A program made the position numbers and the translations under genes. From Otis tarda (Eukaryota > Chordata > Aves > Otidiformes > Otididae), in contig CM048552.1 of assembly GCA_026413225.1 (NCBI GenBank), positions 135,669,053 to 135,733,052 of the forward strand: a stretch of 64,000 nt of DNA. The letters are read 5' to 3'. Of the stretch, positions 1 to 64,000 are shown piece after piece. The notes under the pieces are model-generated. The model was not told the DNA's origin. It saw only the letters and a list, made by a program, of their open reading frames with translations, and made no database searches. Every line of letters begins with the position of its first letter. Position 1 is the stretch's first letter.

Positions 1-41
1 ACAAGTGATCTTTCTTGCTGCAGACTATCAAAACCCCCATG

Positions 42-375
42 TCTCTCCTCTCCTCTCCTCTCCTCTCCTCTCCTCTCCTCTCCTCTCCTCTCCTCTCCTC
101 TCCTCTCCTCTCCTCTCCTCTCCTCTCCTCTCCTCTCCTCTCCTCTCCTCTCCTCTCCTCTCCTCTCCTCTCCTCTCCTCTCCTCTCCTCTCCTCTCCTC
201 TCCTCTCCTCTCCTCTCCTCTCCTCTCCTCTCCTCTCCTCTCCTCTCCTCTCCTCTCCTCTCCTCTCCTCTCCTCTCCTCTCGTCTCCGAACCGAACCGA
301 ACCGAACCTCTCCAAACCTCTCCGAAACTCTCATCTCTGAACCTCTCATCTCCAAGCCTCTCCGAACCTCTCCTC
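42..375. repeat. (TCTCC)n pentanucleotide microsatellite with degenerate tail
   Basis: An almost perfect pentamer array, about 48 units of TCTCC, runs to about 281. It then decays through a short CCGAA run (about 287-305) into interrupted ACCTCTCC-like units to about 375. The long serine/leucine/proline and arginine/glycine/glutamate reading frames over it are artefacts of the repeat. Confidence 0.98.
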
Positions 376-439
376 AGTGGAGGAGCAGTTCAAACCAGTC
401 CTTGCATGCATCTGTGTTTGCTTTTTACCTGCCCTAAAA

Positions 440-2540
440 TCATGCTTTTAATGGTAGTGACTGACAAACAAAACACCATTAGGGAGAAAAGAAATAGCAC
501 CATGAAACATAGACTGGGTAAGTGGGTATTTGATGGGGATACTGTTTTGCTGAGGTAAGGCCAAGTGGAGTTGGAGTTGTGCATGAGTTGCATTAATGCA
601 CTTATGAATGGATTGCTCAAAATGAGCTATCCTATGCCATTATGAATTGCTTTGGGCAATTTTTTGAAGCTCAGCAGTTTGATTAGACTTTTCCTTTTAT
701 ATCTGGAACTAGCCACAGACAAAGAAGTCACATATGGGACTGCTCTTTTTATTTCAGCCATTCAGTCTTCTTTCTGACATCCAAAGCCTCTTTTGAAATC
801 AGGGAAAGATGACATGAAAAGTCAGCCAGCATAAGAAGTCATTTATACTTATTAATCTGGGTAGTTGCCCATTTGCACTCCGTGTCCATAGTAACTCACC
901 TTGAATTTAAAACCTTAAAAACATCCATTATTTCTTTTGCTCAAGCAAAGATATGCTATGGATAATATCTAAATTAGTATTTCCTTGGCATTCACCTTTG
1001 TCCTGTAATTTGGTGCCAAAATAAGTCACTTTTGTGGCCATCTGCCTATTACTACCAGACTATAAGAAGGGCTGAGGGGGTTCAATGTCAGCTGAGATTT
1101 TGGGCATCAGAGACTACTTTTGATACTTCTAGTCAAAATTGTCTTGCGGAGAGAAAGCTACTGTATGTTTTCAATTAATGGGCAAAGGAAAGAAATGAAA
1201 GGTAAAGGATGTGGTAGTTATGGAGAAAGTATGAAGCATGAAGTGAGACTGATCAGCCTCCCTTAGAGAATGGATTAATTATTTTCTGACACAAATTTTT
1301 GGCCCAAGTCTTTTTCTGGGCAAGAATTCAAGAGACGTTGTAAAATGACTTGGTAGAAATGGGACTTTGGGATATTTTTTCTTTCAGCATCTTAAATAGT
1401 TTATGTAAATCTGCCACTTTTCAAATGATGTATTGAAGTACTCTTGTGGTTGCTTGATATCAATATTCCTCTGAGATTTTACAAATACATCAGCAGCATT
1501 AGATGGATGAAATCCAGTCTGCCGTAATTCAGATGCCCAGCATAAAGAATACTTCACTGAACATTTGAGTGTGCAGCCTGGAGAGCAGGAGAAAAAACCA
1601 AGTCTGCCTTATGGTCACTGCCACACATGTCTTGCAGCCTGCAATGGGCAGTGGGGGAAGATGCAGTCTGCTCATAATCATGCTGCCTGGTTTTGGCTAT
1701 GGAGGGACCAGAGGCATTTCCCGCAGGTGGTCCATTCCCTCACCCCTTTCACTGGTGCTCAGGGGGATGCTGAGCGCCCATGTCCCCCACTCGTGATGTC
1801 CCCTGGCCCTTTGCAGAGCAGAGGTGCAGCATGTGCTAGTGACTGCTGTTAGCACCGTGGTTTCCAAAGATGTGACAGCCTCCGGGTAGATGGAGCTACT
1901 CAGCCCTTGTGGGGTTAAAACTTTACTCTAACATCCCAGGAGAGCATCCTAAACCTGATGTGCACCCCTCACCCCTACCATGGTGGGATGGAAACTTTGC
2001 ACAAGCATGAGTGCAAGAGTTCGGGCAAGGGACAAGAAGGGGCCTGGCTTGAAACCACAGGATCTGCCATTTCCCAGATAGTTGCTGTACCTTCTAGGAT
2101 TTTTTTCACACACTTTTTCCCCACCACTCCCTCATTTAGTTGGTGAGGCCTTAATATGGGGCGTGACAGAGCAATAAGTACCCATGTTCATGAAACAAAA
2201 ACTTCTGAGCAAATATAAGTGGCTAAAATGGAAGCCTCCCTAAGAAATTTTAAGCTAAATGAGAAAACACCTTATGCCTTTGGGTGCCAAAAAGTAAACT
2301 GTGCCAAGGTCTTAATCACATTAATTTAGACAGATGAAGACAGGAGTGGAGTTCAAGCTAAGGGAAGATTGGGTTAGACAGTGTGGCTGAGATAAATGTG
2401 TTCAAGCTGAATCATTCTGATGAAATTTGACTTAAAATATTTATGAAGCAAATCAAAGTAATAACTGAGGCATAGGAGGTTCTTCAAAGAACGTGGAAAC
2501 AACAAGAGAGGTCTCTGAAAAGTAGTAAAGGTCAAAGACC
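440..2540. other. intergenic DNA, nothing recognised
   Basis: AT-rich sequence with stop codons in all frames and only short open frames. No domain, splice-bracketed conserved exon, RNA gene or young repeat was recognised. A slightly more GC-rich part lies at 1560-1850 without codon-like character. Confidence 0.6.
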
Positions 2541-2544
2541 ATAC

Positions 2545-2885
2545 CCATTTTTAAATGGCAGAATACAGAAAAACCCCGGATTGTAGACATGACAGCCTAA
2601 CTTCAAACCTCAGGAAAATAATTAAATACCCGGAAGATAATGTCGTGATAAAGAACAGCCAACAGGGATTCAAGCCAATCCAATTTCTTTCTTTGGATAA
2701 GGGGAAAGCAATAGGTGTCAAATATCCTGACTCCACTAGGGCCCCTGCGACTGCTCCTGTGTGATGTTCTCGTAAGCAAACTGAGGAAATTCAGCCAGGA
2801 TGGGAAACCCATACAAAACATGTTCACTAAAAGGAAGAATTAGCAATCAGTTCTCCACCAAGGTGAGAGGTGTTTTGAGAGGAGG
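2545..2885 (+). mobile_element. old CR1/L3-like LINE reverse transcriptase fragment (probable)
   Basis: The plus-strand translation at 2555-2764 has a pattern typical of the LINE reverse transcriptase start: a 'SLTSNLRKII' stretch, then 'NSQQGFK', then 'DKGKAI'. DNA around 2765-2800 resembles the CR1/L3 phrase that encodes the '..ILVSKL' stretch. The frame is degraded and no ends are visible, so this is a worn fragment and not a gene. It could be chance similarity; a profile search with LINE RT models would settle it. Confidence 0.45.
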
Positions 2886-2889
2886 ATTT

Positions 2890-5800
2890 TTATTAGCAGC
2901 TTGGAGGACACAGTCCTTTAAAAAAAAAACAAACCCAGAAGTGGCTTGGAAACCTTAGTCTTGCTTGCAGAAATAATGGACGGTCCCTGATTGCCCTAAC
3001 TGCTGCTGAAAGCATTGCAGAGGGTGGGAGTCATCCTACCTAAAGTCAATCTGCAGCTGCAGCCCAGGCTCTTCCCACAATCAGTGCAATGGCATCTCTT
3101 AGGTGATTCATCCCATCCAGGGATAGAGGTTGGGGATAAGGGAAGTGAATCACTCCCCACAGTTTCCTTTCCCTGCCATCCCATTGACTGTAGGAGAGTA
3201 CAAAAGGACTGCCTTACAGTAGTAGCCGCTTAATTACCCAGATTTTCCAAGATACTTGGGAATTTAATTCCCTTTAAAGTAAATACTAAGCAGATCTGAT
3301 AACTTGACCTGGGATCTATTGTCTGAGTGACGAGGCTTCCGTGTGAAATAGGTTATATGGGGATCTTAGGACTGTTGCCTGTTCCTGCATTTTCCAGGTA
3401 AATCACTGGGCTCACTAGGGGCTCTGGAAACAGCAGGGAGGCAGGATTATGTTACCATCTGATAGTCTGAGTTATCAGCTGCTCAGAAGGAAGTATGAAA
3501 CTTAGGGTGTAAGCCTGGGTCACAGTCTGTGCAGTATTACCAAGTGGAAAGGTGCACGATTTGCAGAAATAATGGAGCTAATGCTGATCCCCTGCCCCAC
3601 ATATCCTCTTCCCACATAAGGCCACAACAATGTTAATGGGAGCCTTCCTTGTGAAATGAAGAGCCACAAATCATACCTTAATGGAAACAATCCTTGAATG
3701 GAAATACTTCTTTATGACTTACACCTGGTCCTTTGCAGACATTCGGGAGGGATAGTGGCTCCACAAATACTGACAATTCTGCTATTGAAGAATTATAAGG
3801 ATAATTCTCCTTTTTGCATGAGAAGAAGAGAGAGGAACAGCAGACCTTTCTGCATTAAGAGCCAGGAGAGAGCTCTGCTACCCCACAGGGTTTTCCATGC
3901 AGCCTTTCAATGCAAGCTCCGTTCCACTCTTTAAGGTTTTTAAAAACAAACTTTTCTGTCACATCTCACCTCTGAGCCCAATCTAGCCTACACCTGCAGT
4001 ACTCACAGAAGTAGAGTAGGATCTGGTGTTCATTTTTTATGGCTTGGTTGCTGAGGTCTGCAACACATAAAGCTCTTCCTGCTGGTCAGCAGCACAGCTG
4101 AGCCTGGTGCCCAGCCATACCCCACATGGCCCCACCTGCCCTTGCCCCTGCAAGCCCTTGCACCTCCGTGACCCCAGCTGCCAGTCACTCGCGGTAGCTG
4201 TTCACAGCAAGGGGCTTGTGTCCCATCACACCATCACCCTGGCACCAGCAGGTCCTTCAGCAAAGACAAAGGATGAGTCTTAGGGTTGATGCAATGGCCA
4301 TGATTTTCAGGTCACCTCTCTGAGTTGGGTCGAAAGATTGGCTTCTCCTCTCTGTTTGGATAGAGTTCAAAATCACGGTATGTGGTAAGGATCACTGGGA
4401 CCAGGAGGGTGATTGCCTTGCGGGGGTCCAAAGGTGGGACCAAATTTCATCCCTCTTTGCAAGGGAAGGCTCTCTGTGGTCTCTGTTGTGGCACTGCTCC
4501 TCAGCCAAGGCACCAAACCATCTGGCTGAGGTGGCACGGAGGCTGCCGCTGCTGTGCAGCAACTGCAGGGCACTGAGTAACCCCAGGGGCAGCTGCTGCT
4601 GAGAAAGACTGGCCCGAAATGCACGTAAACCTGTTTGCTTCATATTGTAATGATCATAGGGATAAGGGAATGATCAGAAATGTACACAGTCTGAATAAGG
4701 ATCTTCTTAACAGATGCCAGTAATTAAGGCAGATGAAACAACAGAAATCTGCTTACATGTTTTCTTCCCTAATCCATATTTTAAAGCTTACACACAGCTT
4801 CTCACAGGACAATACACTTTCTCCTGTGTATTTAGCAGGGTGGGGAATGAGGCGTTTGAAAGAAAGAGGAAATTAGTTGCTCTGTTACAAAATACTTAAA
4901 CCCTTTGTGCAGGTAGAATATGAAGGCAAATGCATAAACATATTCCTGTATTTTCTCTGTCCAGCTGTAGGGAGAAATTGCTCTCTCAGGCAGAGAACTT
5001 GCTGCTGGTGAGATCCTTGAAAGGCTCCACATCCTGGTGGAAGTTGCAGTTAAAATTAGCACACCTACCTCGTGGTGTCTGTCATCCAGGCAGTTCCTGC
5101 TGCAGGAAAAAAAAAAACAGATTAATATGTTGGAAAACGATGTTTAATTCTTACAGGGAAAATGTAATCTTGTGAAGGCAGTAAGTGATTCCCAGGGCAG
5201 GATATGGAGCACATCATCTTCCCTCAGTCAGCTCACACCTCTTTGAATGCTAGGTGATGCTTTGTAAGGCACTGTGAACTTTAGAACTCCATTAAAGAAA
5301 AATAAAAAATTGTTATGTTGATTCACATATTGTACAATTGTTGCAGGATCAATGGATATCTACTTCTTCTGAAAGGAGCTTCTTTATGTCTTGTAGTTCC
5401 ATGAGGAAAAAAATGAATCCTAAGTTTACTTTAGAGGTCACAATGTACCTTCTTCAGGTCATCAAAAGCCAAAAGTTCCAATATATAAGAGTCTAACTAT
5501 CACCATGCTATGCAGTTTTATGAGTGTATGTGTGTGTGTTCATGTGCATACATGTGTGTTTTAGTGCAAAATAAAATAAAACACAGTTTATCTTTTCTCA
5601 TGGATTCCACTCTTTGCCTGATCCCTCTTCTTCTCTAAGCCTTCTCACACATGCCTAACTCTTTCATTTTCTTTTTCTTTGCATACCTGCCAGATTCTTT
5701 CTCTGCCCACAGAAAAATTTCTGGCATGTCTGTCGCTCTGTTTATATAGTTGCCAGCACAATTGTTCTCACTTTCTTCTTAGTTTTCTAACAATAATACC

Positions 5801-8750
5801 AGACTGGATTTAAAAGTACAGTGATGCTTAAAAATACCGACAAACTTAAAAATGCCAAGGTATGAAATACCAAACACAAATACTTTTATTTCGTTCCATT
5901 TCTAAGCAAGAAGTCTTGCTTTTCTTCATTTTCTCTGTTTGTATGACCCTGTCAGAATGGCAGCAGCCAGCAGCGCTCTGCTGAATTCACTGTACATTCA
6001 TTCACCACCTCTGCACGACCTTGTCACACTGAGGCTCTGAGCCAGGCTGACTGAGCTGCCTTTTACAGCTCCCCCCATTCATTTTGGGAAAGAAACAGAA
6101 AGACAAATATATATAGCAGAATAATTTTTTTTTTCTTTACCCCTCCCCCCCACCATTTAGGGATGTCGTGCATACTAAGCCAAACAGTTCCTGAAATAAA
6201 AGCTCTTAAAGATAAGGTTGGGATTTATTTTCTTTAAGCCAGTTGTTTAAATAGTTAGTCATCTAAAGTTAGTCACTCCAAGCTCCCTCTATGCAGCCAT
6301 AAAGGGAAATATGGACCTCCAATGGCCAAAGACCCTAAGACTAAGGTAAGTGTCTACAGCTGGTCAGATAAATCCTCTATGGAAGTGCTCACTTCTCACT
6401 GTTGGCTATGACCCGAGCCCAATCTACTCATTAAAATTAAGGGAGGTGCATCCCCTTCATGATACACCAGTGAGAAATGTAGTCCCACTATGCTGTTGAT
6501 GGAGGATTACCAAAAATAAAATGGTTGATCTTCTGGTGAGCGTGGCCAATGTTCTTGATTTCTTAAGCAGGGCAATTGTATGTGCATTTGCAAGGTGCAA
6601 AAGTGCAGATCTGGTCTGAGCAGAATTCTTACTAAATTACATCATGACAGGTTAAGTGGATGTTGAATTCATTGCTGTAGCGGAGGCCAGTTGTGTTTTT
6701 CTTCCGTTTGCTTGACTCTATTTACTCTTCGCATTTGCCTGAAGGATTGCTCCCAAGGTTTTTGGGCTGCATGTTTGAACTGTATCCTATGTTTGTTGAA
6801 CAGACACCATAATTTGTAGGTAATATTTATTTTCAAAACAGAATTTTTAGTGCTTTTCTCTCCCTCCAACTCAAAAAAAAAAAAAGAAAAGGAAAGAAAA
6901 GAAAAGGATTAATCTCAACATAACACATCTGAGAAATCTACAGCAGCAAACTGCTGGTGCTCCAGGTAGATGAGTGAAAATAAACTCCTCCAGGGAAGTA
7001 GATACATGTTTCAAAATCATTAGGATTTTTTTTTAAAGAAAGAATAGATTTTTTATTGAAAAAAGAAAATAAATCTAGCACTAATTTGGGTATTAATTAT
7101 GATGGTGATCTATAAAGGAACTTAATAATTTGCTTGACTTTAAGCACACAATTAGTCTCACTGTCTATTCACATGCTAAATGTAATACTTAGGCACTTTG
7201 TTAAACACAGATACGCTGCCAGAAAGTATCACAGTAATTAGATTGTTACAGCAATGCATTTATGAACCTTACAGCATAATTTCCCTGATTAGCATGATCA
7301 TTATTAAGGGCACCTTCTTTCAGCGAATGTAATTTTTTTTTTTTTTTTTTTTTTACAGGCTGTCTTTAGTAAAAAGCAGCTTTTTCACAGAATGGCAGAG
7401 TGCCTTTTATGAAGTTGTTGATGATGTACACTACTGTATTTTTAGGGAAACACTGCACTCTGCAGGTGAAAACTCTTCCCCCATCTTGTAACATGCTGGG
7501 AAGGTCTTGGGAAAGCAACACAGATTCTCTGTGGTGAGCAGTCCATACTGTTAGCCAAGGAAGTGTCTGCAGCATCCTTATAAACAGGAACAAGTCTTCT
7601 TTCTTTCCCTCTCCACTTCTTACTTTCTAAAGAATACCCCAAAGTATATAGATATTCTGTAACATTCACCATAGTAAAAAATATATAACGATACCATAAG
7701 CGCCAGCTGGCTGTTCACATAATTTGCAGGGCTCCATAGAAAGTTCCATGTCAAATCGGAATGCCCTTTGCCATTTCCTGATGCTAATCCCAGAAAGTGG
7801 ATTTCCAGTTAGAATTAGGAGCAGTCGGTAAGGCTCAGCCCCGAGCCTCCACTCCTAAAGTGAGTCCGTTGCCCCTTTATCCTTCCTCATCACGACCTTG
7901 CAGCCATATCCACCCTCCCTGGTCTCTATTTTCTGATTTTTGGCCATTAGATGGCAATCGTGACCATCATCTGCTTCCTGCCTTCCTGTGGCCAACGCTT
8001 GTGTACCCACACACCTCAGAAAAGCTTTTTCTCATCCCTCTCTGCCTTTCTCATTTCTAGCAGCAGAAGCTACGCAGAGACTGTTTTTTACACCTGGATG
8101 CGGGTGTAAAAGAATTGCTTGGGAGAAAGAGGGACAGTGTCATCCTGGCACCAGAAATGTGGACTCCAGCTGCAAACAGCAGCACTGCATGTTAAGGCTG
8201 AGGGGAACTCTCCTCTGTAGGCTTTTCTTTACAGTTGCCCTGGATCGCACTAAGTTGCAGGTCTGGCATTTTCTGGGCATACAGTAGCTTTGTGGCTGTG
8301 AACTTAAGAAGTTTCAGGCAAATCTGTTCATTCCCAAGAGTGAGGTTAAAGCAGATATGTGATGCAAAATCTTTTCGTTGAGAATCTCTGTCACCATTTT
8401 CCCTTTTGGCAGGGGTTTGAAGCTTGCCAGATGAATCACTCTGAGGCCTGTTGCTGACTTTGTCCATATTATAGCCCCTAAAGAAGTCTGCAGTGCCAGT
8501 AGAGCCTGGTTTGTGTTTGGCCACAGTTTTTTTCTGCCCTTTCCATGGCTGAGGAGCTGCTGCGAGGCCACAGATGCTCCTGCTCTGGGAGGTGCCCCTC
8601 AGCATCTCCACCTGTGGCCTGCCCACACACCTGGTTGGCTATGCAAGCCCATGCTCACAGACATCCCGCTCAGGATCAGTTACTGTGCAGGCTTTGGGCA
8701 GCTTCTGGATCTGCACTGGAGGCAGCTGTTGTTACCTGCCTCTGGCCACA
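2890..8750. other. intergenic DNA, no gene seen
   Basis: AT-rich sequence with homopolymer runs and short (TG)n-like and A/G-rich tracts (about 5525-5560, 6873-6906). The longest frame, minus-strand 8626-8192 (144 codons), resembles no family I know and lies in low-information sequence, so it is not called as a gene. Confidence 0.6.
7333..7354. repeat. poly(T) run, 22 bases
   Basis: Uninterrupted T run. On the minus strand it would be a poly(A), but no retrocopy is recognisable beside it. Confidence 0.95.
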
Positions 8751-8756
8751 AGCAGA

Positions 8757-9165
8757 TCATACAATCATAGAAAAGTTTCGGTTTGGAAGGGGCCTTTACA
8801 GGTCATCTAGTCCAACCTCCCCCTGCAAGGAGCAGGGACATCTCCAGCCAGATCAGAGCTCAGAGCCCTGTCCAACCTGGCCTTGAATGTTTCCAGGGAT
8901 GGGGCATCCACCACCATTCTGGGCAACCTGCTCCAGTGTTCCACCACCCTCATTGTAAAATTTTTTTCCTCATGTCCAGTCTGAATCTACCTCCTTCTAT
9001 TTTAAAACCATTAGCCCTCATCCTATCATGACAGGCCCTGCTGAAGTGTTTCTCCCCATCTTTCCTGTAGGCCCCCTTTAGGTACTGGAAGACCACTATA
9101 AGGTCTCCCTGGAGCCTTCTCTTTTCCAGGCTGAACAGCCCCAACTCTCTCAGCCTGCCCCCATA
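8757..9165 (-). mobile_element. CR1 LINE, 5'-truncated 3' end
   Basis: On the plus strand it opens with the reverse complement of the CR1 3' tail (ATCATAG-type repeats, then GGTTTGGAAGG...CATCTAGTCCAAC). Read on the minus strand, it encodes the end of the CR1 ORF2 protein, with '[13 protein letters not shown]', 'GDLIVVFQYLKG' and 'NGFKIEGGRFRLD' stretches. The 3' end is at the low coordinate and the 5' truncation near 9165. Frameshifts make it inactive. Confidence 0.93.
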
Positions 9166-9249
9166 GATCTTCAGTTTGGCTGCAGAGAAGCCACCCTCTG
9201 CAGCCATCGGAAATTTCCCAATGTTGGTTGAGCCTCCCACTTTCCTCTC

Positions 9250-12200
9250 TCACCATGGAGAAGATGGACAGTACTGTGTAAGTTCCCATTCAGTGTTTAA
9301 TTGAGAATTTCCCCTTCAAGTGGCTCCAGACTTCCAGCCCATCCCTGTTCTGCCAATGTACAGTGGAAGGTGGGATAACCCCTGTTGCTGGGGAACAGGC
9401 AGGGGAACGTGTAACCCACTGGTCATGGGTATGTAACCCTTCAGTATGAAGCAGAATCTCTGCCTTTGAATTCCAGTGTCTCCTGCATAGATGGCATTTG
9501 CCAGTGTTAAAATCTATCAGAGATCATCTCATCACCCTTTCCTGGAGCACATCTCCTTGTCAGGGAGACAAGTACGTTTTTAGTGCATCATCCATGACCA
9601 GGCAGAAACACCCATGGCTCCAGAGGGTTAAGTCTGGGTCCACAGCCTCCTTATGGGGCCCCAAAACAGGCTGGGTACCCTGTGCTCTGACAAGAATAGG
9701 TTTTGTCCAGGTATGTATGTTCCTTATGGCAACAAGCTGAAAAGCATTTTTATAACCCCATCATAAATAAGTATTACCTCTGCTCTCAAGCTTCTTGTTG
9801 ACAGCAACTGCTGCTGGTTAGCTCAGGATTTGTAGCGTATCAAAAAGGAAATTTCCAGCTAGCATTAGTAACCCACAGCTACATAGGCAGGAGCCCCACC
9901 ATTTTTACATGTTGCAGTACTGGGTACTGGGCTAAAACACTTCCATAAACATTTCCTCCTTCTTCTGGCAGTTCTGCAGTCCCTCCTAGCCACCCACTGT
10001 CAAAATGTGGGATTCTGCCAGGCTGGGCCGGTTCCCCAGCTCCAGAGTCTAGGTGCAGACTGTGTATGCAGGTGGGGCAGCAGTGGCTTTGTCTTCCCAG
10101 TCTGAAATGGGAAAGCCATTCTAATACACTCCAAATAAAAAATTCAGGCACATCTCCCCAGAAATCCTCCCTTTTCTGTCTTTTTTCCCTCTGAATGACC
10201 ACCTTACCTTAAACTCTTCCATCATCCAGAAGAGGTCTTCCAAGAGGTGGTCTGGTCATGGTACTTCCATGGTCTGGCAGGTAAGTGCAAAGCTGATGAG
10301 TGTGCGTAGCCAAAATAGCTGCGTGTCATACACAGAGTGTCTTCCTCTTGTGGCCCCAACACAGCATGACCAGCTGTCCATAACGCACGGTGATATTTGC
10401 TAAATAGATCCTTTACTTACTTTTCTCTAATGTGAAGATTATTTTTTAAGTTGCCCGGATGAAGAATCATGTCTGTGTAAATGTCACTGTCTTTAAAAGC
10501 ACAATAATATAGTAAATACAAAATAGGAACAAGGCAGTAGAAATATATTATCGTTAAGAACCAGAAATCATGAACACACAGTTTTGTATATGAAAACTCC
10601 TTCTGCATGTTTCAAAATAATAATTTTTCCCAAGTTGTCGTTCATGACAAGGCTGTCATGAAAAGCAAACCCAAAAGTCTGTTTGGCTTTTTAACAGAAA
10701 TGTATATAAGAAAACTGCACATTATGACACTGTGCCAGTAGATGGTACTGAAGAATATGCACTAGAGTTCTGTATTTTTAGGACTAACATGACAGTACTG
10801 ATGTGGCCAGAAAATGGCTTTCTCTGTGTAGATCTTTCCATTACCTGTTTCTTTTTTTTAGCATCACAGGCCGATATTAAGTAGCATGCATTATTGAACT
10901 GCCCTATAGCCATAATTAAAAATAAGAAATGAAGAGAATCAATCACCAAAAAAAAAAGCCTTTCTGCCAGTCACAAGAGGATGGGTTTTGTGACAGAAGC
11001 CTGTGAAATGTCATGTTCCAGGAAGTCTACCAGAGGGAAGTCATCTGTGCTGAAAAGGAAACGAACTACTATGAGATAAACATACTACTGATGCGTGGGC
11101 TACTGTAACTAACGGCATCACAGAGCAAATCCCATTCAGGGATCCCCAATCCAATGGTCTGTTCTGGCCAACAGTTAAACAAAGATAAAACTAACTAACA
11201 AGTTAGTTAGTTTTATAAATTAGTTTTAACTCATTTGGCTGTAAACTTCAACAATCTCTTTGCAGATTGCAAATGCACTGGTAACTGCTGGGGAGTTTTC
11301 TCTTTCTACCAGCTACCAGTGACACCCACAGCAAACATCAGGCAGAAAGTTTCTGATTTCTTAAGCTTTCATTAAACATCACCAGAATGAAAGAAAGAGT
11401 ATGCAAATAACGATACTTGGTCTATTTTTACTACCTCTTTAATAGCAAGGAAATGAAACTAAAATATGAAACTACTTGTGTAAACTCCCCAAATCTGGAA
11501 GAGTTATTTTCTTCATTGAAACAGACTTTTTGTTAAATTTAAACGGGTGGTGAAAATATTGTACTTTTGACAAATCCTTTTACTGACAATATTTAGAAAA
11601 AAGCCTTAATGTTGTAGATGTGACACATCTGAAATTTTCAAAAGTAAGTTACTTCACATTCTGGCACAAAACTCAAATTTCATTTTAAAATATTTCATCA
11701 ATTTTGTTGCTAATTTTTAAAAAATGCTTAATTTAAAATTCAGCAGTTTAATCATAAATTATTTCACCAAAATTTATAATAGGTTTTTTCCAGTTTTTTC
11801 TGTATATAAAAAGTTTCAAGATTTGGCAAATTTTCCGCATTTGTTTGTGAATAATTGCTTAAGGTTTCAGATGCTTTTTCATGGTAGAAGCCTGTTTCTG
11901 CACTGCTCAAACTATAAGGAGAAAAATAGTAAGAAAACAACTTTATTAACTCTTTTAACAAATTTTTCAAGTGTTGGATACATTTAAGTCCAAATTACAT
12001 GACTTTAATTCCAGGTGGCTGAGAGAAGTGTGGATTTAGTGTCTTATTTGATCACTCTTAAATCACTTTCAAAATTATAATTGTTTCTTTTCTAATCTTA
12101 ATTTCATTTTCTCTGTGCAGTCTGGTTCAGATTTTCCAGGGAGCCTTTGGGAAGTAGGAAACTTTGAAAATCTTTCCTTATGAATAGTTTGGAAATGAAC

Positions 12201-13560
12201 CACAGATGATGGAGGTGGAAGGACACCACTTTATATAATGTAAGGATCTGAAGCAGGCAGTAAGGTGGCAGCAAGAATATTCACACTCACTGGTTTTAAG
12301 ACCAAGGGTAGCTGCTCAAGTTCTCAGGATCCCCTTATAGTCAGTGGAGATGGTCATGCTCCCAAACATCAGGGTCTGGCTCTTTCGGAAAAGCTTGTCT
12401 CTCTCTGACTGTTGAGGAGCCAATGTAGCCAACATAGAGCAACGTAAGAACATTTTCTGCTTAGGAGAAAGAGATTAATGAGCTAATTATTCTAATTAGC
12501 ACAAAACTAAAGGCCTCCTGGAAGTGTAACAGTTTAGCTGCAGCCTGTGTTATATGCATTATTTAACTCAAATAGTCTCCAAAAGCATACCCATAACCGT
12601 GTCCCAGCTAATCTACTTGTGCCAGTGCAATTGCAGGCAGATTTTCCACTAAGTTCAAAGAAGACACGCACAAAGAAGTTGATTTTATATGGAAATGATT
12701 TTTTCTTTTCTTAAATTCAGCTTTGAAGTCCATAAGGTTATCATCAAGAAAGGAGAAAAAGAAAGATTATTTTTAGGAATATTAATATCTTATTTAGGGA
12801 AGACAGAAGTGTCTCCCTTATGAGAGAAAAGTTGTATTCCTCTAACACAATTAATATTCTAAGGAGCAAATCCGTGTCTGTTGATGAAGCCCCTAAGTGC
12901 CTCCTTGTGTGTTTCTTGTCTAGTATTAAATAGCTCTATTTCAATTACTTTAGATAAATGATACTTAGCTGGTGATATGAGCCATGAAAAGTCTGGACTT
13001 AAACCACTGCTTTTGTGCCTTCAGGGAATTAAATAAGAGAAAATATAAATCCAGTTTCCATTAGACAGGAAAATGTACTGAAAGACAAGCAGGTGGTCGA
13101 GTACTTTGGTGGACAGGGAATTATTTGAACTGTACAAAATTATTTCAAAATGAATAATGAAAGACAAAGAATAAATTACTTGAATGATAGACAAAGACAA
13201 AAAGCATTTAGGAATTCCACTGGAAAGTGGGATCATAACTATTTAAGCTGTGTAAATCCTTAATATTTATTTTTAGCTGAAGAGCGTTAAGAAAACCTTT
13301 CCCCAAATCACCAATATATTTTAAGATTTATGGATATGATCTTCTGTTTGCATAGTATTATCACACTTTCACAAAATCAGGAAAAAGCTTTATAGTTTCT
13401 GGCTCTCTCAAACTTTTGCAGTCTTTTCAATACAAATGCTACCTTCCAATGAAATTACAGCTACCTTCACAATTCAGGTAATTTCTCAGTGCTGATAAAG
13501 CAGTTTCTAAGGCGAAGGTTGGTTTTTCTGTCCCATCACTCAATTAAGTCTGTATAAAAT
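9250..13560. other. intergenic DNA, no gene seen
   Basis: Mostly AT-rich sequence without long or conserved frames. It contains the perfect inverted repeat at 11185-11216. If copy A of TLR8 once had a TIR domain it should have lain in the upper part, about 12.9-13.5 kb; I looked for the TIR box motifs on the minus strand there and did not find them. Confidence 0.55.
11185..11216. repeat. perfect 15-bp inverted repeat with 2-base centre
   Basis: The left arm 11185-11199 (ATAAAACTAACTAAC) is the exact reverse complement of the right arm 11202-11216, with AA between. On single-stranded DNA or RNA it could form a nearly loopless hairpin. It also consists of CTAA/TTAG units, so microsatellite-like origin is possible. 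No gene lies next to it. Confidence 0.9.
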
Positions 13561-13574
13561 ATGTACTAGTTGCT

Positions 13575-13830
13575 ATTTTCTGTGAGCCCTGCTGTTTCTA
13601 GACTCTGCCAGCAAAGGTTCTCAGCCTTGTCCAGCTCCCAGGCCCCTTCCTCCAGACGTGGCAGGACCCCCTTTCCTCCAGGCCAAATTGAAGCTCAGCG
13701 CTTTCCCTCTTGGTCATCACTGCCTCTTGGGTGTCCTAAGCAGTGCATGTGTTTAGGAAGTGCTTTGTGTGGCCATGGATACAGAGCCAGCGGCTTTGTC
13801 AGATGGGGCCATTATAGCAGTCAAAATAAT
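13575..13830. repeat. GC-rich repeat, copy 1 of 3 (3' side of TLR8 copy A)
   Basis: This stretch is clearly more GC-rich than its surroundings and is related to 21290-21535 and 33060-33272. Shared blocks include 'CAGCTCCCAG', 'CCTCCAGGCCA', 'AAGCTCAG', 'CACTGCCTCTTGGGTGTCCTA' (all but the last base of that block shown up to 20 in copies 1 and 2) and a closing GTGTGGC...ATG.A.AGCCAG. It abuts the transmembrane-coding remnant of TLR8 copy A at about 13830. It may be an unclassified avian interspersed element or part of the duplicated unit. Confidence 0.8.
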
Positions 13831-14585
13831 AGGAGAAAAAGCAACATATTGCTGAAACTTCACCCAGGCGTGTAGGTCTGCATTCACTAATGTCTAACCT
13901 GCCTGGTGTTCTAGTATCATATAGATTAGGTCAGTTGCCAGTCATGGGATGCTTACGTTAACATTTACATACAGCCCTTTTGAGAAATCAGGAATTGCAC
14001 AGACACATTCAGAAGGATTCTCTTTGAAGCCAAGTTGTACTAAATAATTAAACTTATTAGACAAGACAGTTGTTAGCTTTATGTGATGAAGGTGGCTGTA
14101 ACGACAGAGATATGTTACACTGCTGGCCTCGAGAAAGTCCATCGGCAAGCTAGGATAACTTGTTATGTTGAAGCAAAAGTACCTGAAAGGAGGGAATATT
14201 ATTGGCAAGATTATTATACATATATTTTAATAATATAAAACATTATTACTATAATTATATGACATTTATAATTTATTACACCTAAAATTTTGCTTTTCAG
14301 CTTAGATGCTTTATTTGAGGGTTTAAGACTGTGCTCTCCATTCAAAAAGCACTGTAGTTCATAGTTGTTTATGAATAGTTTGGATAAATGCTATGGACCA
14401 TCAAGGAATTTCTGGCAGGAAATATTATAAGGTTTGTTGTGGGATATGTCAAGATACCTAGTCTACAAAGGTTTTTAAACTGATCTGCATAAATGTTATC
14501 ATCATATTTCCATAAATAGCTGAGTTGGTTTCCATCAAACACTGACTTTTCTAGAGAGTTGTTGACTAAAATAATCTCTGTGAGT
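13830..14585 (-). pseudogene. TLR8: TLR8 pseudogene copy A, 3' ectodomain segment (LRR, LRRCT, start of TM)
   Basis: Minus-strand continuation of copy A beyond the CR1 insertion. At about 14550-14370 a translation resembles TLR8 LRR sequence ('VFDGNQLSYLWKYDDN', then 'FKNLCRLGIL', where functional TLR8 has the GNRLDILW and FKGLKNLTRLDL stretches). At 14040-13942 it shows the C-terminal LRR cap, with 'ENPSECVCAIPDF' followed by '...NVSIP', close to the TLR8 cap CTCDIGDF...KIP. A degraded hydrophobic stretch ('FSPIILTAI') near 13850-13830 fits the start of the transmembrane segment. Several stops and frameshifts break it, and no TIR domain follows: the sequence goes straight into the GC-rich repeat. 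TLR8 is normally an endosomal single-stranded-RNA receptor; this copy cannot make one. Confidence 0.85.
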
Positions 14586-14589
14586 GTAA

Positions 14590-15570
14590 AATGTCAAGTA
14601 ACCTGATAAGTAGCTGAGGTTGGAGGGAACCACTGGGATCATCTAGTCCAATCCCCTTTGCTTAGTACTGGATCAGCTAAGGTAGGTTGCTCAGGATTGT
14701 GTCCACTTGGGTTTTGAATGTCTCCAAGGATGGAGACTCCACAACCTCTCTGGGCAACCTGTTTCACTCTCAGGTTTTTTTTCTTCTGAAGATGAAGGTT
14801 GTGGTCTTGATTTTGCTTTGTTCCCTCCACTCAGAATCCTGATCTCCACCATCTCATGGTCACTGCAGTTAAGGTTGCCCCTGACCTTCACATCCTTGAC
14901 CAGTTCTTCCTTTTTTTGTAAGTACGGGATCTAGAACAGTGCCTGCCCTTGTCAGCTCCTCAATAACTGTGTCAGGAAGTTGTCATCAATGTACTCCAGA
15001 AACAACCTGGATTGCTTGTCCTGCATTGCTTGCACTGTGTTGTGCCTTCAGCAGATATCAGGGTGGTTGAAGTCCCCAGTGAGGACCAGGATGTGCAAGC
15101 TTCCAATTGTTTGAAGAAGTTCTCATCTATTTCTGCTTCCTGATCAAGTGATCTGTAGCAAAAACCCACAGCACTGTCACTTACGTTGACCTGCCTGCTC
15201 TCAACTGGCTCATCATGATTTCTCACATACAGAATAATGCCACCACCTCCCCATCCTGGCCTATCCTTCCCAAAAAGCCTGTATCCAAGATCACAGCGTT
15301 CCAGTTGTATGAGCTGTCGCCCCATGTCTCTATGATCCCGGTGAGGTTGTAGTCCTGCAGCAACACACAGACCTGTAGTACCTCCTTTTTGTTTCCTATG
15401 CTGTGGACAGCACTGTGTGCAGCACTTCAGAGAGACATCCACATGTGATTTCCAAAAAAAAAGTGCGAGGGCTTCCACCATCATTCTGTCCTCTTGGCAC
15501 TTCCTTATTCATGTGCATACACTTGAGATAGACCTTCTTGAATCCTGCTTTGTTGCTTTCAAAGTCTTAA
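14590..15570 (-). mobile_element. CR1 LINE inserted in TLR8 copy A: endonuclease part joined to the 3' end
   Basis: Read on the minus strand, the high-coordinate part (about 15490-14800) encodes pieces of the CR1 ORF2 apurinic-type endonuclease in two frames: 'GIILYVRNHDEPVESRQVNV', 'GFCYRSLDQEAEIDE', and then 'VKVRGNLNCSDHEMVEIRI'. At 14600-14780 the sequence switches directly to the CR1 3' tail (GGTTGGAGGGAACC...CATCTAGTCC on the plus strand). The reverse transcriptase middle is missing, so either one element lost about 2-3 kb inside or two CR1s are joined. It separates TLR8 LRR sequence at 15590 from the next LRR sequence at about 14585, so it sits inside the former coding exon. Confidence 0.9.
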
Positions 15571-15589
15571 AAAAAAAGAGGTAGAAAAA

Positions 15590-16180
15590 ACTCAGCTTAT
15601 GTGTATTATCTCTGCCACAGTAAAGTACTGCCTATTTTCACAAAGATCCAACACCCCTGAAGTACCAGGTTCATGAAAAGCACGAGAAACTAAATCCAGT
15701 TTACAACTGAAGAAATCTAAATATTTCAAATTAGATTGGAAGATAAAATTGGTACCATTCAGAGCTTGGCTAATGCTGTTAAAAGACAAATTCAAACACA
15801 ATATTCTCTAAACATTTTCAAATTTCTGTTTGTCAGTGAAGAAAAGCACTGTTTGAACTTTGAAGGATTTACCCAAAATGTTGCACCGAGTTTTCAGCAA
15901 AGATATATCATTGCTGGGCTTATCTTCTGCCAAGGGCATATTATTTACTCCAGGTCTGTATCTATTTTTGACTGATTGCCTTCTAATAGTACTGCTGTTG
16001 CTGCCCTGTGATAAAGGTGATATTCTGCTGCCAGACAAAGAAGCTTAGTGAAAGATGGAGATCAACTGGCTTGATAAACAGGACTCCAAAACTGCAAGTA
16101 GGAAGATTTTTCAGATTTCTGAAGGGCTTTAGCTGTTCATTATAAAGCCCTTGGGCATCAAAACCTTTTAAATACGGTTA
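15590..16180 (-). pseudogene. TLR8: TLR8 pseudogene copy A, middle LRR and Z-loop segment
   Basis: Minus-strand remnant of the LRR horseshoe. About 16175-16060 reads 'QLKPFRNLKNLPTC' and 'LFIKPVDLHL', matching the region before the Z-loop. 16038-15990 has 'SGSRISPLSQGSNSS', corresponding to the TLR8 ENRISPL start of the Z-loop. 15860-15810 has 'LFFTDKQKFENV', then an in-frame TAG at 15808-15810. After it comes 'CLNLSFNSISQALNGTNF' and 'LKYLDF' to about 15600, the LRR just after the loop. The phrase order is that of TLR8. The frame is open for long stretches but has the TAG and earlier stops. CR1 then interrupts it at about 15570. Confidence 0.92.
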
Positions 16181-16184
16181 CTGG

Positions 16185-16595
16185 AGGGAAGCAGGGTACA
16201 GGAGTAGACAGACGTGTTTATGTACCTGGGATTGCACTTTTCTTCCATGATGAAAAGCTGCTCTCAATGACTATGAGTCAAAGCTATAAATGACACAGAG
16301 TAAAAACTCACCCCAAGTCCTACCATTTGTTGAGTAGCTGAATCCAAGAGGAGCAGGTTTTAGCCATAAAGCCAACAGGGAGGTGTAGCTGGAGGGAGGT
16401 TTCGATGCCACCCAATTTCCTGCGTAGTGGTGAGCAGAAGGTGGAGTTTGGGGGATGAAGCCAAGGGACAACTTGGACAGGAGACTCTTCAAGGAGAGGT
16501 ATGATCATGAGGTATGGAAGAAGCAACACTCTATGAGGAAAGGGTTGGGATTTAGGGGGCTTTAGAGGGCTCTGAGGTTTTTTTTTTCTTCTTCA
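16185..16595. other. non-TLR sequence replacing the N-terminal middle of copy A
   Basis: Between the N-terminal piece (ends about 16600) and the pre-Z-loop piece (starts about 16180), roughly 270 codons of TLR8 ectodomain are missing. About 410 bases are present instead that I cannot match to TLR8 in any minus-strand frame, nor to CR1. It may be an insertion with a flanking deletion, or TLR8 sequence too decayed to see. Confidence 0.5.
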
Positions 16596-16599
16596 GGGA

Positions 16600-17040
16600 T
16601 TACTGTAGAGCTGATTCTCCTCCAAACAGCTCTGCCACTGTGCAAGTGCTGAAAGAAATGTTGCTGACAGAAAATGTGCAATAATTTCTGAAATTCTGAA
16701 TAGTTAAAGGCAATGGAAATCCAGCTGGTATTTTACATAAACGTTTTTCATCAGTCAGCAATTCCCTAGGATTTGCTAAGTTAGCAAAAGATTCATCTTC
16801 ACTTTCCACCATTTTCTTGCATAAATCATGAGGCATTTCAATTGCCTTTGGATAGTGGTTTCTGCCTAGATTTACTTTCATCAACTTGTTCAGGCCCTGA
16901 AAAGAATCTCCTAAAACTTTCTTCTCATGGTTCTCTGGGAGTTTCAGTTCAGTTACCTTTCCATGCTCTGCTTTTGCGTGATGCATGCTACAGCCAAGAA
17001 AGACAGAGGAATTGTTCACTACAACATTAAGTGGTGGCAT
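16600..17040 (-). pseudogene. TLR8: TLR8 pseudogene copy A, N-terminal LRR segment
   Basis: A 146-codon frame on the minus strand matches the N-terminal ectodomain of TLR8. It has 'NNSSVFLGCS' near the LRRNT cysteine, then 'GKVTELKLPEN', 'DSFQGLNKLMKVNLGRNH' (TLR8 NESFQGLQNLTKINLNHN), an 'ESFANLANPRELL' repeat and 'LCKIPAGFPLPLT'. No signal peptide is visible in frame upstream. It ends at a TAG/TGA-rich stretch where the next repeats are missing. The frame is still open, but the rest of the gene is broken, so an active product is not expected. Confidence 0.9.
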
Positions 17041-17044
17041 TTTG

Positions 17045-20000
17045 GGTACTTGGGCTCAGCTAAAATTTTGGAAATATCAAAGTGCAATTCATAATGGACT
17101 AATGACCAAGGCATTCAAGATTCCTTTAAAAGTGAGAATTTTATTTTGCTGTTAACAGGTACTTAGCACTAGCTTTAAAAATGTCATATCATAAATACAT
17201 GTAGTTATGGACTGAGGTTCTTCTAAGACATTTCTATACCTCGGTTTTGCTATTCCATTCAAACAATTTAAAACAGAGAGGCTAGCAATCGGATTTGAAT
17301 TCATGGAAGGGCTTTGCAGCACAAGGATTGCACAGTTCATCTGAGTTTTCATTGCTGCTGTAGAGAAATTAGAGGCTTCTCTAAATAAATACCAACAGCC
17401 TAGACAACAGAGATTGCTTAACAGAAATAGGATTTATTACTAAAGGAAGATGAAAATGCTAGAAATCTCTCATCTCTTTGAAAGGCTGATCAGACTTTTG
17501 TTACTTTATATGTTTGCATATCGGAATGTGTTTGTATTGCTATTATAATGTTCCAAAATCTGTTGAAGACAGTAGAAGAGCTCTCATTGAATGTGCCAGG
17601 TTGGGTTTGCAGCACCAGCATTCAGTCATCTTTATTTCCCTGATCAGCAAACAACAAAGGAATAAAGGTTCCTTTCCTTTTTGTGGATGGAAGGTTAAGT
17701 ATCATGGAAAGAGAGATGTACCAGTCTCAAAACTACAACAGTATTTTGAAGCATAATAACATTTCCAAGAAAAGACAAAGCCAAGACAATTAGGAAATAT
17801 TTAAGAACATTATTATACAAAATAATACCTGCATATGGTTAGAGAGAAGCTATCTTCAGACAGAGAAGCATACGAAAAAGAAGGGAAAAAAGGGAAGAAT
17901 GTGAGATGAAAGAGATGAAAGGACTATAATCAAAAGATAGTCATTAAAATTGTGATTAAGTGGTGATACCATAGCAATTCAACTGGTCTGACCACAGAGA
18001 ACATTGTGCTCTGGAACTAGAATGCAAGAAAATGCAATAAAACAGAATTTTAAAATATCAAGAACAAGCAAATATATTAAAAGCATTTGAAGTTTAGAAT
18101 AGTCTGAAACAAAGATGAAAAACATCTGTAAAACAAGATTACTATGCTTCAATGGCAGCACTCAATATTTGATTAAAATACAGTGCTGTCTAAACAAATA
18201 TACTTTTGAGAAATATTGGAAAGATCTTATGTTTTTCACCATGATAAGATTACCTGGGACACTTCATAAGGCAATCAGAGCTTGTGTAATACTAAAAAGC
18301 ATACTTTTTTATAAAATATTTTTTCCAGAAGTGCAGTGTTTTCCAGTCTGGAGCTGTGAGATTGATTCCAATCATACATACACAAAGCTATGTGAGAATA
18401 GAAATCAGTGCTAAGGAAGAGCAGAATCAGCCTCCGATTTCTCAAATTCTTGGCAGCATTGTATGTCCTTTAAAAAATGAAAATACTCATCCTCTTTATC
18501 TCTCTGCCACAAAAGATGTCATTCCAATAAAAGTTAGCAAAAGATATATGCATCGTAATGGCAAAACTGGAAGCTGTCATGTACTGATCAACTGACCCAG
18601 AGAGGCCAGTGTCTAGATGGAAGTGATCTGTGGTTTTCTAGTGTTTGTCCTGGACTAACTGGAAGTCACATTAACTTTAATAGAGTAATTTCTATACTTA
18701 GCTGGTGGAGGAATATTAGTTCTAATGACAAATATGGCCAAGTGGGACATAACAGCACAATGGGCTGTTACACTAGGGAAAGATCAAGAAGCTGGTCACC
18801 CACTCAGGAGGTAAAGCACAAAGGAGAGGAAATAATCTGAGCGCTGGGCCCACATAACTCCATGCTTCCCGGCTTAGTACCTTAAGGATTTACATACATG
18901 TATATAAGACCAAATGAACTCCAGCCCCAAGCTTTCCTTATGTACGTGTACATTTATGTCTATTGCTCTCATAGCTCTTAAAAACAGAATACGCATTGGG
19001 CATCTCTGGAAACTTCACTGATTATTTAAAAGATTATTCTCCAAGGCAATGCTGAAAATTTTCCAAGGAAGAGCTAGCAAATAAGCATGAATTTGAAATG
19101 CCCGTACTAAATATTATAAATAAAAGTATAAATAAGTTTTATTCATTTTATGTACAAAGCCTGCAGCTTTGTACATAGTTACAGCTGCATAATTTATTCC
19201 CACCGGCCTCAGAGCTTTAACAGCTTCTTTTCTTCTCCTTCCCTTGGACGAGCTATTTAGAGAAAGAAAGTGCCCAGATGCTTAAATGGTTGAAACTTTT
19301 TCCAGTCTCAATTTCGGTGGCATTTGGGAAATTCTATTGCTTATGATTATGTTTGGTGCTATGAAATTATTTTCATAGCATGTACTCTGAAAGTGGCTCT
19401 GAGTCCATCAGTGAGGATGCAGCTCACTGAGACGTTTATAAAAGCCTCATAAAAAAGATAGAGACACATAAGCCAGAAGAGAGAGAGAGAGAGAGAGAGA
19501 AGCAGCCAAGCTTTTAGAGCACGAGAAGCTGCCTTCTTAGCTCTGAGGTGTCAGGTGGGGCAATCCATGGGTTTTCTGTCTACTTACCTGAACAATAAGA
19601 GACTAACAGCCACCTAAGGAAGGATGAACAAGAAAGAGGGACCTCACCTTCTGGCAGCTGGATGATTTCTGCTGACATATACTGTTTTTCATTTTGCTTT
19701 TTTAGTGAAGAGTGGGATGTTCCCATCGTTGCTGGGATTATGGCATGTTACCTGCAGAGCCAGGAAGGTCACAGCTTCAGTGGGATTCAAGGAATGAAGA
19801 TGCTTAAGCAACATTGGAGTCAGGAGAGCAGTAAGAAGAAAGCAGACTCTAGCTTTCAGGAGGAAGCTTGAAACAGAGAATCTACACCATGGAAATGTAT
19901 CCAGATCCCTCAAGAAAATGTAAGTCTCTGAATTCTGAACACTCTCCAGAGGTTTAAATGCCTCACATCCAAAGGCTGGAAGCAATAATCCAGGACTAGC

Positions 20001-21280
20001 CTGACAGTAGGGTGTGTACAAGGGTTTTCTGCTACCAAAGGAAAGTGAAAATTTGTTTCCTTCCTTCCCTGATAATCAGGGCAATAACTTGCTCCTATGC
20101 AAGGCAAACTGTTCCCACTGCACCCATATTTCAGCATGAATTTGAATGAAACTTCTGAGTGCCTCTTCTGTTCTGCTGGACACAACTGTAAACTTAAGGA
20201 CAAATTCACAAGTCGTAGGATTTGCAACAGGTCCGAAGGAAGGAAAGAAGACCGAGAACTAAGGATGAAAAAAAAAAAATCACTCTAAAGGGATTACCTG
20301 CAATTCACTTATGCATAATCCCATCCTCTAATCAGAAAAGAAGCAAATAACCATTTTCCATTGTTTTTGCCAGTCACATCAGGACAGGGATCAATCCTGG
20401 CCCTGTTGTATTCAGCTCAACAGACTTAAACACACCAACATCTACTCAGAGCGGTGGGTAGGGGCATAAATCACAGGAGGTGGGCAGGACTGCGAGCATG
20501 CCTCTCTCCCAGGGCACATCTCCTACTGCTTGGCATAGGGATGCCTCCACTCAAGGTGCTGTCTGTTTTGAACTCCACCCTAAGATGCCTTTCTCTGTCC
20601 CATGCTCTCTAGGGGAAACCTAGCTGAAGACAGAGAACTCAGCTCCCATAGCTGGCTGTTGCCTTAAAGATTTTTGTCTTTTGGGGCTTACATGCCTGTA
20701 CCACTTTGAGGATTCCCCTCAGCTGGGCTGCAAGTAGTTAACTTTGTTGTGCCAGTGTGTCTGATCAGCCAGTTTCTGTGATATTTTCACACAGGGAAAA
20801 GAGCCAGATAAAGCCACAGTTAGCATGTCTGAATACCAAGGCTTGCAAGGGGAGCAAGCCTTGGAAAATGATCCTAATTACTGCATGCAGCCAATGAGAG
20901 AAGGGCAGAATCACCTGGAACTATCAATGGCAATATCTGGTCAATAACTTCAATAGCTTGAATATTGACTGGCTGCTGTTCTGGGAGATCCCAACAGATC
21001 TCCCCTTGGCAAGATGAGGCTCCCTGTGCCTTTCATCTCATTATCTTGTTATCTCAAAGTACTTTACAGCTACAAAATGCTTTGCAAAGCAATTCTTATT
21101 ATCTGCATTGCACAGATGATTAAGGCAAAGGGTAGAGAGGCTTAGAGAGTACTCCTAGGTCACTCAGAAAGAGCAAACAAATGTCCTACACGTAAGCAGT
21201 AAACACTTAAAAGCAGAAATTTCTTTGAACCTTAAGGTGATGCCTTTCCCTGTATCTCTCTTAAGCAACCACTGGCTGCA
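17045..21280. other. spacer between TLR8 copies A and B, no gene seen
   Basis: AT-rich sequence lying 5' of copy A and 3' of copy B. The minus-strand frame 17352-17152 (66 codons) resembles nothing I know. No TIR boxes were seen in the part directly 3' of copy B (about 20.3-21.28 kb). It contains a (GA)n run. Confidence 0.55.
19478..19501. repeat. (GA)n microsatellite
   Basis: Twelve uninterrupted GA units in an otherwise ordinary AT-rich stretch. Confidence 0.95.
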
Positions 21281-21289
21281 TTATCCAAA

Positions 21290-21535
21290 AAGTGGGGGCA
21301 AGTGTTGCCTTTCTGCTGCCTGGACATGCTGTGCCCGGCTCCCCGGACTTTCCCTCTGGGCACAGCAGAACTGGCTTCTCCTCTTTTCCTCCAGGCCAGA
21401 TCAAAGATTGGTGAAGCTCAGTCACCACTGCCTCTTGGGTGTCCTATGCAATTTGTGTGCCGTAGGGAGTGTTGTGTGTGGCTGTGGATGCACAGCCAGG
21501 AACTTCGCTGGACAGGAGCAGTAGGTGTAGTGAGC
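21290..21535. repeat. GC-rich repeat, copy 2 of 3 (3' side of TLR8 copy B)
   Basis: Related to 13575-13830 and 33060-33272. It shares 'GCCTTTCTG', 'TGGACATGCTGT', 'TTCCCTCTGGGC', 'TTTCCTCCAGGCCAGATC' and 'CACTGCCTCTTGGGTGTCC'. Its high-coordinate end (about 21535) directly follows the transmembrane-coding remnant of TLR8 copy B, the same relative place as in copy A. Confidence 0.82.
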
Positions 21536-21539
21536 ATCC

Positions 21540-21735
21540 CAGTAAAATAAATGCTTTGTGATTGCGTTAACAACGATGCTAATAACAGTAAATAGGAAAT
21601 CGTGTGAACCTCTACAGACGAGCATAGATAGCGTCTGTTTGTTCCCAGAAGGTGCCGGTTCTTTTTGGACTCTGGGAATAAAGGCACAAGGACTCTCAAG
21701 AAAGTTAAGTGTGTTATTAATATCCCACAAAAAGT
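21540..21735 (-). pseudogene. TLR8: TLR8 pseudogene copy B, LRR cap and transmembrane segment
   Basis: On the minus strand this reads 'FIPRVQKEPAPSGNKQTLSM', which follows the TLR8 LRRCT order ([20 protein letters not shown]). A hydrophobic run 'FLFTVISIVVNAI' and 'KHLFYWDAHYTYC' come next, nearly the TLR8 juxtamembrane motif HHLFYWD. The frame stays open across it. It then runs into the GC-rich repeat, so the cytoplasmic TIR domain is absent. This short motif distinguishes TLR8 from TLR7, whose intact local gene has HLYFWDMW. Confidence 0.88.
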
Positions 21736-21739
21736 GGTA

Positions 21740-22250
21740 ACAAGTTACAACATCTTACGTCCATTCTGATGCTGGGAACCCCAAAATGATACAGCATCAG
21801 ACAGAACTCTGGCCATGGCATGTTGCACTGCCCAGACTTCCCATCCGTGGTGAGGTCCACCAGCTTGTTGTCTTTAGGGTTTTTATAGGATTTTCTTAGA
21901 AGGAAAGCAGCTCTGTTCATAATTTTTACTGTGGTATGAAAGGTTGTTTATACAAAAACATGCTGCTTTGCTTCAAGATAAAATCAAGAACGTGCTGGTG
22001 GCATTGTCACTGATGACAAGTGCGTGCTGCCTATGGACTCCTTGGTTACAACAAGCCAGCTGTGTTTGTCGTACAGCAAGGGATGTGGGCAGCACGACAC
22101 AGTCCCCAAGGCCAAGTTGTACGTGTACTACAGCATAGCACAGCACAAGCCTGCGCTGCTGTGTGGATCGCTATCTCCTCCACATGTCAAGTAGGACCCC
22201 CACAGAGTTATTTTTTTATGTGGTTGTATGGAGCTGCACAGCAATCTGTT
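21740..22250. mobile_element. unclassified ~500-bp insertion within TLR8 copy B
   Basis: The cap-forming cysteine region of copy B is expected to continue from about 22290 directly into the segment at 21735, but about 500 bases intervene with no TLR similarity. The stretch has its own balanced base composition, unlike the AT-rich neighbours, and open frames on both strands (for example plus 22020-22358), none recognised. I infer an inserted element; no terminal repeats or target duplication were identified. Confidence 0.5.
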
Positions 22251-24420
22251 GTTGCTGCCTGTGATATAAAGGTGTTAACAGGCTGTGTCCATTTGACCAA
22301 GTCATCATTTTGTCAGTCTGCCATGTCACTCTGTGTCTTTTCACGCCTTGCAGGTTGACTGACTCTCTCAGCATGATCAAGGTACCGAGGACAGTCTTTT
22401 TCAACAGCATTTCCCACAAAAATCTCTGAAATCCTGTTAAGCCCTATCAGCAGAGTGAGCCAGGTGTCTCCGGGTGAAGCATCAGTAGCCATGACAAGGC
22501 CAAAACTCTGCTCAGACAGCATCACACGAGTAAATGCACTGAAGGGTGCTCAGTCAAAGGCTTTCACTTTGTTTCTTTTCACAACTCGCATAGCAAGCAC
22601 GCTTCGGTGAGGATTGTTACCTGTTTAATGTGGGATATACCAAGGTGTGTTAGGTTATTGAGATGCTTAAAAAATTTATGTCTTTCCCTTATCTATCTGT
22701 TGCCCCATAAAACTTTGAAGTGGTTTCCTTTGAACACTGATTCCTCAGGAGGATTGTTGCATGGATGGTTGTCTCCACGTGTAGCAAATGCGTTCCAACA
22801 CAAGCTAAAAACCTTCAGGCAAGGGAGATTTTCCGTAAATGCCAGCTGAGATAAGAGTCCTGCTTGTTGTGTCTCAAGTCTAATACTTCTAGATTTCTAA
22901 TTTTTTATAAGGCAAAACTACAAGTAAAATCAAATATACGGTTTGACAGACAGATTTAAATATTTGAAATCACATAGATTGAATTGAGTGCCATTCAAAG
23001 CCCAACTAACGCAATTTATAGACAAATTCAATCAGGTAATTTCCCTGAAGCTTATTAACTAATCTGAGCTTAAACTGATCTGAGTTAATGAATGTGAGGC
23101 TTTTGAAGCTCAGATCCCGTGCTTTGCAAGGTCAAGTATGCTGTGGTCTGAGAGCAGATAAAATAAATAGTCCATTTTTTTTTGTCCCAGCAAGTGAATG
23201 AATGGCTCAACTAGTCATTTTTTCACAAAGTTGTATGGATTTTTTCCCCAACAAATTCTAACGGAACTAGTCTTATCCTAAAGGCGACATCTTCCCAATT
23301 AATTTCTGTGAAATTATTATCACCGTGAAAGATAATGAAGTTGTGTGTGGTTTTGTAAAGTTGATCCTAGAACAAAAAAAGCCTAACATTTTTAAGGAAA
23401 CAGAGTTTTAGAGTGATGTTCAGATAAGTCTTCAAAAACATAACGTGGAAGATTTAATCAGTTTGAAGATACCAGAGAAGAAAAAGACTGTGTGATGTTT
23501 AGATACTGTCAGTATATTTTTTTTCTCTGAATTGAAAGATAACTTCATCCAGAAAGGTCAAACTCTGCAAGAATTTAAAGATAACTTCATTCCTTAAGCA
23601 ATTAAATGTAAGGTGTAAAACAGTTCTCTGGGGCATGCTATGAAGCCAAATGGCAGGTACAACAGTTAGAAAAGGGGTAGCAAGAATTCAAGTGCTGAAT
23701 TTGTTAAAGGTTTTGCAAAGCCAGTGAGTGTTTGGATGGAAGTGTTACCCATACAGGACTCACATACAAAATGAGCATTACAGCACCTCAAATAATGCTT
23801 GCTTTGATCAAAAGCTTCCATATTAACCAGTATATTTAAATCCCATTGATGAATGCTCTTTATTTAGTTAAACAAAGGTAAAGTTCTGTTCCTGAGGAAA
23901 GCAGATGGAGAGGTGCTCTGGTAAAGCTGCTGAGAAGAACGAATGGTTGAATCAGTGAGATCTGCAAAAGCCCCATCTCCTGAATCAAACATTTTTCCAT
24001 GGGGATTGCTGCTAAGTTCTTGCTCACACAGAGCTCCTGTAAACAGAATTCCCAGAGCAAACTCCTGGTAGTGCGAACAGCACTGCTGACATTTAGTCCT
24101 AGTGCAGCAATGGGAGATGAAAAACCCCTGGGTACTTCGTGTGGATTGCTACTGAAATGTAATTTCTCTAATTCTGTTAAGTTTTTTTAAAAAAGGATTA
24201 GGATAGAAATGACCTGACACATTATGGTTAAGGTTATTCTTTAAGATTTGTGCAACTTGTGAAAGATGTCATCAGAAACTGCTTTGTTATGAATATAGGC
24301 AAGTATCAAAGTGACAACATTATCATTTATTTCCATTTATTGTTAAAACCTTCAAGCTTCAGTGAAAGAATGTGAAGGAATGGACGATTTCTGCTTCTAA
24401 AATACATGGCAGTTTTCTAG
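22250..24420 (-). pseudogene. TLR8: TLR8 pseudogene copy B, nearly complete LRR ectodomain
   Basis: The minus strand carries, in the right order but in several frames, remnants of almost the whole TLR8 horseshoe. They include 'NVVTLILAYIHNKAVSDDIF' (first LRR, about 24330), 'LEKLHFSSNPHEVPRGF' (24150), 'LHLLSSGTELYLCL' (23885), 'CNAHFVCESCMGNTSI' (the cysteine insertion, about 23775), 'VLHLTFNCLRNEVIFKFL' (23610), 'RYVFEDLSEHHS' (23430), 'TFINSDQF' after the Z-loop (about 23080), 'LNLSINCVSWALNGTQF' (23040), 'FKHLNNLTHLGIS' (22650) and 'LLIGLNRISEIFVGN' (22460). Many stops and frameshifts show long decay. TLR8-specific wording and overlap with copies A and C make it a separate paralogue. No function expected. 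Confidence 0.88.
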
Positions 24421-26579
24421 GGTAGCAGAAAATTTCTGGTCCATGAGTATCATGAAGAGCAAGCAAAACAGATAGTATTGGGTACAGCCATTTTATTTCA
24501 AGAGAAAAACAGTCTCAACAGGTTTTCTCAAGAGAGAACAGCTGGATGAATGGCCCATTAATAACAGCAGTAATATGATAGTTCTGTCCTATATTTCTAA
24601 TAATCACATTCTGGATCATTTTTAATTACACAAAGCATGAATTTGTAAAAAGGTCACAAGAAAAAGTTAGCTACTTTATAAATATCACGGATTCTAGTTG
24701 TTTACAGGTTTAATAAGATTTTCCCTCCCAAGGTTAAAAAGATTGCGTTAAAGGAATGAATATTATCTTGGGCTGTTTTCATGGGCAGTATTTAACATTG
24801 CTTATACTGACTGATCAGTCACATTGGCACACAGCTGGGGACAACAGGAATAATTTGGAGATCAAAACAGTTGGTGGTGAGAACCCAGTATCCACATTGT
24901 ATGCATTTTAGGGAGGTTTATTTTAGACAGATGCTGTAGTCTAGTCTTTTGACTGACTGCCCATTAGCTGTGCTTCTGCAGAATGTCTTCCAGCTTTGTT
25001 TCAGCTGAGAGGAAACCAGAGGATGCATCTCAAGTTCCACATAGAGAACCGAAGCACAGGAAGGACAAAGAAGTGTGAGAGTTGCTTCCAATTGCATTCA
25101 ATCCATGTCTAAACAAAAATGCTGCTGTGGATACAGCCTGCGACAGAAAACGGGCTCATTTGTGGCTTCCAGCCCTAAAAATGTTCAGCTACATAGCATG
25201 TCTAATCTGAAGAATGACATCTATCTGCTGGATGTAAATTGCTGAAGCAGAGAGGTGATGTATGTATCCTCTCCAGAGGAATATCTTCAGCTTCACCTTA
25301 TTCCTTTGTTTTCAAGGACACTGTATAGCAATTAGCTGCACTGGACACTACCCAGAAATAGCTTGTTAAGACTTCCTCCAAAGCCTGTTTTAAAAAGTGC
25401 AAACCCCTCTGGAACTATATGCACTAAGGGACTTCCACATTGTGTTACCTGCTTCAGTGGAAAGAGAGGGAAATTACTCTGTGATAGTTGTTCACACCAT
25501 GGTTAGAAACCCCTGCAATACTGGGATGCATGCTGCATCCTTGGGTTTGTCCACACTGAAGTCTTAGTTTAATAAGTCTTAGTGATGGACCTAACTGAAA
25601 ATGGATAACATCCCATCTTCAGCAAAAACATTAAAAATCAAACCGTTTAATCTTGTTAAAGAGATAGAGAACTGAACTGTATTTAGAGCTTTTTGGAACA
25701 TAAACTGCACCTCTTTCCATTAACAGACAGGTGAACTGAGTAGCATTTCAAACAATATTAGTCTTTGTAAGCATAGCTAAAATATCTTTATTTAAAAAAA
25801 TTATATGCTTGCATGTTTTTAGAATCACAATATACTTTTTTGTTACCTGTATTTTTTTAAGATTTACTCTCAAAAGGGAGGTGGTTTAGTATCAATGAAT
25901 AAAAGATGTATATATTAAAGCAGCTTCCAAGGATAAAATTTTAAAGTGAAAATTATCAGAAAAGACAAAGAAAGTAATTCCTCTAGGCAATTTTAAAAAG
26001 CATAAGGAAAAGAATGGAAGCATATAAACTTCTAAACTCCTAAAACTCTTCAAATGCTGATAGTAAAATTTGGGAAATAAATTAATGTAGATGAATTGCA
26101 GAGGGGAGAGAGAGAGAGAAAGGAAGCCAACAGAGCAATAAGCAAAAGTTTTATTAAAAATGTTGTTCTAGATACTTACACAGCATAAATGAATTAGTGG
26201 AAGAATACAATCTCCACTCAAAATCCTATGAGATGTAGCAAAAAAAGTGCATTCAATGCATCAAAAGAGACGAGAAGTGTTCTGTTTACAGAATGGTCTG
26301 TAAGCTAGGTGACATGTATCTATAAATCTCAGAAAAACAGAAGATCAACACTCAATCTAAGTACAAAGCTGTCTAATCAAGCCATTAAAAAGCCACACAC
26401 AAACAATGCTTATTCTTTTCACTACCACTGAATTACCTGGATGACTTCTTAACCTAGGCAGGCCTGGGACTCAGCAGCAGCAGTTGTTCTCAACTTTTTG
26501 CTCGTTAAGGTGAAGGCTTTTCTAAATATATCCCCAGGCTGATGCTGATGCCACTTACTCAGCAGTAAAATTAATGGTA

Positions 26580-26770
26580 GGTGTGGTCGCGATGTCTTGA
26601 ATTCCGTGTGTCACTGAGCACGCTGTTGGAAAGCGGACGTAGATCCCTTCAGCTGCCGTTGGTGGTGGTGGGTGGTGTCCTTCCTTCCCTGGGCGGTGTT
26701 TCGAACGGAGGAGCAGAGGGGCGGGTAGCCCCGCCGATAAGAGAGGCAGCTGGCACAACTCCACTGCACC
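26580..26770. promoter_or_regulatory. isolated CpG-dense stretch (possible small CpG island)
   Basis: Roughly a dozen CpG dinucleotides lie in under 200 bases, with GC-rich words such as GGGCGGTG, GGGGCGGG and CCCCGCCG, inside several kilobases of CpG-poor AT-rich DNA. Open frames cross it on both strands but show no known domain. It could be an unannotated promoter or enhancer, or a young CpG-rich insertion such as an LTR. Nothing in the sequence decides this. Confidence 0.4.
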
Positions 26771-29008
26771 TGGGCCAGGCAGTGCTGGCAGCATCTGGCT
26801 GTGGTTTAGTTTCACCTGCCCAGGGTGACACAGTGGCCACACTGGCTCTGGTATCAGCCTTTATTGACTTGTTGCAAGAAGAGATAGGTCAGCTTTAAAC
26901 TGGGGAAGGTCTTGTCAGAGATGAATATTCTGGTAAACTGCTCAGAAGATACAGCATAAAACCACCGCAAAGGCAGATGATTTTGTCACTCACTGCCTGC
27001 TCATATTCCTTAGCATGTTTTTCGCTGCACTGGGCGCCAACAGCAAAAAAAAAAGCTGCATGAGCTTACGGAGTGCAAGTCGCTGTGGCTATTATTCGAC
27101 AGCCACAGACATGACTTTGTTGCATACGTGCACAACTTTACTGGCTCACTCCTAAAGCAGAGGAATCTTAGAGGTGATTTAAAGGAGCACACTTCAGACT
27201 CAAATCCTTAAAAGTCCTGAGGTGCGTAAATTTACCTTTCCAAGGTAGCAGCATGCTGAGTGAAATCCAAGTTCTGGGGCACCTCAACTGCAGCTGTGAT
27301 GTAAGCACTAAATTCAGCAGAGAGATCCAAAATAATATTTTCCAATCACTCCCATATCCACCTCAGATTTTGCACGAAAAATGTGCACTGAGGCACATCA
27401 CCTTGGCTGGACAGACCATCTCTGGGCTGGACGCCTCTCTCAAGCTATTGGGGAGGCAGAATTTCAGCAGTGTGACATTTTTGTCTGTCTGCTAGTCTTC
27501 GCTTGGTGCACTTTGACTGCATTTTAGGAGAGCGGCGAAGTGGTAGCATTTTCATTTTATTTTGAGCAGCAGCATGCTTCCCGTCTGGCAGTTGCAGACC
27601 TAGCTTAAGGAGGAAGTGTTGTTCTGTGCAAATACCTCCCAGGGTGGTTTGTAAGTGACACTTGGCAGCTCCAAACTCTGCGTGGATGGTGAAGAGTGAG
27701 CAGTGCTGTTCTTTGTGGGATGGTACACTGTTCTTTTTCCTAAAAGAAGAAAAATAGATGCCTAAAAAGTTAATTAATACAAATAAAGCTATTCACATTT
27801 TCATCTAGAAGGGCAGGCTTAACTATTTGAGCAGTTGGCTTTTTTTGCCAAAAAGACATTCTGGCTGATCCAAGTTTGCTGCTTGGTTTAGCAAAGATAG
27901 AAAAATTCACTTTCCCTTATTTCTGTCCAGGCTCAGTGTTTGAAGCCAGTAACAGAGCTGATGATAGGACAGTGGGGCTGTGGTGACCAAGATTCAGTTC
28001 CCTCCTCTGCACATGGGTACATCAACCCACAGCTGTCGGAAGTGAAGGGTGTAGGATATTCTGAATTGTTCGTAAATAGTTGCTTCTGCTCCCCTTCGCA
28101 CTGAGTAATCAAATATTTACAAAAACAGCAATAACAGTTTGGGGGTTGTTTACTGTCCTATTCTGTATGGGCTTTTTCAAGATGAAAAATTAGGTTGTTT
28201 CATTTCAAAATTGCCACAACAAAAGGTTTTCACTGGTTTCAATTTTTATCTTCAACATCTTCTAGCTTGTTGAACAAGATTCATAAACCTGATGTGCAGA
28301 CAGGTAGTCTGAATTCTTCACCAAATATTCAGCTGCTATAGTAACCAAGCTCACTCCTGTACCTTTTCAGTTTAGACAGCGTAAGGGAAGTCACTCTTCT
28401 GATCATGAACTGAAGCAGGCACTCAAAGCAGCTCCACTAAATTTACACGCTGATGGCAGGAGCGTTAGCATTTATTTGCTTTCCGTGGGTGCAGGATAGA
28501 ATTTTCATATTATTAAAAAATATTCTGCTTTGCTGATGCCATCACACAGGTTTGAACATGAGCTACTGTTTGACAAAAAAAAATGGGGTAAAGAATTGCT
28601 TTTCAGTGTTTGCTCAGGATGTGAGGGGAAGATTTAGGGCAACAGGAGTGTCTCAGCAGCAGTGCTTTAGCCAAGGAGAAAATATAAAGGAATGTAGGAG
28701 ACTTTTATCTCGAGCTTATTTTTGTATTTTTTTCTGGCTCAGGGTTAGTTTCACAAATCCTGCTACAACAGAAGATGTCATTAAATAATATTTCTGAGTC
28801 TACAGTACAGTATTTCCTGTACTGACAAGTATTCATCATTTGTATTGTGAAGGGTATGTGCCAGGCTAAAGCAGGAAATGCCTGTGATTTCATATGATCC
28901 ACACATCTGCAATGTATAGGTGATCCTGGGTTTCATGGACGTGAGCTATGGGATGAAACTTGAAAAGATGGTCCAACCAGTGCAGTCATCATATGCCCTT
29001 AAACAGGG

Positions 29009-29056
29009 CAGGTTTTAAATCCAGAAAAAACTGACAGCAGGTTTTAAATCCAGAAA
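29009..29056. repeat. 19-bp direct repeat
   Basis: The sequence CAGGTTTTAAATCCAGAAA occurs at 29009-29027 and again at 29038-29056, separated by 10 bases. This is a small local duplication with no visible element between the copies. Confidence 0.9.
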
Positions 29057-29343
29057 TTGTGGAGCCTAGTTCAATTAGAGGCAGATTTCAAAAAGTATTT
29101 AGAGACTTGAATTTATTTGGGCTTATGGAAGCATTTGACAGCTGCCAGTGCAGTTCACTCTGGAACATCTTGAAGGTCTATTGCATGCCAACAAAAATCA
29201 TGAGCTTCATCAAAGTTTTATGCCAAGGTTCTTCTTGAACAGTTAAGGTGAATGGGAACTTGCACAAATGGGTTAATCAAACTTGCCTGTCAAACACAGA
29301 CTCATTTTTTCAAAACGCCTTTGTCAGACACTGACTTTATTAC

Positions 29344-29374
29344 AAAAAAAAAAAAAAAGAAAAAGAAAAAAAAA
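29344..29374. repeat. A-rich tract
   Basis: A run of A with single G interruptions ending at AAGC. It could be the tail of an old retroposed sequence, but none is recognisable upstream. Confidence 0.85.
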
Positions 29375-32300
29375 GCTTAAAATGATATGGAGCAGGCATG
29401 GCAAACCAGAAGAGCACTGTACCAGAATATTAAAATGATGCTATCAGCTCAACTCTTCTAAATTATAAGTCCAGACAAAAGCCTTAAGGACAGTCTCTCC
29501 CCACAAAAGTAGACAAAGATTCAGCCAGGGAAAACATCCTCCAAAAATGGACCTACTGAGAAATCGAGCTGCTCCCACTGTAAGTATTACAGTAGGAAGC
29601 AATGCCATGCAAAAGGGAAGTCAACTCTAACTCACAGGAGGATGCCAATGAAGGGTGGCTACGTGAAGAGAAGAATGTTATCAAGTACCAAAGTGGTGCC
29701 TGGCCTTTGGCAGCTTAAACCAATAATCACCAATAATCTAGACCATATTTGTCCCAGGTTGTCCTTACCTACAGCCAAGGGCAGATGTGCTCCATAGTCT
29801 GTCATGTACCTCCACTCTCCAGGTCTGGAGACCTGCTGGAGGGCACCTATCCTCCTTGTCCAGCTGCACTTCTGGGTTTCCTCCCAATGGGAACCCAGGG
29901 GCATGCAGATATTGTGTATACCCAAAACTTTTCTTCCCCTGTGCAGACAGGATACGTCCATGGAGCTTTTACGAAGACCATGCTACCGGCCACAGAGTGG
30001 CTTTCAGAATAGGGACTGCCTACATGTCCCCTGTTGAAAACACACCAAAGGCAGAAGCAAGTGCCTAAATGACCTTGAAAGCAAATGCTTCAGAAGAGGT
30101 CTGGAAATTAGACAGACTGACTGTATAAAGAACATGAAGACTCAAAGAAGATAGCAGCAACTGATCTCCAAAGTTATAAAAAAAGAAAATGGAAGTGTAC
30201 TGTAACTGTATTGCAGATGAAGCCACATCAGCTGCTAGAAAAGGAACTGACGGGACAAATAAACCCTTTACTAGACACTACATTGGTTAAATGCGTGCAG
30301 TTCCTCTTAAGCAAATAACTAGCCAAAATTTCAAGTTTTGTAGATTACTCCAGATAATGGGAGAACCTGATGTTTGAGTCAGGCATGTTCTTATTTTAAT
30401 TGTTCTGCAAACTTTTATTCATAAGAATGGACACGGTCTTTTTCTTTTGACCATAACAAAAGTGGTCCCAGCCACAGTAAATATTTTTCTCTTCTCAGCA
30501 CAAGCCTCCTCTTGGTCAGGACCTGCAAAGACTCTTGCTGGCTCTTTCCCCATCCCACAATGCTGCCCTTGCTGGCTTTGCAGGCTTCTCCTATGAGCTG
30601 TCTCACACTGCTCAGCTCTCCTTCCCCTCATCATGCAGCCATGCATGTGGAGTCACCTGCTGAGGATTATACTCAGCAAAGCATCTTTTTCTAAGTAGTA
30701 TGAAATTCCTGAGCTGCCCTTGCCTTTCTTGTAAAAATCAGTGATGGCTGGCTGGAGAGTACTATTTACCTGTGGACTTTCAGGGAAAAGTTTAATGACA
30801 TCTCATAATCACTTAAAATAAAGAGGTGATGCCCAGCAGCTTCAACAAGGTGTCACACAGACTGCAGCAGGATAGGCATCTGACCTTGTCTGAGACATAA
30901 GGATATCTGATAGTGCAGAAATTCACTACTATTCAGCTAGCTAAACGTGCAGATAGGTATCAAGTAGGATTTACAAAAACGCTGGCACCTACATTGCTTT
31001 ATAAAGCTGCCCCTCGGGACCTGATTCAAAGCCATTGTAGTCATGGGGAAATTACCACTGACTTCATTAGGATTCAGTTTGGATTAATGCTGCACACTCC
31101 TTTGCTGCCCTTTGCTGTCTCTGTTCCTGTGACTTGAATTGTTTCCTCATGGCATTGCAAAAAAAAAAAAAAGGATGGAAATGTTAGCAGCAACGCATGG
31201 GATATTGAATACTGGTTCTCCTGGTTTTGACAGTATCTGTTCAATATAAAATGGAAAATACTAATTTTAAACCTTAACGGAATTGTTCTGCTCATATCTT
31301 TAAAAGACTGCTACGTCTTTAAAGAACTTATCTAAATCAAAAGTGAAATATTCCATCTTGTTTGAAGAGGAATAAGCATGTATGCCACTTACTTGCAAAA
31401 ATGATGAAACCTCACTAATTGAAGTAGGCTGACTGAAAATCTCTCCTGTGTTCCTGCAGTAAACGTCATGTCCATGGAAATCATGTGCAAGAATTTGATT
31501 TCTGCATCAGTGTAGAATATATAAAATCTACCTTCAGTAAAGCTTTTCCAATGTATCAAAATGTCTGATGACAAGCAGCTAGTGTCAAAAGCTCCTTCTT
31601 TATCTATCCCAGGCACCAAACCAAATACATTAATTAAAACATGCACAGTGTCAAGCTACCTGAAGAATAAATAAGGGGACAATTTTTTTTTTTTAAGAGT
31701 AAGTGGTTGGATACTGTCAAAATGGGAAGTGAAAGAAGGATTAAAGGGAAGTCTTAGGCTTTTGATGGAAGAAAAAAAACTAAGAAACAGGAACCAGTTA
31801 TTTTGCAATTTTATAGTGTTGGAGAGAGGATGCGGAAGATAAAGTGAAAACAAGTGTAGTGGTGTACGACTGGTCTGCAATGGTGAAGAGATAATTTTGA
31901 ATTTAAAAGAGTTTAAACCTGTGATTGTTAAAGAGGAGTACTGCGTGCAGAACTGCTCTGCATCACAGCCAATGTCTGTCCCAAGCTTGTTACTACGGGC
32001 TCTTACCCACAGGGTAACCAGCCTCACAGAAGATCTATTTCCAGCATCATCTCTACTTGCAGGCAGAGGAGAGGAGCTGGCCACAGAAAGGCTGATCTCA
32101 GGAATGGAGAACTGCCGTTCATGGGCACGTCCCAGCATAGTGTGGGGAAGGCAGAGACTGACCATAAGTGAGGGAGGAATCTCACTACTGGAAATAAGTA
32201 AAGTTGTCAGTCAGATAGGTTTGTTCTCTTTGATCTACCTCCTCAGTTTCAAATGTATGGACACCAAAGATTTTCTATAGCCACGTGTCTTTTGGGTGTG

Positions 32301-33059
32301 CACTATCCCTAGGCAGTCAGTTTCAGATGCGCATATGAAGTGGTACAGGGCAACCAGCCAAGTCTATAGCATGCATGCACAGCATGCATGTAAAAACTGT
32401 GCAACACCTCCAACATCACTGGGAAACATCAGGTCTCCTGTAGGAAACCTCAATAGCTGAGCTGCCCATGAGCAGTAAGCCTGATCCACCCCAGAAGTAT
32501 TAGTCAGATGGCACACGCACTATATATGTTTGTGACGCCCACCATGAGGCTCTGCACGGTTGGCTTGGTTGCCAGCAACATGGTAAAGACACATTATAGA
32601 TGTTTGAAAACTGGGCTGTGAACAAGCTTCGCAGTTAGCCTTTGCTACCTGTGTAAGATATAAATTGTACAGCTGATGTAGGATTCATTTGTTGAAACAC
32701 AGAGGTCTACACTTGACCTTTTCATGAGTCCCCTTGCAACTGGTGGAGAAAAAAAGGGTGCTTCCAAAGTGTAAGTCATCTCATTCTAAAGTAGACACTG
32801 GAACAAGGTAAGATGACTACAGTGGCTACGCTACATACAGCAGCCCAACAGGCACATGTCCAAAAACGGCAGCATAAAACTCCAACAAAATGGAAATTTA
32901 TGACATTTCTGAGTTGTTGGGGTTTTTTTAACAGCAGTCTATAGGACTGAGAGTTGCCAATTATAAAAGTTTTAACAACTCCTTCCTGGCCAGGGATGCC
33001 TCTGGCAGCTGCCACACAGCCACAGCCAAGGCACCTCAGGGGAGCCTTTCACGTGTTTC

Positions 33060-33272
33060 TTGTGGAGTCAAACAGTGCCTTTCTGTCCCCTGGACATGCT
33101 GTCCCCATCTTCTGACCATGGCCATGCCCAGCTCCCAGACTCTTCCCTCTGGGCCCAGCCAGACACGCTTGTCTCCCTTTCCTCCAGGCCAGATCCAAGC
33201 TCAGGGCTTTCCTGGTCAGTCACTGCTGCCTCTTGTGTTTCCTACACAATGTGTGTGTTTGGTTGACTGAAT
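33060..33272. repeat. GC-rich repeat, copy 3 of 3 (3' side of TLR8 copy C)
   Basis: Shares with 21290-21535 the blocks 'GTGCCTTTCTG'-like, 'CTGGACATGCTGT', 'CTTCCCTCTGGGC' and 'TTTCCTCCAGGCCAGATC', and 'AAGCTCAG' with 13575-13830. It lacks the last about 50 bases seen in copies 1 and 2. It meets the LRR-cap remnant of TLR8 copy C at about 33280. Confidence 0.8.
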
Positions 33273-33279
33273 TAATGCA

Positions 33280-34050
33280 GAATATTACAATTACAAGATA
33301 GGAATTTTGGTTTTCTGGAATGAACAGTTGTAATGAAAACAGTTCCCTTTTCATTTAAGGGAATATGTATAATTTCCAGTAGCAATGTTGTCTAAGGCTG
33401 GTCACAAATCAACCCTAGATACAGTGCACTGCAACTCTGTTAGTGAACTCAGTAGAAATTTTAGCAATTTGCTCAGAATCAGAGTGAAGGAGCTGTGTGC
33501 AACTGTATAGCAGCCTTTAATTGTATAGCCATTTGTAATCGGTTCTGGCTTAAATCAAGCAGCTTCATGGATTTAAAGTAGCTAAGTTTTTCCCAGATAA
33601 CAGTGTGTACTCAGTTATTGAGATACAGTTCACTTAAGCTTCTTGGCAGATTTTCAGATGCAGAGGGATATATATAAAAAGACCATTATAAGAAAAGTTA
33701 AAATGTGTCAGATATTTGAGATGCTTAAACCATCCCGTATGATGCATGCCTCCATTTCCACATACGATAACAAGAAAGATCTCCCTGAAGCCTAATTTTT
33801 GAACTTAATTTTTGAAGAGAAGAACTTCAGATGTTACTGATGGAAAAATCTCATTCAAGTTTCCATTGAATATCTTTAATTCAGGAATGTTATACAGGTT
33901 CTGTAATAAATATGAGGTTCTGTTCCAAACTTGCCACGAAAAAGTATTGTTTGTTATAGCCGAGGCCTAATGCCTGGAAACAGATACCTGTTCAGGGTGG
34001 CAGATGAATCCCCTCCCGGCCTCCCTCACCTTCCTAGTTGCCGTTACACA
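33280..34050 (-). pseudogene. TLR8: TLR8 pseudogene copy C, 3' half of the LRR domain
   Basis: Minus-strand remnant covering the C-terminal LRRs. About 33985-33940 reads 'LGLGYNKQYFFVASLEQNLI' (TLR8 [20 protein letters not shown]). About 33760-33690 reads 'FKHLKYLTHFNFSYNGLFIY', followed in a shifted frame by 'LPRSLSELYLNN' and 'WEKLSYFKSMKLLDLSQN' to about 33540. About 33330-33290 has 'KGNCFHYNCSFQKTKIP', resembling the cap GNPFECTC. Stops (for example the TAA at about 33812) and frameshifts are frequent. The 5' half is absent: an LTR abuts it at 34055 and no N-terminal TLR sequence was found beyond. It overlaps the same receptor region as copies A and B. Confidence 0.82.
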
Positions 34051-34054
34051 ACAG

Positions 34055-35191
34055 TGTCATAGTTCAGCCGCGATCGGGACCAGACTACGCAGTGTCTCTC
34101 TCACTCCCCTCACCCTTCAAGAAAACAGGGGGAGATACTATAAGAAAAAACAGCTCGAGGTTTGAGATAGGACAGGGAGAAAATCCTTAAAGTTAGTATT
34201 ATGCGCAAAACAGACTCGACTTGAGACAGAGAATGAGATAACCTGCCCCCACCCCTCCCTCTTCCTGAGCTTAACATTATCTCTAACACCTTCCCTCCAC
34301 CCCAAGCAGCACAAGGTGGGAAAAGGGAATGGGGGTTGCGGTCAGTTCATCATGCGTTGTTTTCCGCTGCTGTTTCATCGTCGGGGGAAGAACTCCTCAC
34401 ATTCCTCCTCTGCTCCAGCGTGGGGTCCCACCCATACGCCACAGTCCTTCCTGAAATTGCTCTGGCGTGGGTCATCTCTTCCACAGGGTGCAGTCTCTCC
34501 AGAACGGCTGCCCCAGCGGGCCCTCCACAGGCCACAGCCGCCTTCAGGCCTCCATCTCCCCCGGTGTGGGGTCCTTCACGGGCTGCAGGTGAATCTCTGC
34601 CCCTCTGTGGACCTACATAGACTGCAGGGGGACAACCTCCTCCACCATGGTCGTCACCACAGGCTGCAGGGGAATCTTGGCCAGGAGCTACATTACTCCT
34701 CCCTCTCCTTCTTCACTGACCTTGGCATCTGCAGCCGTTCCTCTTGCAAGAAAAGTTCTTCGCAACAGGCTGGCAGCCGCCTCTCAGAATCTCTTCACAT
34801 CATCGATCTCATCTCCTCTCCACTTCTTGCAGCCGGGCCGGGCCAAGTTGGGCCCAGTTGGCTGCCTGGCGAGAGGCCAGAGGGTGAGGCCTGCAAGGCC
34901 CACAAGGCCCGCACCTCCCCCTCTGCGCCTCTGCCCCTGCTCAGCTTCTTCACATCTTCTCTTCTCTTCTCTTTTTTTTTTTTTTTCTGTTTTCCCCTTC
35001 TTAAATACGTTATCGCAGAGGCGTTATCACGGAACATTCTGTCACCAATTGGCTCGGCCTTGGCCAGCAGTGGGTCCACCCTAGGCCCAGCCGAGTCCAC
35101 CCAAGGCCCTCCCGAACAAAGGGGAGCAACTTCTAGCAGTTTCCTACAGAAGCTGCCACCTTAGGCCCCCCCTTCGCTAAACAAAACCACA
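34055..35191 (-). mobile_element. ERV solo LTR (minus orientation)
   Basis: Homologous over its full length to 56356-57441 in opposite orientation. On the minus strand it opens TGTGGTTTTGTTTAG and carries a CCAATTGG box (about 35050), a GATAACG pair and a TATTTAAG TATA-like box (about 35005). It ends in ...GAACTATGACA at 34055. No gag/pol/env coding sequence flanks it, so it is a solo LTR. The 282-codon plus-strand frame at 34316-35164 is a chance frame of the GC-rich LTR. A clean target-site duplication was not seen. It lies directly upstream (5') of TLR8 copy C. Confidence 0.85.
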
Positions 35192-35194
35192 GCA

Positions 35195-35528
35195 AACAGA
35201 TATGAGGCTCTAGAGCTTGAGGGCCAGGCAAATGAGCATGTAGGTGAGGTCTGAGTGCCAGACTCAGATTGTTGATCATTTTTTTTTCCTAAGAACAGAA
35301 TACTACTTTGAGAAAATATGTTTCGCTTGTGCTCTTAGGTTCCTCTTTCTTTAGAGCTAGTTATATATTTAGCTTGCCTTAAAAGTTGTGTTTCTTGGGA
35401 TTTTTTTACCTTTCAATACAGAAACCCCATTCTTTCCTTCTGTGAGGTTTATTAAATGATTTTGGTATGCTGTTTACAAAATAAATGAAATTGGGGTTGT
35501 CTGAAGAATCCTTGCTGCGGCCATGACG
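35195..35528. other. short AT-rich spacer, nothing recognised
   Basis: Lies between the LTR and the next CR1. I looked for N-terminal TLR8 sequence on the minus strand, because copy C lacks its 5' half, and saw none. Confidence 0.5.
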
Positions 35529-35530
35529 TT

Positions 35531-36397
35531 ATCATAGAATCACAGAATCATAAAATAGTTTGGATTGGAAGGGACCTTTAAAGGTCATCTAGTCCAATCC
35601 CCTGGCAAGAAGCAGGGACATCTCCAACCAGACCAGATTGCTCAAAGTGCCATCCAACCTGGCCTTGAATGTTTCCAGGGATGGGGCATCCACCATCTCT
35701 CTGGGCAACCTGTTACAGTGCTCTGCTACCCTCAGTGTAAAAAATTTCTTCCTTGTGTCCAGTCTGAATCTACCTCCTTCTATTTTAAAACCATTACCCT
35801 TTGTCCTTTCACAACAGACCCTCCTACAGAGTTTCTCCCCATCTTTCTTCCAAGCCCCCTTTAGGTACTGGAAGGCCACTGTAAGGTGTCCCCAGAGCCT
35901 CCTCTTCTCCAGGCTGAACAGCCCCAACTCTCTCAGTCTGTCCTCACAGGAGAGGTGCTCCAGCCCTCTTACCATCTTCATGGCCCTCCTCTGGACTCAC
36001 TCCAACAGGTCCATGTCCTTCTTATGTTGGGGGCTCCAGAACTGGACACAGTACTCCAGGTGGGGTCTCACCAGAACGGAGTAGAGGGGAAGAATCACCT
36101 GCCTTGACCTGCTGGCCACACTTCTTTTGGTGCAGTCCAGGATGTGGTTGACTTTCTGGGCTGCAAGCGCACATTGTTGGCTCATGTTGAGCTTCACATC
36201 CCCCAGCACACGCAAGTCCTTCTCCTCAGGGCTGCTCTCAATGCATTCTCCACCCAGCCTGTATTTGTGCTTGGGATTGCCCCGACCCATGTACAGGACC
36301 TTGCACTTGGCCATGTTGAACTTCATGAGGTTGGCATGAGCTCACCTCTCCAGCCTGTCAAGGTCCCTCTGGATGGCATCCCTTCCCTCCAGCATGT
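35531..36397 (-). mobile_element. CR1 LINE, 5'-truncated (ORF2 C-terminus and 3' end)
   Basis: The plus strand begins with the reverse-complemented CR1 tail (ATCATAGAATCACAGAATC) at 35531. The minus strand encodes the ORF2 C-terminus in two frames: '[18 protein letters not shown]', '[19 protein letters not shown]', '[19 protein letters not shown]' (36326-35997), then 'GLFSLEKRRLWGHL', 'NRLPREMVDAPSLETFKARL' (35981-35589). One frameshift near 35985-35997 and the 5' truncation at about 36397 make it dead. Confidence 0.96.
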
Positions 36398-36399
36398 AA

Positions 36400-39300
36400 A
36401 AATTAAAAAATACATTAAAAATTACTCTTTTTTTTTTAAGCTCAAGTTGTTTTGTACGTATGTGTACATCTCCATATATATGTGTTTATATAGAGCTGTT
36501 CTGGAATTAGTGTCTTTGAGCAAAGGACAGAGCCTCAAAAAGTCTTAGCTGCAGCAAAGCTGAGCTCCGCCACAGATGCTCTTTGCAGAGGTGGCTGCTC
36601 CTCCTCTCCCACCTGCAGAGCTGCCTCCCTGCTGGCAAGTGCTCTGCGACCAGGGTTAAAGCCAGAGAGGGTGCACACCATCCCTCAGAGCCCACACATA
36701 CGGACACATACCGCCACATTGGTCTCAAGGAAATTCAAACTCAAAAATGTCTGTAGCCCTGAACAGTACTTTTTCCCAGGCACTTTCTGTGACTGGATCT
36801 CACCTCAAAGCAGGGTTTTGTTCACTCTCAGTCATGGGAATCTTAAGTAGAGTGTCTGGGAAGGAGTAGTACTAAGAGGGAATCTGTTGTCTTTGATTTA
36901 CTCCTTACATGCATGTGGCAACTGTAACTGAGAAATATCTTAAAGACATTGTTCCCGGTCCTTAAGAATGTGTTTAGGAAGCGTTGCTCACACTTGTAAC
37001 ATTATTCCTTTTCTTAATTGGAACAAGTGAGAAAATAGGATGTGTAGGGTGGAGGGTAAGTATTACACAACTAAAGTAATGTCAAAGCTTACCTTTATGT
37101 GCATGACTTCCTCTGGGACGTGTTTCACAATGTTTACAAAACTTAGAGTTATCTTTCAAAGTGCAGAGTGTCTCTCTCCGAGATGCTGCTGAGTTGAGTT
37201 GACCTGCCCACCTACAACCCACTGGCAGCACCCTCAATCTTCCCTCTCCCTTTCCAGACCCAACTGAGGTGCACATCACAACCAAAAACCAAAATAGTCA
37301 TCCATATGGGAGGCTTAATCTTTTCTAATGCCAGATGCTAGAATGGGCCTCGTGTAGAATTAGAGGAGAAAGCCAGGGTGAAACAACAGAAAATATGGTT
37401 CCAGTGATATCACAAGACTGGAAGCTAAAGCCTCTCCCTGCTACTTCCTTTTTCACTGCACTGGTGTCTAAGTTTCCTGGAGTTAAGTATAGGCTATACA
37501 TCACTTCTCCTTCCTCTTCTTGCAGCAGCCCAAATTGCTACTTGGCTTTCAAAGATGAATAGTTCAGCTCTGAGATTTTGATGAGATGATGCCACTGCTG
37601 CATGAGGTAGGTTTTAGGACATAACACCTCGTGCTGTGGTGACACTGTGGGACGTCTGAGAGGAACATGTGAGGTGAGAAACCACATGGAACTATGGAAG
37701 GGCTTTGAGATTTTTTTTTCCAAAGAAGCAAGTGTCAATACATTTTTTTTTTTAAGTTCTTGCTTTTGTATCACGAATGGGAGTTCAGGATAGATAAAGA
37801 GTGCACAGATTAGTGACTGAGTTTCTCCTAGGTTAGTACTAGAATTAAAAATAAGTTAAGTCATAGTCCAAGTTAATCAGGTAATTAGGTTAAGAGGTTT
37901 TATTATGAATAGAATGCAGCATTCAGCTGCAGTGTTCAAGAGCATAATCTTATATGAATATAATTCTTCCAAATAGACTTGTGGACTCTTCCCCATCATT
38001 TACACACTACCTGTGTAAATGATGGAGAAAAGTAATCTGCAAACAAGAAAACATGAATATAAAGTAAAAACTCTCCTTTTTTTTGTGTTTCAGGACTTTT
38101 TCCTTTGCTCTTGCACACTGAAAGTAATTTGCCGCTGAGGGATATCAGTTAAAAATCAGATTTCAATTGAGTTCTTCAGTTAGCAAAGCAAAAGGAAAAA
38201 AATATAGAGCAGGAAAATAAGACATTCACAAAGAAGGTCTCATTGACAGTTTCTCTCTTTAATCGAGAAATATTGCATCTGTAGGAAAATATAAGACTGG
38301 GCATATGTGTTTTAAGGAACACATGCTTTCAGAACCTCTCACTCTTGTGGAATCTTGATAAAATAGTGATAAAATATATGATACTGGAGTATGACATAGA
38401 TAAACCCAACAGCTAAGACAGTGAGACTGGAACTTAGCTTGTAAAATAAAAGAAAATATTCAGAAAAAAAAATTTAGAAACCAAAAGCAGAAACCTTCCA
38501 TTTTACAAGCTTGCCAGCTTTTCCATAATTATGCAAATCTGTTGACAGTCCTTCAATAATCCCATTGCTAGAAAAAGACTGAAACTTTGTTTCCTAAAAT
38601 GTTTCTGAATTTGCACTGGCAGAGATGACTTGGATTTTGTGGGTGTTTCCCTTAAAAAACCCCTCAGCTACCTAGGTCTGCTTTTGCTTAGAATTTTGTC
38701 ACTAGCAGTATGTCTTGGTAACAACAGAGAAAGGAAAACAAAGTGCAAAGAGATAAGGCCCTGGATTTAGATCAGTGGCTATTCTGATACCACTTTTTTT
38801 TTGGTTCAGGACTGTATATCTTGAACAAAGATACTCTCTCACCAAAACAGTGAGAGTTTTACAGAATTTGGTAGAGCTTCTTACTTTCTTGTACTTTACA
38901 CACCCAAATTAAGACTTTCTCACCAGGTACACATCTGATTCTCAATTTTGGCTATTTTTTGAATTAAATAAGCCCATGTATAAATAATCTCTAAGTGCTT
39001 ATTAACCAAGGAATGCATGCAGGTTGCTTTTATAAGTTGGATATCCAGATTCCCTTTTCAAGTTTATGAGCAGCAGATGGACATAGTAGAAATTATTTGA
39101 CGCCTTTGTGCTTTATTTTTCCCACTTATACTCCTGGGGATAATGGTGGATTAATGTGTACATCTTTTACATTTAGATACACAAGTTATCTTCCAAAATT
39201 AGGAGGCTAACTTCCATATATACTCAATGAAGTTGAGCTCCTCCAGAGGCAACTGAGAATTATAACCTAAATGACCTGAATATTTTGCTTAGGGGAAATA

Positions 39301-40515
39301 GATAAATTTGGCCTGTGCCTGATTTTTTCAGGTGAACAGCTTATCACAGAACTCATTTCTACAGGCAGATACTTCCAGAACAAGATTGAGAAAATGAAAA
39401 GGCAAGGGTTATTCAGAAGATAAAAAATATGCTTACTGATTTGGAGGGCCTATTGCCCTAAAATATGATTTACTACAGACCAAGGGCTCCTGAACTTCAC
39501 AGAGTTTTTTTTTAAAGATGGTCTTATGAAGTTCCTTTACAGGATATCACAATTGGTACACAACATGCCAACTTTATTGCAGAACAAGGGCCTAACCAAG
39601 CTAAACTTATTTTGAAATTAGACCTCTCTGATCTCCAGAGGCTCTTTCTGACATAAATTATTCTCACAGGCAGACACCTGTGAGCTATACCATTGTGAAA
39701 CCCTGAGGTATAGAAACCTCAGGACTCTTCAGTCATTTGTAAATTCAGACAATGCTATACCAACCAGGCAAGCAAGCTCCAAGGTTAAAATGCTCATACA
39801 GTTAAAACAACAAATTATTAGATTAAATCTGTCAAATAGCTCTTACCTTTTTGGTGGTGCTCCATTATTAAAAAAAAAAAAGATTCCAGGAGAAATGGAG
39901 GGCATGTGCCCATTTAAGGCATTTCTTGGCTATAAATCTAACTATTCTAAATTCAAATTGTTTTTCTTTTTCAAGAAAGACTTAAATTGAGCTTGTGCCC
40001 ACCAGTGAAACACTCTTAGCTACTATGTATGAAGCTACCTAAAAAAAGCCCCAAACCCAGTTGTTCTGTGAGTACAGAGTTAATATTCAGTCTGCAAAAC
40101 ACACAGTGGCCCCCTTCTAGCATATGCTGAAGCATGCAGAGAGAAGGATGTAGGCCTGCCTCAGCTAATTGGGTTGGTACCTCCTCCCTGAAGCATGGTA
40201 ACTACCCAGGGGTGTCATAGGACACAGAAGTGAGGAAAAAAAAGAATACTTAGTGTTTCAGTCTTCCTTGATCCCTCCTTATTCCTCTGGCCATGGTTTT
40301 TGCAAGGAAGGGTGCAGGTATCATGAAGAGTTTTGTCACATGGAAACAGCTGTGGGCTTTCTCCTGGCAACTCAGACACTGGCCGAGAGCGCTGGCCCTG
40401 GCAGTGGGCAGTGCAGTGCCAGCAGACCACTCATTTCCCACTGCAGGCCACAGCACCATTCACTGTCTCTGTTGGATACTCAGAGAAGTGTTGGTGCAGC
40501 ATCCCTGGCCTCTCT
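36400..40515. other. intergenic DNA, no gene seen
   Basis: AT-rich sequence with a hairpin at 37993-38025. A weak LRR-like phrase on the minus strand near 39245-39210 ('LEELNFIEYI') is too short to call. No other structure was recognised. Confidence 0.5.
37993..38025. repeat. perfect 14-bp hairpin with 5-base loop
   Basis: The arm CCATCATTTACACA (37993-38006) and its exact reverse complement TGTGTAAATGATGG (38012-38025) flank the loop CTACC. It is not T-rich on the 3' side and not near a coding gene. Confidence 0.92.
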
Positions 40516-40519
40516 GCGG

Positions 40520-40683
40520 TCTTGCGCTGCAGCATGCATAAGCGCTTGGAACAGGTTTCCAAGAGAGGTGGTAAAGGTCAGGTTGGACGAGGCTCTGTGC
40601 AACCTGATCTAGTTGAAGGGTTGGATAGGATGACCTTTAAAGGTCCCTTCCAAATCAAACCATTCTATGGTTCTATGATTATT
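40520..40683 (+). mobile_element. CR1 LINE 3' end, short
   Basis: Plus-strand CR1 tail. It encodes 'WNRFPREVVKVRLDEALCNL', then the GGTTGGATAGGATGACCTTT...GGTCCCTTCC stretch, ending in TTCTATGGTTCTATGATTAT. Strongly 5'-truncated. Confidence 0.92.
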
Positions 40684-40689
40684 GAAACA

Positions 40690-42850
40690 TAACCATAAAA
40701 CTCCCATTTTTTTTTAACCAGACCCTCCTCTTTTTCCTACTTCTCTTCTTAATCAATAAAAATGCTGTGATAGGTTGGGAGGAAAAAAAACCTCATTATC
40801 CATAATATTTTTATATGAGGATAGATTTTCTTCTTCGTATTTGTGTTCTTGTCTGTCTGGTCATCTACAACTAAATCAAAAAGGGGCTATTTAAAGAAAG
40901 GACCAGGCAGAACAGGTAGATGAGGAAACGCAGCAGGCAACTGAAATAACCAGGTTCAAAGCAGGTAAGAGTGTCAGTTCTCTGTCAGCCAGAGCTGTCA
41001 CTGAGACTCGTTGCCAGAAAAGAAAAAGGACTTTGAGAGAGAGGGGAGAAGCTGCCCGGCCTGTGCTGCAGGCAGGAGCACCCGACAAAGTGAGAGCACG
41101 CTGCTCCTCCCGAAGCAGAGACCATCACAGCAAGCAGAGAGCCTGCCTGAGCCACACACAGAGGTTTAGGCTGCCGTTACAAAAGACTTCAACTGAAATA
41201 CTGTCACATGTTTGGTGAGGCTGTGCTGTGAACAAGAGCAGGAAACAGGCCCAAGTGTTTATCTTCCTGAGCAGTGTTTCTTCCCTTTTTCAAGATGTTC
41301 CTAAATCCAGACTCATTCTCAGCTCAGGATTTTAGTGGTGCCCCAGCAGCCACTGTGGGAGAGGGACCTGCCTAGGGTACAAAGAAGCGAAGGAGGGCTT
41401 GAGGCTGCTCTGGAGCACCACAGCACAGCTGAAGAAACAGTGGGAAGGATGCTTTCCTTCTATGACCTGGTCTTACGTGCTTTGCACTTTGAGCAACTGT
41501 GTTTTGTCTGGGAGAAAGTCTGGGCAGGCAGAGGCGAGTCAGTCACTTTACTGTGTCCTCAGCCTCCAGCCCTGGCTGGACCTGCTTAACAGCATCCCAG
41601 TCAATACACAAGGGGTTGTAACACAGGACCTGGGTGGAAACGAGGAAGCTGAGCTCCTAAAGCTGATGGCACAACTCTGGAGAGGAGCCCTGAGTCCTCA
41701 GGTAGCAATCAGCTCAGCCAGCAGTCAAGGAAGCAGGTGAAAGGCAGAGTGAGGAGATTACTTGGAAATGATCAGTAAATGCTTCTTAACTTCTATCATG
41801 CACTTGTTTAGTTGTATTTTTCTCCTTTCTTTCCACCTCTTCCACTTTCTCTTTTTTTCTTTTTACTTTCCTTTCTTTGTCTTTTCTGACATCCTCTTTG
41901 TTTTACTTGATTTTCTCCATCTGCCTTGTGCAAAGGCTTCCCTCAGCCTATCTGCTCTCCTGCTGCTCCTCCTCACTCCCACACAGGAGCTCGTGCACAG
42001 CGACTCCCTTTATCTTGTAACTCCTTCCAACCCATTACCTGCAAGACCTTCTGAATTTGTCCCTCACGTACCTTCCTATTTTAGACCATACACGTTCTTC
42101 AAAGTCTCTGCAGATTTAGGAGCTTTTGGACAATGCGACAGCAGGAGAGCTCCCGTCCCCGACAACAGTCCCACCAGAATGTCCTTTCCCCAGCCATTAG
42201 GGCTGTTGCCCACTCACATAGAGGCAGTAGGCTCAGCAGCTGTAAGCCCAAGATGAAAGGATAATAATTCATTATCTCCACTCCTAAAATCAAAGCACGA
42301 GCTTTGCTTATGGTATTTTCTGAGATGAATGCGTCAGCAAATCCCTTGTTTTCATAAATACACCAAATACAGAAACTATAATTTTCTATTAAAATCACAT
42401 TTACTCCAACAGTGATCTGAACAGCAGCAACTTTAGGCATGGCCAAACTCCTCCTGAAAGTCTGTGTACTAGAGTAAGCCAAGAAGGTGTCTCACTCACA
42501 CTTGACCCAACCACAGGAGATGCTGGAGGCCTCCAGTGAACAGAAAGCTGTACGTGGTGATTCTGTTCTAAACCAGGGACTTCCAGTCGGTAGTGCATCT
42601 TCTCTTGCTGTGCAGCAATCAATGCCAAGCAAGGCACATGTCAGCTAAACATCTGTGCTGGCAACAGTTTCTGTTCAACCTTGTCACCGCAAAACAAGTG
42701 AACTATCATCTTTGGGACTAACGGTGCATTTCATTTTAGGGTACAGTATCACAATTACATTTATCCTCTGTGCTTCAACAGTTTCTCTAAATGGGGTTTA
42801 GGATCTTCTGCTCACTATGCATTGTAGCAATATTGTACAGGGAAGGGCAG
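40690..42850. other. region 3' of TLR7 (3' UTR and intergenic), no other gene
   Basis: The TLR7 3' untranslated region must begin at 42852 and run to lower coordinates, but I saw no clear AATAAA in minus orientation close to the stop, so its end is not set. The pyrimidine-rich frame at 41762-42256 and the frames at 41335-41740 are low-complexity or random. No repeat of the families listed here was recognised. Confidence 0.5.
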
Positions 42851-42852
42851 AA

Positions 42853-45800
42853 CTAAACAGTTTCTTGGAGAAGCTTGTTGTAAGCCTGGGCATTGCTTGT
42901 AGCTATTGCATTTTTCAGGCACTGCCAGAAGTAGGGCTGAGATTGAGGGTTATTTGGCCACTCCAGGACAGAACTTCTGCACAGCCTCTTCCTCAGCCGA
43001 ACATATCGGGACTTCTGCAAAACCTTCTCAAGAAATATCAAGATAACGACATCCATTTTTTCATCTAGAAGTCGCTGGTGGGCCATGTAAAATGCTGTCT
43101 TGAAGCTGCCGCTTTTAATATACTTGTTGGTCAGCACAAATATGGTCTTTTTGCTCAGCTGAATGCTCTGGGAAAGATTGTCAAAGACTGGCTGTCCTGG
43201 GAGCCAGTCCCTTTCTTCCAGGCATAAATTGAACTGTCTGGCTTTTTGATCTTCCAGCCTTTCAACCAGTTCTGTCAGCACCCACTCATTCACAGCTGGA
43301 TCTTCATTATCATAGGCAATAAAAGCATCGTAGCAAGCATCCGGCAAAGACAAACGCCGATAGCCCTTCAGCTTGGCAGTGCAGTAGTGGTAACTGTACC
43401 ACATGTCCCAGAAATAGAGATGACTTGTCACTGCAAACACCATAAGGCCTAGGACAGTTGAAGCTGACAGAGTGTACAGGATCAAATATGAGGTGTCCAG
43501 CTCACAGGTATACAGATCCAAGAAAATCACGCTCCTTCCTTTATGTGCCCCTGGGCCAGCACAGGTCACGTCCGTGGCCAGAAGAGGAATACTCACTTGA
43601 GTCTGATTGATCCACCAAACAAACCACACAGCATCACAATTGCACTTGAAAGGATTGCCGTGCAGAAGCAGTGTCCTCAGGTTGTTAATGACATTTTCAG
43701 GGAAGCTGGATTTCTTAATTGTTTGGATCTTGTTTGAGCTGAGGTCCAAGTATCTCAGTTTAAAAGCACCTCTGAGAAAACGTTTGGTTAACCATTGAAT
43801 GCGATTGTTTCGGAGCATCAGTTCTTGGAGCGTGGAAGAGCAGTTGGACAGTTCCTGGGGAACAGCAGACAGAAGGTTATTGCTGAGGTCCAGAGTTATT
43901 AGTTTCTTCAGATAGCGGAGGTTTCCCCAGCGGAAATTCTTCAACCGGTTATTGGTTAAGTTGAGGATCTTGAGTTCTGAAGGCAGAGCTTCAAAAACAT
44001 CATGAGGTAAAAAACTGAGCGAGTTGAAGGAAATATCCAGTTGTTCCAGGCTGGTCAGATTCTTGAAGAATGAAAAGTATCTAGCATTCCCATCCATCCA
44101 CAAAACATCTAAACGATTTCCTCTGAACTCTAAAATTTGCAGAGATTGGCTTTCCAGTCCTGTGTTAATAGAGGTAGAAATCTCATTCTCATTCATCATC
44201 AGCTTCTTCAGATGGGCCAAGTTTTTCATAAAACTAAGCACATGAGTAACGCCTTCTGCCAGAAAATAATGTTTGTTATTGCTCAGGTCTAGAATTTCTA
44301 AAAGTTTTAGCTCTTGGAAAGCAGTTGAGTATAGCAAGTCAATCCTGTTGTTAGAAAAATCCAGATATTTCAAGTGAGACAAGTAGCTGAATTCACTTCC
44401 ATTTAAAGTTTGACTTATTGCATTACCTGACAAGTTGAGACATCTGAGGAAACTAAGACCTTGGAAGTCTGAGGGGTTGATAAAAAAGATGTTGTTTTGA
44501 CTTAAATCCAGAGTTTCTCCGTATTTTAGGCACTCTTCGTTAACTGAAGACTGGTAGGAAGTAGCCTCTTTGTCTTTGGTCCTGCAACTTCGCCCATACA
44601 CATCATACCTGAAATAATGCATCTCTTGTAACACCTGCCTGTTGTATTGCTCTACTGAAATCCTCGGATTAGAGCGAAATCCATAGAAGTTGCTGTCATT
44701 TGAAGAAGGAGAAATTTTATTCACTGAGAGGTCTATGAGTTTAAGAGCAGGGAATTTTTCGAACACTTTCAGGTCAGCAACTTTAATAAAATTAGTCCCG
44801 AGATCCAACACTGTTAGATTTCTAAGACTTAGCAATGGATCTAGATTTTCTGCTCTGAGTTCTTTAAAGACATAACCCTTGAGCCTCAGGGTTTCCAGGT
44901 TAGAGAGGGAGGAAAATGTCTTAGACAGATTCAAAGATCGAGAATACATCTTCAGTTCAAAATTAAAGGACAGATCAAGGTCTACAAGGCTGGGGATAAA
45001 TTTCAAAAACTGAGCATCTGCTATCTCCCTTAAGAGGAAATTTTGGGAGAGGTCAAGCTCTTTGAGATTCCTGATGTTTTTAAACCAGCTGCTGGGTATG
45101 TTCTGAAGAGAATTACTGTGAAGTCGCAGAATCCTTAAATTTTTCAAGGAATAAAAAGCATTTGAATGTATCTCAATTGTACTCTTTGGGCAGGGAATAC
45201 AAGGATATGGGGCATTATAACAACGTGGGCAATTACCACTTAGATCAAGAATTTCTAGGTTGTGAAGGGCACTTAAATCATGTTCTCGAATCACTTGAAT
45301 CATGTTATTGTAAATATACAATTCCTTTAAAGTAGATGACAAATTGGGTGGAATATGGGTTAAGTTGTTAGACTTCAGGGATAGTATTGTTATTTTTCTC
45401 AGCTCCAGAAAGGCTGCTTTTTCAATTTCAAAGGAAACATTGCACGGATTACGGTAGTAACAGTTCTGTCCCAGGTACAAGACTTCTATGTTTCCTAGCT
45501 CTGACAAGTTGGCTTTTTGGAGAGAAATGATACTGTTTGCTTCCAGGCTCAGCAGACTTAAAGTAGTCGGAAGACCTCGGGGTATTTCCGACAGCTGGTT
45601 TGCATCCAAATACAATGCCTTCAATCTTGTCAGGGCAGCAAAACTGCCATTCTCAATCTTTGGTCTCCTGATGCACACATGATCTTTGGGCCCCATTCTG
45701 ACAGGCACACAGTTACATCTGAAGTCAATCTCCATTAGGTTTTGAAGATGAGCAAAGGATGTTGGATGGATATAAGGGATATGGTTAATACTCAGGGTAA

Positions 45801-45993
45801 GGTTGGTAACATTTGCGGGGATCCCTCTGGGCACTTCCATGAGACGCCGATCGGTGCAGTCCACTGTCACGGTACCTTCAGATGCTTTAACATCACAAGG
45901 TAAACTTTTGGGAAACCAAGCCCCTGACAGTAGCATCGGAAATAGGAAGAGCAAGACAAACGGCAATGCATTTGATATCTTAGTACGAGGTAC
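42853..45993 (-). CDS. TLR7: Toll-like receptor 7, main coding exon
   Basis: Endosomal receptor for single-stranded RNA that signals through MyD88 to interferon and NF-kB. Residues 2-1047 of the inferred 1047-residue protein are encoded here. A hydrophobic signal segment lies at about residues 11-27 (mature start near 'WFPKSLPCD'). Leucine-rich repeats follow to about 780, with the TLR7/8/9 cysteine insertions 'CNCVPVRMGPKDHVC' and 'CPRCYNAPYPCIPCP' and a Z-loop starting 'KISPSSND'. The LRR cap 'GNPFKCNCDAVWFVWW', a transmembrane helix (about 837-863) and a TIR domain (about 886-1040) come next, with 'YDAFIAYD', the BB loop 'RDWLPGQPVFD' and box 3 'FW'. No stop or frameshift. The codon before GTA (45993-45991) is an in-frame TAG formed by an AG splice acceptor after a T-rich tract, so the first residue comes from an upstream exon. 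An in-frame TTG at 45966 is not the start. Length equals that known for chicken TLR7. Confidence 0.98.
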   Translation of the reverse strand, partial: VPRTKISNALPFVLLFLFPMLLSGAWFPKSLPCDVKASEGTVTVDCTDRRLMEVPRGIPANVTNLTLSINHIPYIHPTSFAHLQNLMEIDFRCNCVPVRMGPKDHVCIRRPKIENGSFAALTRLKALYLDANQLSEIPRGLPTTLSLLSLEANSIISLQKANLSELGNIEVLYLGQNCYYRNPCNVSFEIEKAAFLELRKITILSLKSNNLTHIPPNLSSTLKELYIYNNMIQVIREHDLSALHNLEILDLSGNCPRCYNAPYPCIPCPKSTIEIHSNAFYSLKNLRILRLHSNSLQNIPSSWFKNIRNLKELDLSQNFLLREIADAQFLKFIPSLVDLDLSFNFELKMYSRSLNLSKTFSSLSNLETLRLKGYVFKELRAENLDPLLSLRNLTVLDLGTNFIKVADLKVFEKFPALKLIDLSVNKISPSSNDSNFYGFRSNPRISVEQYNRQVLQEMHYFRYDVYGRSCRTKDKEATSYQSSVNEECLKYGETLDLSQNNIFFINPSDFQGLSFLRCLNLSGNAISQTLNGSEFSYLSHLKYLDFSNNRIDLLYSTAFQELKLLEILDLSNNKHYFLAEGVTHVLSFMKNLAHLKKLMMNENEISTSINTGLESQSLQILEFRGNRLDVLWMDGNARYFSFFKNLTSLEQLDISFNSLSFLPHDVFEALPSELKILNLTNNRLKNFRWGNLRYLKKLITLDLSNNLLSAVPQELSNCSSTLQELMLRNNRIQWLTKRFLRGAFKLRYLDLSSNKIQTIKKSSFPENVINNLRTLLLHGNPFKCNCDAVWFVWWINQTQVSIPLLATDVTCAGPGAHKGRSVIFLDLYTCELDTSYLILYTLSASTVLGLMVFAVTSHLYFWDMWYSYHYCTAKLKGYRRLSLPDACYDAFIAYDNEDPAVNEWVLTELVERLEDQKARQFNLCLEERDWLPGQPVFDNLSQSIQLSKKTIFVLTNKYIKSGSFKTAFYMAHQRLLDEKMDVVILIFLEKVLQKSRYVRLRKRLCRSSVLEWPNNPQSQPYFWQCLKNAIATSNAQAYNKLLQETV

Positions 45994-46501
45994 CTAAAAA
46001 TAAGGAAATAGGGAGGTATTAATTCAATGCAATGAGAACACATCATAGGACATCAGATCAAGCATGTGCCAACAGGGTCAGACCAAACAGACAGGTAATG
46101 CTGTCTCTCACACTAGCTAGAAGTGGATGTGCAGGTAGGATTATAAGTTTGGGGATAGCATATGTTGGTATTTCCTCAAATGCTTTCTTTTCTTTCTTAT
46201 CACTGAGTATTGTAGCGGTAAGATGAATATCACTCTTGGCAGGATGAATCGTAAAAAATCTACTGAAGACATGACAAGGCAGAGGATTAAAGGCAACGCG
46301 TCTGTGAATTTTATTTTCTTAAAGGGAAACAAACAATGTTAAACATCTAGCAGGTTGCCATAGTATAAGAGCGTAAATGAGCAAAGTTAATTTTTAGAAG
46401 CATATGAAAGTTGAGAACATCTATAGTCACTTAAAAGGTAGTGTAAATTTTCAAAACCACACTGACTAACAGGTGAGTGCCTAATTCCGATTTCACTTTA
46501 C

Positions 46502-46504
46502 CAT
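46502..46504 (-). CDS. TLR7: Toll-like receptor 7, probable ATG-only coding exon end
   Basis: On the minus strand the sequence ...ATCCTT ATG|GTAAAG places an ATG directly before a good splice donor. Joined to the acceptor at 45994 it gives M followed by 'VPRTKIS', and a 1047-residue protein. In mammalian TLR7 the start codon is likewise alone at the end of the penultimate exon. The intron would be about 508 bases with GT...AG ends. Of the ATG-GT sites I saw between 46 and 47.1 kb this has the best donor; the site near 46788 (ATG|GTGTCA) is weaker. The 5' end of the exon was not determined, and transcript reads would confirm it. Confidence 0.6.
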
Positions 46505-46509
46505 AAGGA

Positions 46510-49500
46510 TTCTTCCTCTAGTGAGTGTTAGAATGGATGTATGGTTGACCTAAGCCAGTCAATGACTATACTTCCCAATAGTTCAATAGCTGCTAGCATT
46601 TTCACTGTCCAGTATGGACAGAGGGCCAAGAGGGCACTGTATCAATGCAAAGCGTAAAAAGGAAAATCTAAACCAGATTTAAGATATGCTCTTACACAAT
46701 ACGGTCTCTGCCCATCAAGTCTTTGTGTGGTTGCCTTTTGAATATACTTGCATGTATTATGAGAAGAGCAATAAGCTTTTAGTATTTGACACCATAGTAG
46801 TTACCTCCTCAGCAGCAGTCAATGTCAAAGAAACCCTGTTCCTGTGGACAGAGACAGACAGCCAGGGAAGCAAGCTGCCAGCCCTGGCTTGCCTAGCACA
46901 GGCAGAGGGGTCACATTTTGCTGTCTTGCACAGCTTCTTAACTGCCTGTGTCTGTTGCTGGTCAAGAGAACTAAAGGCAATAAAACACACAATAACCAAC
47001 ATCATCATTTTTCCCTGGAAAACTCAGTGTTGAAGGCTTGGAGAAGCATGGTACATTGAATGCTCTTAATCAACCAGGACTAGTTATCCATGGAATAACA
47101 TTGTCTAAATGTGAATAACCAGTGAAGCAGCTGAAAGCCAGATGACTAAGTAAAGTGTCCAAGCTACACGGAAATGCTTTTTCTCTTTATCTGAGACACA
47201 AGAACATACAAAGACCTGCTCAAAGAGTATGTGAAAACCCTGTTGAGTGTTGCCTAAGACATGCTTTGCAGGTGACACAGACTTGGAGATTAGTTGAGGC
47301 TTCCTGTTGTACATTGTGTTTACTTAGACCACTGTCCCCCCTATATAACTTTGTGTTTCCTCATTACCTGAGATAACTATTCTAAATCCACCCGTGGATC
47401 TGTGTATCTGGAGGAGTGCTCTAGTGACTAGCAGGGCAGCAAATATGAGAGAAGCCAGATCAAGTCTCACACAGCACCACACTTCAGCTATCTAGATTCA
47501 ACAGCCAAATGGAGTCACTTTAGGGGTTTGTTTAGTCAGCTTGTGAATATAAAGCCTCAGTATAGAAGGAAAAATGTGATAGTCCACTGCAGACCTTGAA
47601 TTCAGTTTCACCTGGTGCTGTACTACACCACAGCCTTTCCTCTACTGCAATTTCCTTTTGCATTGCCAGGAAGTGCTATGATGCTTTCTTTTCAGCAGAT
47701 CCACAGAAAAAAGGCAATGCAGTTAAATATCCTGACTGCTAGCCATGACTATCATTCATATAATTACTCAGGGAAATACAACCAGAGTTAACCAGGCCAT
47801 GCCTGTGAATTCACATTTCATTAGTTTCAGCTCTTGTGAAGTCATTTGTTAAGAATCAAAATAATCTTCATTTGGTTTATTGCAATTCACTTCGGAAACT
47901 CACCCAGATGGAGGCCACTGGCTAAGACAGTTCACCAGTGTCTTCAATACAATCTAGCCAATCAGCTTCAGAGGATGATTAACTTTCGTTGAAAATTATC
48001 AATAAGAATAATCAGAGTAAGTGAGGAGATAATTTGGAGAAGATAAAATGCATTAATTTTCTCCCATCGTCATAGCCTTTTTTTAATAACTCTTTTTCCT
48101 TCACTAATATGGATAGGGATGCGGGAGGAAGAAGGAAGGTCTCTGCCATTGATAGTAGTTACATAGAAGGCTCAAGGTCTTTCTTGGAATGACAGGGGAC
48201 ATTGCTGGAAGAAAATCTGGAAATGTTCTTTTAAATATTTTGCATTCCTTTTTTTCCAAGGGAAAAAATATATTATGCACGTAAAAGACTAATGAAAAAC
48301 CAAAGAGTGCTAAACCTGACTGAATGGCCCATGCTCCTGCCTACCTGCATCTCTTGCTTTACCAGACCAATGTACCCCAGGGACCAGAGTTTTATCCAAG
48401 GCAGGTGCCCCTGGAGTACTGCAGAGAGTTGGCAGGGAAGCCACAGAGACTGTCTGCACTTCAGGACATGTCACTCCATCACGTGGATGCCATTTACTTT
48501 TACTCATAGATGCACATGACAGCAGAGCCTTGCCAGCCATGGACACGGTACCTGCAACCACTGAAACACTGACAACTGCCACAAATCAAACTCCAGCAGC
48601 CTGTCTTCTTTTATAAAGAAGGAAGGAAAACCTCTGCTGCTGAGGGTCAAACCACAGGTTTGCTGCTCTTGAGGAAATATTAATTAGAAGCAATAACTAA
48701 GATTTGCCAAATTAAAAGTCTCTGTCCAAGCACTAGAGTAGGACCTAGGCAAGCCTAGATTGCCACAAACTTTCTACACAAACTCATACTCATCCACCGC
48801 ACTCAGGCATCTAATTTTCGGCACTTGCCGAATTCCTCAGTTCACTACCATCATCCTGGGCTGCACTACATTCAAGAGAGAACAGGAGAGAGAGGTCTCT
48901 CTACAGGCGCTGCTCAGCTCTGAAGATCAAGACAGCTCTGACTAACTACGCACTGAACAAAGAGTAACACTGCAGATTCAGGTGTCTAAACTTAGGTGCA
49001 ATGAATCTGGGCCTTAGAAGTCTTCATGAATATGTTTGTAGGTTTCTTAAGAAGTCAAAAAATGCCTTTTGAGATGTTTGTAATGCTGAGATTTTTGAAC
49101 TCTCATGTATTGCAGTTCCTGTTTATAGGAACCTAAGCGTTGTTGCACAGTCAGCCCAGCTCCTACCATCTTTATGCTTCATTTCTTTGCATGTCCTTCT
49201 GTTTCCCAATATCTTTTTAATGCATTAGCTGTTTTAACTGTGAACTGTTACATTCTGGTGCTGTGTCTAGTTGCATGTGTAACACCTTCTGTCTGTTATA
49301 GTAGCAGAAGAAATAAAAGATTGTTTTAATTAGAAGAAACAAGCAACGCTGACTTATGCAATGTCTTTTCAATGAGAAGCAAGTGTAAAAGTGCAGCCAG
49401 ATGCATGCATGTGAGCTGTCCTTTTCTCTGTGATCTATGCTTGGCTTTATAAGAAGCTCAAAAAGCACTAATCTGCCGGTATTAACTAGCACACGCACAA

Positions 49501-52500
49501 ACCCATAATGATGTAGGGTATTGTTCAAATATTCAGCAACAATACAGCTAGGTGTTTCTGGAGGAAGTTTTTCTGTAGGTGCTCCATCTGTATTTTAAGA
49601 GGTGAAAGGAGGAAAGGCTAGAGAAAAAAGAATGCCTCACAAGTTATAGCAACCAGAAAAGAAATTATCATACTCGTTCTCTAGCGCAGTAGTACAATAA
49701 ATGCTAGCCAGTTAGTATCAGTGCAAATAAATGTCTTCCTTTCCTGTCATTATGTATTGCAGCTTCTAACCACAACAGTGAACTGGAACATTTAGAAAGC
49801 AGAAAAGGAGAATATGGTCTTGAAAATCTTCCACAACAGTTACAGTCAAAGAGGTCTTAAAGTAAATTTGGAATGGAATTTTTACCTACCATTTTCTGTG
49901 TGCTGCCAGGGCTGTCAAATTTGTCGTTGGAGGAGACTGTAAATCAGAGCAGAAGAAAACAACATAAAAGAAGTCCTCACTGGTTCAGCTCAGGTGTAGA
50001 GGAGAATATAACATGCCATAACTCACTTAAGGTAACAGCGGCAATCACTACTTTATCACTACTCTTCAGCTGGTCTGAGACTTGAGAAATAATTAAATGT
50101 GAAACAACTGCTTCAACCTACTTCCTCAAACATTTGTACTTAAGCTTAAAACAACAGTGCCTCACTTATCTCTCCACCCTCCCCCCAAAAATAACTGAGT
50201 ACTTTTGTTTTTTTCCTTTTCAACAAATTCTCGCATTACTCATACATCACCATGCTGTTGTGACAAAAGGGGTTTTTTTTGTTCCTTTTGGTCTCATATG
50301 CTGCAATTTGCTCTCTTCTTTGCTACTTTTGAACATGGTTTCCATTTTAAACTGTGTATTTTACCCAGCTACATCATCTTACCATAAATAAGTATGATAA
50401 GACCTACTCCAAAAGATGAACATCCAAGCCCTGGGGAACCCCCAAATGAGGGCAATTGCAAAATACTTGGCTACAGAACGTAAGATCAATTAGCTAGAAG
50501 ACAAATGCGTTACATAAGGGTAACATTCACTTCAGACAACTAAGATTTGCAGAGGCTCAATTTCCTTCTTTTCCTCCCCTCTTTTTTAGTGTAAAAGTTG
50601 CGCAGAGAGATAGAAATTGTTAATTGACATTTACAATATTTTAGATCTGGAAATCCAGTAATAATAATAAAAATAATAGTTGTTATTATTTGGGGTTTAT
50701 TTCTGCTTCAAATATCTTCAAGAACTGGAACAAAACTCTTAAGCTGAATACTTCGTGGAACAAATGTCTGTTAAGTGAATGGGACTTTGGGGAAGGGAAC
50801 CAAAATAAAACAGGAAAAAAACATAGTGTTAAAGGCATAGGAAACTGGATATAAAAAGTATGGGAGAATGCAGAAGGGACAAAGTTAAAGATGCCATGGA
50901 TAGACTTAAGCAGGTGACAATCCAGCATTTCATGGAACACAAAGTCTATTTGAGAATTTCTTACTTAGAAGTTTCTATGCTTAGCAGGACAGACTAGTTC
51001 AATGGTTAGGATGTTTATTAGGTTTTGTTTGGGTTTTTTTTTTAATGTCTTCTTTCCCTACATATTTTTATTGTAAATAGCAGTTCATAATTTCTGACTC
51101 TTACTAAAAGGACTGTAATAAAGTACAATTCCTCTGCTCTTGACTGTTAACTGGATTTTTCTCTTCACGCAAGATGCACTGAGATTTTCATTGGGGTTTA
51201 TGATAACTAATGTAGACATCTCACTAAAATCTTGTTGCATTCTCCAAGGCCATTCAAGACATTTCTGTCAGGAGGAAAACATTCCTTGCAAACATCCTAC
51301 ACTAGCTATTCCACTCTAAATATTTCACATATTGTACATCACCAGAAGATAAAGTTAGCTTCCACTCATTTATAGTTATTCACCTTACTATGAAACAAAT
51401 GTGCTTAATTAGTTGTGAAATAATACCTAAGAGATAGCACCTAACAGTACCTAAGATGTTTATTTTACTTTTTTCATATTAGGAACTCACTGTCGATCAG
51501 CCAAGAGTACATGAGTTTCAGTTCCGTGCAGAGCGAAACTGCAACTGTAGCTGAACCTATAAGAAACACAGAGCATTTTTAAACTTGGGGTTTTTAACCT
51601 AATAAATGTGATAAGCAAAATACAGCAGTATTTCCTTTCAAAAGGTGGGGAGTAAATGTAGGGGACCTCAGCAGTCTGGAATTTCAGAACTACAATCTGA
51701 TTTTTAGAGGCAAAGAGAGTCACTGATTTACTGATTTTAAAAGTTCAGGTTTCCCTCAAATGTTGTGCAAAGTCTCTCTTGCCTCCTGTGAAACGCAAAG
51801 TAACTGAAAGCAGAAAAGAACTTCCTACTGCGCCACGTGGTAGGGGAGGACCCTCTGGTAACAACGCATCTATTTTGCCACCTCTGTGAGTGAAGAATAT
51901 AATTTAAAATAGAGCAGGAGTCTTTAATTGCCTTAATCCTTCACCCACAGGTTTAGGTTTCAGTTAGATTGCAACTGAACTAGTGAACATCATGTTTTCT
52001 TTTTTTCTTTTCCTTTCTCATCTAAATGAAAACTTTCAGCAAGTTGCTTTAGTTTATTTATCAATATCTACCGTGTTTATCTTAAAGCTGGGTAGTTTAC
52101 ACAAAGTCATAAAGTTTTGCATGTCTTTTTTCTAATGTGCTAACCCTCATACTAATAACTATGATAGCACCTTAAGTATTCATGGTTAATGTGATGTTCA
52201 GTGTAGTATTGCGTAATTTATCCAGGAAATTAGAGATAAGTTAAGTTGCTCAATTTTTGAAATATATAAGTTACTCTTCAAACTGATGTAGACAGATGTA
52301 CACAAAAGATGAACCACAAAGAGAAATGGATAGCAAAACTGATAACAAAATCACTTGCAGAAGCCTTAAGGGATGTAAAAATGTAGGGTTCCTCCTGACG
52401 GTTGCTGCAGAAATGTATTTGCATGCACTAAAATTAACCAAAACAATAAACAGAAGACAGCAGTAGAGAAGACTGGCCTACAACAAGGGCAGAGGAAGTT

Positions 52501-52600
52501 TTCAGAGCTCTGGTGAGGGAGGAGACCTTCACAGACCTGCGTTAAGACCTTAGCCAACCACCCAGTGCGCTGACATGTGACGAAGGGAGCCTCTAGCATC
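46510..52600. other. region between TLR7 and upstream repeats; holds unseen TLR7 5' UTR exon(s), nothing else recognised
   Basis: TLR7 5' untranslated exon(s) and promoter are expected here but cannot be placed from sequence alone. The stretch is AT-rich, with an (AAT)n-like run at about 50658-50690 and short chance frames on both strands. No interspersed repeat of the CR1 or LTR types was recognised. Confidence 0.5.
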
Positions 52601-52619
52601 ACACAGATAGATTTTCCCA

Positions 52620-54160
52620 TTTCTGAAAGCTGAGGCGACCCAAGACAACTCTGCTGTCCTTTTTTTCTCATTACACAGAAAATTTTAAACTCCACCATTT
52701 CATGATTACTATGGCCAAGACAGCCACCTACAATCATATTCCCCATGAGTCCTTATCCATTCACAAAGAAGAAGTTTTGGAGAGCATCTTTCCTAGTTGG
52801 CTCGCTGAGTATCTAATCACAAGAAGTTATTATCTCCTACAAACTTCAAGAATTTCCAAAATCTACTCGTCACAGCAGTATGATATTCCTAGTTGATATC
52901 TGGGAAATTGAATCTCTTATAAGGACAGGGGCTACTGATCGAGAAATTTCTCCTAATTGCCTATAGAAAACTCATCAGTGCTTACAGCCTGGCTGGGCAA
53001 TCAGTAGTAGACACCCAATACAACATGTCCTTTGATTTCCATCCCCCTAATCCTCACCCACAGGCTCGCAACCACATTATCACTAACTGAAGGGCTGTGC
53101 AATTAAACCTCTCCCTTACGTATAGTGCGACACATCCACCTCGCCTGTCTTGCCTTTCCCTACTGAACAGCCTATAGCCCTCCATCCCAGCACTCCAATC
53201 GTGGGACTCATTCCACCAAGTCTCACTAATACCAATGATATCATAGCTCTGGGAGCTAACCAACCCTTCCAGTTCATCCTGTTTTTTTCTCATACTGCAT
53301 GCGTTGGTGGTGTATTAGCATTTCAGATATGCTCCTGAGCCCTCCATGCTCCCAGCAGCAGTGTAAATGTTCCCACTGGGATTGCCACCCTTGGCGATAC
53401 CATGACAACCCTTGGCTTACCTCCTGCAATCCTGTTGGTAGCCCCTTCCTACATCGATTCTAATTTAAAGCTCTCTTTATCAGCCCTTCCAGCTTACACT
53501 CAAAGATCCATTTTCCCCATTGGGACAGGTGGATTCTGTCAGGCCCTAACATACCTTATATCTCAAAGGCTCTTCCATGGTTTAAAACCCCAGAGTTTTG
53601 GCAGAGGCACTAGTCCTGGAGTATTGGTATCCTGGGCTCATCTGTTTCTTCTGAGATCTCCCCCCATTACTGGGAGAATTGAGGAATATACTACCTGTGT
53701 TTCCAGATTTTTAGCATTCTTCCAAGGGCTCTGAAGTCTGTTTTGATTGACCTCAGACCTTTTGTTGTGACATCATTTGTACCCACATAAAAGAGCAGGA
53801 ATGAATAGTAGTCTGAAGGTTGAACTAGACTCTACAGTCTTGTGGTCATGTCCCTAATTTGGGGCCCCAGGGAGGCAGCAAATATCCCTGAAGAGAGGGT
53901 TCAGTCTGCAAACGGGTTCTTCCATTCCCCGCAGGAGGGAATTGCCAATGACCATAACTCACTGTTGTTTTCCTCTGTGCTGATCTTAATGCAGGTTTTG
54001 TTATGAGGAGTTGGTCTCTCTGATCTTGGCAAGACTGCTTGCTCAGGTTCCTCCTCTGGTCTGGTCCCCATCAGGGGTAACCTATGACACAAGTACAGCA
54101 CAACATAGGCCTTGGGAAGAACGAGATGAGTGTCCACAATCACACTTCATTGCTCACTCA
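52620..54160 (-). mobile_element. CR1 LINE, 5' part (ORF1 end and ORF2 endonuclease)
   Basis: Minus-strand reading. 54150-53340 resembles the avian CR1 ORF1 region in DNA wording. 53293-53090 encodes the ORF2 endonuclease start: 'DELEGLVSSQSYDIIGISET', 'WWNESHDWSAGMEGYRLFSR', 'GGCVALYVRERF'. 52746-52660 carries the later 'CLGHSNHEMVEFKI' motif (the SDH active-site stretch, with N for D). The 'ISETWW' catalytic glutamate is kept. The RT domain and 3' end are missing, which is unusual because CR1 copies normally lose the 5' end. Several stops; inactive. Confidence 0.88.
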
Positions 54161-54167
54161 CAACAGC

Positions 54168-54684
54168 TGTACTGGGTCTGGCTGGGATGGAGTTCCTTTT
54201 CTTGATAGCAGGCCCTGTGGTGCCCTGATTTAGACTGGTGGCCAAACCAGTGTTGATAACACACCAGTGTTATGGCTACTGGGGAACTTGCACAGCCTCA
54301 AGGTCACCTTCGTTTTGCACGTTGCCCTCCTGGGGAGCAGGCTGGGAGTGGACAAGAGACGGGGAGGTGACACAGCCAGGACAGCAGTGCCCAACTGACC
54401 AAGGCGATAACTCATGCCAGATGGTGCTGTGCCCAGCAATAAATCTTGAGGTGGGTCAGAGTTTCACGAAAGCAGCCATCACTCAGAAGCTGGTTGGGCA
54501 TTGGTCATCTGGTGGCAGGTGGTGAGTGATTGCTTTTGCACCATTTGCCTTTTTTTTTTTTCATTTATGAACCTGTCCTTATCTCTACCTACAAGCTGGT
54601 CTCACTTCTGCCCTCCTGATTGTCTCCCCAACTCAGCTGCGTGCGGGGGCTTGGCTGTCAGCCTGGGTCAGCCATCACACAACA
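54168..54684 (+). mobile_element. ERV solo LTR of a second avian family
   Basis: It opens TGTACTGGGTCTGGCTGGGA and contains the phrase GTTGATAACACACCAGTGTT, an AATAAA polyadenylation signal at about 54438, a poly(T)-rich stretch at 54551-54563 and a closing GTCAGCCTGGGTCAGCCATCA. This wording matches a common bird ERV LTR that I know only by its sequence pattern. No internal retroviral genes are attached. It starts eight bases after the CR1, so it probably inserted at or near the CR1's end. Confidence 0.75.
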
Positions 54685-54824
54685 CGTGACAAACCACAGA
54701 GCACCAGCATTGGCACTAGAAGCTCGATGAACAACTCAGTGAGGGACTTGTGCAGTGAAAACAGGCTCAGGCTTCACTCCCAAAGGTCCACTACCTCAGC
54801 AACAGGCTCTGAGCTTTTGCTGTT

Positions 54825-55122
54825 TATAGAATCATAGAACCATAGAATGGTTAGGGTTGGAAGGGACCTTCAAAGGTCATCTAGTCCAACCCCCCTGCAA
54901 GGAGCAGGGACATCCCTGACTAGATCAGGTTGCTCAGAGCCTCATCCAGCCTGGCCTTGAACGTTTGCAGGGATGGGGCCTCCACCACCTTTCTGGGCAA
55001 CCTGTTCCAGTGTTCTATAACTCGCATTGTAAAAAATCTTTTCCTAATTTCCAATCTAAATCTACCCCCCACTATTTTAAAACCATTACTCCTTGTCTTA
55101 TTGCAACAGGCCCTACTAAACA
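54825..55122 (-). mobile_element. CR1 LINE 3' end
   Basis: Reverse-complemented CR1 tail starts at 54825 (ATAGAATCATAGAACCATAG), followed by the GGTTGGAAGGGACCTT...CATCTAGTCCAACC stretch. It is 5'-truncated within the ORF2 C-terminus (near the CAACAGGCCCTACTAAACAG block). Confidence 0.94.
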
Positions 55123-55129
55123 GCCTCTA

Positions 55130-56350
55130 TTTAAAGACCCTAGAGACCATGGCAAGAGCTTCCAGAAAAGCTGCAGCTTCAAGTACTTTTGAGAAATGCA
55201 AGAATTTGTACTTCCACTAGGGCAGTAGAATGAGTCAAAATAAGGTTGATGATAGACAAATATGAATTAAAACCTCTTCTGCTATGCAAACCAGTATATT
55301 TTTATTTATTTCAAAATAATGCTGCTGAGAGAAAAAAAAGATTCCCATCAGGCTGAACTGTTGTCTGATCTTCAGACCAGAATCCCAGAACAGGCCAGGG
55401 AGTGTACACCAAACACCTCGCAGTTTTCTCTTTCCATCCCTCCTAATTCTGTAAAAATGATTTTTTACAGAGCTGCTGGAATTCACCTACAACTCTTCAT
55501 AAGCACTTCATGTGCACAAAAGGCAGCAGATACAGTAAGTTTAATTCTGTATTTTCCTTCTGCTCTTTCCCTCCCTCTCATCCTGTTAAATACAGCTGAG
55601 TGGGTTTGCTTACAACCATTGGAGAAGTAAGAACTTTAACTGCTCATAAAGTGTGTTATCTCAAACTCCCAATGAAATGCAAACATTGTGTCCCTTTTAT
55701 CAGACCATAAAAAGGAGGAGAAGGATGATCTTATTACAAAGATGTGTACCAGTCTGCTGTGATTAACAGTTCATCCCTATGTCCAGGACAGCTGGAGCAT
55801 GATATATGAGCATATATCATGAATCAGTGCCTACATTCTTCCCTATTTGACCTGTGCAGGGCATGGTCTTCAAAAAAAAAAAGCATGTCAAAAGAATAAA
55901 ACCACAAGCTATCTCTTGGCACAAGTAATTTTCAAGATTTATTTACAATACATTACTTGTGCACAGTAAAGGCAAACACTTCAGCATTTTGTTTCTAATA
56001 AAGATCTGATCTACAAAACAACTGAATTGATACTGTGCTTTAAAAGTATTGTATGCCTTTTGCATAGGAATGAGGTCTAAACTTTGGTATAATTATGTGG
56101 CCATAAACTTGGGGTTAACAACTGAACTGCAAAGTAATATTTTCAAGATAATAGGTTAAATTATCTGATATTTTAAAATTGCTTTACCAAATAAAACAAT
56201 TCTTTTCCATTATAACATATTTTCGAAAATTTAACTATAATGAGGAATTCCTCTGAGAACTAGTGGTTGAACTGAATTCTCATCACAATACCTTATATAC
56301 CCCATTTCTATATTCATCACTGAAAGTAGTACAGGTGAAGTTCTGTTTTA
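55130..56350. other. intergenic DNA with a short palindrome
   Basis: AT-rich sequence without a gene. A minus-strand AATAAA occurs at about 55938-55944 and could be a distal polyadenylation signal of PRPS2, but an LTR lies between it and the stop codon. Confidence 0.5.
55798..55821. repeat. perfect 11-bp inverted repeat, 2-base centre
   Basis: CATGATATATG (55798-55808) and CATATATCATG (55811-55821) are exact reverse complements around AG. AT-rich palindromes of this size arise by chance now and then. Confidence 0.85.
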
Positions 56351-56355
56351 CTCTG

Positions 56356-57441
56356 TGTTGGTTTTGTTTAGGGCGGGTGGGGTCTACGGCAGCAGCTTCT
56401 GTAAGAAGCTGCTAGAAATTTCCCCTTTGTCCGGACGGGCCTAGGACAGACCCACCACTGACCAAGGGCAAGCCAATTGGTGGGAGAATGTTCCCTGATA
56501 ACGCCTCTGTGATAACGTATTTAAGAAGGGGAAAATTAAAAAAAAAAAAAAAGAGGAAGTGAAGCAGCAGCAAGGGCAGAGAGGGGGAGGCACAAGCCTT
56601 GTGGGCCCTGCAGCCCTCACCCTCTGGGTGGCCAACTGGGCCTGACTCGGCTGCAAGACATGGAGAGGAGAGGAGCTGGGTGATGTGAAGAGATTCTGAG
56701 AGGTGTCTGCCTGCCTGTTATGAAGAATTTCTTGTGGGAGGAACGGCTGCAGACGCCAAGGTCAGTGAAGAAGGAGGGGCAGGAGTAATGCGGCTCCTGC
56801 CCTGCAGCCCGTGGTGACGACCATGGTTGTCCCCCTGCAACCCATGAAGGTCCACGGAGGAGCAGAGATCCACCTGCAGCCCATGGAGGACCCCATGCCA
56901 AGGCAGGCAGATGCCTGAAGGAGGCTGTGGCCCTGTGGCTGTGGCACCTGCCCCCACTGGGGCAGGTGCTTCCTGAGGGACTGCACCCCATGGAAAAACA
57001 ACCCACACCAGAGCAGTTCATGAAGGACTGTAGCCTGTAGGACAAACCCCACACTGGAGCAGGGGAGGAATGTGAGGAGTTCTTCCCCCAGTAATGAGGC
57101 AATAGTGTAAAACAACCTGTGATGAACTGACCGCATTCCCTATTCCCCCCTGTGCCGCTCAAGTGACAGAAGGAGCTTGAGATAACTGAAATGAATTTAA
57201 GCCCATCAAGAGGGAGGGGTGAGGGGGATCTTGTTTTGTTCTCTTCCTCAAGATCTTGCTTTGCTTTTAATAGTAAATAAATAGTTTTCCCCAATTCGAG
57301 TTTGTTTTGCCTGTAACAGTAACTTTAATGATCTCTCCCGGTCCTTATCTCAAACTTTGAGCCTTTTTTGTTATATTATTTCTCCCCTGTTCCCTTGGAG
57401 GGTGGGGGGAGTGAGACAGAGACTGCATAGCTTGGTCCGTC
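56356..57441 (+). mobile_element. ERV solo LTR (plus orientation), same family as 34055-35191
   Basis: It opens TGTTGGTTTTGTTTAG and carries an AGCCAATTGG CCAAT box (about 56469), a GATAACG pair, a TATTTAAG TATA-like box (about 56518) and an AATAAA polyadenylation signal at 57276-57281, giving a full U3-R-U5 layout. It diverges from its partner near 57441, so its 3' end is approximate or slightly truncated. The long minus-strand frames over it (for example 57294-56617) are chance frames. It lies 3' of PRPS2, pointing against the direction of PRPS2 transcription. Confidence 0.85.
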
Positions 57442-57444
57442 ATT

Positions 57445-58860
57445 CTCATATAGAAAAAAAAAATCCATGTAGGAAGTAAAGAATTACTGGAAAAAAAAAA
57501 TATAAAGACAAAAGGGTTTAAATCCTCAGAGAAACCAAGAGAACAGTCTGTCTCAAGATTGTCTTAAATTTAATGGAAAAATCCATTTTATAATATGACA
57601 TTGTGTCATTATAAATATATCCTTGAATAAGCAAGGTCAGATTAAATAAGGCTTTTTTTTTTTATGCAGCTCCACAGTGAAGAAGCATCTCTCAAACATA
57701 GCAAATGCTTTTGTAATTAACAATTGCAATTTCAGGTAGGAAATTGAGTTTTTTTCACAGGACCTATGTGCGGGAACACTATCTTAATACACACAAACTC
57801 TACCTTTCTTGCAGGAAGACTGAAAGCACTCCATACAAAGATTCAGAGACCTAATATGACAATATTAGATTTGTTTTTTTCCTCCAGAATCCATTACTGA
57901 CTGTAATACTAGTACTTAACCATAAGTTTTATCAGCATAAAAGAGGCAAAACTGTTTTCATAATTATTTTATCTATCTGATGTTAAAGTATTCAAGACTA
58001 GTTAGTCTACCAGAGTTCACTGACTGCACAGTAAAGTGCTGTGGTACTTTGTAATAGAAACCTGAAGCTCTATTGATTGTGCAGTTTGAGAAGAACCCAA
58101 AAAGTATTTTTACATACTTTCTAATCAAGTAAATATGGGTAGAGAGCAGCTTGTATAAATATAAGTGTGTTTAAATTTGCTGTTTGGACTTTGTGTAGCG
58201 AAGCTTTACAATATTAACAGGAAAACTGCTATGAAGTGATTCATATGACCGCAATCAAGGAATGTCAAAAAGTATGGGGGGGTGGAGGGGGGAATGAAAT
58301 TTAAACCAAACTGCTCATGATTAAAGATTGGTCCTTCTTATTATTGAAACACATGAAATTAATCATCCCAGGAATACTGAAACATTAATCTTACAACTGA
58401 AGACAGCAACGGCACAGAATAGATGTTAAGGAAACAATTTAATATAATGATAGCTTTACAAAAGAAAACAGCAGCCACATATTTTGTGTGGAAAAAAGAA
58501 CACAAAGTGTATGAAACACAGTTAATACTATGGATGTGTCAACAGTTCCTCAAAATTAACATGAAATTCACATTCTGTTAGGGCTTACAAAATACTGTTT
58601 ATGGTAGTTAAACATAACAAAACAAAAACCAACAGCTGCTTGCCTGACAGAAGAACAGATACAAGATACCCAAGCCTGCACAGAACGTGATCTTAGATGC
58701 ATAAGTCCCATTAAGTTCTACAAACGGTTTCTACTTCTGTATAGAAAAACAGATCCAAAGGAGCAGTTTAGCAGAAAGTGAGGATAGGCACATAAACGAG
58801 AACTTACGCAACACACAAGACTTCCAGACTCTCAAGGGAATTCATAAAGTTTCTGCAAGA
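57445..58860. other. AT-rich sequence 3' of PRPS2, no gene seen
   Basis: Possibly part of a long PRPS2 3' untranslated region or intergenic DNA. No second gene, and no CR1 or LTR beyond the one listed. There is a G-rich run at 58276-58292. Confidence 0.45.
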
Positions 58861-58866
58861 TGGAGA

Positions 58867-58872
58867 TTTATT
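58867..58872 (-). terminator. candidate PRPS2 polyadenylation signal AATAAA
   Basis: Canonical hexamer on the minus strand about 170 bases after the PRPS2 stop codon. It is the closest one; later hexamers exist, so this may be only one of several sites. Confidence 0.35.
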
Positions 58873-59040
58873 GCTCATTTACAAAGAACAAATGGTAATT
58901 ACAAGACAAATATAATAATTAAACATACAAGCTCTTGGACTTCTAGAAAGATACTAATTTCTTGTGTTTGAGATGCATTGTTAGAAACAACAGTGCTAGC
59001 TGAAGGAAGCTTTGCAAAGATGCAATGTAATCTTCTGCAG

Positions 59041-59145
<105 letters not shown>

Positions 59146-60093
59146 TCAAGACTATGAATTTTATGGGATGCCAAGAATAAACAACTATACAATTTATAAA
59201 CATATGAACAAACATTCAATTTACCATTGTGGTCTCTTACCACTTCCAGGAAGTAAAATAACTTTAAAGCATTAGGTACTTAACATATACTTAAGAATCG
59301 CCTTAATACAAAGTACAGACTCAAAATTTGAGTAAGAAAGCATTCAATAAAATTGCTGCACAGGCATACTGATGAAGACTTCTGGCAAGAGGGTATGTTG
59401 TCAAAAAGAAGCGATTCTAGCCATCAGATGGCAGTGTCTACTTGACACAAATACAGTTTAAGGGCAGTATACCTTTTAAGTGCTTGCCTTGTTTCAATAA
59501 ATGCCAAATAAATTTTCAGCTTTTTAAAAATTCAGTGTTGCATTTAAAAAACCCAATCTTTTATGCTGTCCTCCACTCAGTACTAAGGAAAAATCCAAAA
59601 AGGGATACATAGCTTCCTAGAACAATCTCATGTAAAAGCTACTGACATGTCAGTTTTGTATTTTCAGTTTAGTTTTTGAAGAGAAACATGACATTGTTAT
59701 CTTGAGCATTGTCATGACTATTTTTTTTTTTTTAAAAAAAAAAGTCATCTAAGTTTTCTGTGGCATCCACAATATCACTAACTTAAGTTCTAAATACGAG
59801 TATTGTATGATTAATATTGATGAGCCCTCTCCCCCAAAAAACAGTCAGTTTTACATTTGCCACTCTTTCACAGTCTGGCATACTTAATCTATTGCAAATA
59901 CCACATATTTTGCAATACTACCTGAATCCCCTTAAAACATTTTTTTTATGCCAATGTTTTAGCAAGATCTTCTGCAAACTTGTACAACATATTTTAGAGT
60001 ATTATTTTCCTCTCAAGGCACACATTCTAGCATCAGTAAACAGTAAAATACAAATCCAGAGTTTAAACAGACGAGACAAACACACCACTGTAC

Positions 60094-60253
60094 CTGAATT
60101 TTTGGGCAGTGTTTCATTTTCTCTTCCTGGGGGATTGTATTAGTTACCACAACAGCCTCAAATGATGCATTATTAATCCGAGAAATAGCAGGACCAGAAA
60201 AGATGCCATGAGTAAGAATGGCATAGACTTTAGTAGCTCCAGCAGATACTAAT
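60094..60253 (-). CDS. PRPS2: PRPS2 penultimate coding exon
   Basis: A 160-base exon between acceptor GTCCTACAG (60254 upward) and donor CAG|GTACAG (60093 downward). It encodes '[20 protein letters not shown]', '[18 protein letters not shown]' and '[15 protein letters not shown]', i.e. the C-terminal lobe of PRPP synthetase. The first base completes a split codon (expected K) from an upstream exon not in this window. The preceding exon, which should carry the PRPP-binding loop (DDMADTCGT in the family), was searched for up to 64000 and not found. Confidence 0.95.
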
Positions 60254-61314
60254 CTGTAGGACATGACGGAAAAGTATGCTGTGATGCATGTCTACATAGA
60301 TTGCTATAGATGAAGCTAGATATAAATCTCTAAAATACATTTTACACATAAATTCCTCCTGGAAACTAGAGAAAGATACAAATATCTACAAAAATAAGTG
60401 TCACAAAAATAATAAATAACTAATAAATAAATAAAGTTATACGTAGCAGTGATACTAAACAAAATTTATGTACTTTTGACCATATCAGCACAGCATACAA
60501 CTGAACTCCAACAACTTCTCCATCTTAACCAGGCAAAAATGAAGTAGTTTGGATGGCAATATTCGCGACTCCATTGTGTCTCTATTATTGCCCACCTTTA
60601 TTTTCATTTGCAATTCTAACAACTCTGCTTGGAAAGAGTTTCCGAGGAAGAAGAAATGTTAAAGATTGAAAGTCCAGCTTACTGCAAGGTTGTGGAAAGA
60701 CATGCTGCTGATCCAAGCATGCAATGAAATGATGCAGCACAGAAGGAAAAAAAAATTTTGAAAAAAGTATAAATCAAAGAACTAGAACACTTTGTGAATA
60801 AGTCAATTCTCTTAATTTGGTTTTGACTGGCCTCTCTGCCTCCAGATGCTCAGCTACATCCTAGCTACTTTTTGAGTCTTACAAACAGAAACCCTGCACA
60901 GTGGTATCTCATCACATCATAGCATGATAAGATAGGAACAAAGACAAATACACAGAAACATCATCTCATTTTGAATGACTCAACAGAATCAAAGTTTTCC
61001 AGTCATTCTCAGCATTATATTTAGTAGCTGCAGCCTACAAGGAGGAAGCACCATGACAGGGTGAGTGTGTACCAAGGGTGTGTACTTAAGTTTGTACTTC
61101 AGCAAGTTGATCTGCTGTATCTGAAAACACATTTCATGGTCCATCTGCTGAGATAAAGAGAGGTCTAAAAAGTATTTTGATGAGCAAGTCTAATTAAGCA
61201 CAAAATAGATGTCACCTAGATTTGGCATTAATGAAAAGCACTACTGCATGCCAAGAACATGATATAAGGCAACAACACTCAAGTAAAAGCACCTTTCTTA
61301 CAATTTTTCTTACA
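60254..61314. other. PRPS2 intron (5' part relative to window end), no feature seen
   Basis: AT-rich sequence between the penultimate exon and a CR1 tail. No exon-like conserved frame. Confidence 0.6.
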
Positions 61315-61315
61315 G

Positions 61316-61507
61316 TGGGTGTGGTGGATCACTGGAACAGGTTGCCCAGAGAGGTGGTGGATGCCCCATCCCTGGAAACATTCAAGGCCAGGTTTGATGG
61401 GGCTCTGAGCAACCTGATCTGGTTGGAGATGTCCTTGCTCCTTGCAGGGGGTTGGACTAGATGACCTTTGAAGGTCCCTTCCAATGCAAACTATTCTATG
61501 ATTCTTA
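61316..61507 (+). mobile_element. CR1 LINE 3' end in PRPS2 intron
   Basis: Encodes 'VVDHWNRLPREVVDAPSLET' and 'FKARFDGALSNLIWLEMS', then the tail GGGTTGGACTAGATGACCTT...CTATTCTATGATTCTTA. Inserted in the opposite orientation to PRPS2. Confidence 0.96.
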
Positions 61508-61969
61508 GTGAATGCTGCAGATATGGTTCTGATGGTTTCAGAATTTGCTCAACAGAAATCTAATGTATGTAAACAAAGAAGTACTTCTTTCATAACAAGA
61601 AAGAAAAAAAGGCCTCCTTTTTCACAGAAATTAACTTCCTTATGCACAGGACTTAAAAAAAAAAAAAAACAGGGCCTGATGGAGATTAGTATGCTGATTG
61701 CAAACAACAGCACATCTCTGCAAAATTCCATCAAATTCCCATCAAAGTGAGAAGAAACGCAAGACTATATGAATCCCTCTACCACGAGTTTTTGACATCC
61801 TTTTTATCTAGATGCAAATAGCGAACCTGCAACTAAAGACTAAAGATTATCTTTACTTCAAACCACCAACAGGAATGTCCAGCTCACTTAAGCTTCATCC
61901 TGTCGCTTTGAAATAGTTTCCTGCAGTATTGTCCTGAAAAAATTGGCTGCTCATGGTTTGGATGGGCAT

Positions 61970-63025
61970 ACGCTTCGCTGGGTAAGAAAAACTAGCTAGA
62001 TGGTCAGGCCCAAGGAGTGGTGGTGAATGGAGTTAAATCCAGTTGATGGCCAGTAACAAATGGTGTTCCCCAGGGCTCAGTATTGAGGCCAGTTCTGTTT
62101 AATATCTTTATCAATGATCTGGATGAGGGGATCGAGGAGTGCACCCTCAGTAAGTTTGCAGATGACACCAAATTGGGAGACAGTGTCAAGCTGCTGGAGG
62201 GTAGGAAGGCTCTGTGGAGGGTTCTAAACAGACTGGATTGATGGCTCAAGGTCAGTTGTATGAGCTTCAACAGGGCCAATTGCTGGGTCCTGCACTTCAG
62301 TCACAACAACCCCATGCAACGCTACAGGTCTGGGCAAGAGCAGGTGGAAAGCTGCCCAGTGGAAAAGGACCTGGGGGTACTGGTTGACAGCTGGCTGAAC
62401 TTGAGCCAGCAGTGTGTCCAGATGGCCAAGAAGGCCAAGAGCATCCTGGCTCGTATCAGGAGTAGTGTGGCCAGCAGGAGTAGAGAAGGGATCATGCCCC
62501 TGTATTCAGCACTGGTGAGGCCGCAACTCGAATACTGTGTTCAGTTTTGGGCCCCTTACTACAAGACAGACACTGAAGTACTGGAGCATGTCCAGAGTAG
62601 AGCAAGGACATTGGTGAGGGGTCTGGAGCACAAGTCTTATGAGGAACAGCTGAGGGAACTGGGATTGTTTAGCCTGTAGAAGAGAAGGCTGAGGGGAGAC
62701 CTTATCACTCTACAGCTACCTGAAAGGAGGTTGTAGTGAAGTGAGCGTAGGTCTCTTCTCCCTTTGAGGAGAGGAAATGGCCTCAAATTGCACCAGAGGA
62801 GGTTTAGATTGGATATTAGGAAATATTTCTTCACTGAAAGAGTTGTCAAACATCAGAACTGCCTGCCCACAGAAGTGGTGAAGTCACCATCCCTGGAGGT
62901 ATTTAGAAGACGTGTAGATGTGGCACTTCGGGATATGGTTTAGCAGTGGACTAAGCAGTGTTAGTTTAATGGTTGGCCTCGATGATCTTAAAGGTCCTTT
63001 CCAACCAAAATGATTCTATGATTCA
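61970..63025 (+). mobile_element. CR1 LINE, longer 3' part (RT end to tail) in PRPS2 intron
   Basis: The plus strand runs from the reverse transcriptase end ('[20 protein letters not shown]' and '[16 protein letters not shown]', with the FADD catalytic motif at about 62155) through '[20 protein letters not shown]', '[18 protein letters not shown]' and '[19 protein letters not shown]' to the tail CTTTCCAACCAAAATGATTCTATGATTC. A TGA near 62239 and frameshifts after 62679 break it. Its wording differs from the 61316 copy, so it is another CR1 subfamily. Confidence 0.95.
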
Positions 63026-63029
63026 AAAA

Positions 63030-64000
63030 GAGTAAGGCAGGAAGTACCATATGGATCTGTTTTGGATGCTAGAGTATTTGATATGCTCATAGTGTGTACA
63101 AATATATTGGACAGGAATATAAATTCAAAGTGCTCTCAACTGAGACATACTAGCTTTAGAAAGGATTACATTTAGGACTAGCAATGCTACAGTGAATGTT
63201 CAGCAACAAATTTAAAACATTCCTGTGTTTTGCTCCTCAGCAGTTACTTCCCACTTCCAATGTGCATATTTACAGTCATATGGGAGTTGTCTTTGCTATA
63301 AACAATATCAGAATACAAGATCTTTAATTGGAAGACTTAAAACCTCAGAACTCTGACCAACTTCAGATTGCGGCCCTTGATCTTCCAAATCAAAGTTGGC
63401 AGCACATGTTCGGATATGAGTGGATGGGGAGAAGCACTTTAGTCTACTATTGCTCAACCATAATGCGTCACGTTTGTTCTTAATTTCAGTTAATCTCTCC
63501 AATTTGTCAAGACTATTTTGAAGCTAGAGTTACTGCCATACATATTGAGTTGTGAAGCTATAGCAATAGGAAGAATTTTAAAAATTGCTGATTTAATCCT
63601 GAAATGATTAAAAGGCTACAGATGTTATTACAGTTCAGCACAGTCAGTAATGCCAACTTCTGTGGAAAAACCCCTACTGCTACCCTGAAACATACCAGCA
63701 TAAAGCCAGCTGGAAAACCCTAAAGTAATACTTTATACTTAGCACTGCTAAGGCCTCAATTGAGATAGTGAGTCTACATTCACATGCTGCACTTCAAGGA
63801 GTGGACCAACTGGAAAGAACCCAGAGGGCTTCACCAACAGAGCAGAAGTCTAGAAACCACAAGGAAAGACTGAACACACTGTAGTTAGTTAGTCTAGAGG
63901 GGAATGAGAATACTCTTCAACTAACTTCCAGACAAAAGACAGGAAAACTTATTCTCACCTCCCCAGATGAAAAAGAACAAGTAGTTTTATACTGAAGATG
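63030..64000. other. PRPS2 intron, no feature seen
   Basis: AT-rich sequence without recognised exon, repeat or RNA gene up to the window end. Confidence 0.55.

What the first reader, a model, noticed from the sequence alone, without database searches (positions are those of the whole stretch)
13830..34050. Three tandem, decayed TLR8-like genes downstream of an intact TLR7
Minus-strand remnants at 17040-13830, 24420-21540 and 34050-33280 each match TLR8 and overlap in receptor position. All three contain the region after the Z-loop to the LRR cap, for example 'LWKYDDN/FKNLCRL' in A, 'FKHLNNLTHL' in B and 'FKHLKYLTHF' in C. So they are duplicates and not fragments of one gene. Birds are known from chicken and duck work to have a TLR8 broken by CR1; a multi-copy array of remnants suggests that the bird ancestor carried a small TLR8 family that was lost as a whole. 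Reptile genomes are reported to have several TLR8 copies, which would fit, but that link is inference.
Basis: partly seen in the sequence, partly recalled or inferred. Interest (0 to 1): 0.88.

Follow-up and report, generated by a model that had tools for sequence, protein, structure and literature searches.

The report
Three dead bird TLR8 paralogues
Downstream of the intact virus-sensing gene TLR7, this bird carries the ruins of three different TLR8 genes, each matching one of three TLR8 genes that turtles (and for two of them alligators) still have, so the loss of TLR8 in this bird's lineage was the loss of a small gene family, not of one gene.

Summary
A frameshift-tolerant search with a reptile TLR8 profile finds three decayed minus-strand TLR8 copies (scores 751, 831, 240; highest of 52 shuffled chunks 64.6) plus intact TLR7. 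They overlap in 147 profile columns, so they are separate genes. They are not bird-made duplicates: A belongs with reptile TLR8-1 (ordinary TLR8), C with TLR8-2 (turtles, alligator), B with TLR8-3 (seen here only in turtles). Tree support: B+TLR8-3 100/99, C+TLR8-2 100/100, A inside turtle/alligator TLR8-1 98/97; one clade of A+B+C is rejected (p 1.4e-5). Assignments hold when each remnant is aligned without its own clade. So the common ancestor of turtles and archosaurs already had three TLR8 genes; this bird's lineage lost all three, and the third is not turtle-only as a review states. PRPS2 upstream supports the locus; A is split by a CR1-like insert, as reported for duck. Limits: one unnamed bird, one alligator genus, two TLR8-3 rows, C short, places just outside their clades not rejected for A and C, time of loss only roughly bounded.

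The parts
42853..45966 (-). Intact TLR7, single open frame of 1037 residues
   Evidence: ORF list; PDB TLR7 matches; 91% to Sarcoramphus papa TLR7
59044..60255 (-). Two PRPS2 coding exons (60255-60094 and 59130-59044), read as the last two; the expected upstream neighbour
   Evidence: tblastn of P0008, a predicted PRPS2-TLR7 fusion: 98% over 54 aa and 100% over 29 aa
33287..33979 (-). Remnant C, TLR8-2-type: LRRs from profile column 565 to 786, with stops and frameshifts
   Evidence: neutral profile score 240 for 33979..33398; extends to 33287 with the TLR8-2 profile; 43-47% to TLR8-2 against 33-37% to TLR8-1 and TLR8-3
33112..33259 (-). TIR-domain scrap of remnant C (far end taken from the DNA match)
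   Evidence: profile hits from 33259 on, scores 109-124 with three profiles, highest of 6 shuffles for each 55-68; DNA 73% and 70% like the TIR scraps of B and A
21327..24336 (-). Remnant B, TLR8-3-type: LRR domain, part of the transmembrane segment and part of TIR; 11 stops in the kept codons and 14 frameshifts in the alignment
   Evidence: 44% to TLR8-3 against 33-38% to TLR8-1 and TLR8-2; tree 100/99
15539..17049 (-). Remnant A, 5' part, TLR8-1-type (profile 27-605); contains the 146-residue open frame 17040-16600
14591..15538 (-). 948-bp insertion that splits remnant A, CR1-like
   Evidence: gap in the alignment; its 3' part, about 14608-14766, is 67-68% like four repeat copies elsewhere in the window; the family name CR1 is recalled from its coding text, no Pfam hit
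13623..14590 (-). Remnant A, 3' part (profile 606-936): LRRs, LRR cap and part of TIR
13539..13628 (-). Probable C-terminal scrap of remnant A (profile 1019-1048)
   Evidence: tblastn 12 of 22 identical, E 0.82; TLR8-1 profile score 69, highest of 6 shuffles 57; weak alone, but in the right place and frame order
34077..35189 (-). Interspersed repeat near the broken 5' end of remnant C
   Evidence: 72% over 1180 aligned bases to an inverted copy at 56359-57438

Best explanation
The three remnants are unitary pseudogenes of three old TLR8 paralogues that stand in tandem after TLR7 in the order TLR7 - TLR8-2 (C) - TLR8-3 (B) - TLR8-1 (A), all on one strand. The duplications happened before turtles and archosaurs split. 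In the lineage of this bird all three copies stopped being maintained and decayed by stops, frameshifts, deletions and insertions of repeats, while TLR7 stayed intact. Shown here: the three overlapping copies, their separate orthology and the intact TLR7. Inferred: that the loss lies on the bird stem, that the three died in about the same period, and that TLR7 now covers this branch of endosomal RNA sensing alone.
For: Whole-window scan with null. Best scores by clade among 25 single proteins: A with all 7 TLR8-1 rows (843-1220, any other row at most 756), B with both TLR8-3 rows (1240, 1275; others at most 939), C with all 4 TLR8-2 rows (340-361; others at most 235). Identity from one neutral alignment agrees, and still agrees when the remnant is aligned with a profile that leaves its own clade out. 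Blocks of 25 columns compared with TLR8-1, -2, -3 and TLR7: B nearest TLR8-3 in 26 of 29, C nearest TLR8-2 in 7 of 7, A nearest TLR8-1 in 22 of 31. Tree: B+TLR8-3 100/99, C+TLR8-2 100/100, A inside turtle/alligator TLR8-1 98/97. AU tests: A+B+C one clade p 1.4e-5, A+B 2.5e-7, B+C 0.003, A+C 0.0027; B with TLR8-2 0.0076, B outside TLR8-2+TLR8-3 0.010, C with TLR8-3 0.018, C with TLR8-1 0.006; A with TLR8-3 1.4e-5, A with mammal TLR8 0.007. Simulated decay of known paralogues (protein level, alignment error not simulated) was assigned to the right clade in 100 of 100 in each of 9 settings. Without any remnant, a turtle-only origin of TLR8-3 is rejected, p 3.6e-53.
Against: The remnants are very long branches (1.5-1.7). 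C aligns over only 182 columns and a place just outside TLR8-2 is not rejected (p 0.20); likewise A just outside TLR8-1 (p 0.11), and in the tree with A alone its smallest starred set is A with all 7 TLR8-1 rows (99/98), not the inner set. In A, 8 of 31 blocks are nearest TLR8-3 and 1 nearest TLR8-2. Columns fixed but different between the clades give a thinner signal: A matches TLR8-1 alone in 17 of 64, TLR8-2 alone in 3, TLR8-3 alone in 3, none in 26; B matches TLR8-3 alone in 9 of 57, TLR8-1 alone in 3, TLR8-2 alone in 2, TLR8-1 and -3 in 11, none in 23; C matches TLR8-2 alone in 1 of 13, TLR8-1 and -2 in 5, none in 6. The letter make-up of B is unlike the rest. TLR8-3 rests on two turtle species. 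No second bird could be read.
Confidence: 0.88

Rival explanations
1. Bird-lineage tandem duplication of a single TLR8 after the split from crocodiles, followed by decay of all copies.
For: The three lie in tandem on one strand, and their TIR scraps are 70-73% alike in DNA.
Against: One clade for A, B and C is rejected, p 1.4e-5, and so is each pair; each matches a different reptile clade. The TIR likeness is expected: in four pairs of reptile paralogues TIR identity is 86-92% against 49-57% in the ectodomain.
Confidence: 0.05
2. Two ancestral genes: A from TLR8-1, and B and C both from TLR8-2 by a later archosaur duplication, with B drawn to TLR8-3 by long branches.
For: C is short, B is long-branched and odd in composition, and few columns are diagnostic.
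Against: B+C rejected, p 0.003; B with TLR8-2 rejected, p 0.0076; B nearest TLR8-3 in 26 of 29 blocks; TLR8-3 predates the turtle-crocodile split without the remnants.
Confidence: 0.06
3. The hits are one TLR8 broken up by insertions, as chicken and duck TLR8 are described, or retrocopies of TLR7.
For: A is indeed split by a CR1-like insert.
Against: 147 profile columns are present three times and 657 twice. TLR7 is the worst-matching group for A and B and among the worst, level with mammal TLR8, for C.
Confidence: 0.01

Closest known systems
Disrupted TLR8 of chicken, duck and goose (review PMC7157566, passages seen)
   Same: TLR8-like fragments downstream of an intact TLR7; CR1-related insertions (6.1 kb in chicken, a 1.4-kb CR1 between fragments in duck)
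   Different: Described there as one TLR8 gene; here three copies of three paralogue lineages are separated. Whether the chicken and duck fragments come from one or several paralogues was not testable here.
TLR8, TLR8B and TLR8C of turtles and crocodilians (review PMC9951749, passages seen; its reference list holds Dolby et al. 2020, which is not held here)
   Same: Three TLR8 lineages; most likely TLR8-1 = TLR8, TLR8-2 = TLR8B, TLR8-3 = TLR8C
   Different: The review says birds have no TLR8 ortholog and TLR8C is specific to turtles; here a bird keeps remnants of all three, and the gene tree puts TLR8-3 before the turtle-crocodile split. That the names correspond was not checked.
Loss of TLR8 in birds (PMC6946030, passages seen; PMC9808068, one passage, says 'in some birds')
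   Same: No functional TLR8 reported in birds
   Different: That survey kept full-length genes; in the passages seen, remnants were not resolved into paralogues

Membership tests
TLR8 (TLR7/8/9 family) | Closer to TLR8 than to TLR7 | tested here: met
   A, B, C: best TLR8 clade 39-47%, TLR7 26-31%; tree
TLR8 (TLR7/8/9 family) | Locus between PRPS2-TLR7 and TMSB4X (order recalled) | tested here: inconclusive
   PRPS2 exons and TLR7 found upstream; TMSB4X not found in the window with a recalled 44-residue query
TLR8 (TLR7/8/9 family) | Ectodomain LRRs, transmembrane segment and TIR | tested here: inconclusive
   Traces of all three in B only; A has LRRs and part of TIR with a doubtful transmembrane stretch; C has C-terminal LRRs and a TIR scrap
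Functional receptor gene | Open reading frame | tested here: not met
   Stops in kept codons / frameshifts in the alignment: A 9/11, B 11/14, C 2/3, and large gaps
TLR8-1 ortholog (A) | Groups with reptile TLR8-1 | tested here: met
   98/97 with turtles and alligator; alone 99/98 with all 7 TLR8-1 rows; a place just outside is not rejected, p 0.11
TLR8-3 ortholog (B) | Groups with turtle TLR8-3 to the exclusion of TLR8-2 | tested here: met
   100/99; alternatives p 0.0076 and 0.010
TLR8-2 ortholog (C) | Groups with TLR8-2 | tested here: met
   100/100, 100/99 alone; a place just outside not rejected, p 0.20
Bird-wide ancestral loss | Same three remnants in other bird orders | not testable with these tools
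   The DNA collections offered are prokaryotic, viral, plasmid and metagenomic; the own-genome search did not complete

The most novel reading that the evidence does not exclude
The archosaur ancestor had a full TLR8 cluster (TLR7 - TLR8B - TLR8C - TLR8), TLR8C is not a turtle invention, and the stem lineage of birds lost all three RNA-sensing paralogues before modern birds arose; the published chicken and duck 'TLR8 broken by CR1' may be pieces of different paralogues read as one gene.
Probability: 0.55. Interest if true: 0.72.

Novelty: new member of a known kind. Interest (0 to 1): 0.62.

Why it matters
In the reviews seen, bird TLR8 loss is told as one gene broken by a CR1 element. Here it is the loss of a three-gene family of endosomal RNA sensors, with TLR7 left, in a lineage that hosts many RNA viruses. 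It also moves the origin of the third reptile TLR8 back before the turtle-archosaur split. Both points can be tested at once in the many published bird genomes.

Tried and rejected
Rejected: a single fragmented gene (overlap); TLR7 retrocopies; bird-specific duplication. A fourth TLR8 remnant: none above 75 in the neutral scan. In one search, ten stretches outside the main remnants were tried with three single-clade profiles; 13 of 30 scores exceeded the highest of their six shuffles, 4 of them by more than 15. Three of those 4 are the TIR scrap of C; the fourth (TLR8-1 profile, 26979..25955, 74 against 58) is not repeated by the other profiles and is treated as chance. One of the other nine is the probable C-terminus of A at 13625..13539 (69 against 57); the rest, up to 80 against 68 at 31838..28899, are not claimed, though more of them pass than six shuffles would lead one to expect, so very weak further scraps are not excluded.

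Left open: whether the split of TLR8-1 from TLR8-2+3 is older than the mammal-reptile split; the trees lean that way but a reptile-only duplication is not rejected, p 0.13. Led nowhere: Pfam on ten ORFs gave nothing above cut-off (sub-threshold LRR_8 in A, two sub-threshold hits in the ORF 34316-35164); Rfam gave 0 matches; the desert tortoise genome paper of 2017 holds no 'TLR'.

Rows and residues left out: of 242 protein ids held I used 28 in trees (26 TLR8/TLR7 of named tetrapods, a sturgeon and a manta ray), chosen before the remnants were placed; one of the rest is the window's own P0121. Before identity counts and trees, poorly scoring stretches of the remnant alignments were dropped: kept 792 of 809 codons (A), 757 of 813 (B), 184 of 190 (C); one search drops none. 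One search was a first run with looser settings and gave the same best clades.

Timing, crude: A and C keep 0.56-0.64 of the identity that turtle and alligator orthologues keep with each other, which in a neutral simulation needs about 0.24-0.29 substitutions per site; at an assumed, recalled bird rate of 2e-9 per site and year that is 120-145 million years, with a wide error. Observed stops (9 in 792 codons of A, 11 in 757 of B) are fewer than the simulation's 17-22 per 800, at least partly because the aligner penalises stops.
Full report
What is there. The window holds an intact TLR7 (45966..42853, 1037 residues), whose closest listed protein is king vulture TLR7 at 91%, with birds filling the top of the list; so the source is a bird, not named. 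Two PRPS2 exons lie upstream, the usual neighbour (recalled); TMSB4X was not found. Human TLR8 by tblastn hits three further minus-strand chains.

Is it more than chance? I built a reptile TLR8 profile that weights three reptile clades equally and aligned it to the DNA with an aligner that allows stops, frameshifts and long insertions. Scanning both strands in overlapping 5-kb chunks gave, above a score of 75, only TLR7 and three remnants: A 751, B 831, C 240; the highest of 52 shuffled chunks was 64.6. A and B share 657 profile columns and all three share 147. A is cut by a 948-bp insert after profile column 605, B has inserts of 163 and 383 bases, and C lacks its 5' half, near an interspersed repeat.

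Getting the right relatives. A search limited to a well-kept piece of A gave 5 proteins at E up to 0.001 among 167 candidates: two turtle TLR8s, Chinese alligator TLR8, a manta ray TLR8 and one unnamed. A profile of the first three gave 859 matches, of which 120 are listed. Among the listed reptile TLR8s a tree shows three clades: TLR8-1 (turtles, Chinese alligator, tuatara), TLR8-2 (turtles, American alligator) and TLR8-3 (Pelodiscus and Carettochelys). Pelodiscus and Carettochelys each have all three. Because the list stops at 120, further TLR8-2 and TLR8-3 rows may exist unseen.

Which remnant is which. Against 25 single proteins, A scores best with all 7 TLR8-1 rows, B with both TLR8-3 rows, C with all 4 TLR8-2 rows. 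From one neutral alignment: A 39-43% to TLR8-1 against 30-35% to TLR8-2 and TLR8-3; B 44% to TLR8-3 against 33-38%; C 43-47% to TLR8-2 against 33-37%; TLR7 26-31%. To rule out that the aligner chose frames that favour a clade, I aligned each remnant with a profile that left out its own clade: A 38-41% to TLR8-1 (next best row 34%), B 39-40% to TLR8-3 (next 36%), C, over 141 columns, 47-50% to TLR8-2 (next 42%). In blocks of 25 columns the expected clade is nearest in 22 of 31 (A), 26 of 29 (B) and 7 of 7 (C). The few columns that are fixed but different between the clades point the same way, thinly: the expected clade alone is matched in 17 of 64, 9 of 57 and 1 of 13, any single other clade alone in at most 3.

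Tree. With all three in one tree of 31 rows, B joins TLR8-3 (100/99), C joins TLR8-2 (100/100), A lies within turtle/alligator TLR8-1 (98/97), nearest alligator without strong support (87/43). One clade of A+B+C, and every pair, is rejected. One remnant at a time, over its own columns, gives the same clades, for A as A with all 7 TLR8-1 rows (99/98). Not rejected: C just outside TLR8-2 (p 0.20), A just outside TLR8-1 (p 0.11). Random decay of alligator or turtle proteins was placed rightly in 100 of 100 in each of 9 settings; this control does not simulate alignment error.

What it means. Three TLR8 genes existed before turtles and archosaurs split. Without any bird remnant, a turtle-only origin of TLR8-3 is rejected (p 3.6e-53); remnant B adds an archosaur copy. 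A review says that TLR8B arose in crocodilians and turtles, that TLR8C is specific to turtles and that birds and squamates have no TLR8 ortholog (PMC9951749, passages); the likely primary paper (Dolby et al. 2020) is not held and I know it only from recall. A survey reports TLR8 lost from all birds (PMC6946030, passages), one paper says from some birds (PMC9808068, one passage), and a review reports chicken, duck and goose TLR8 as fragments with CR1 or other retroelements (PMC7157566, passages). In ten searches of the held library and the passages read I saw no paper that resolves bird TLR8 fragments into paralogues; most subscription papers are not held, and most listed papers were seen as listing only.

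Limits. One bird. The claim about the bird ancestor is inference from the degree of decay and from the reported absence of TLR8 in birds. The timing estimate (about 0.24-0.29 neutral substitutions per site) is rough. The order of the three genes in reptiles was not available.

Changes made on re-checking: the recalled human TLR8 is confirmed over 27-827, not 829; TLR7 is not the single worst group for C; the diagnostic-column counts, the dropped codons and the above-null scores are now told; a probable C-terminal scrap of A is added. These did not change the main odds; one rival was lowered from 0.07 to 0.06 only so that the odds sum to one.

Noticed in passing
13624-13790, 21320-21499, 33112-33260: The TIR scraps of the three remnants are 70-73% alike in DNA; in four pairs of reptile paralogues TIR identity is 86-92% against 49-57% in the ectodomain, which suggests strong constraint on TIR or gene conversion between paralogues before the loss.
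   Followed up: partly
34077-35189 and 56359-57438: Two inverted copies of a repeat of about 1.1 kb, 72% alike, one of them close to the broken end of remnant C.
   Followed up: no
8756-9166, 35539-36394, 40574-40689, 54826-55128, 61306-61505, 62192-63024: Several copies of one interspersed repeat, read as CR1 by recall from the coding text; the insert in remnant A carries the same 3' part.
   Followed up: partly
P0122-P0242: TLR8-2 and TLR8-3 may have split from ordinary TLR8 before mammals and reptiles parted, with mammals losing them; the trees lean that way but a reptile-only duplication is not rejected (p 0.13).
   Followed up: partly
P0042, P0045, P0046, P0056, P0059, P0064: Six different TLR7-like proteins are listed for Geospiza parvula, perhaps TLR7 duplication as reported for some songbirds, perhaps assembly or annotation pieces.
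   Followed up: no
15-437: Long TCTCC-type simple repeat at the window start, seen as an LSSPL-repeat ORF.
   Followed up: no
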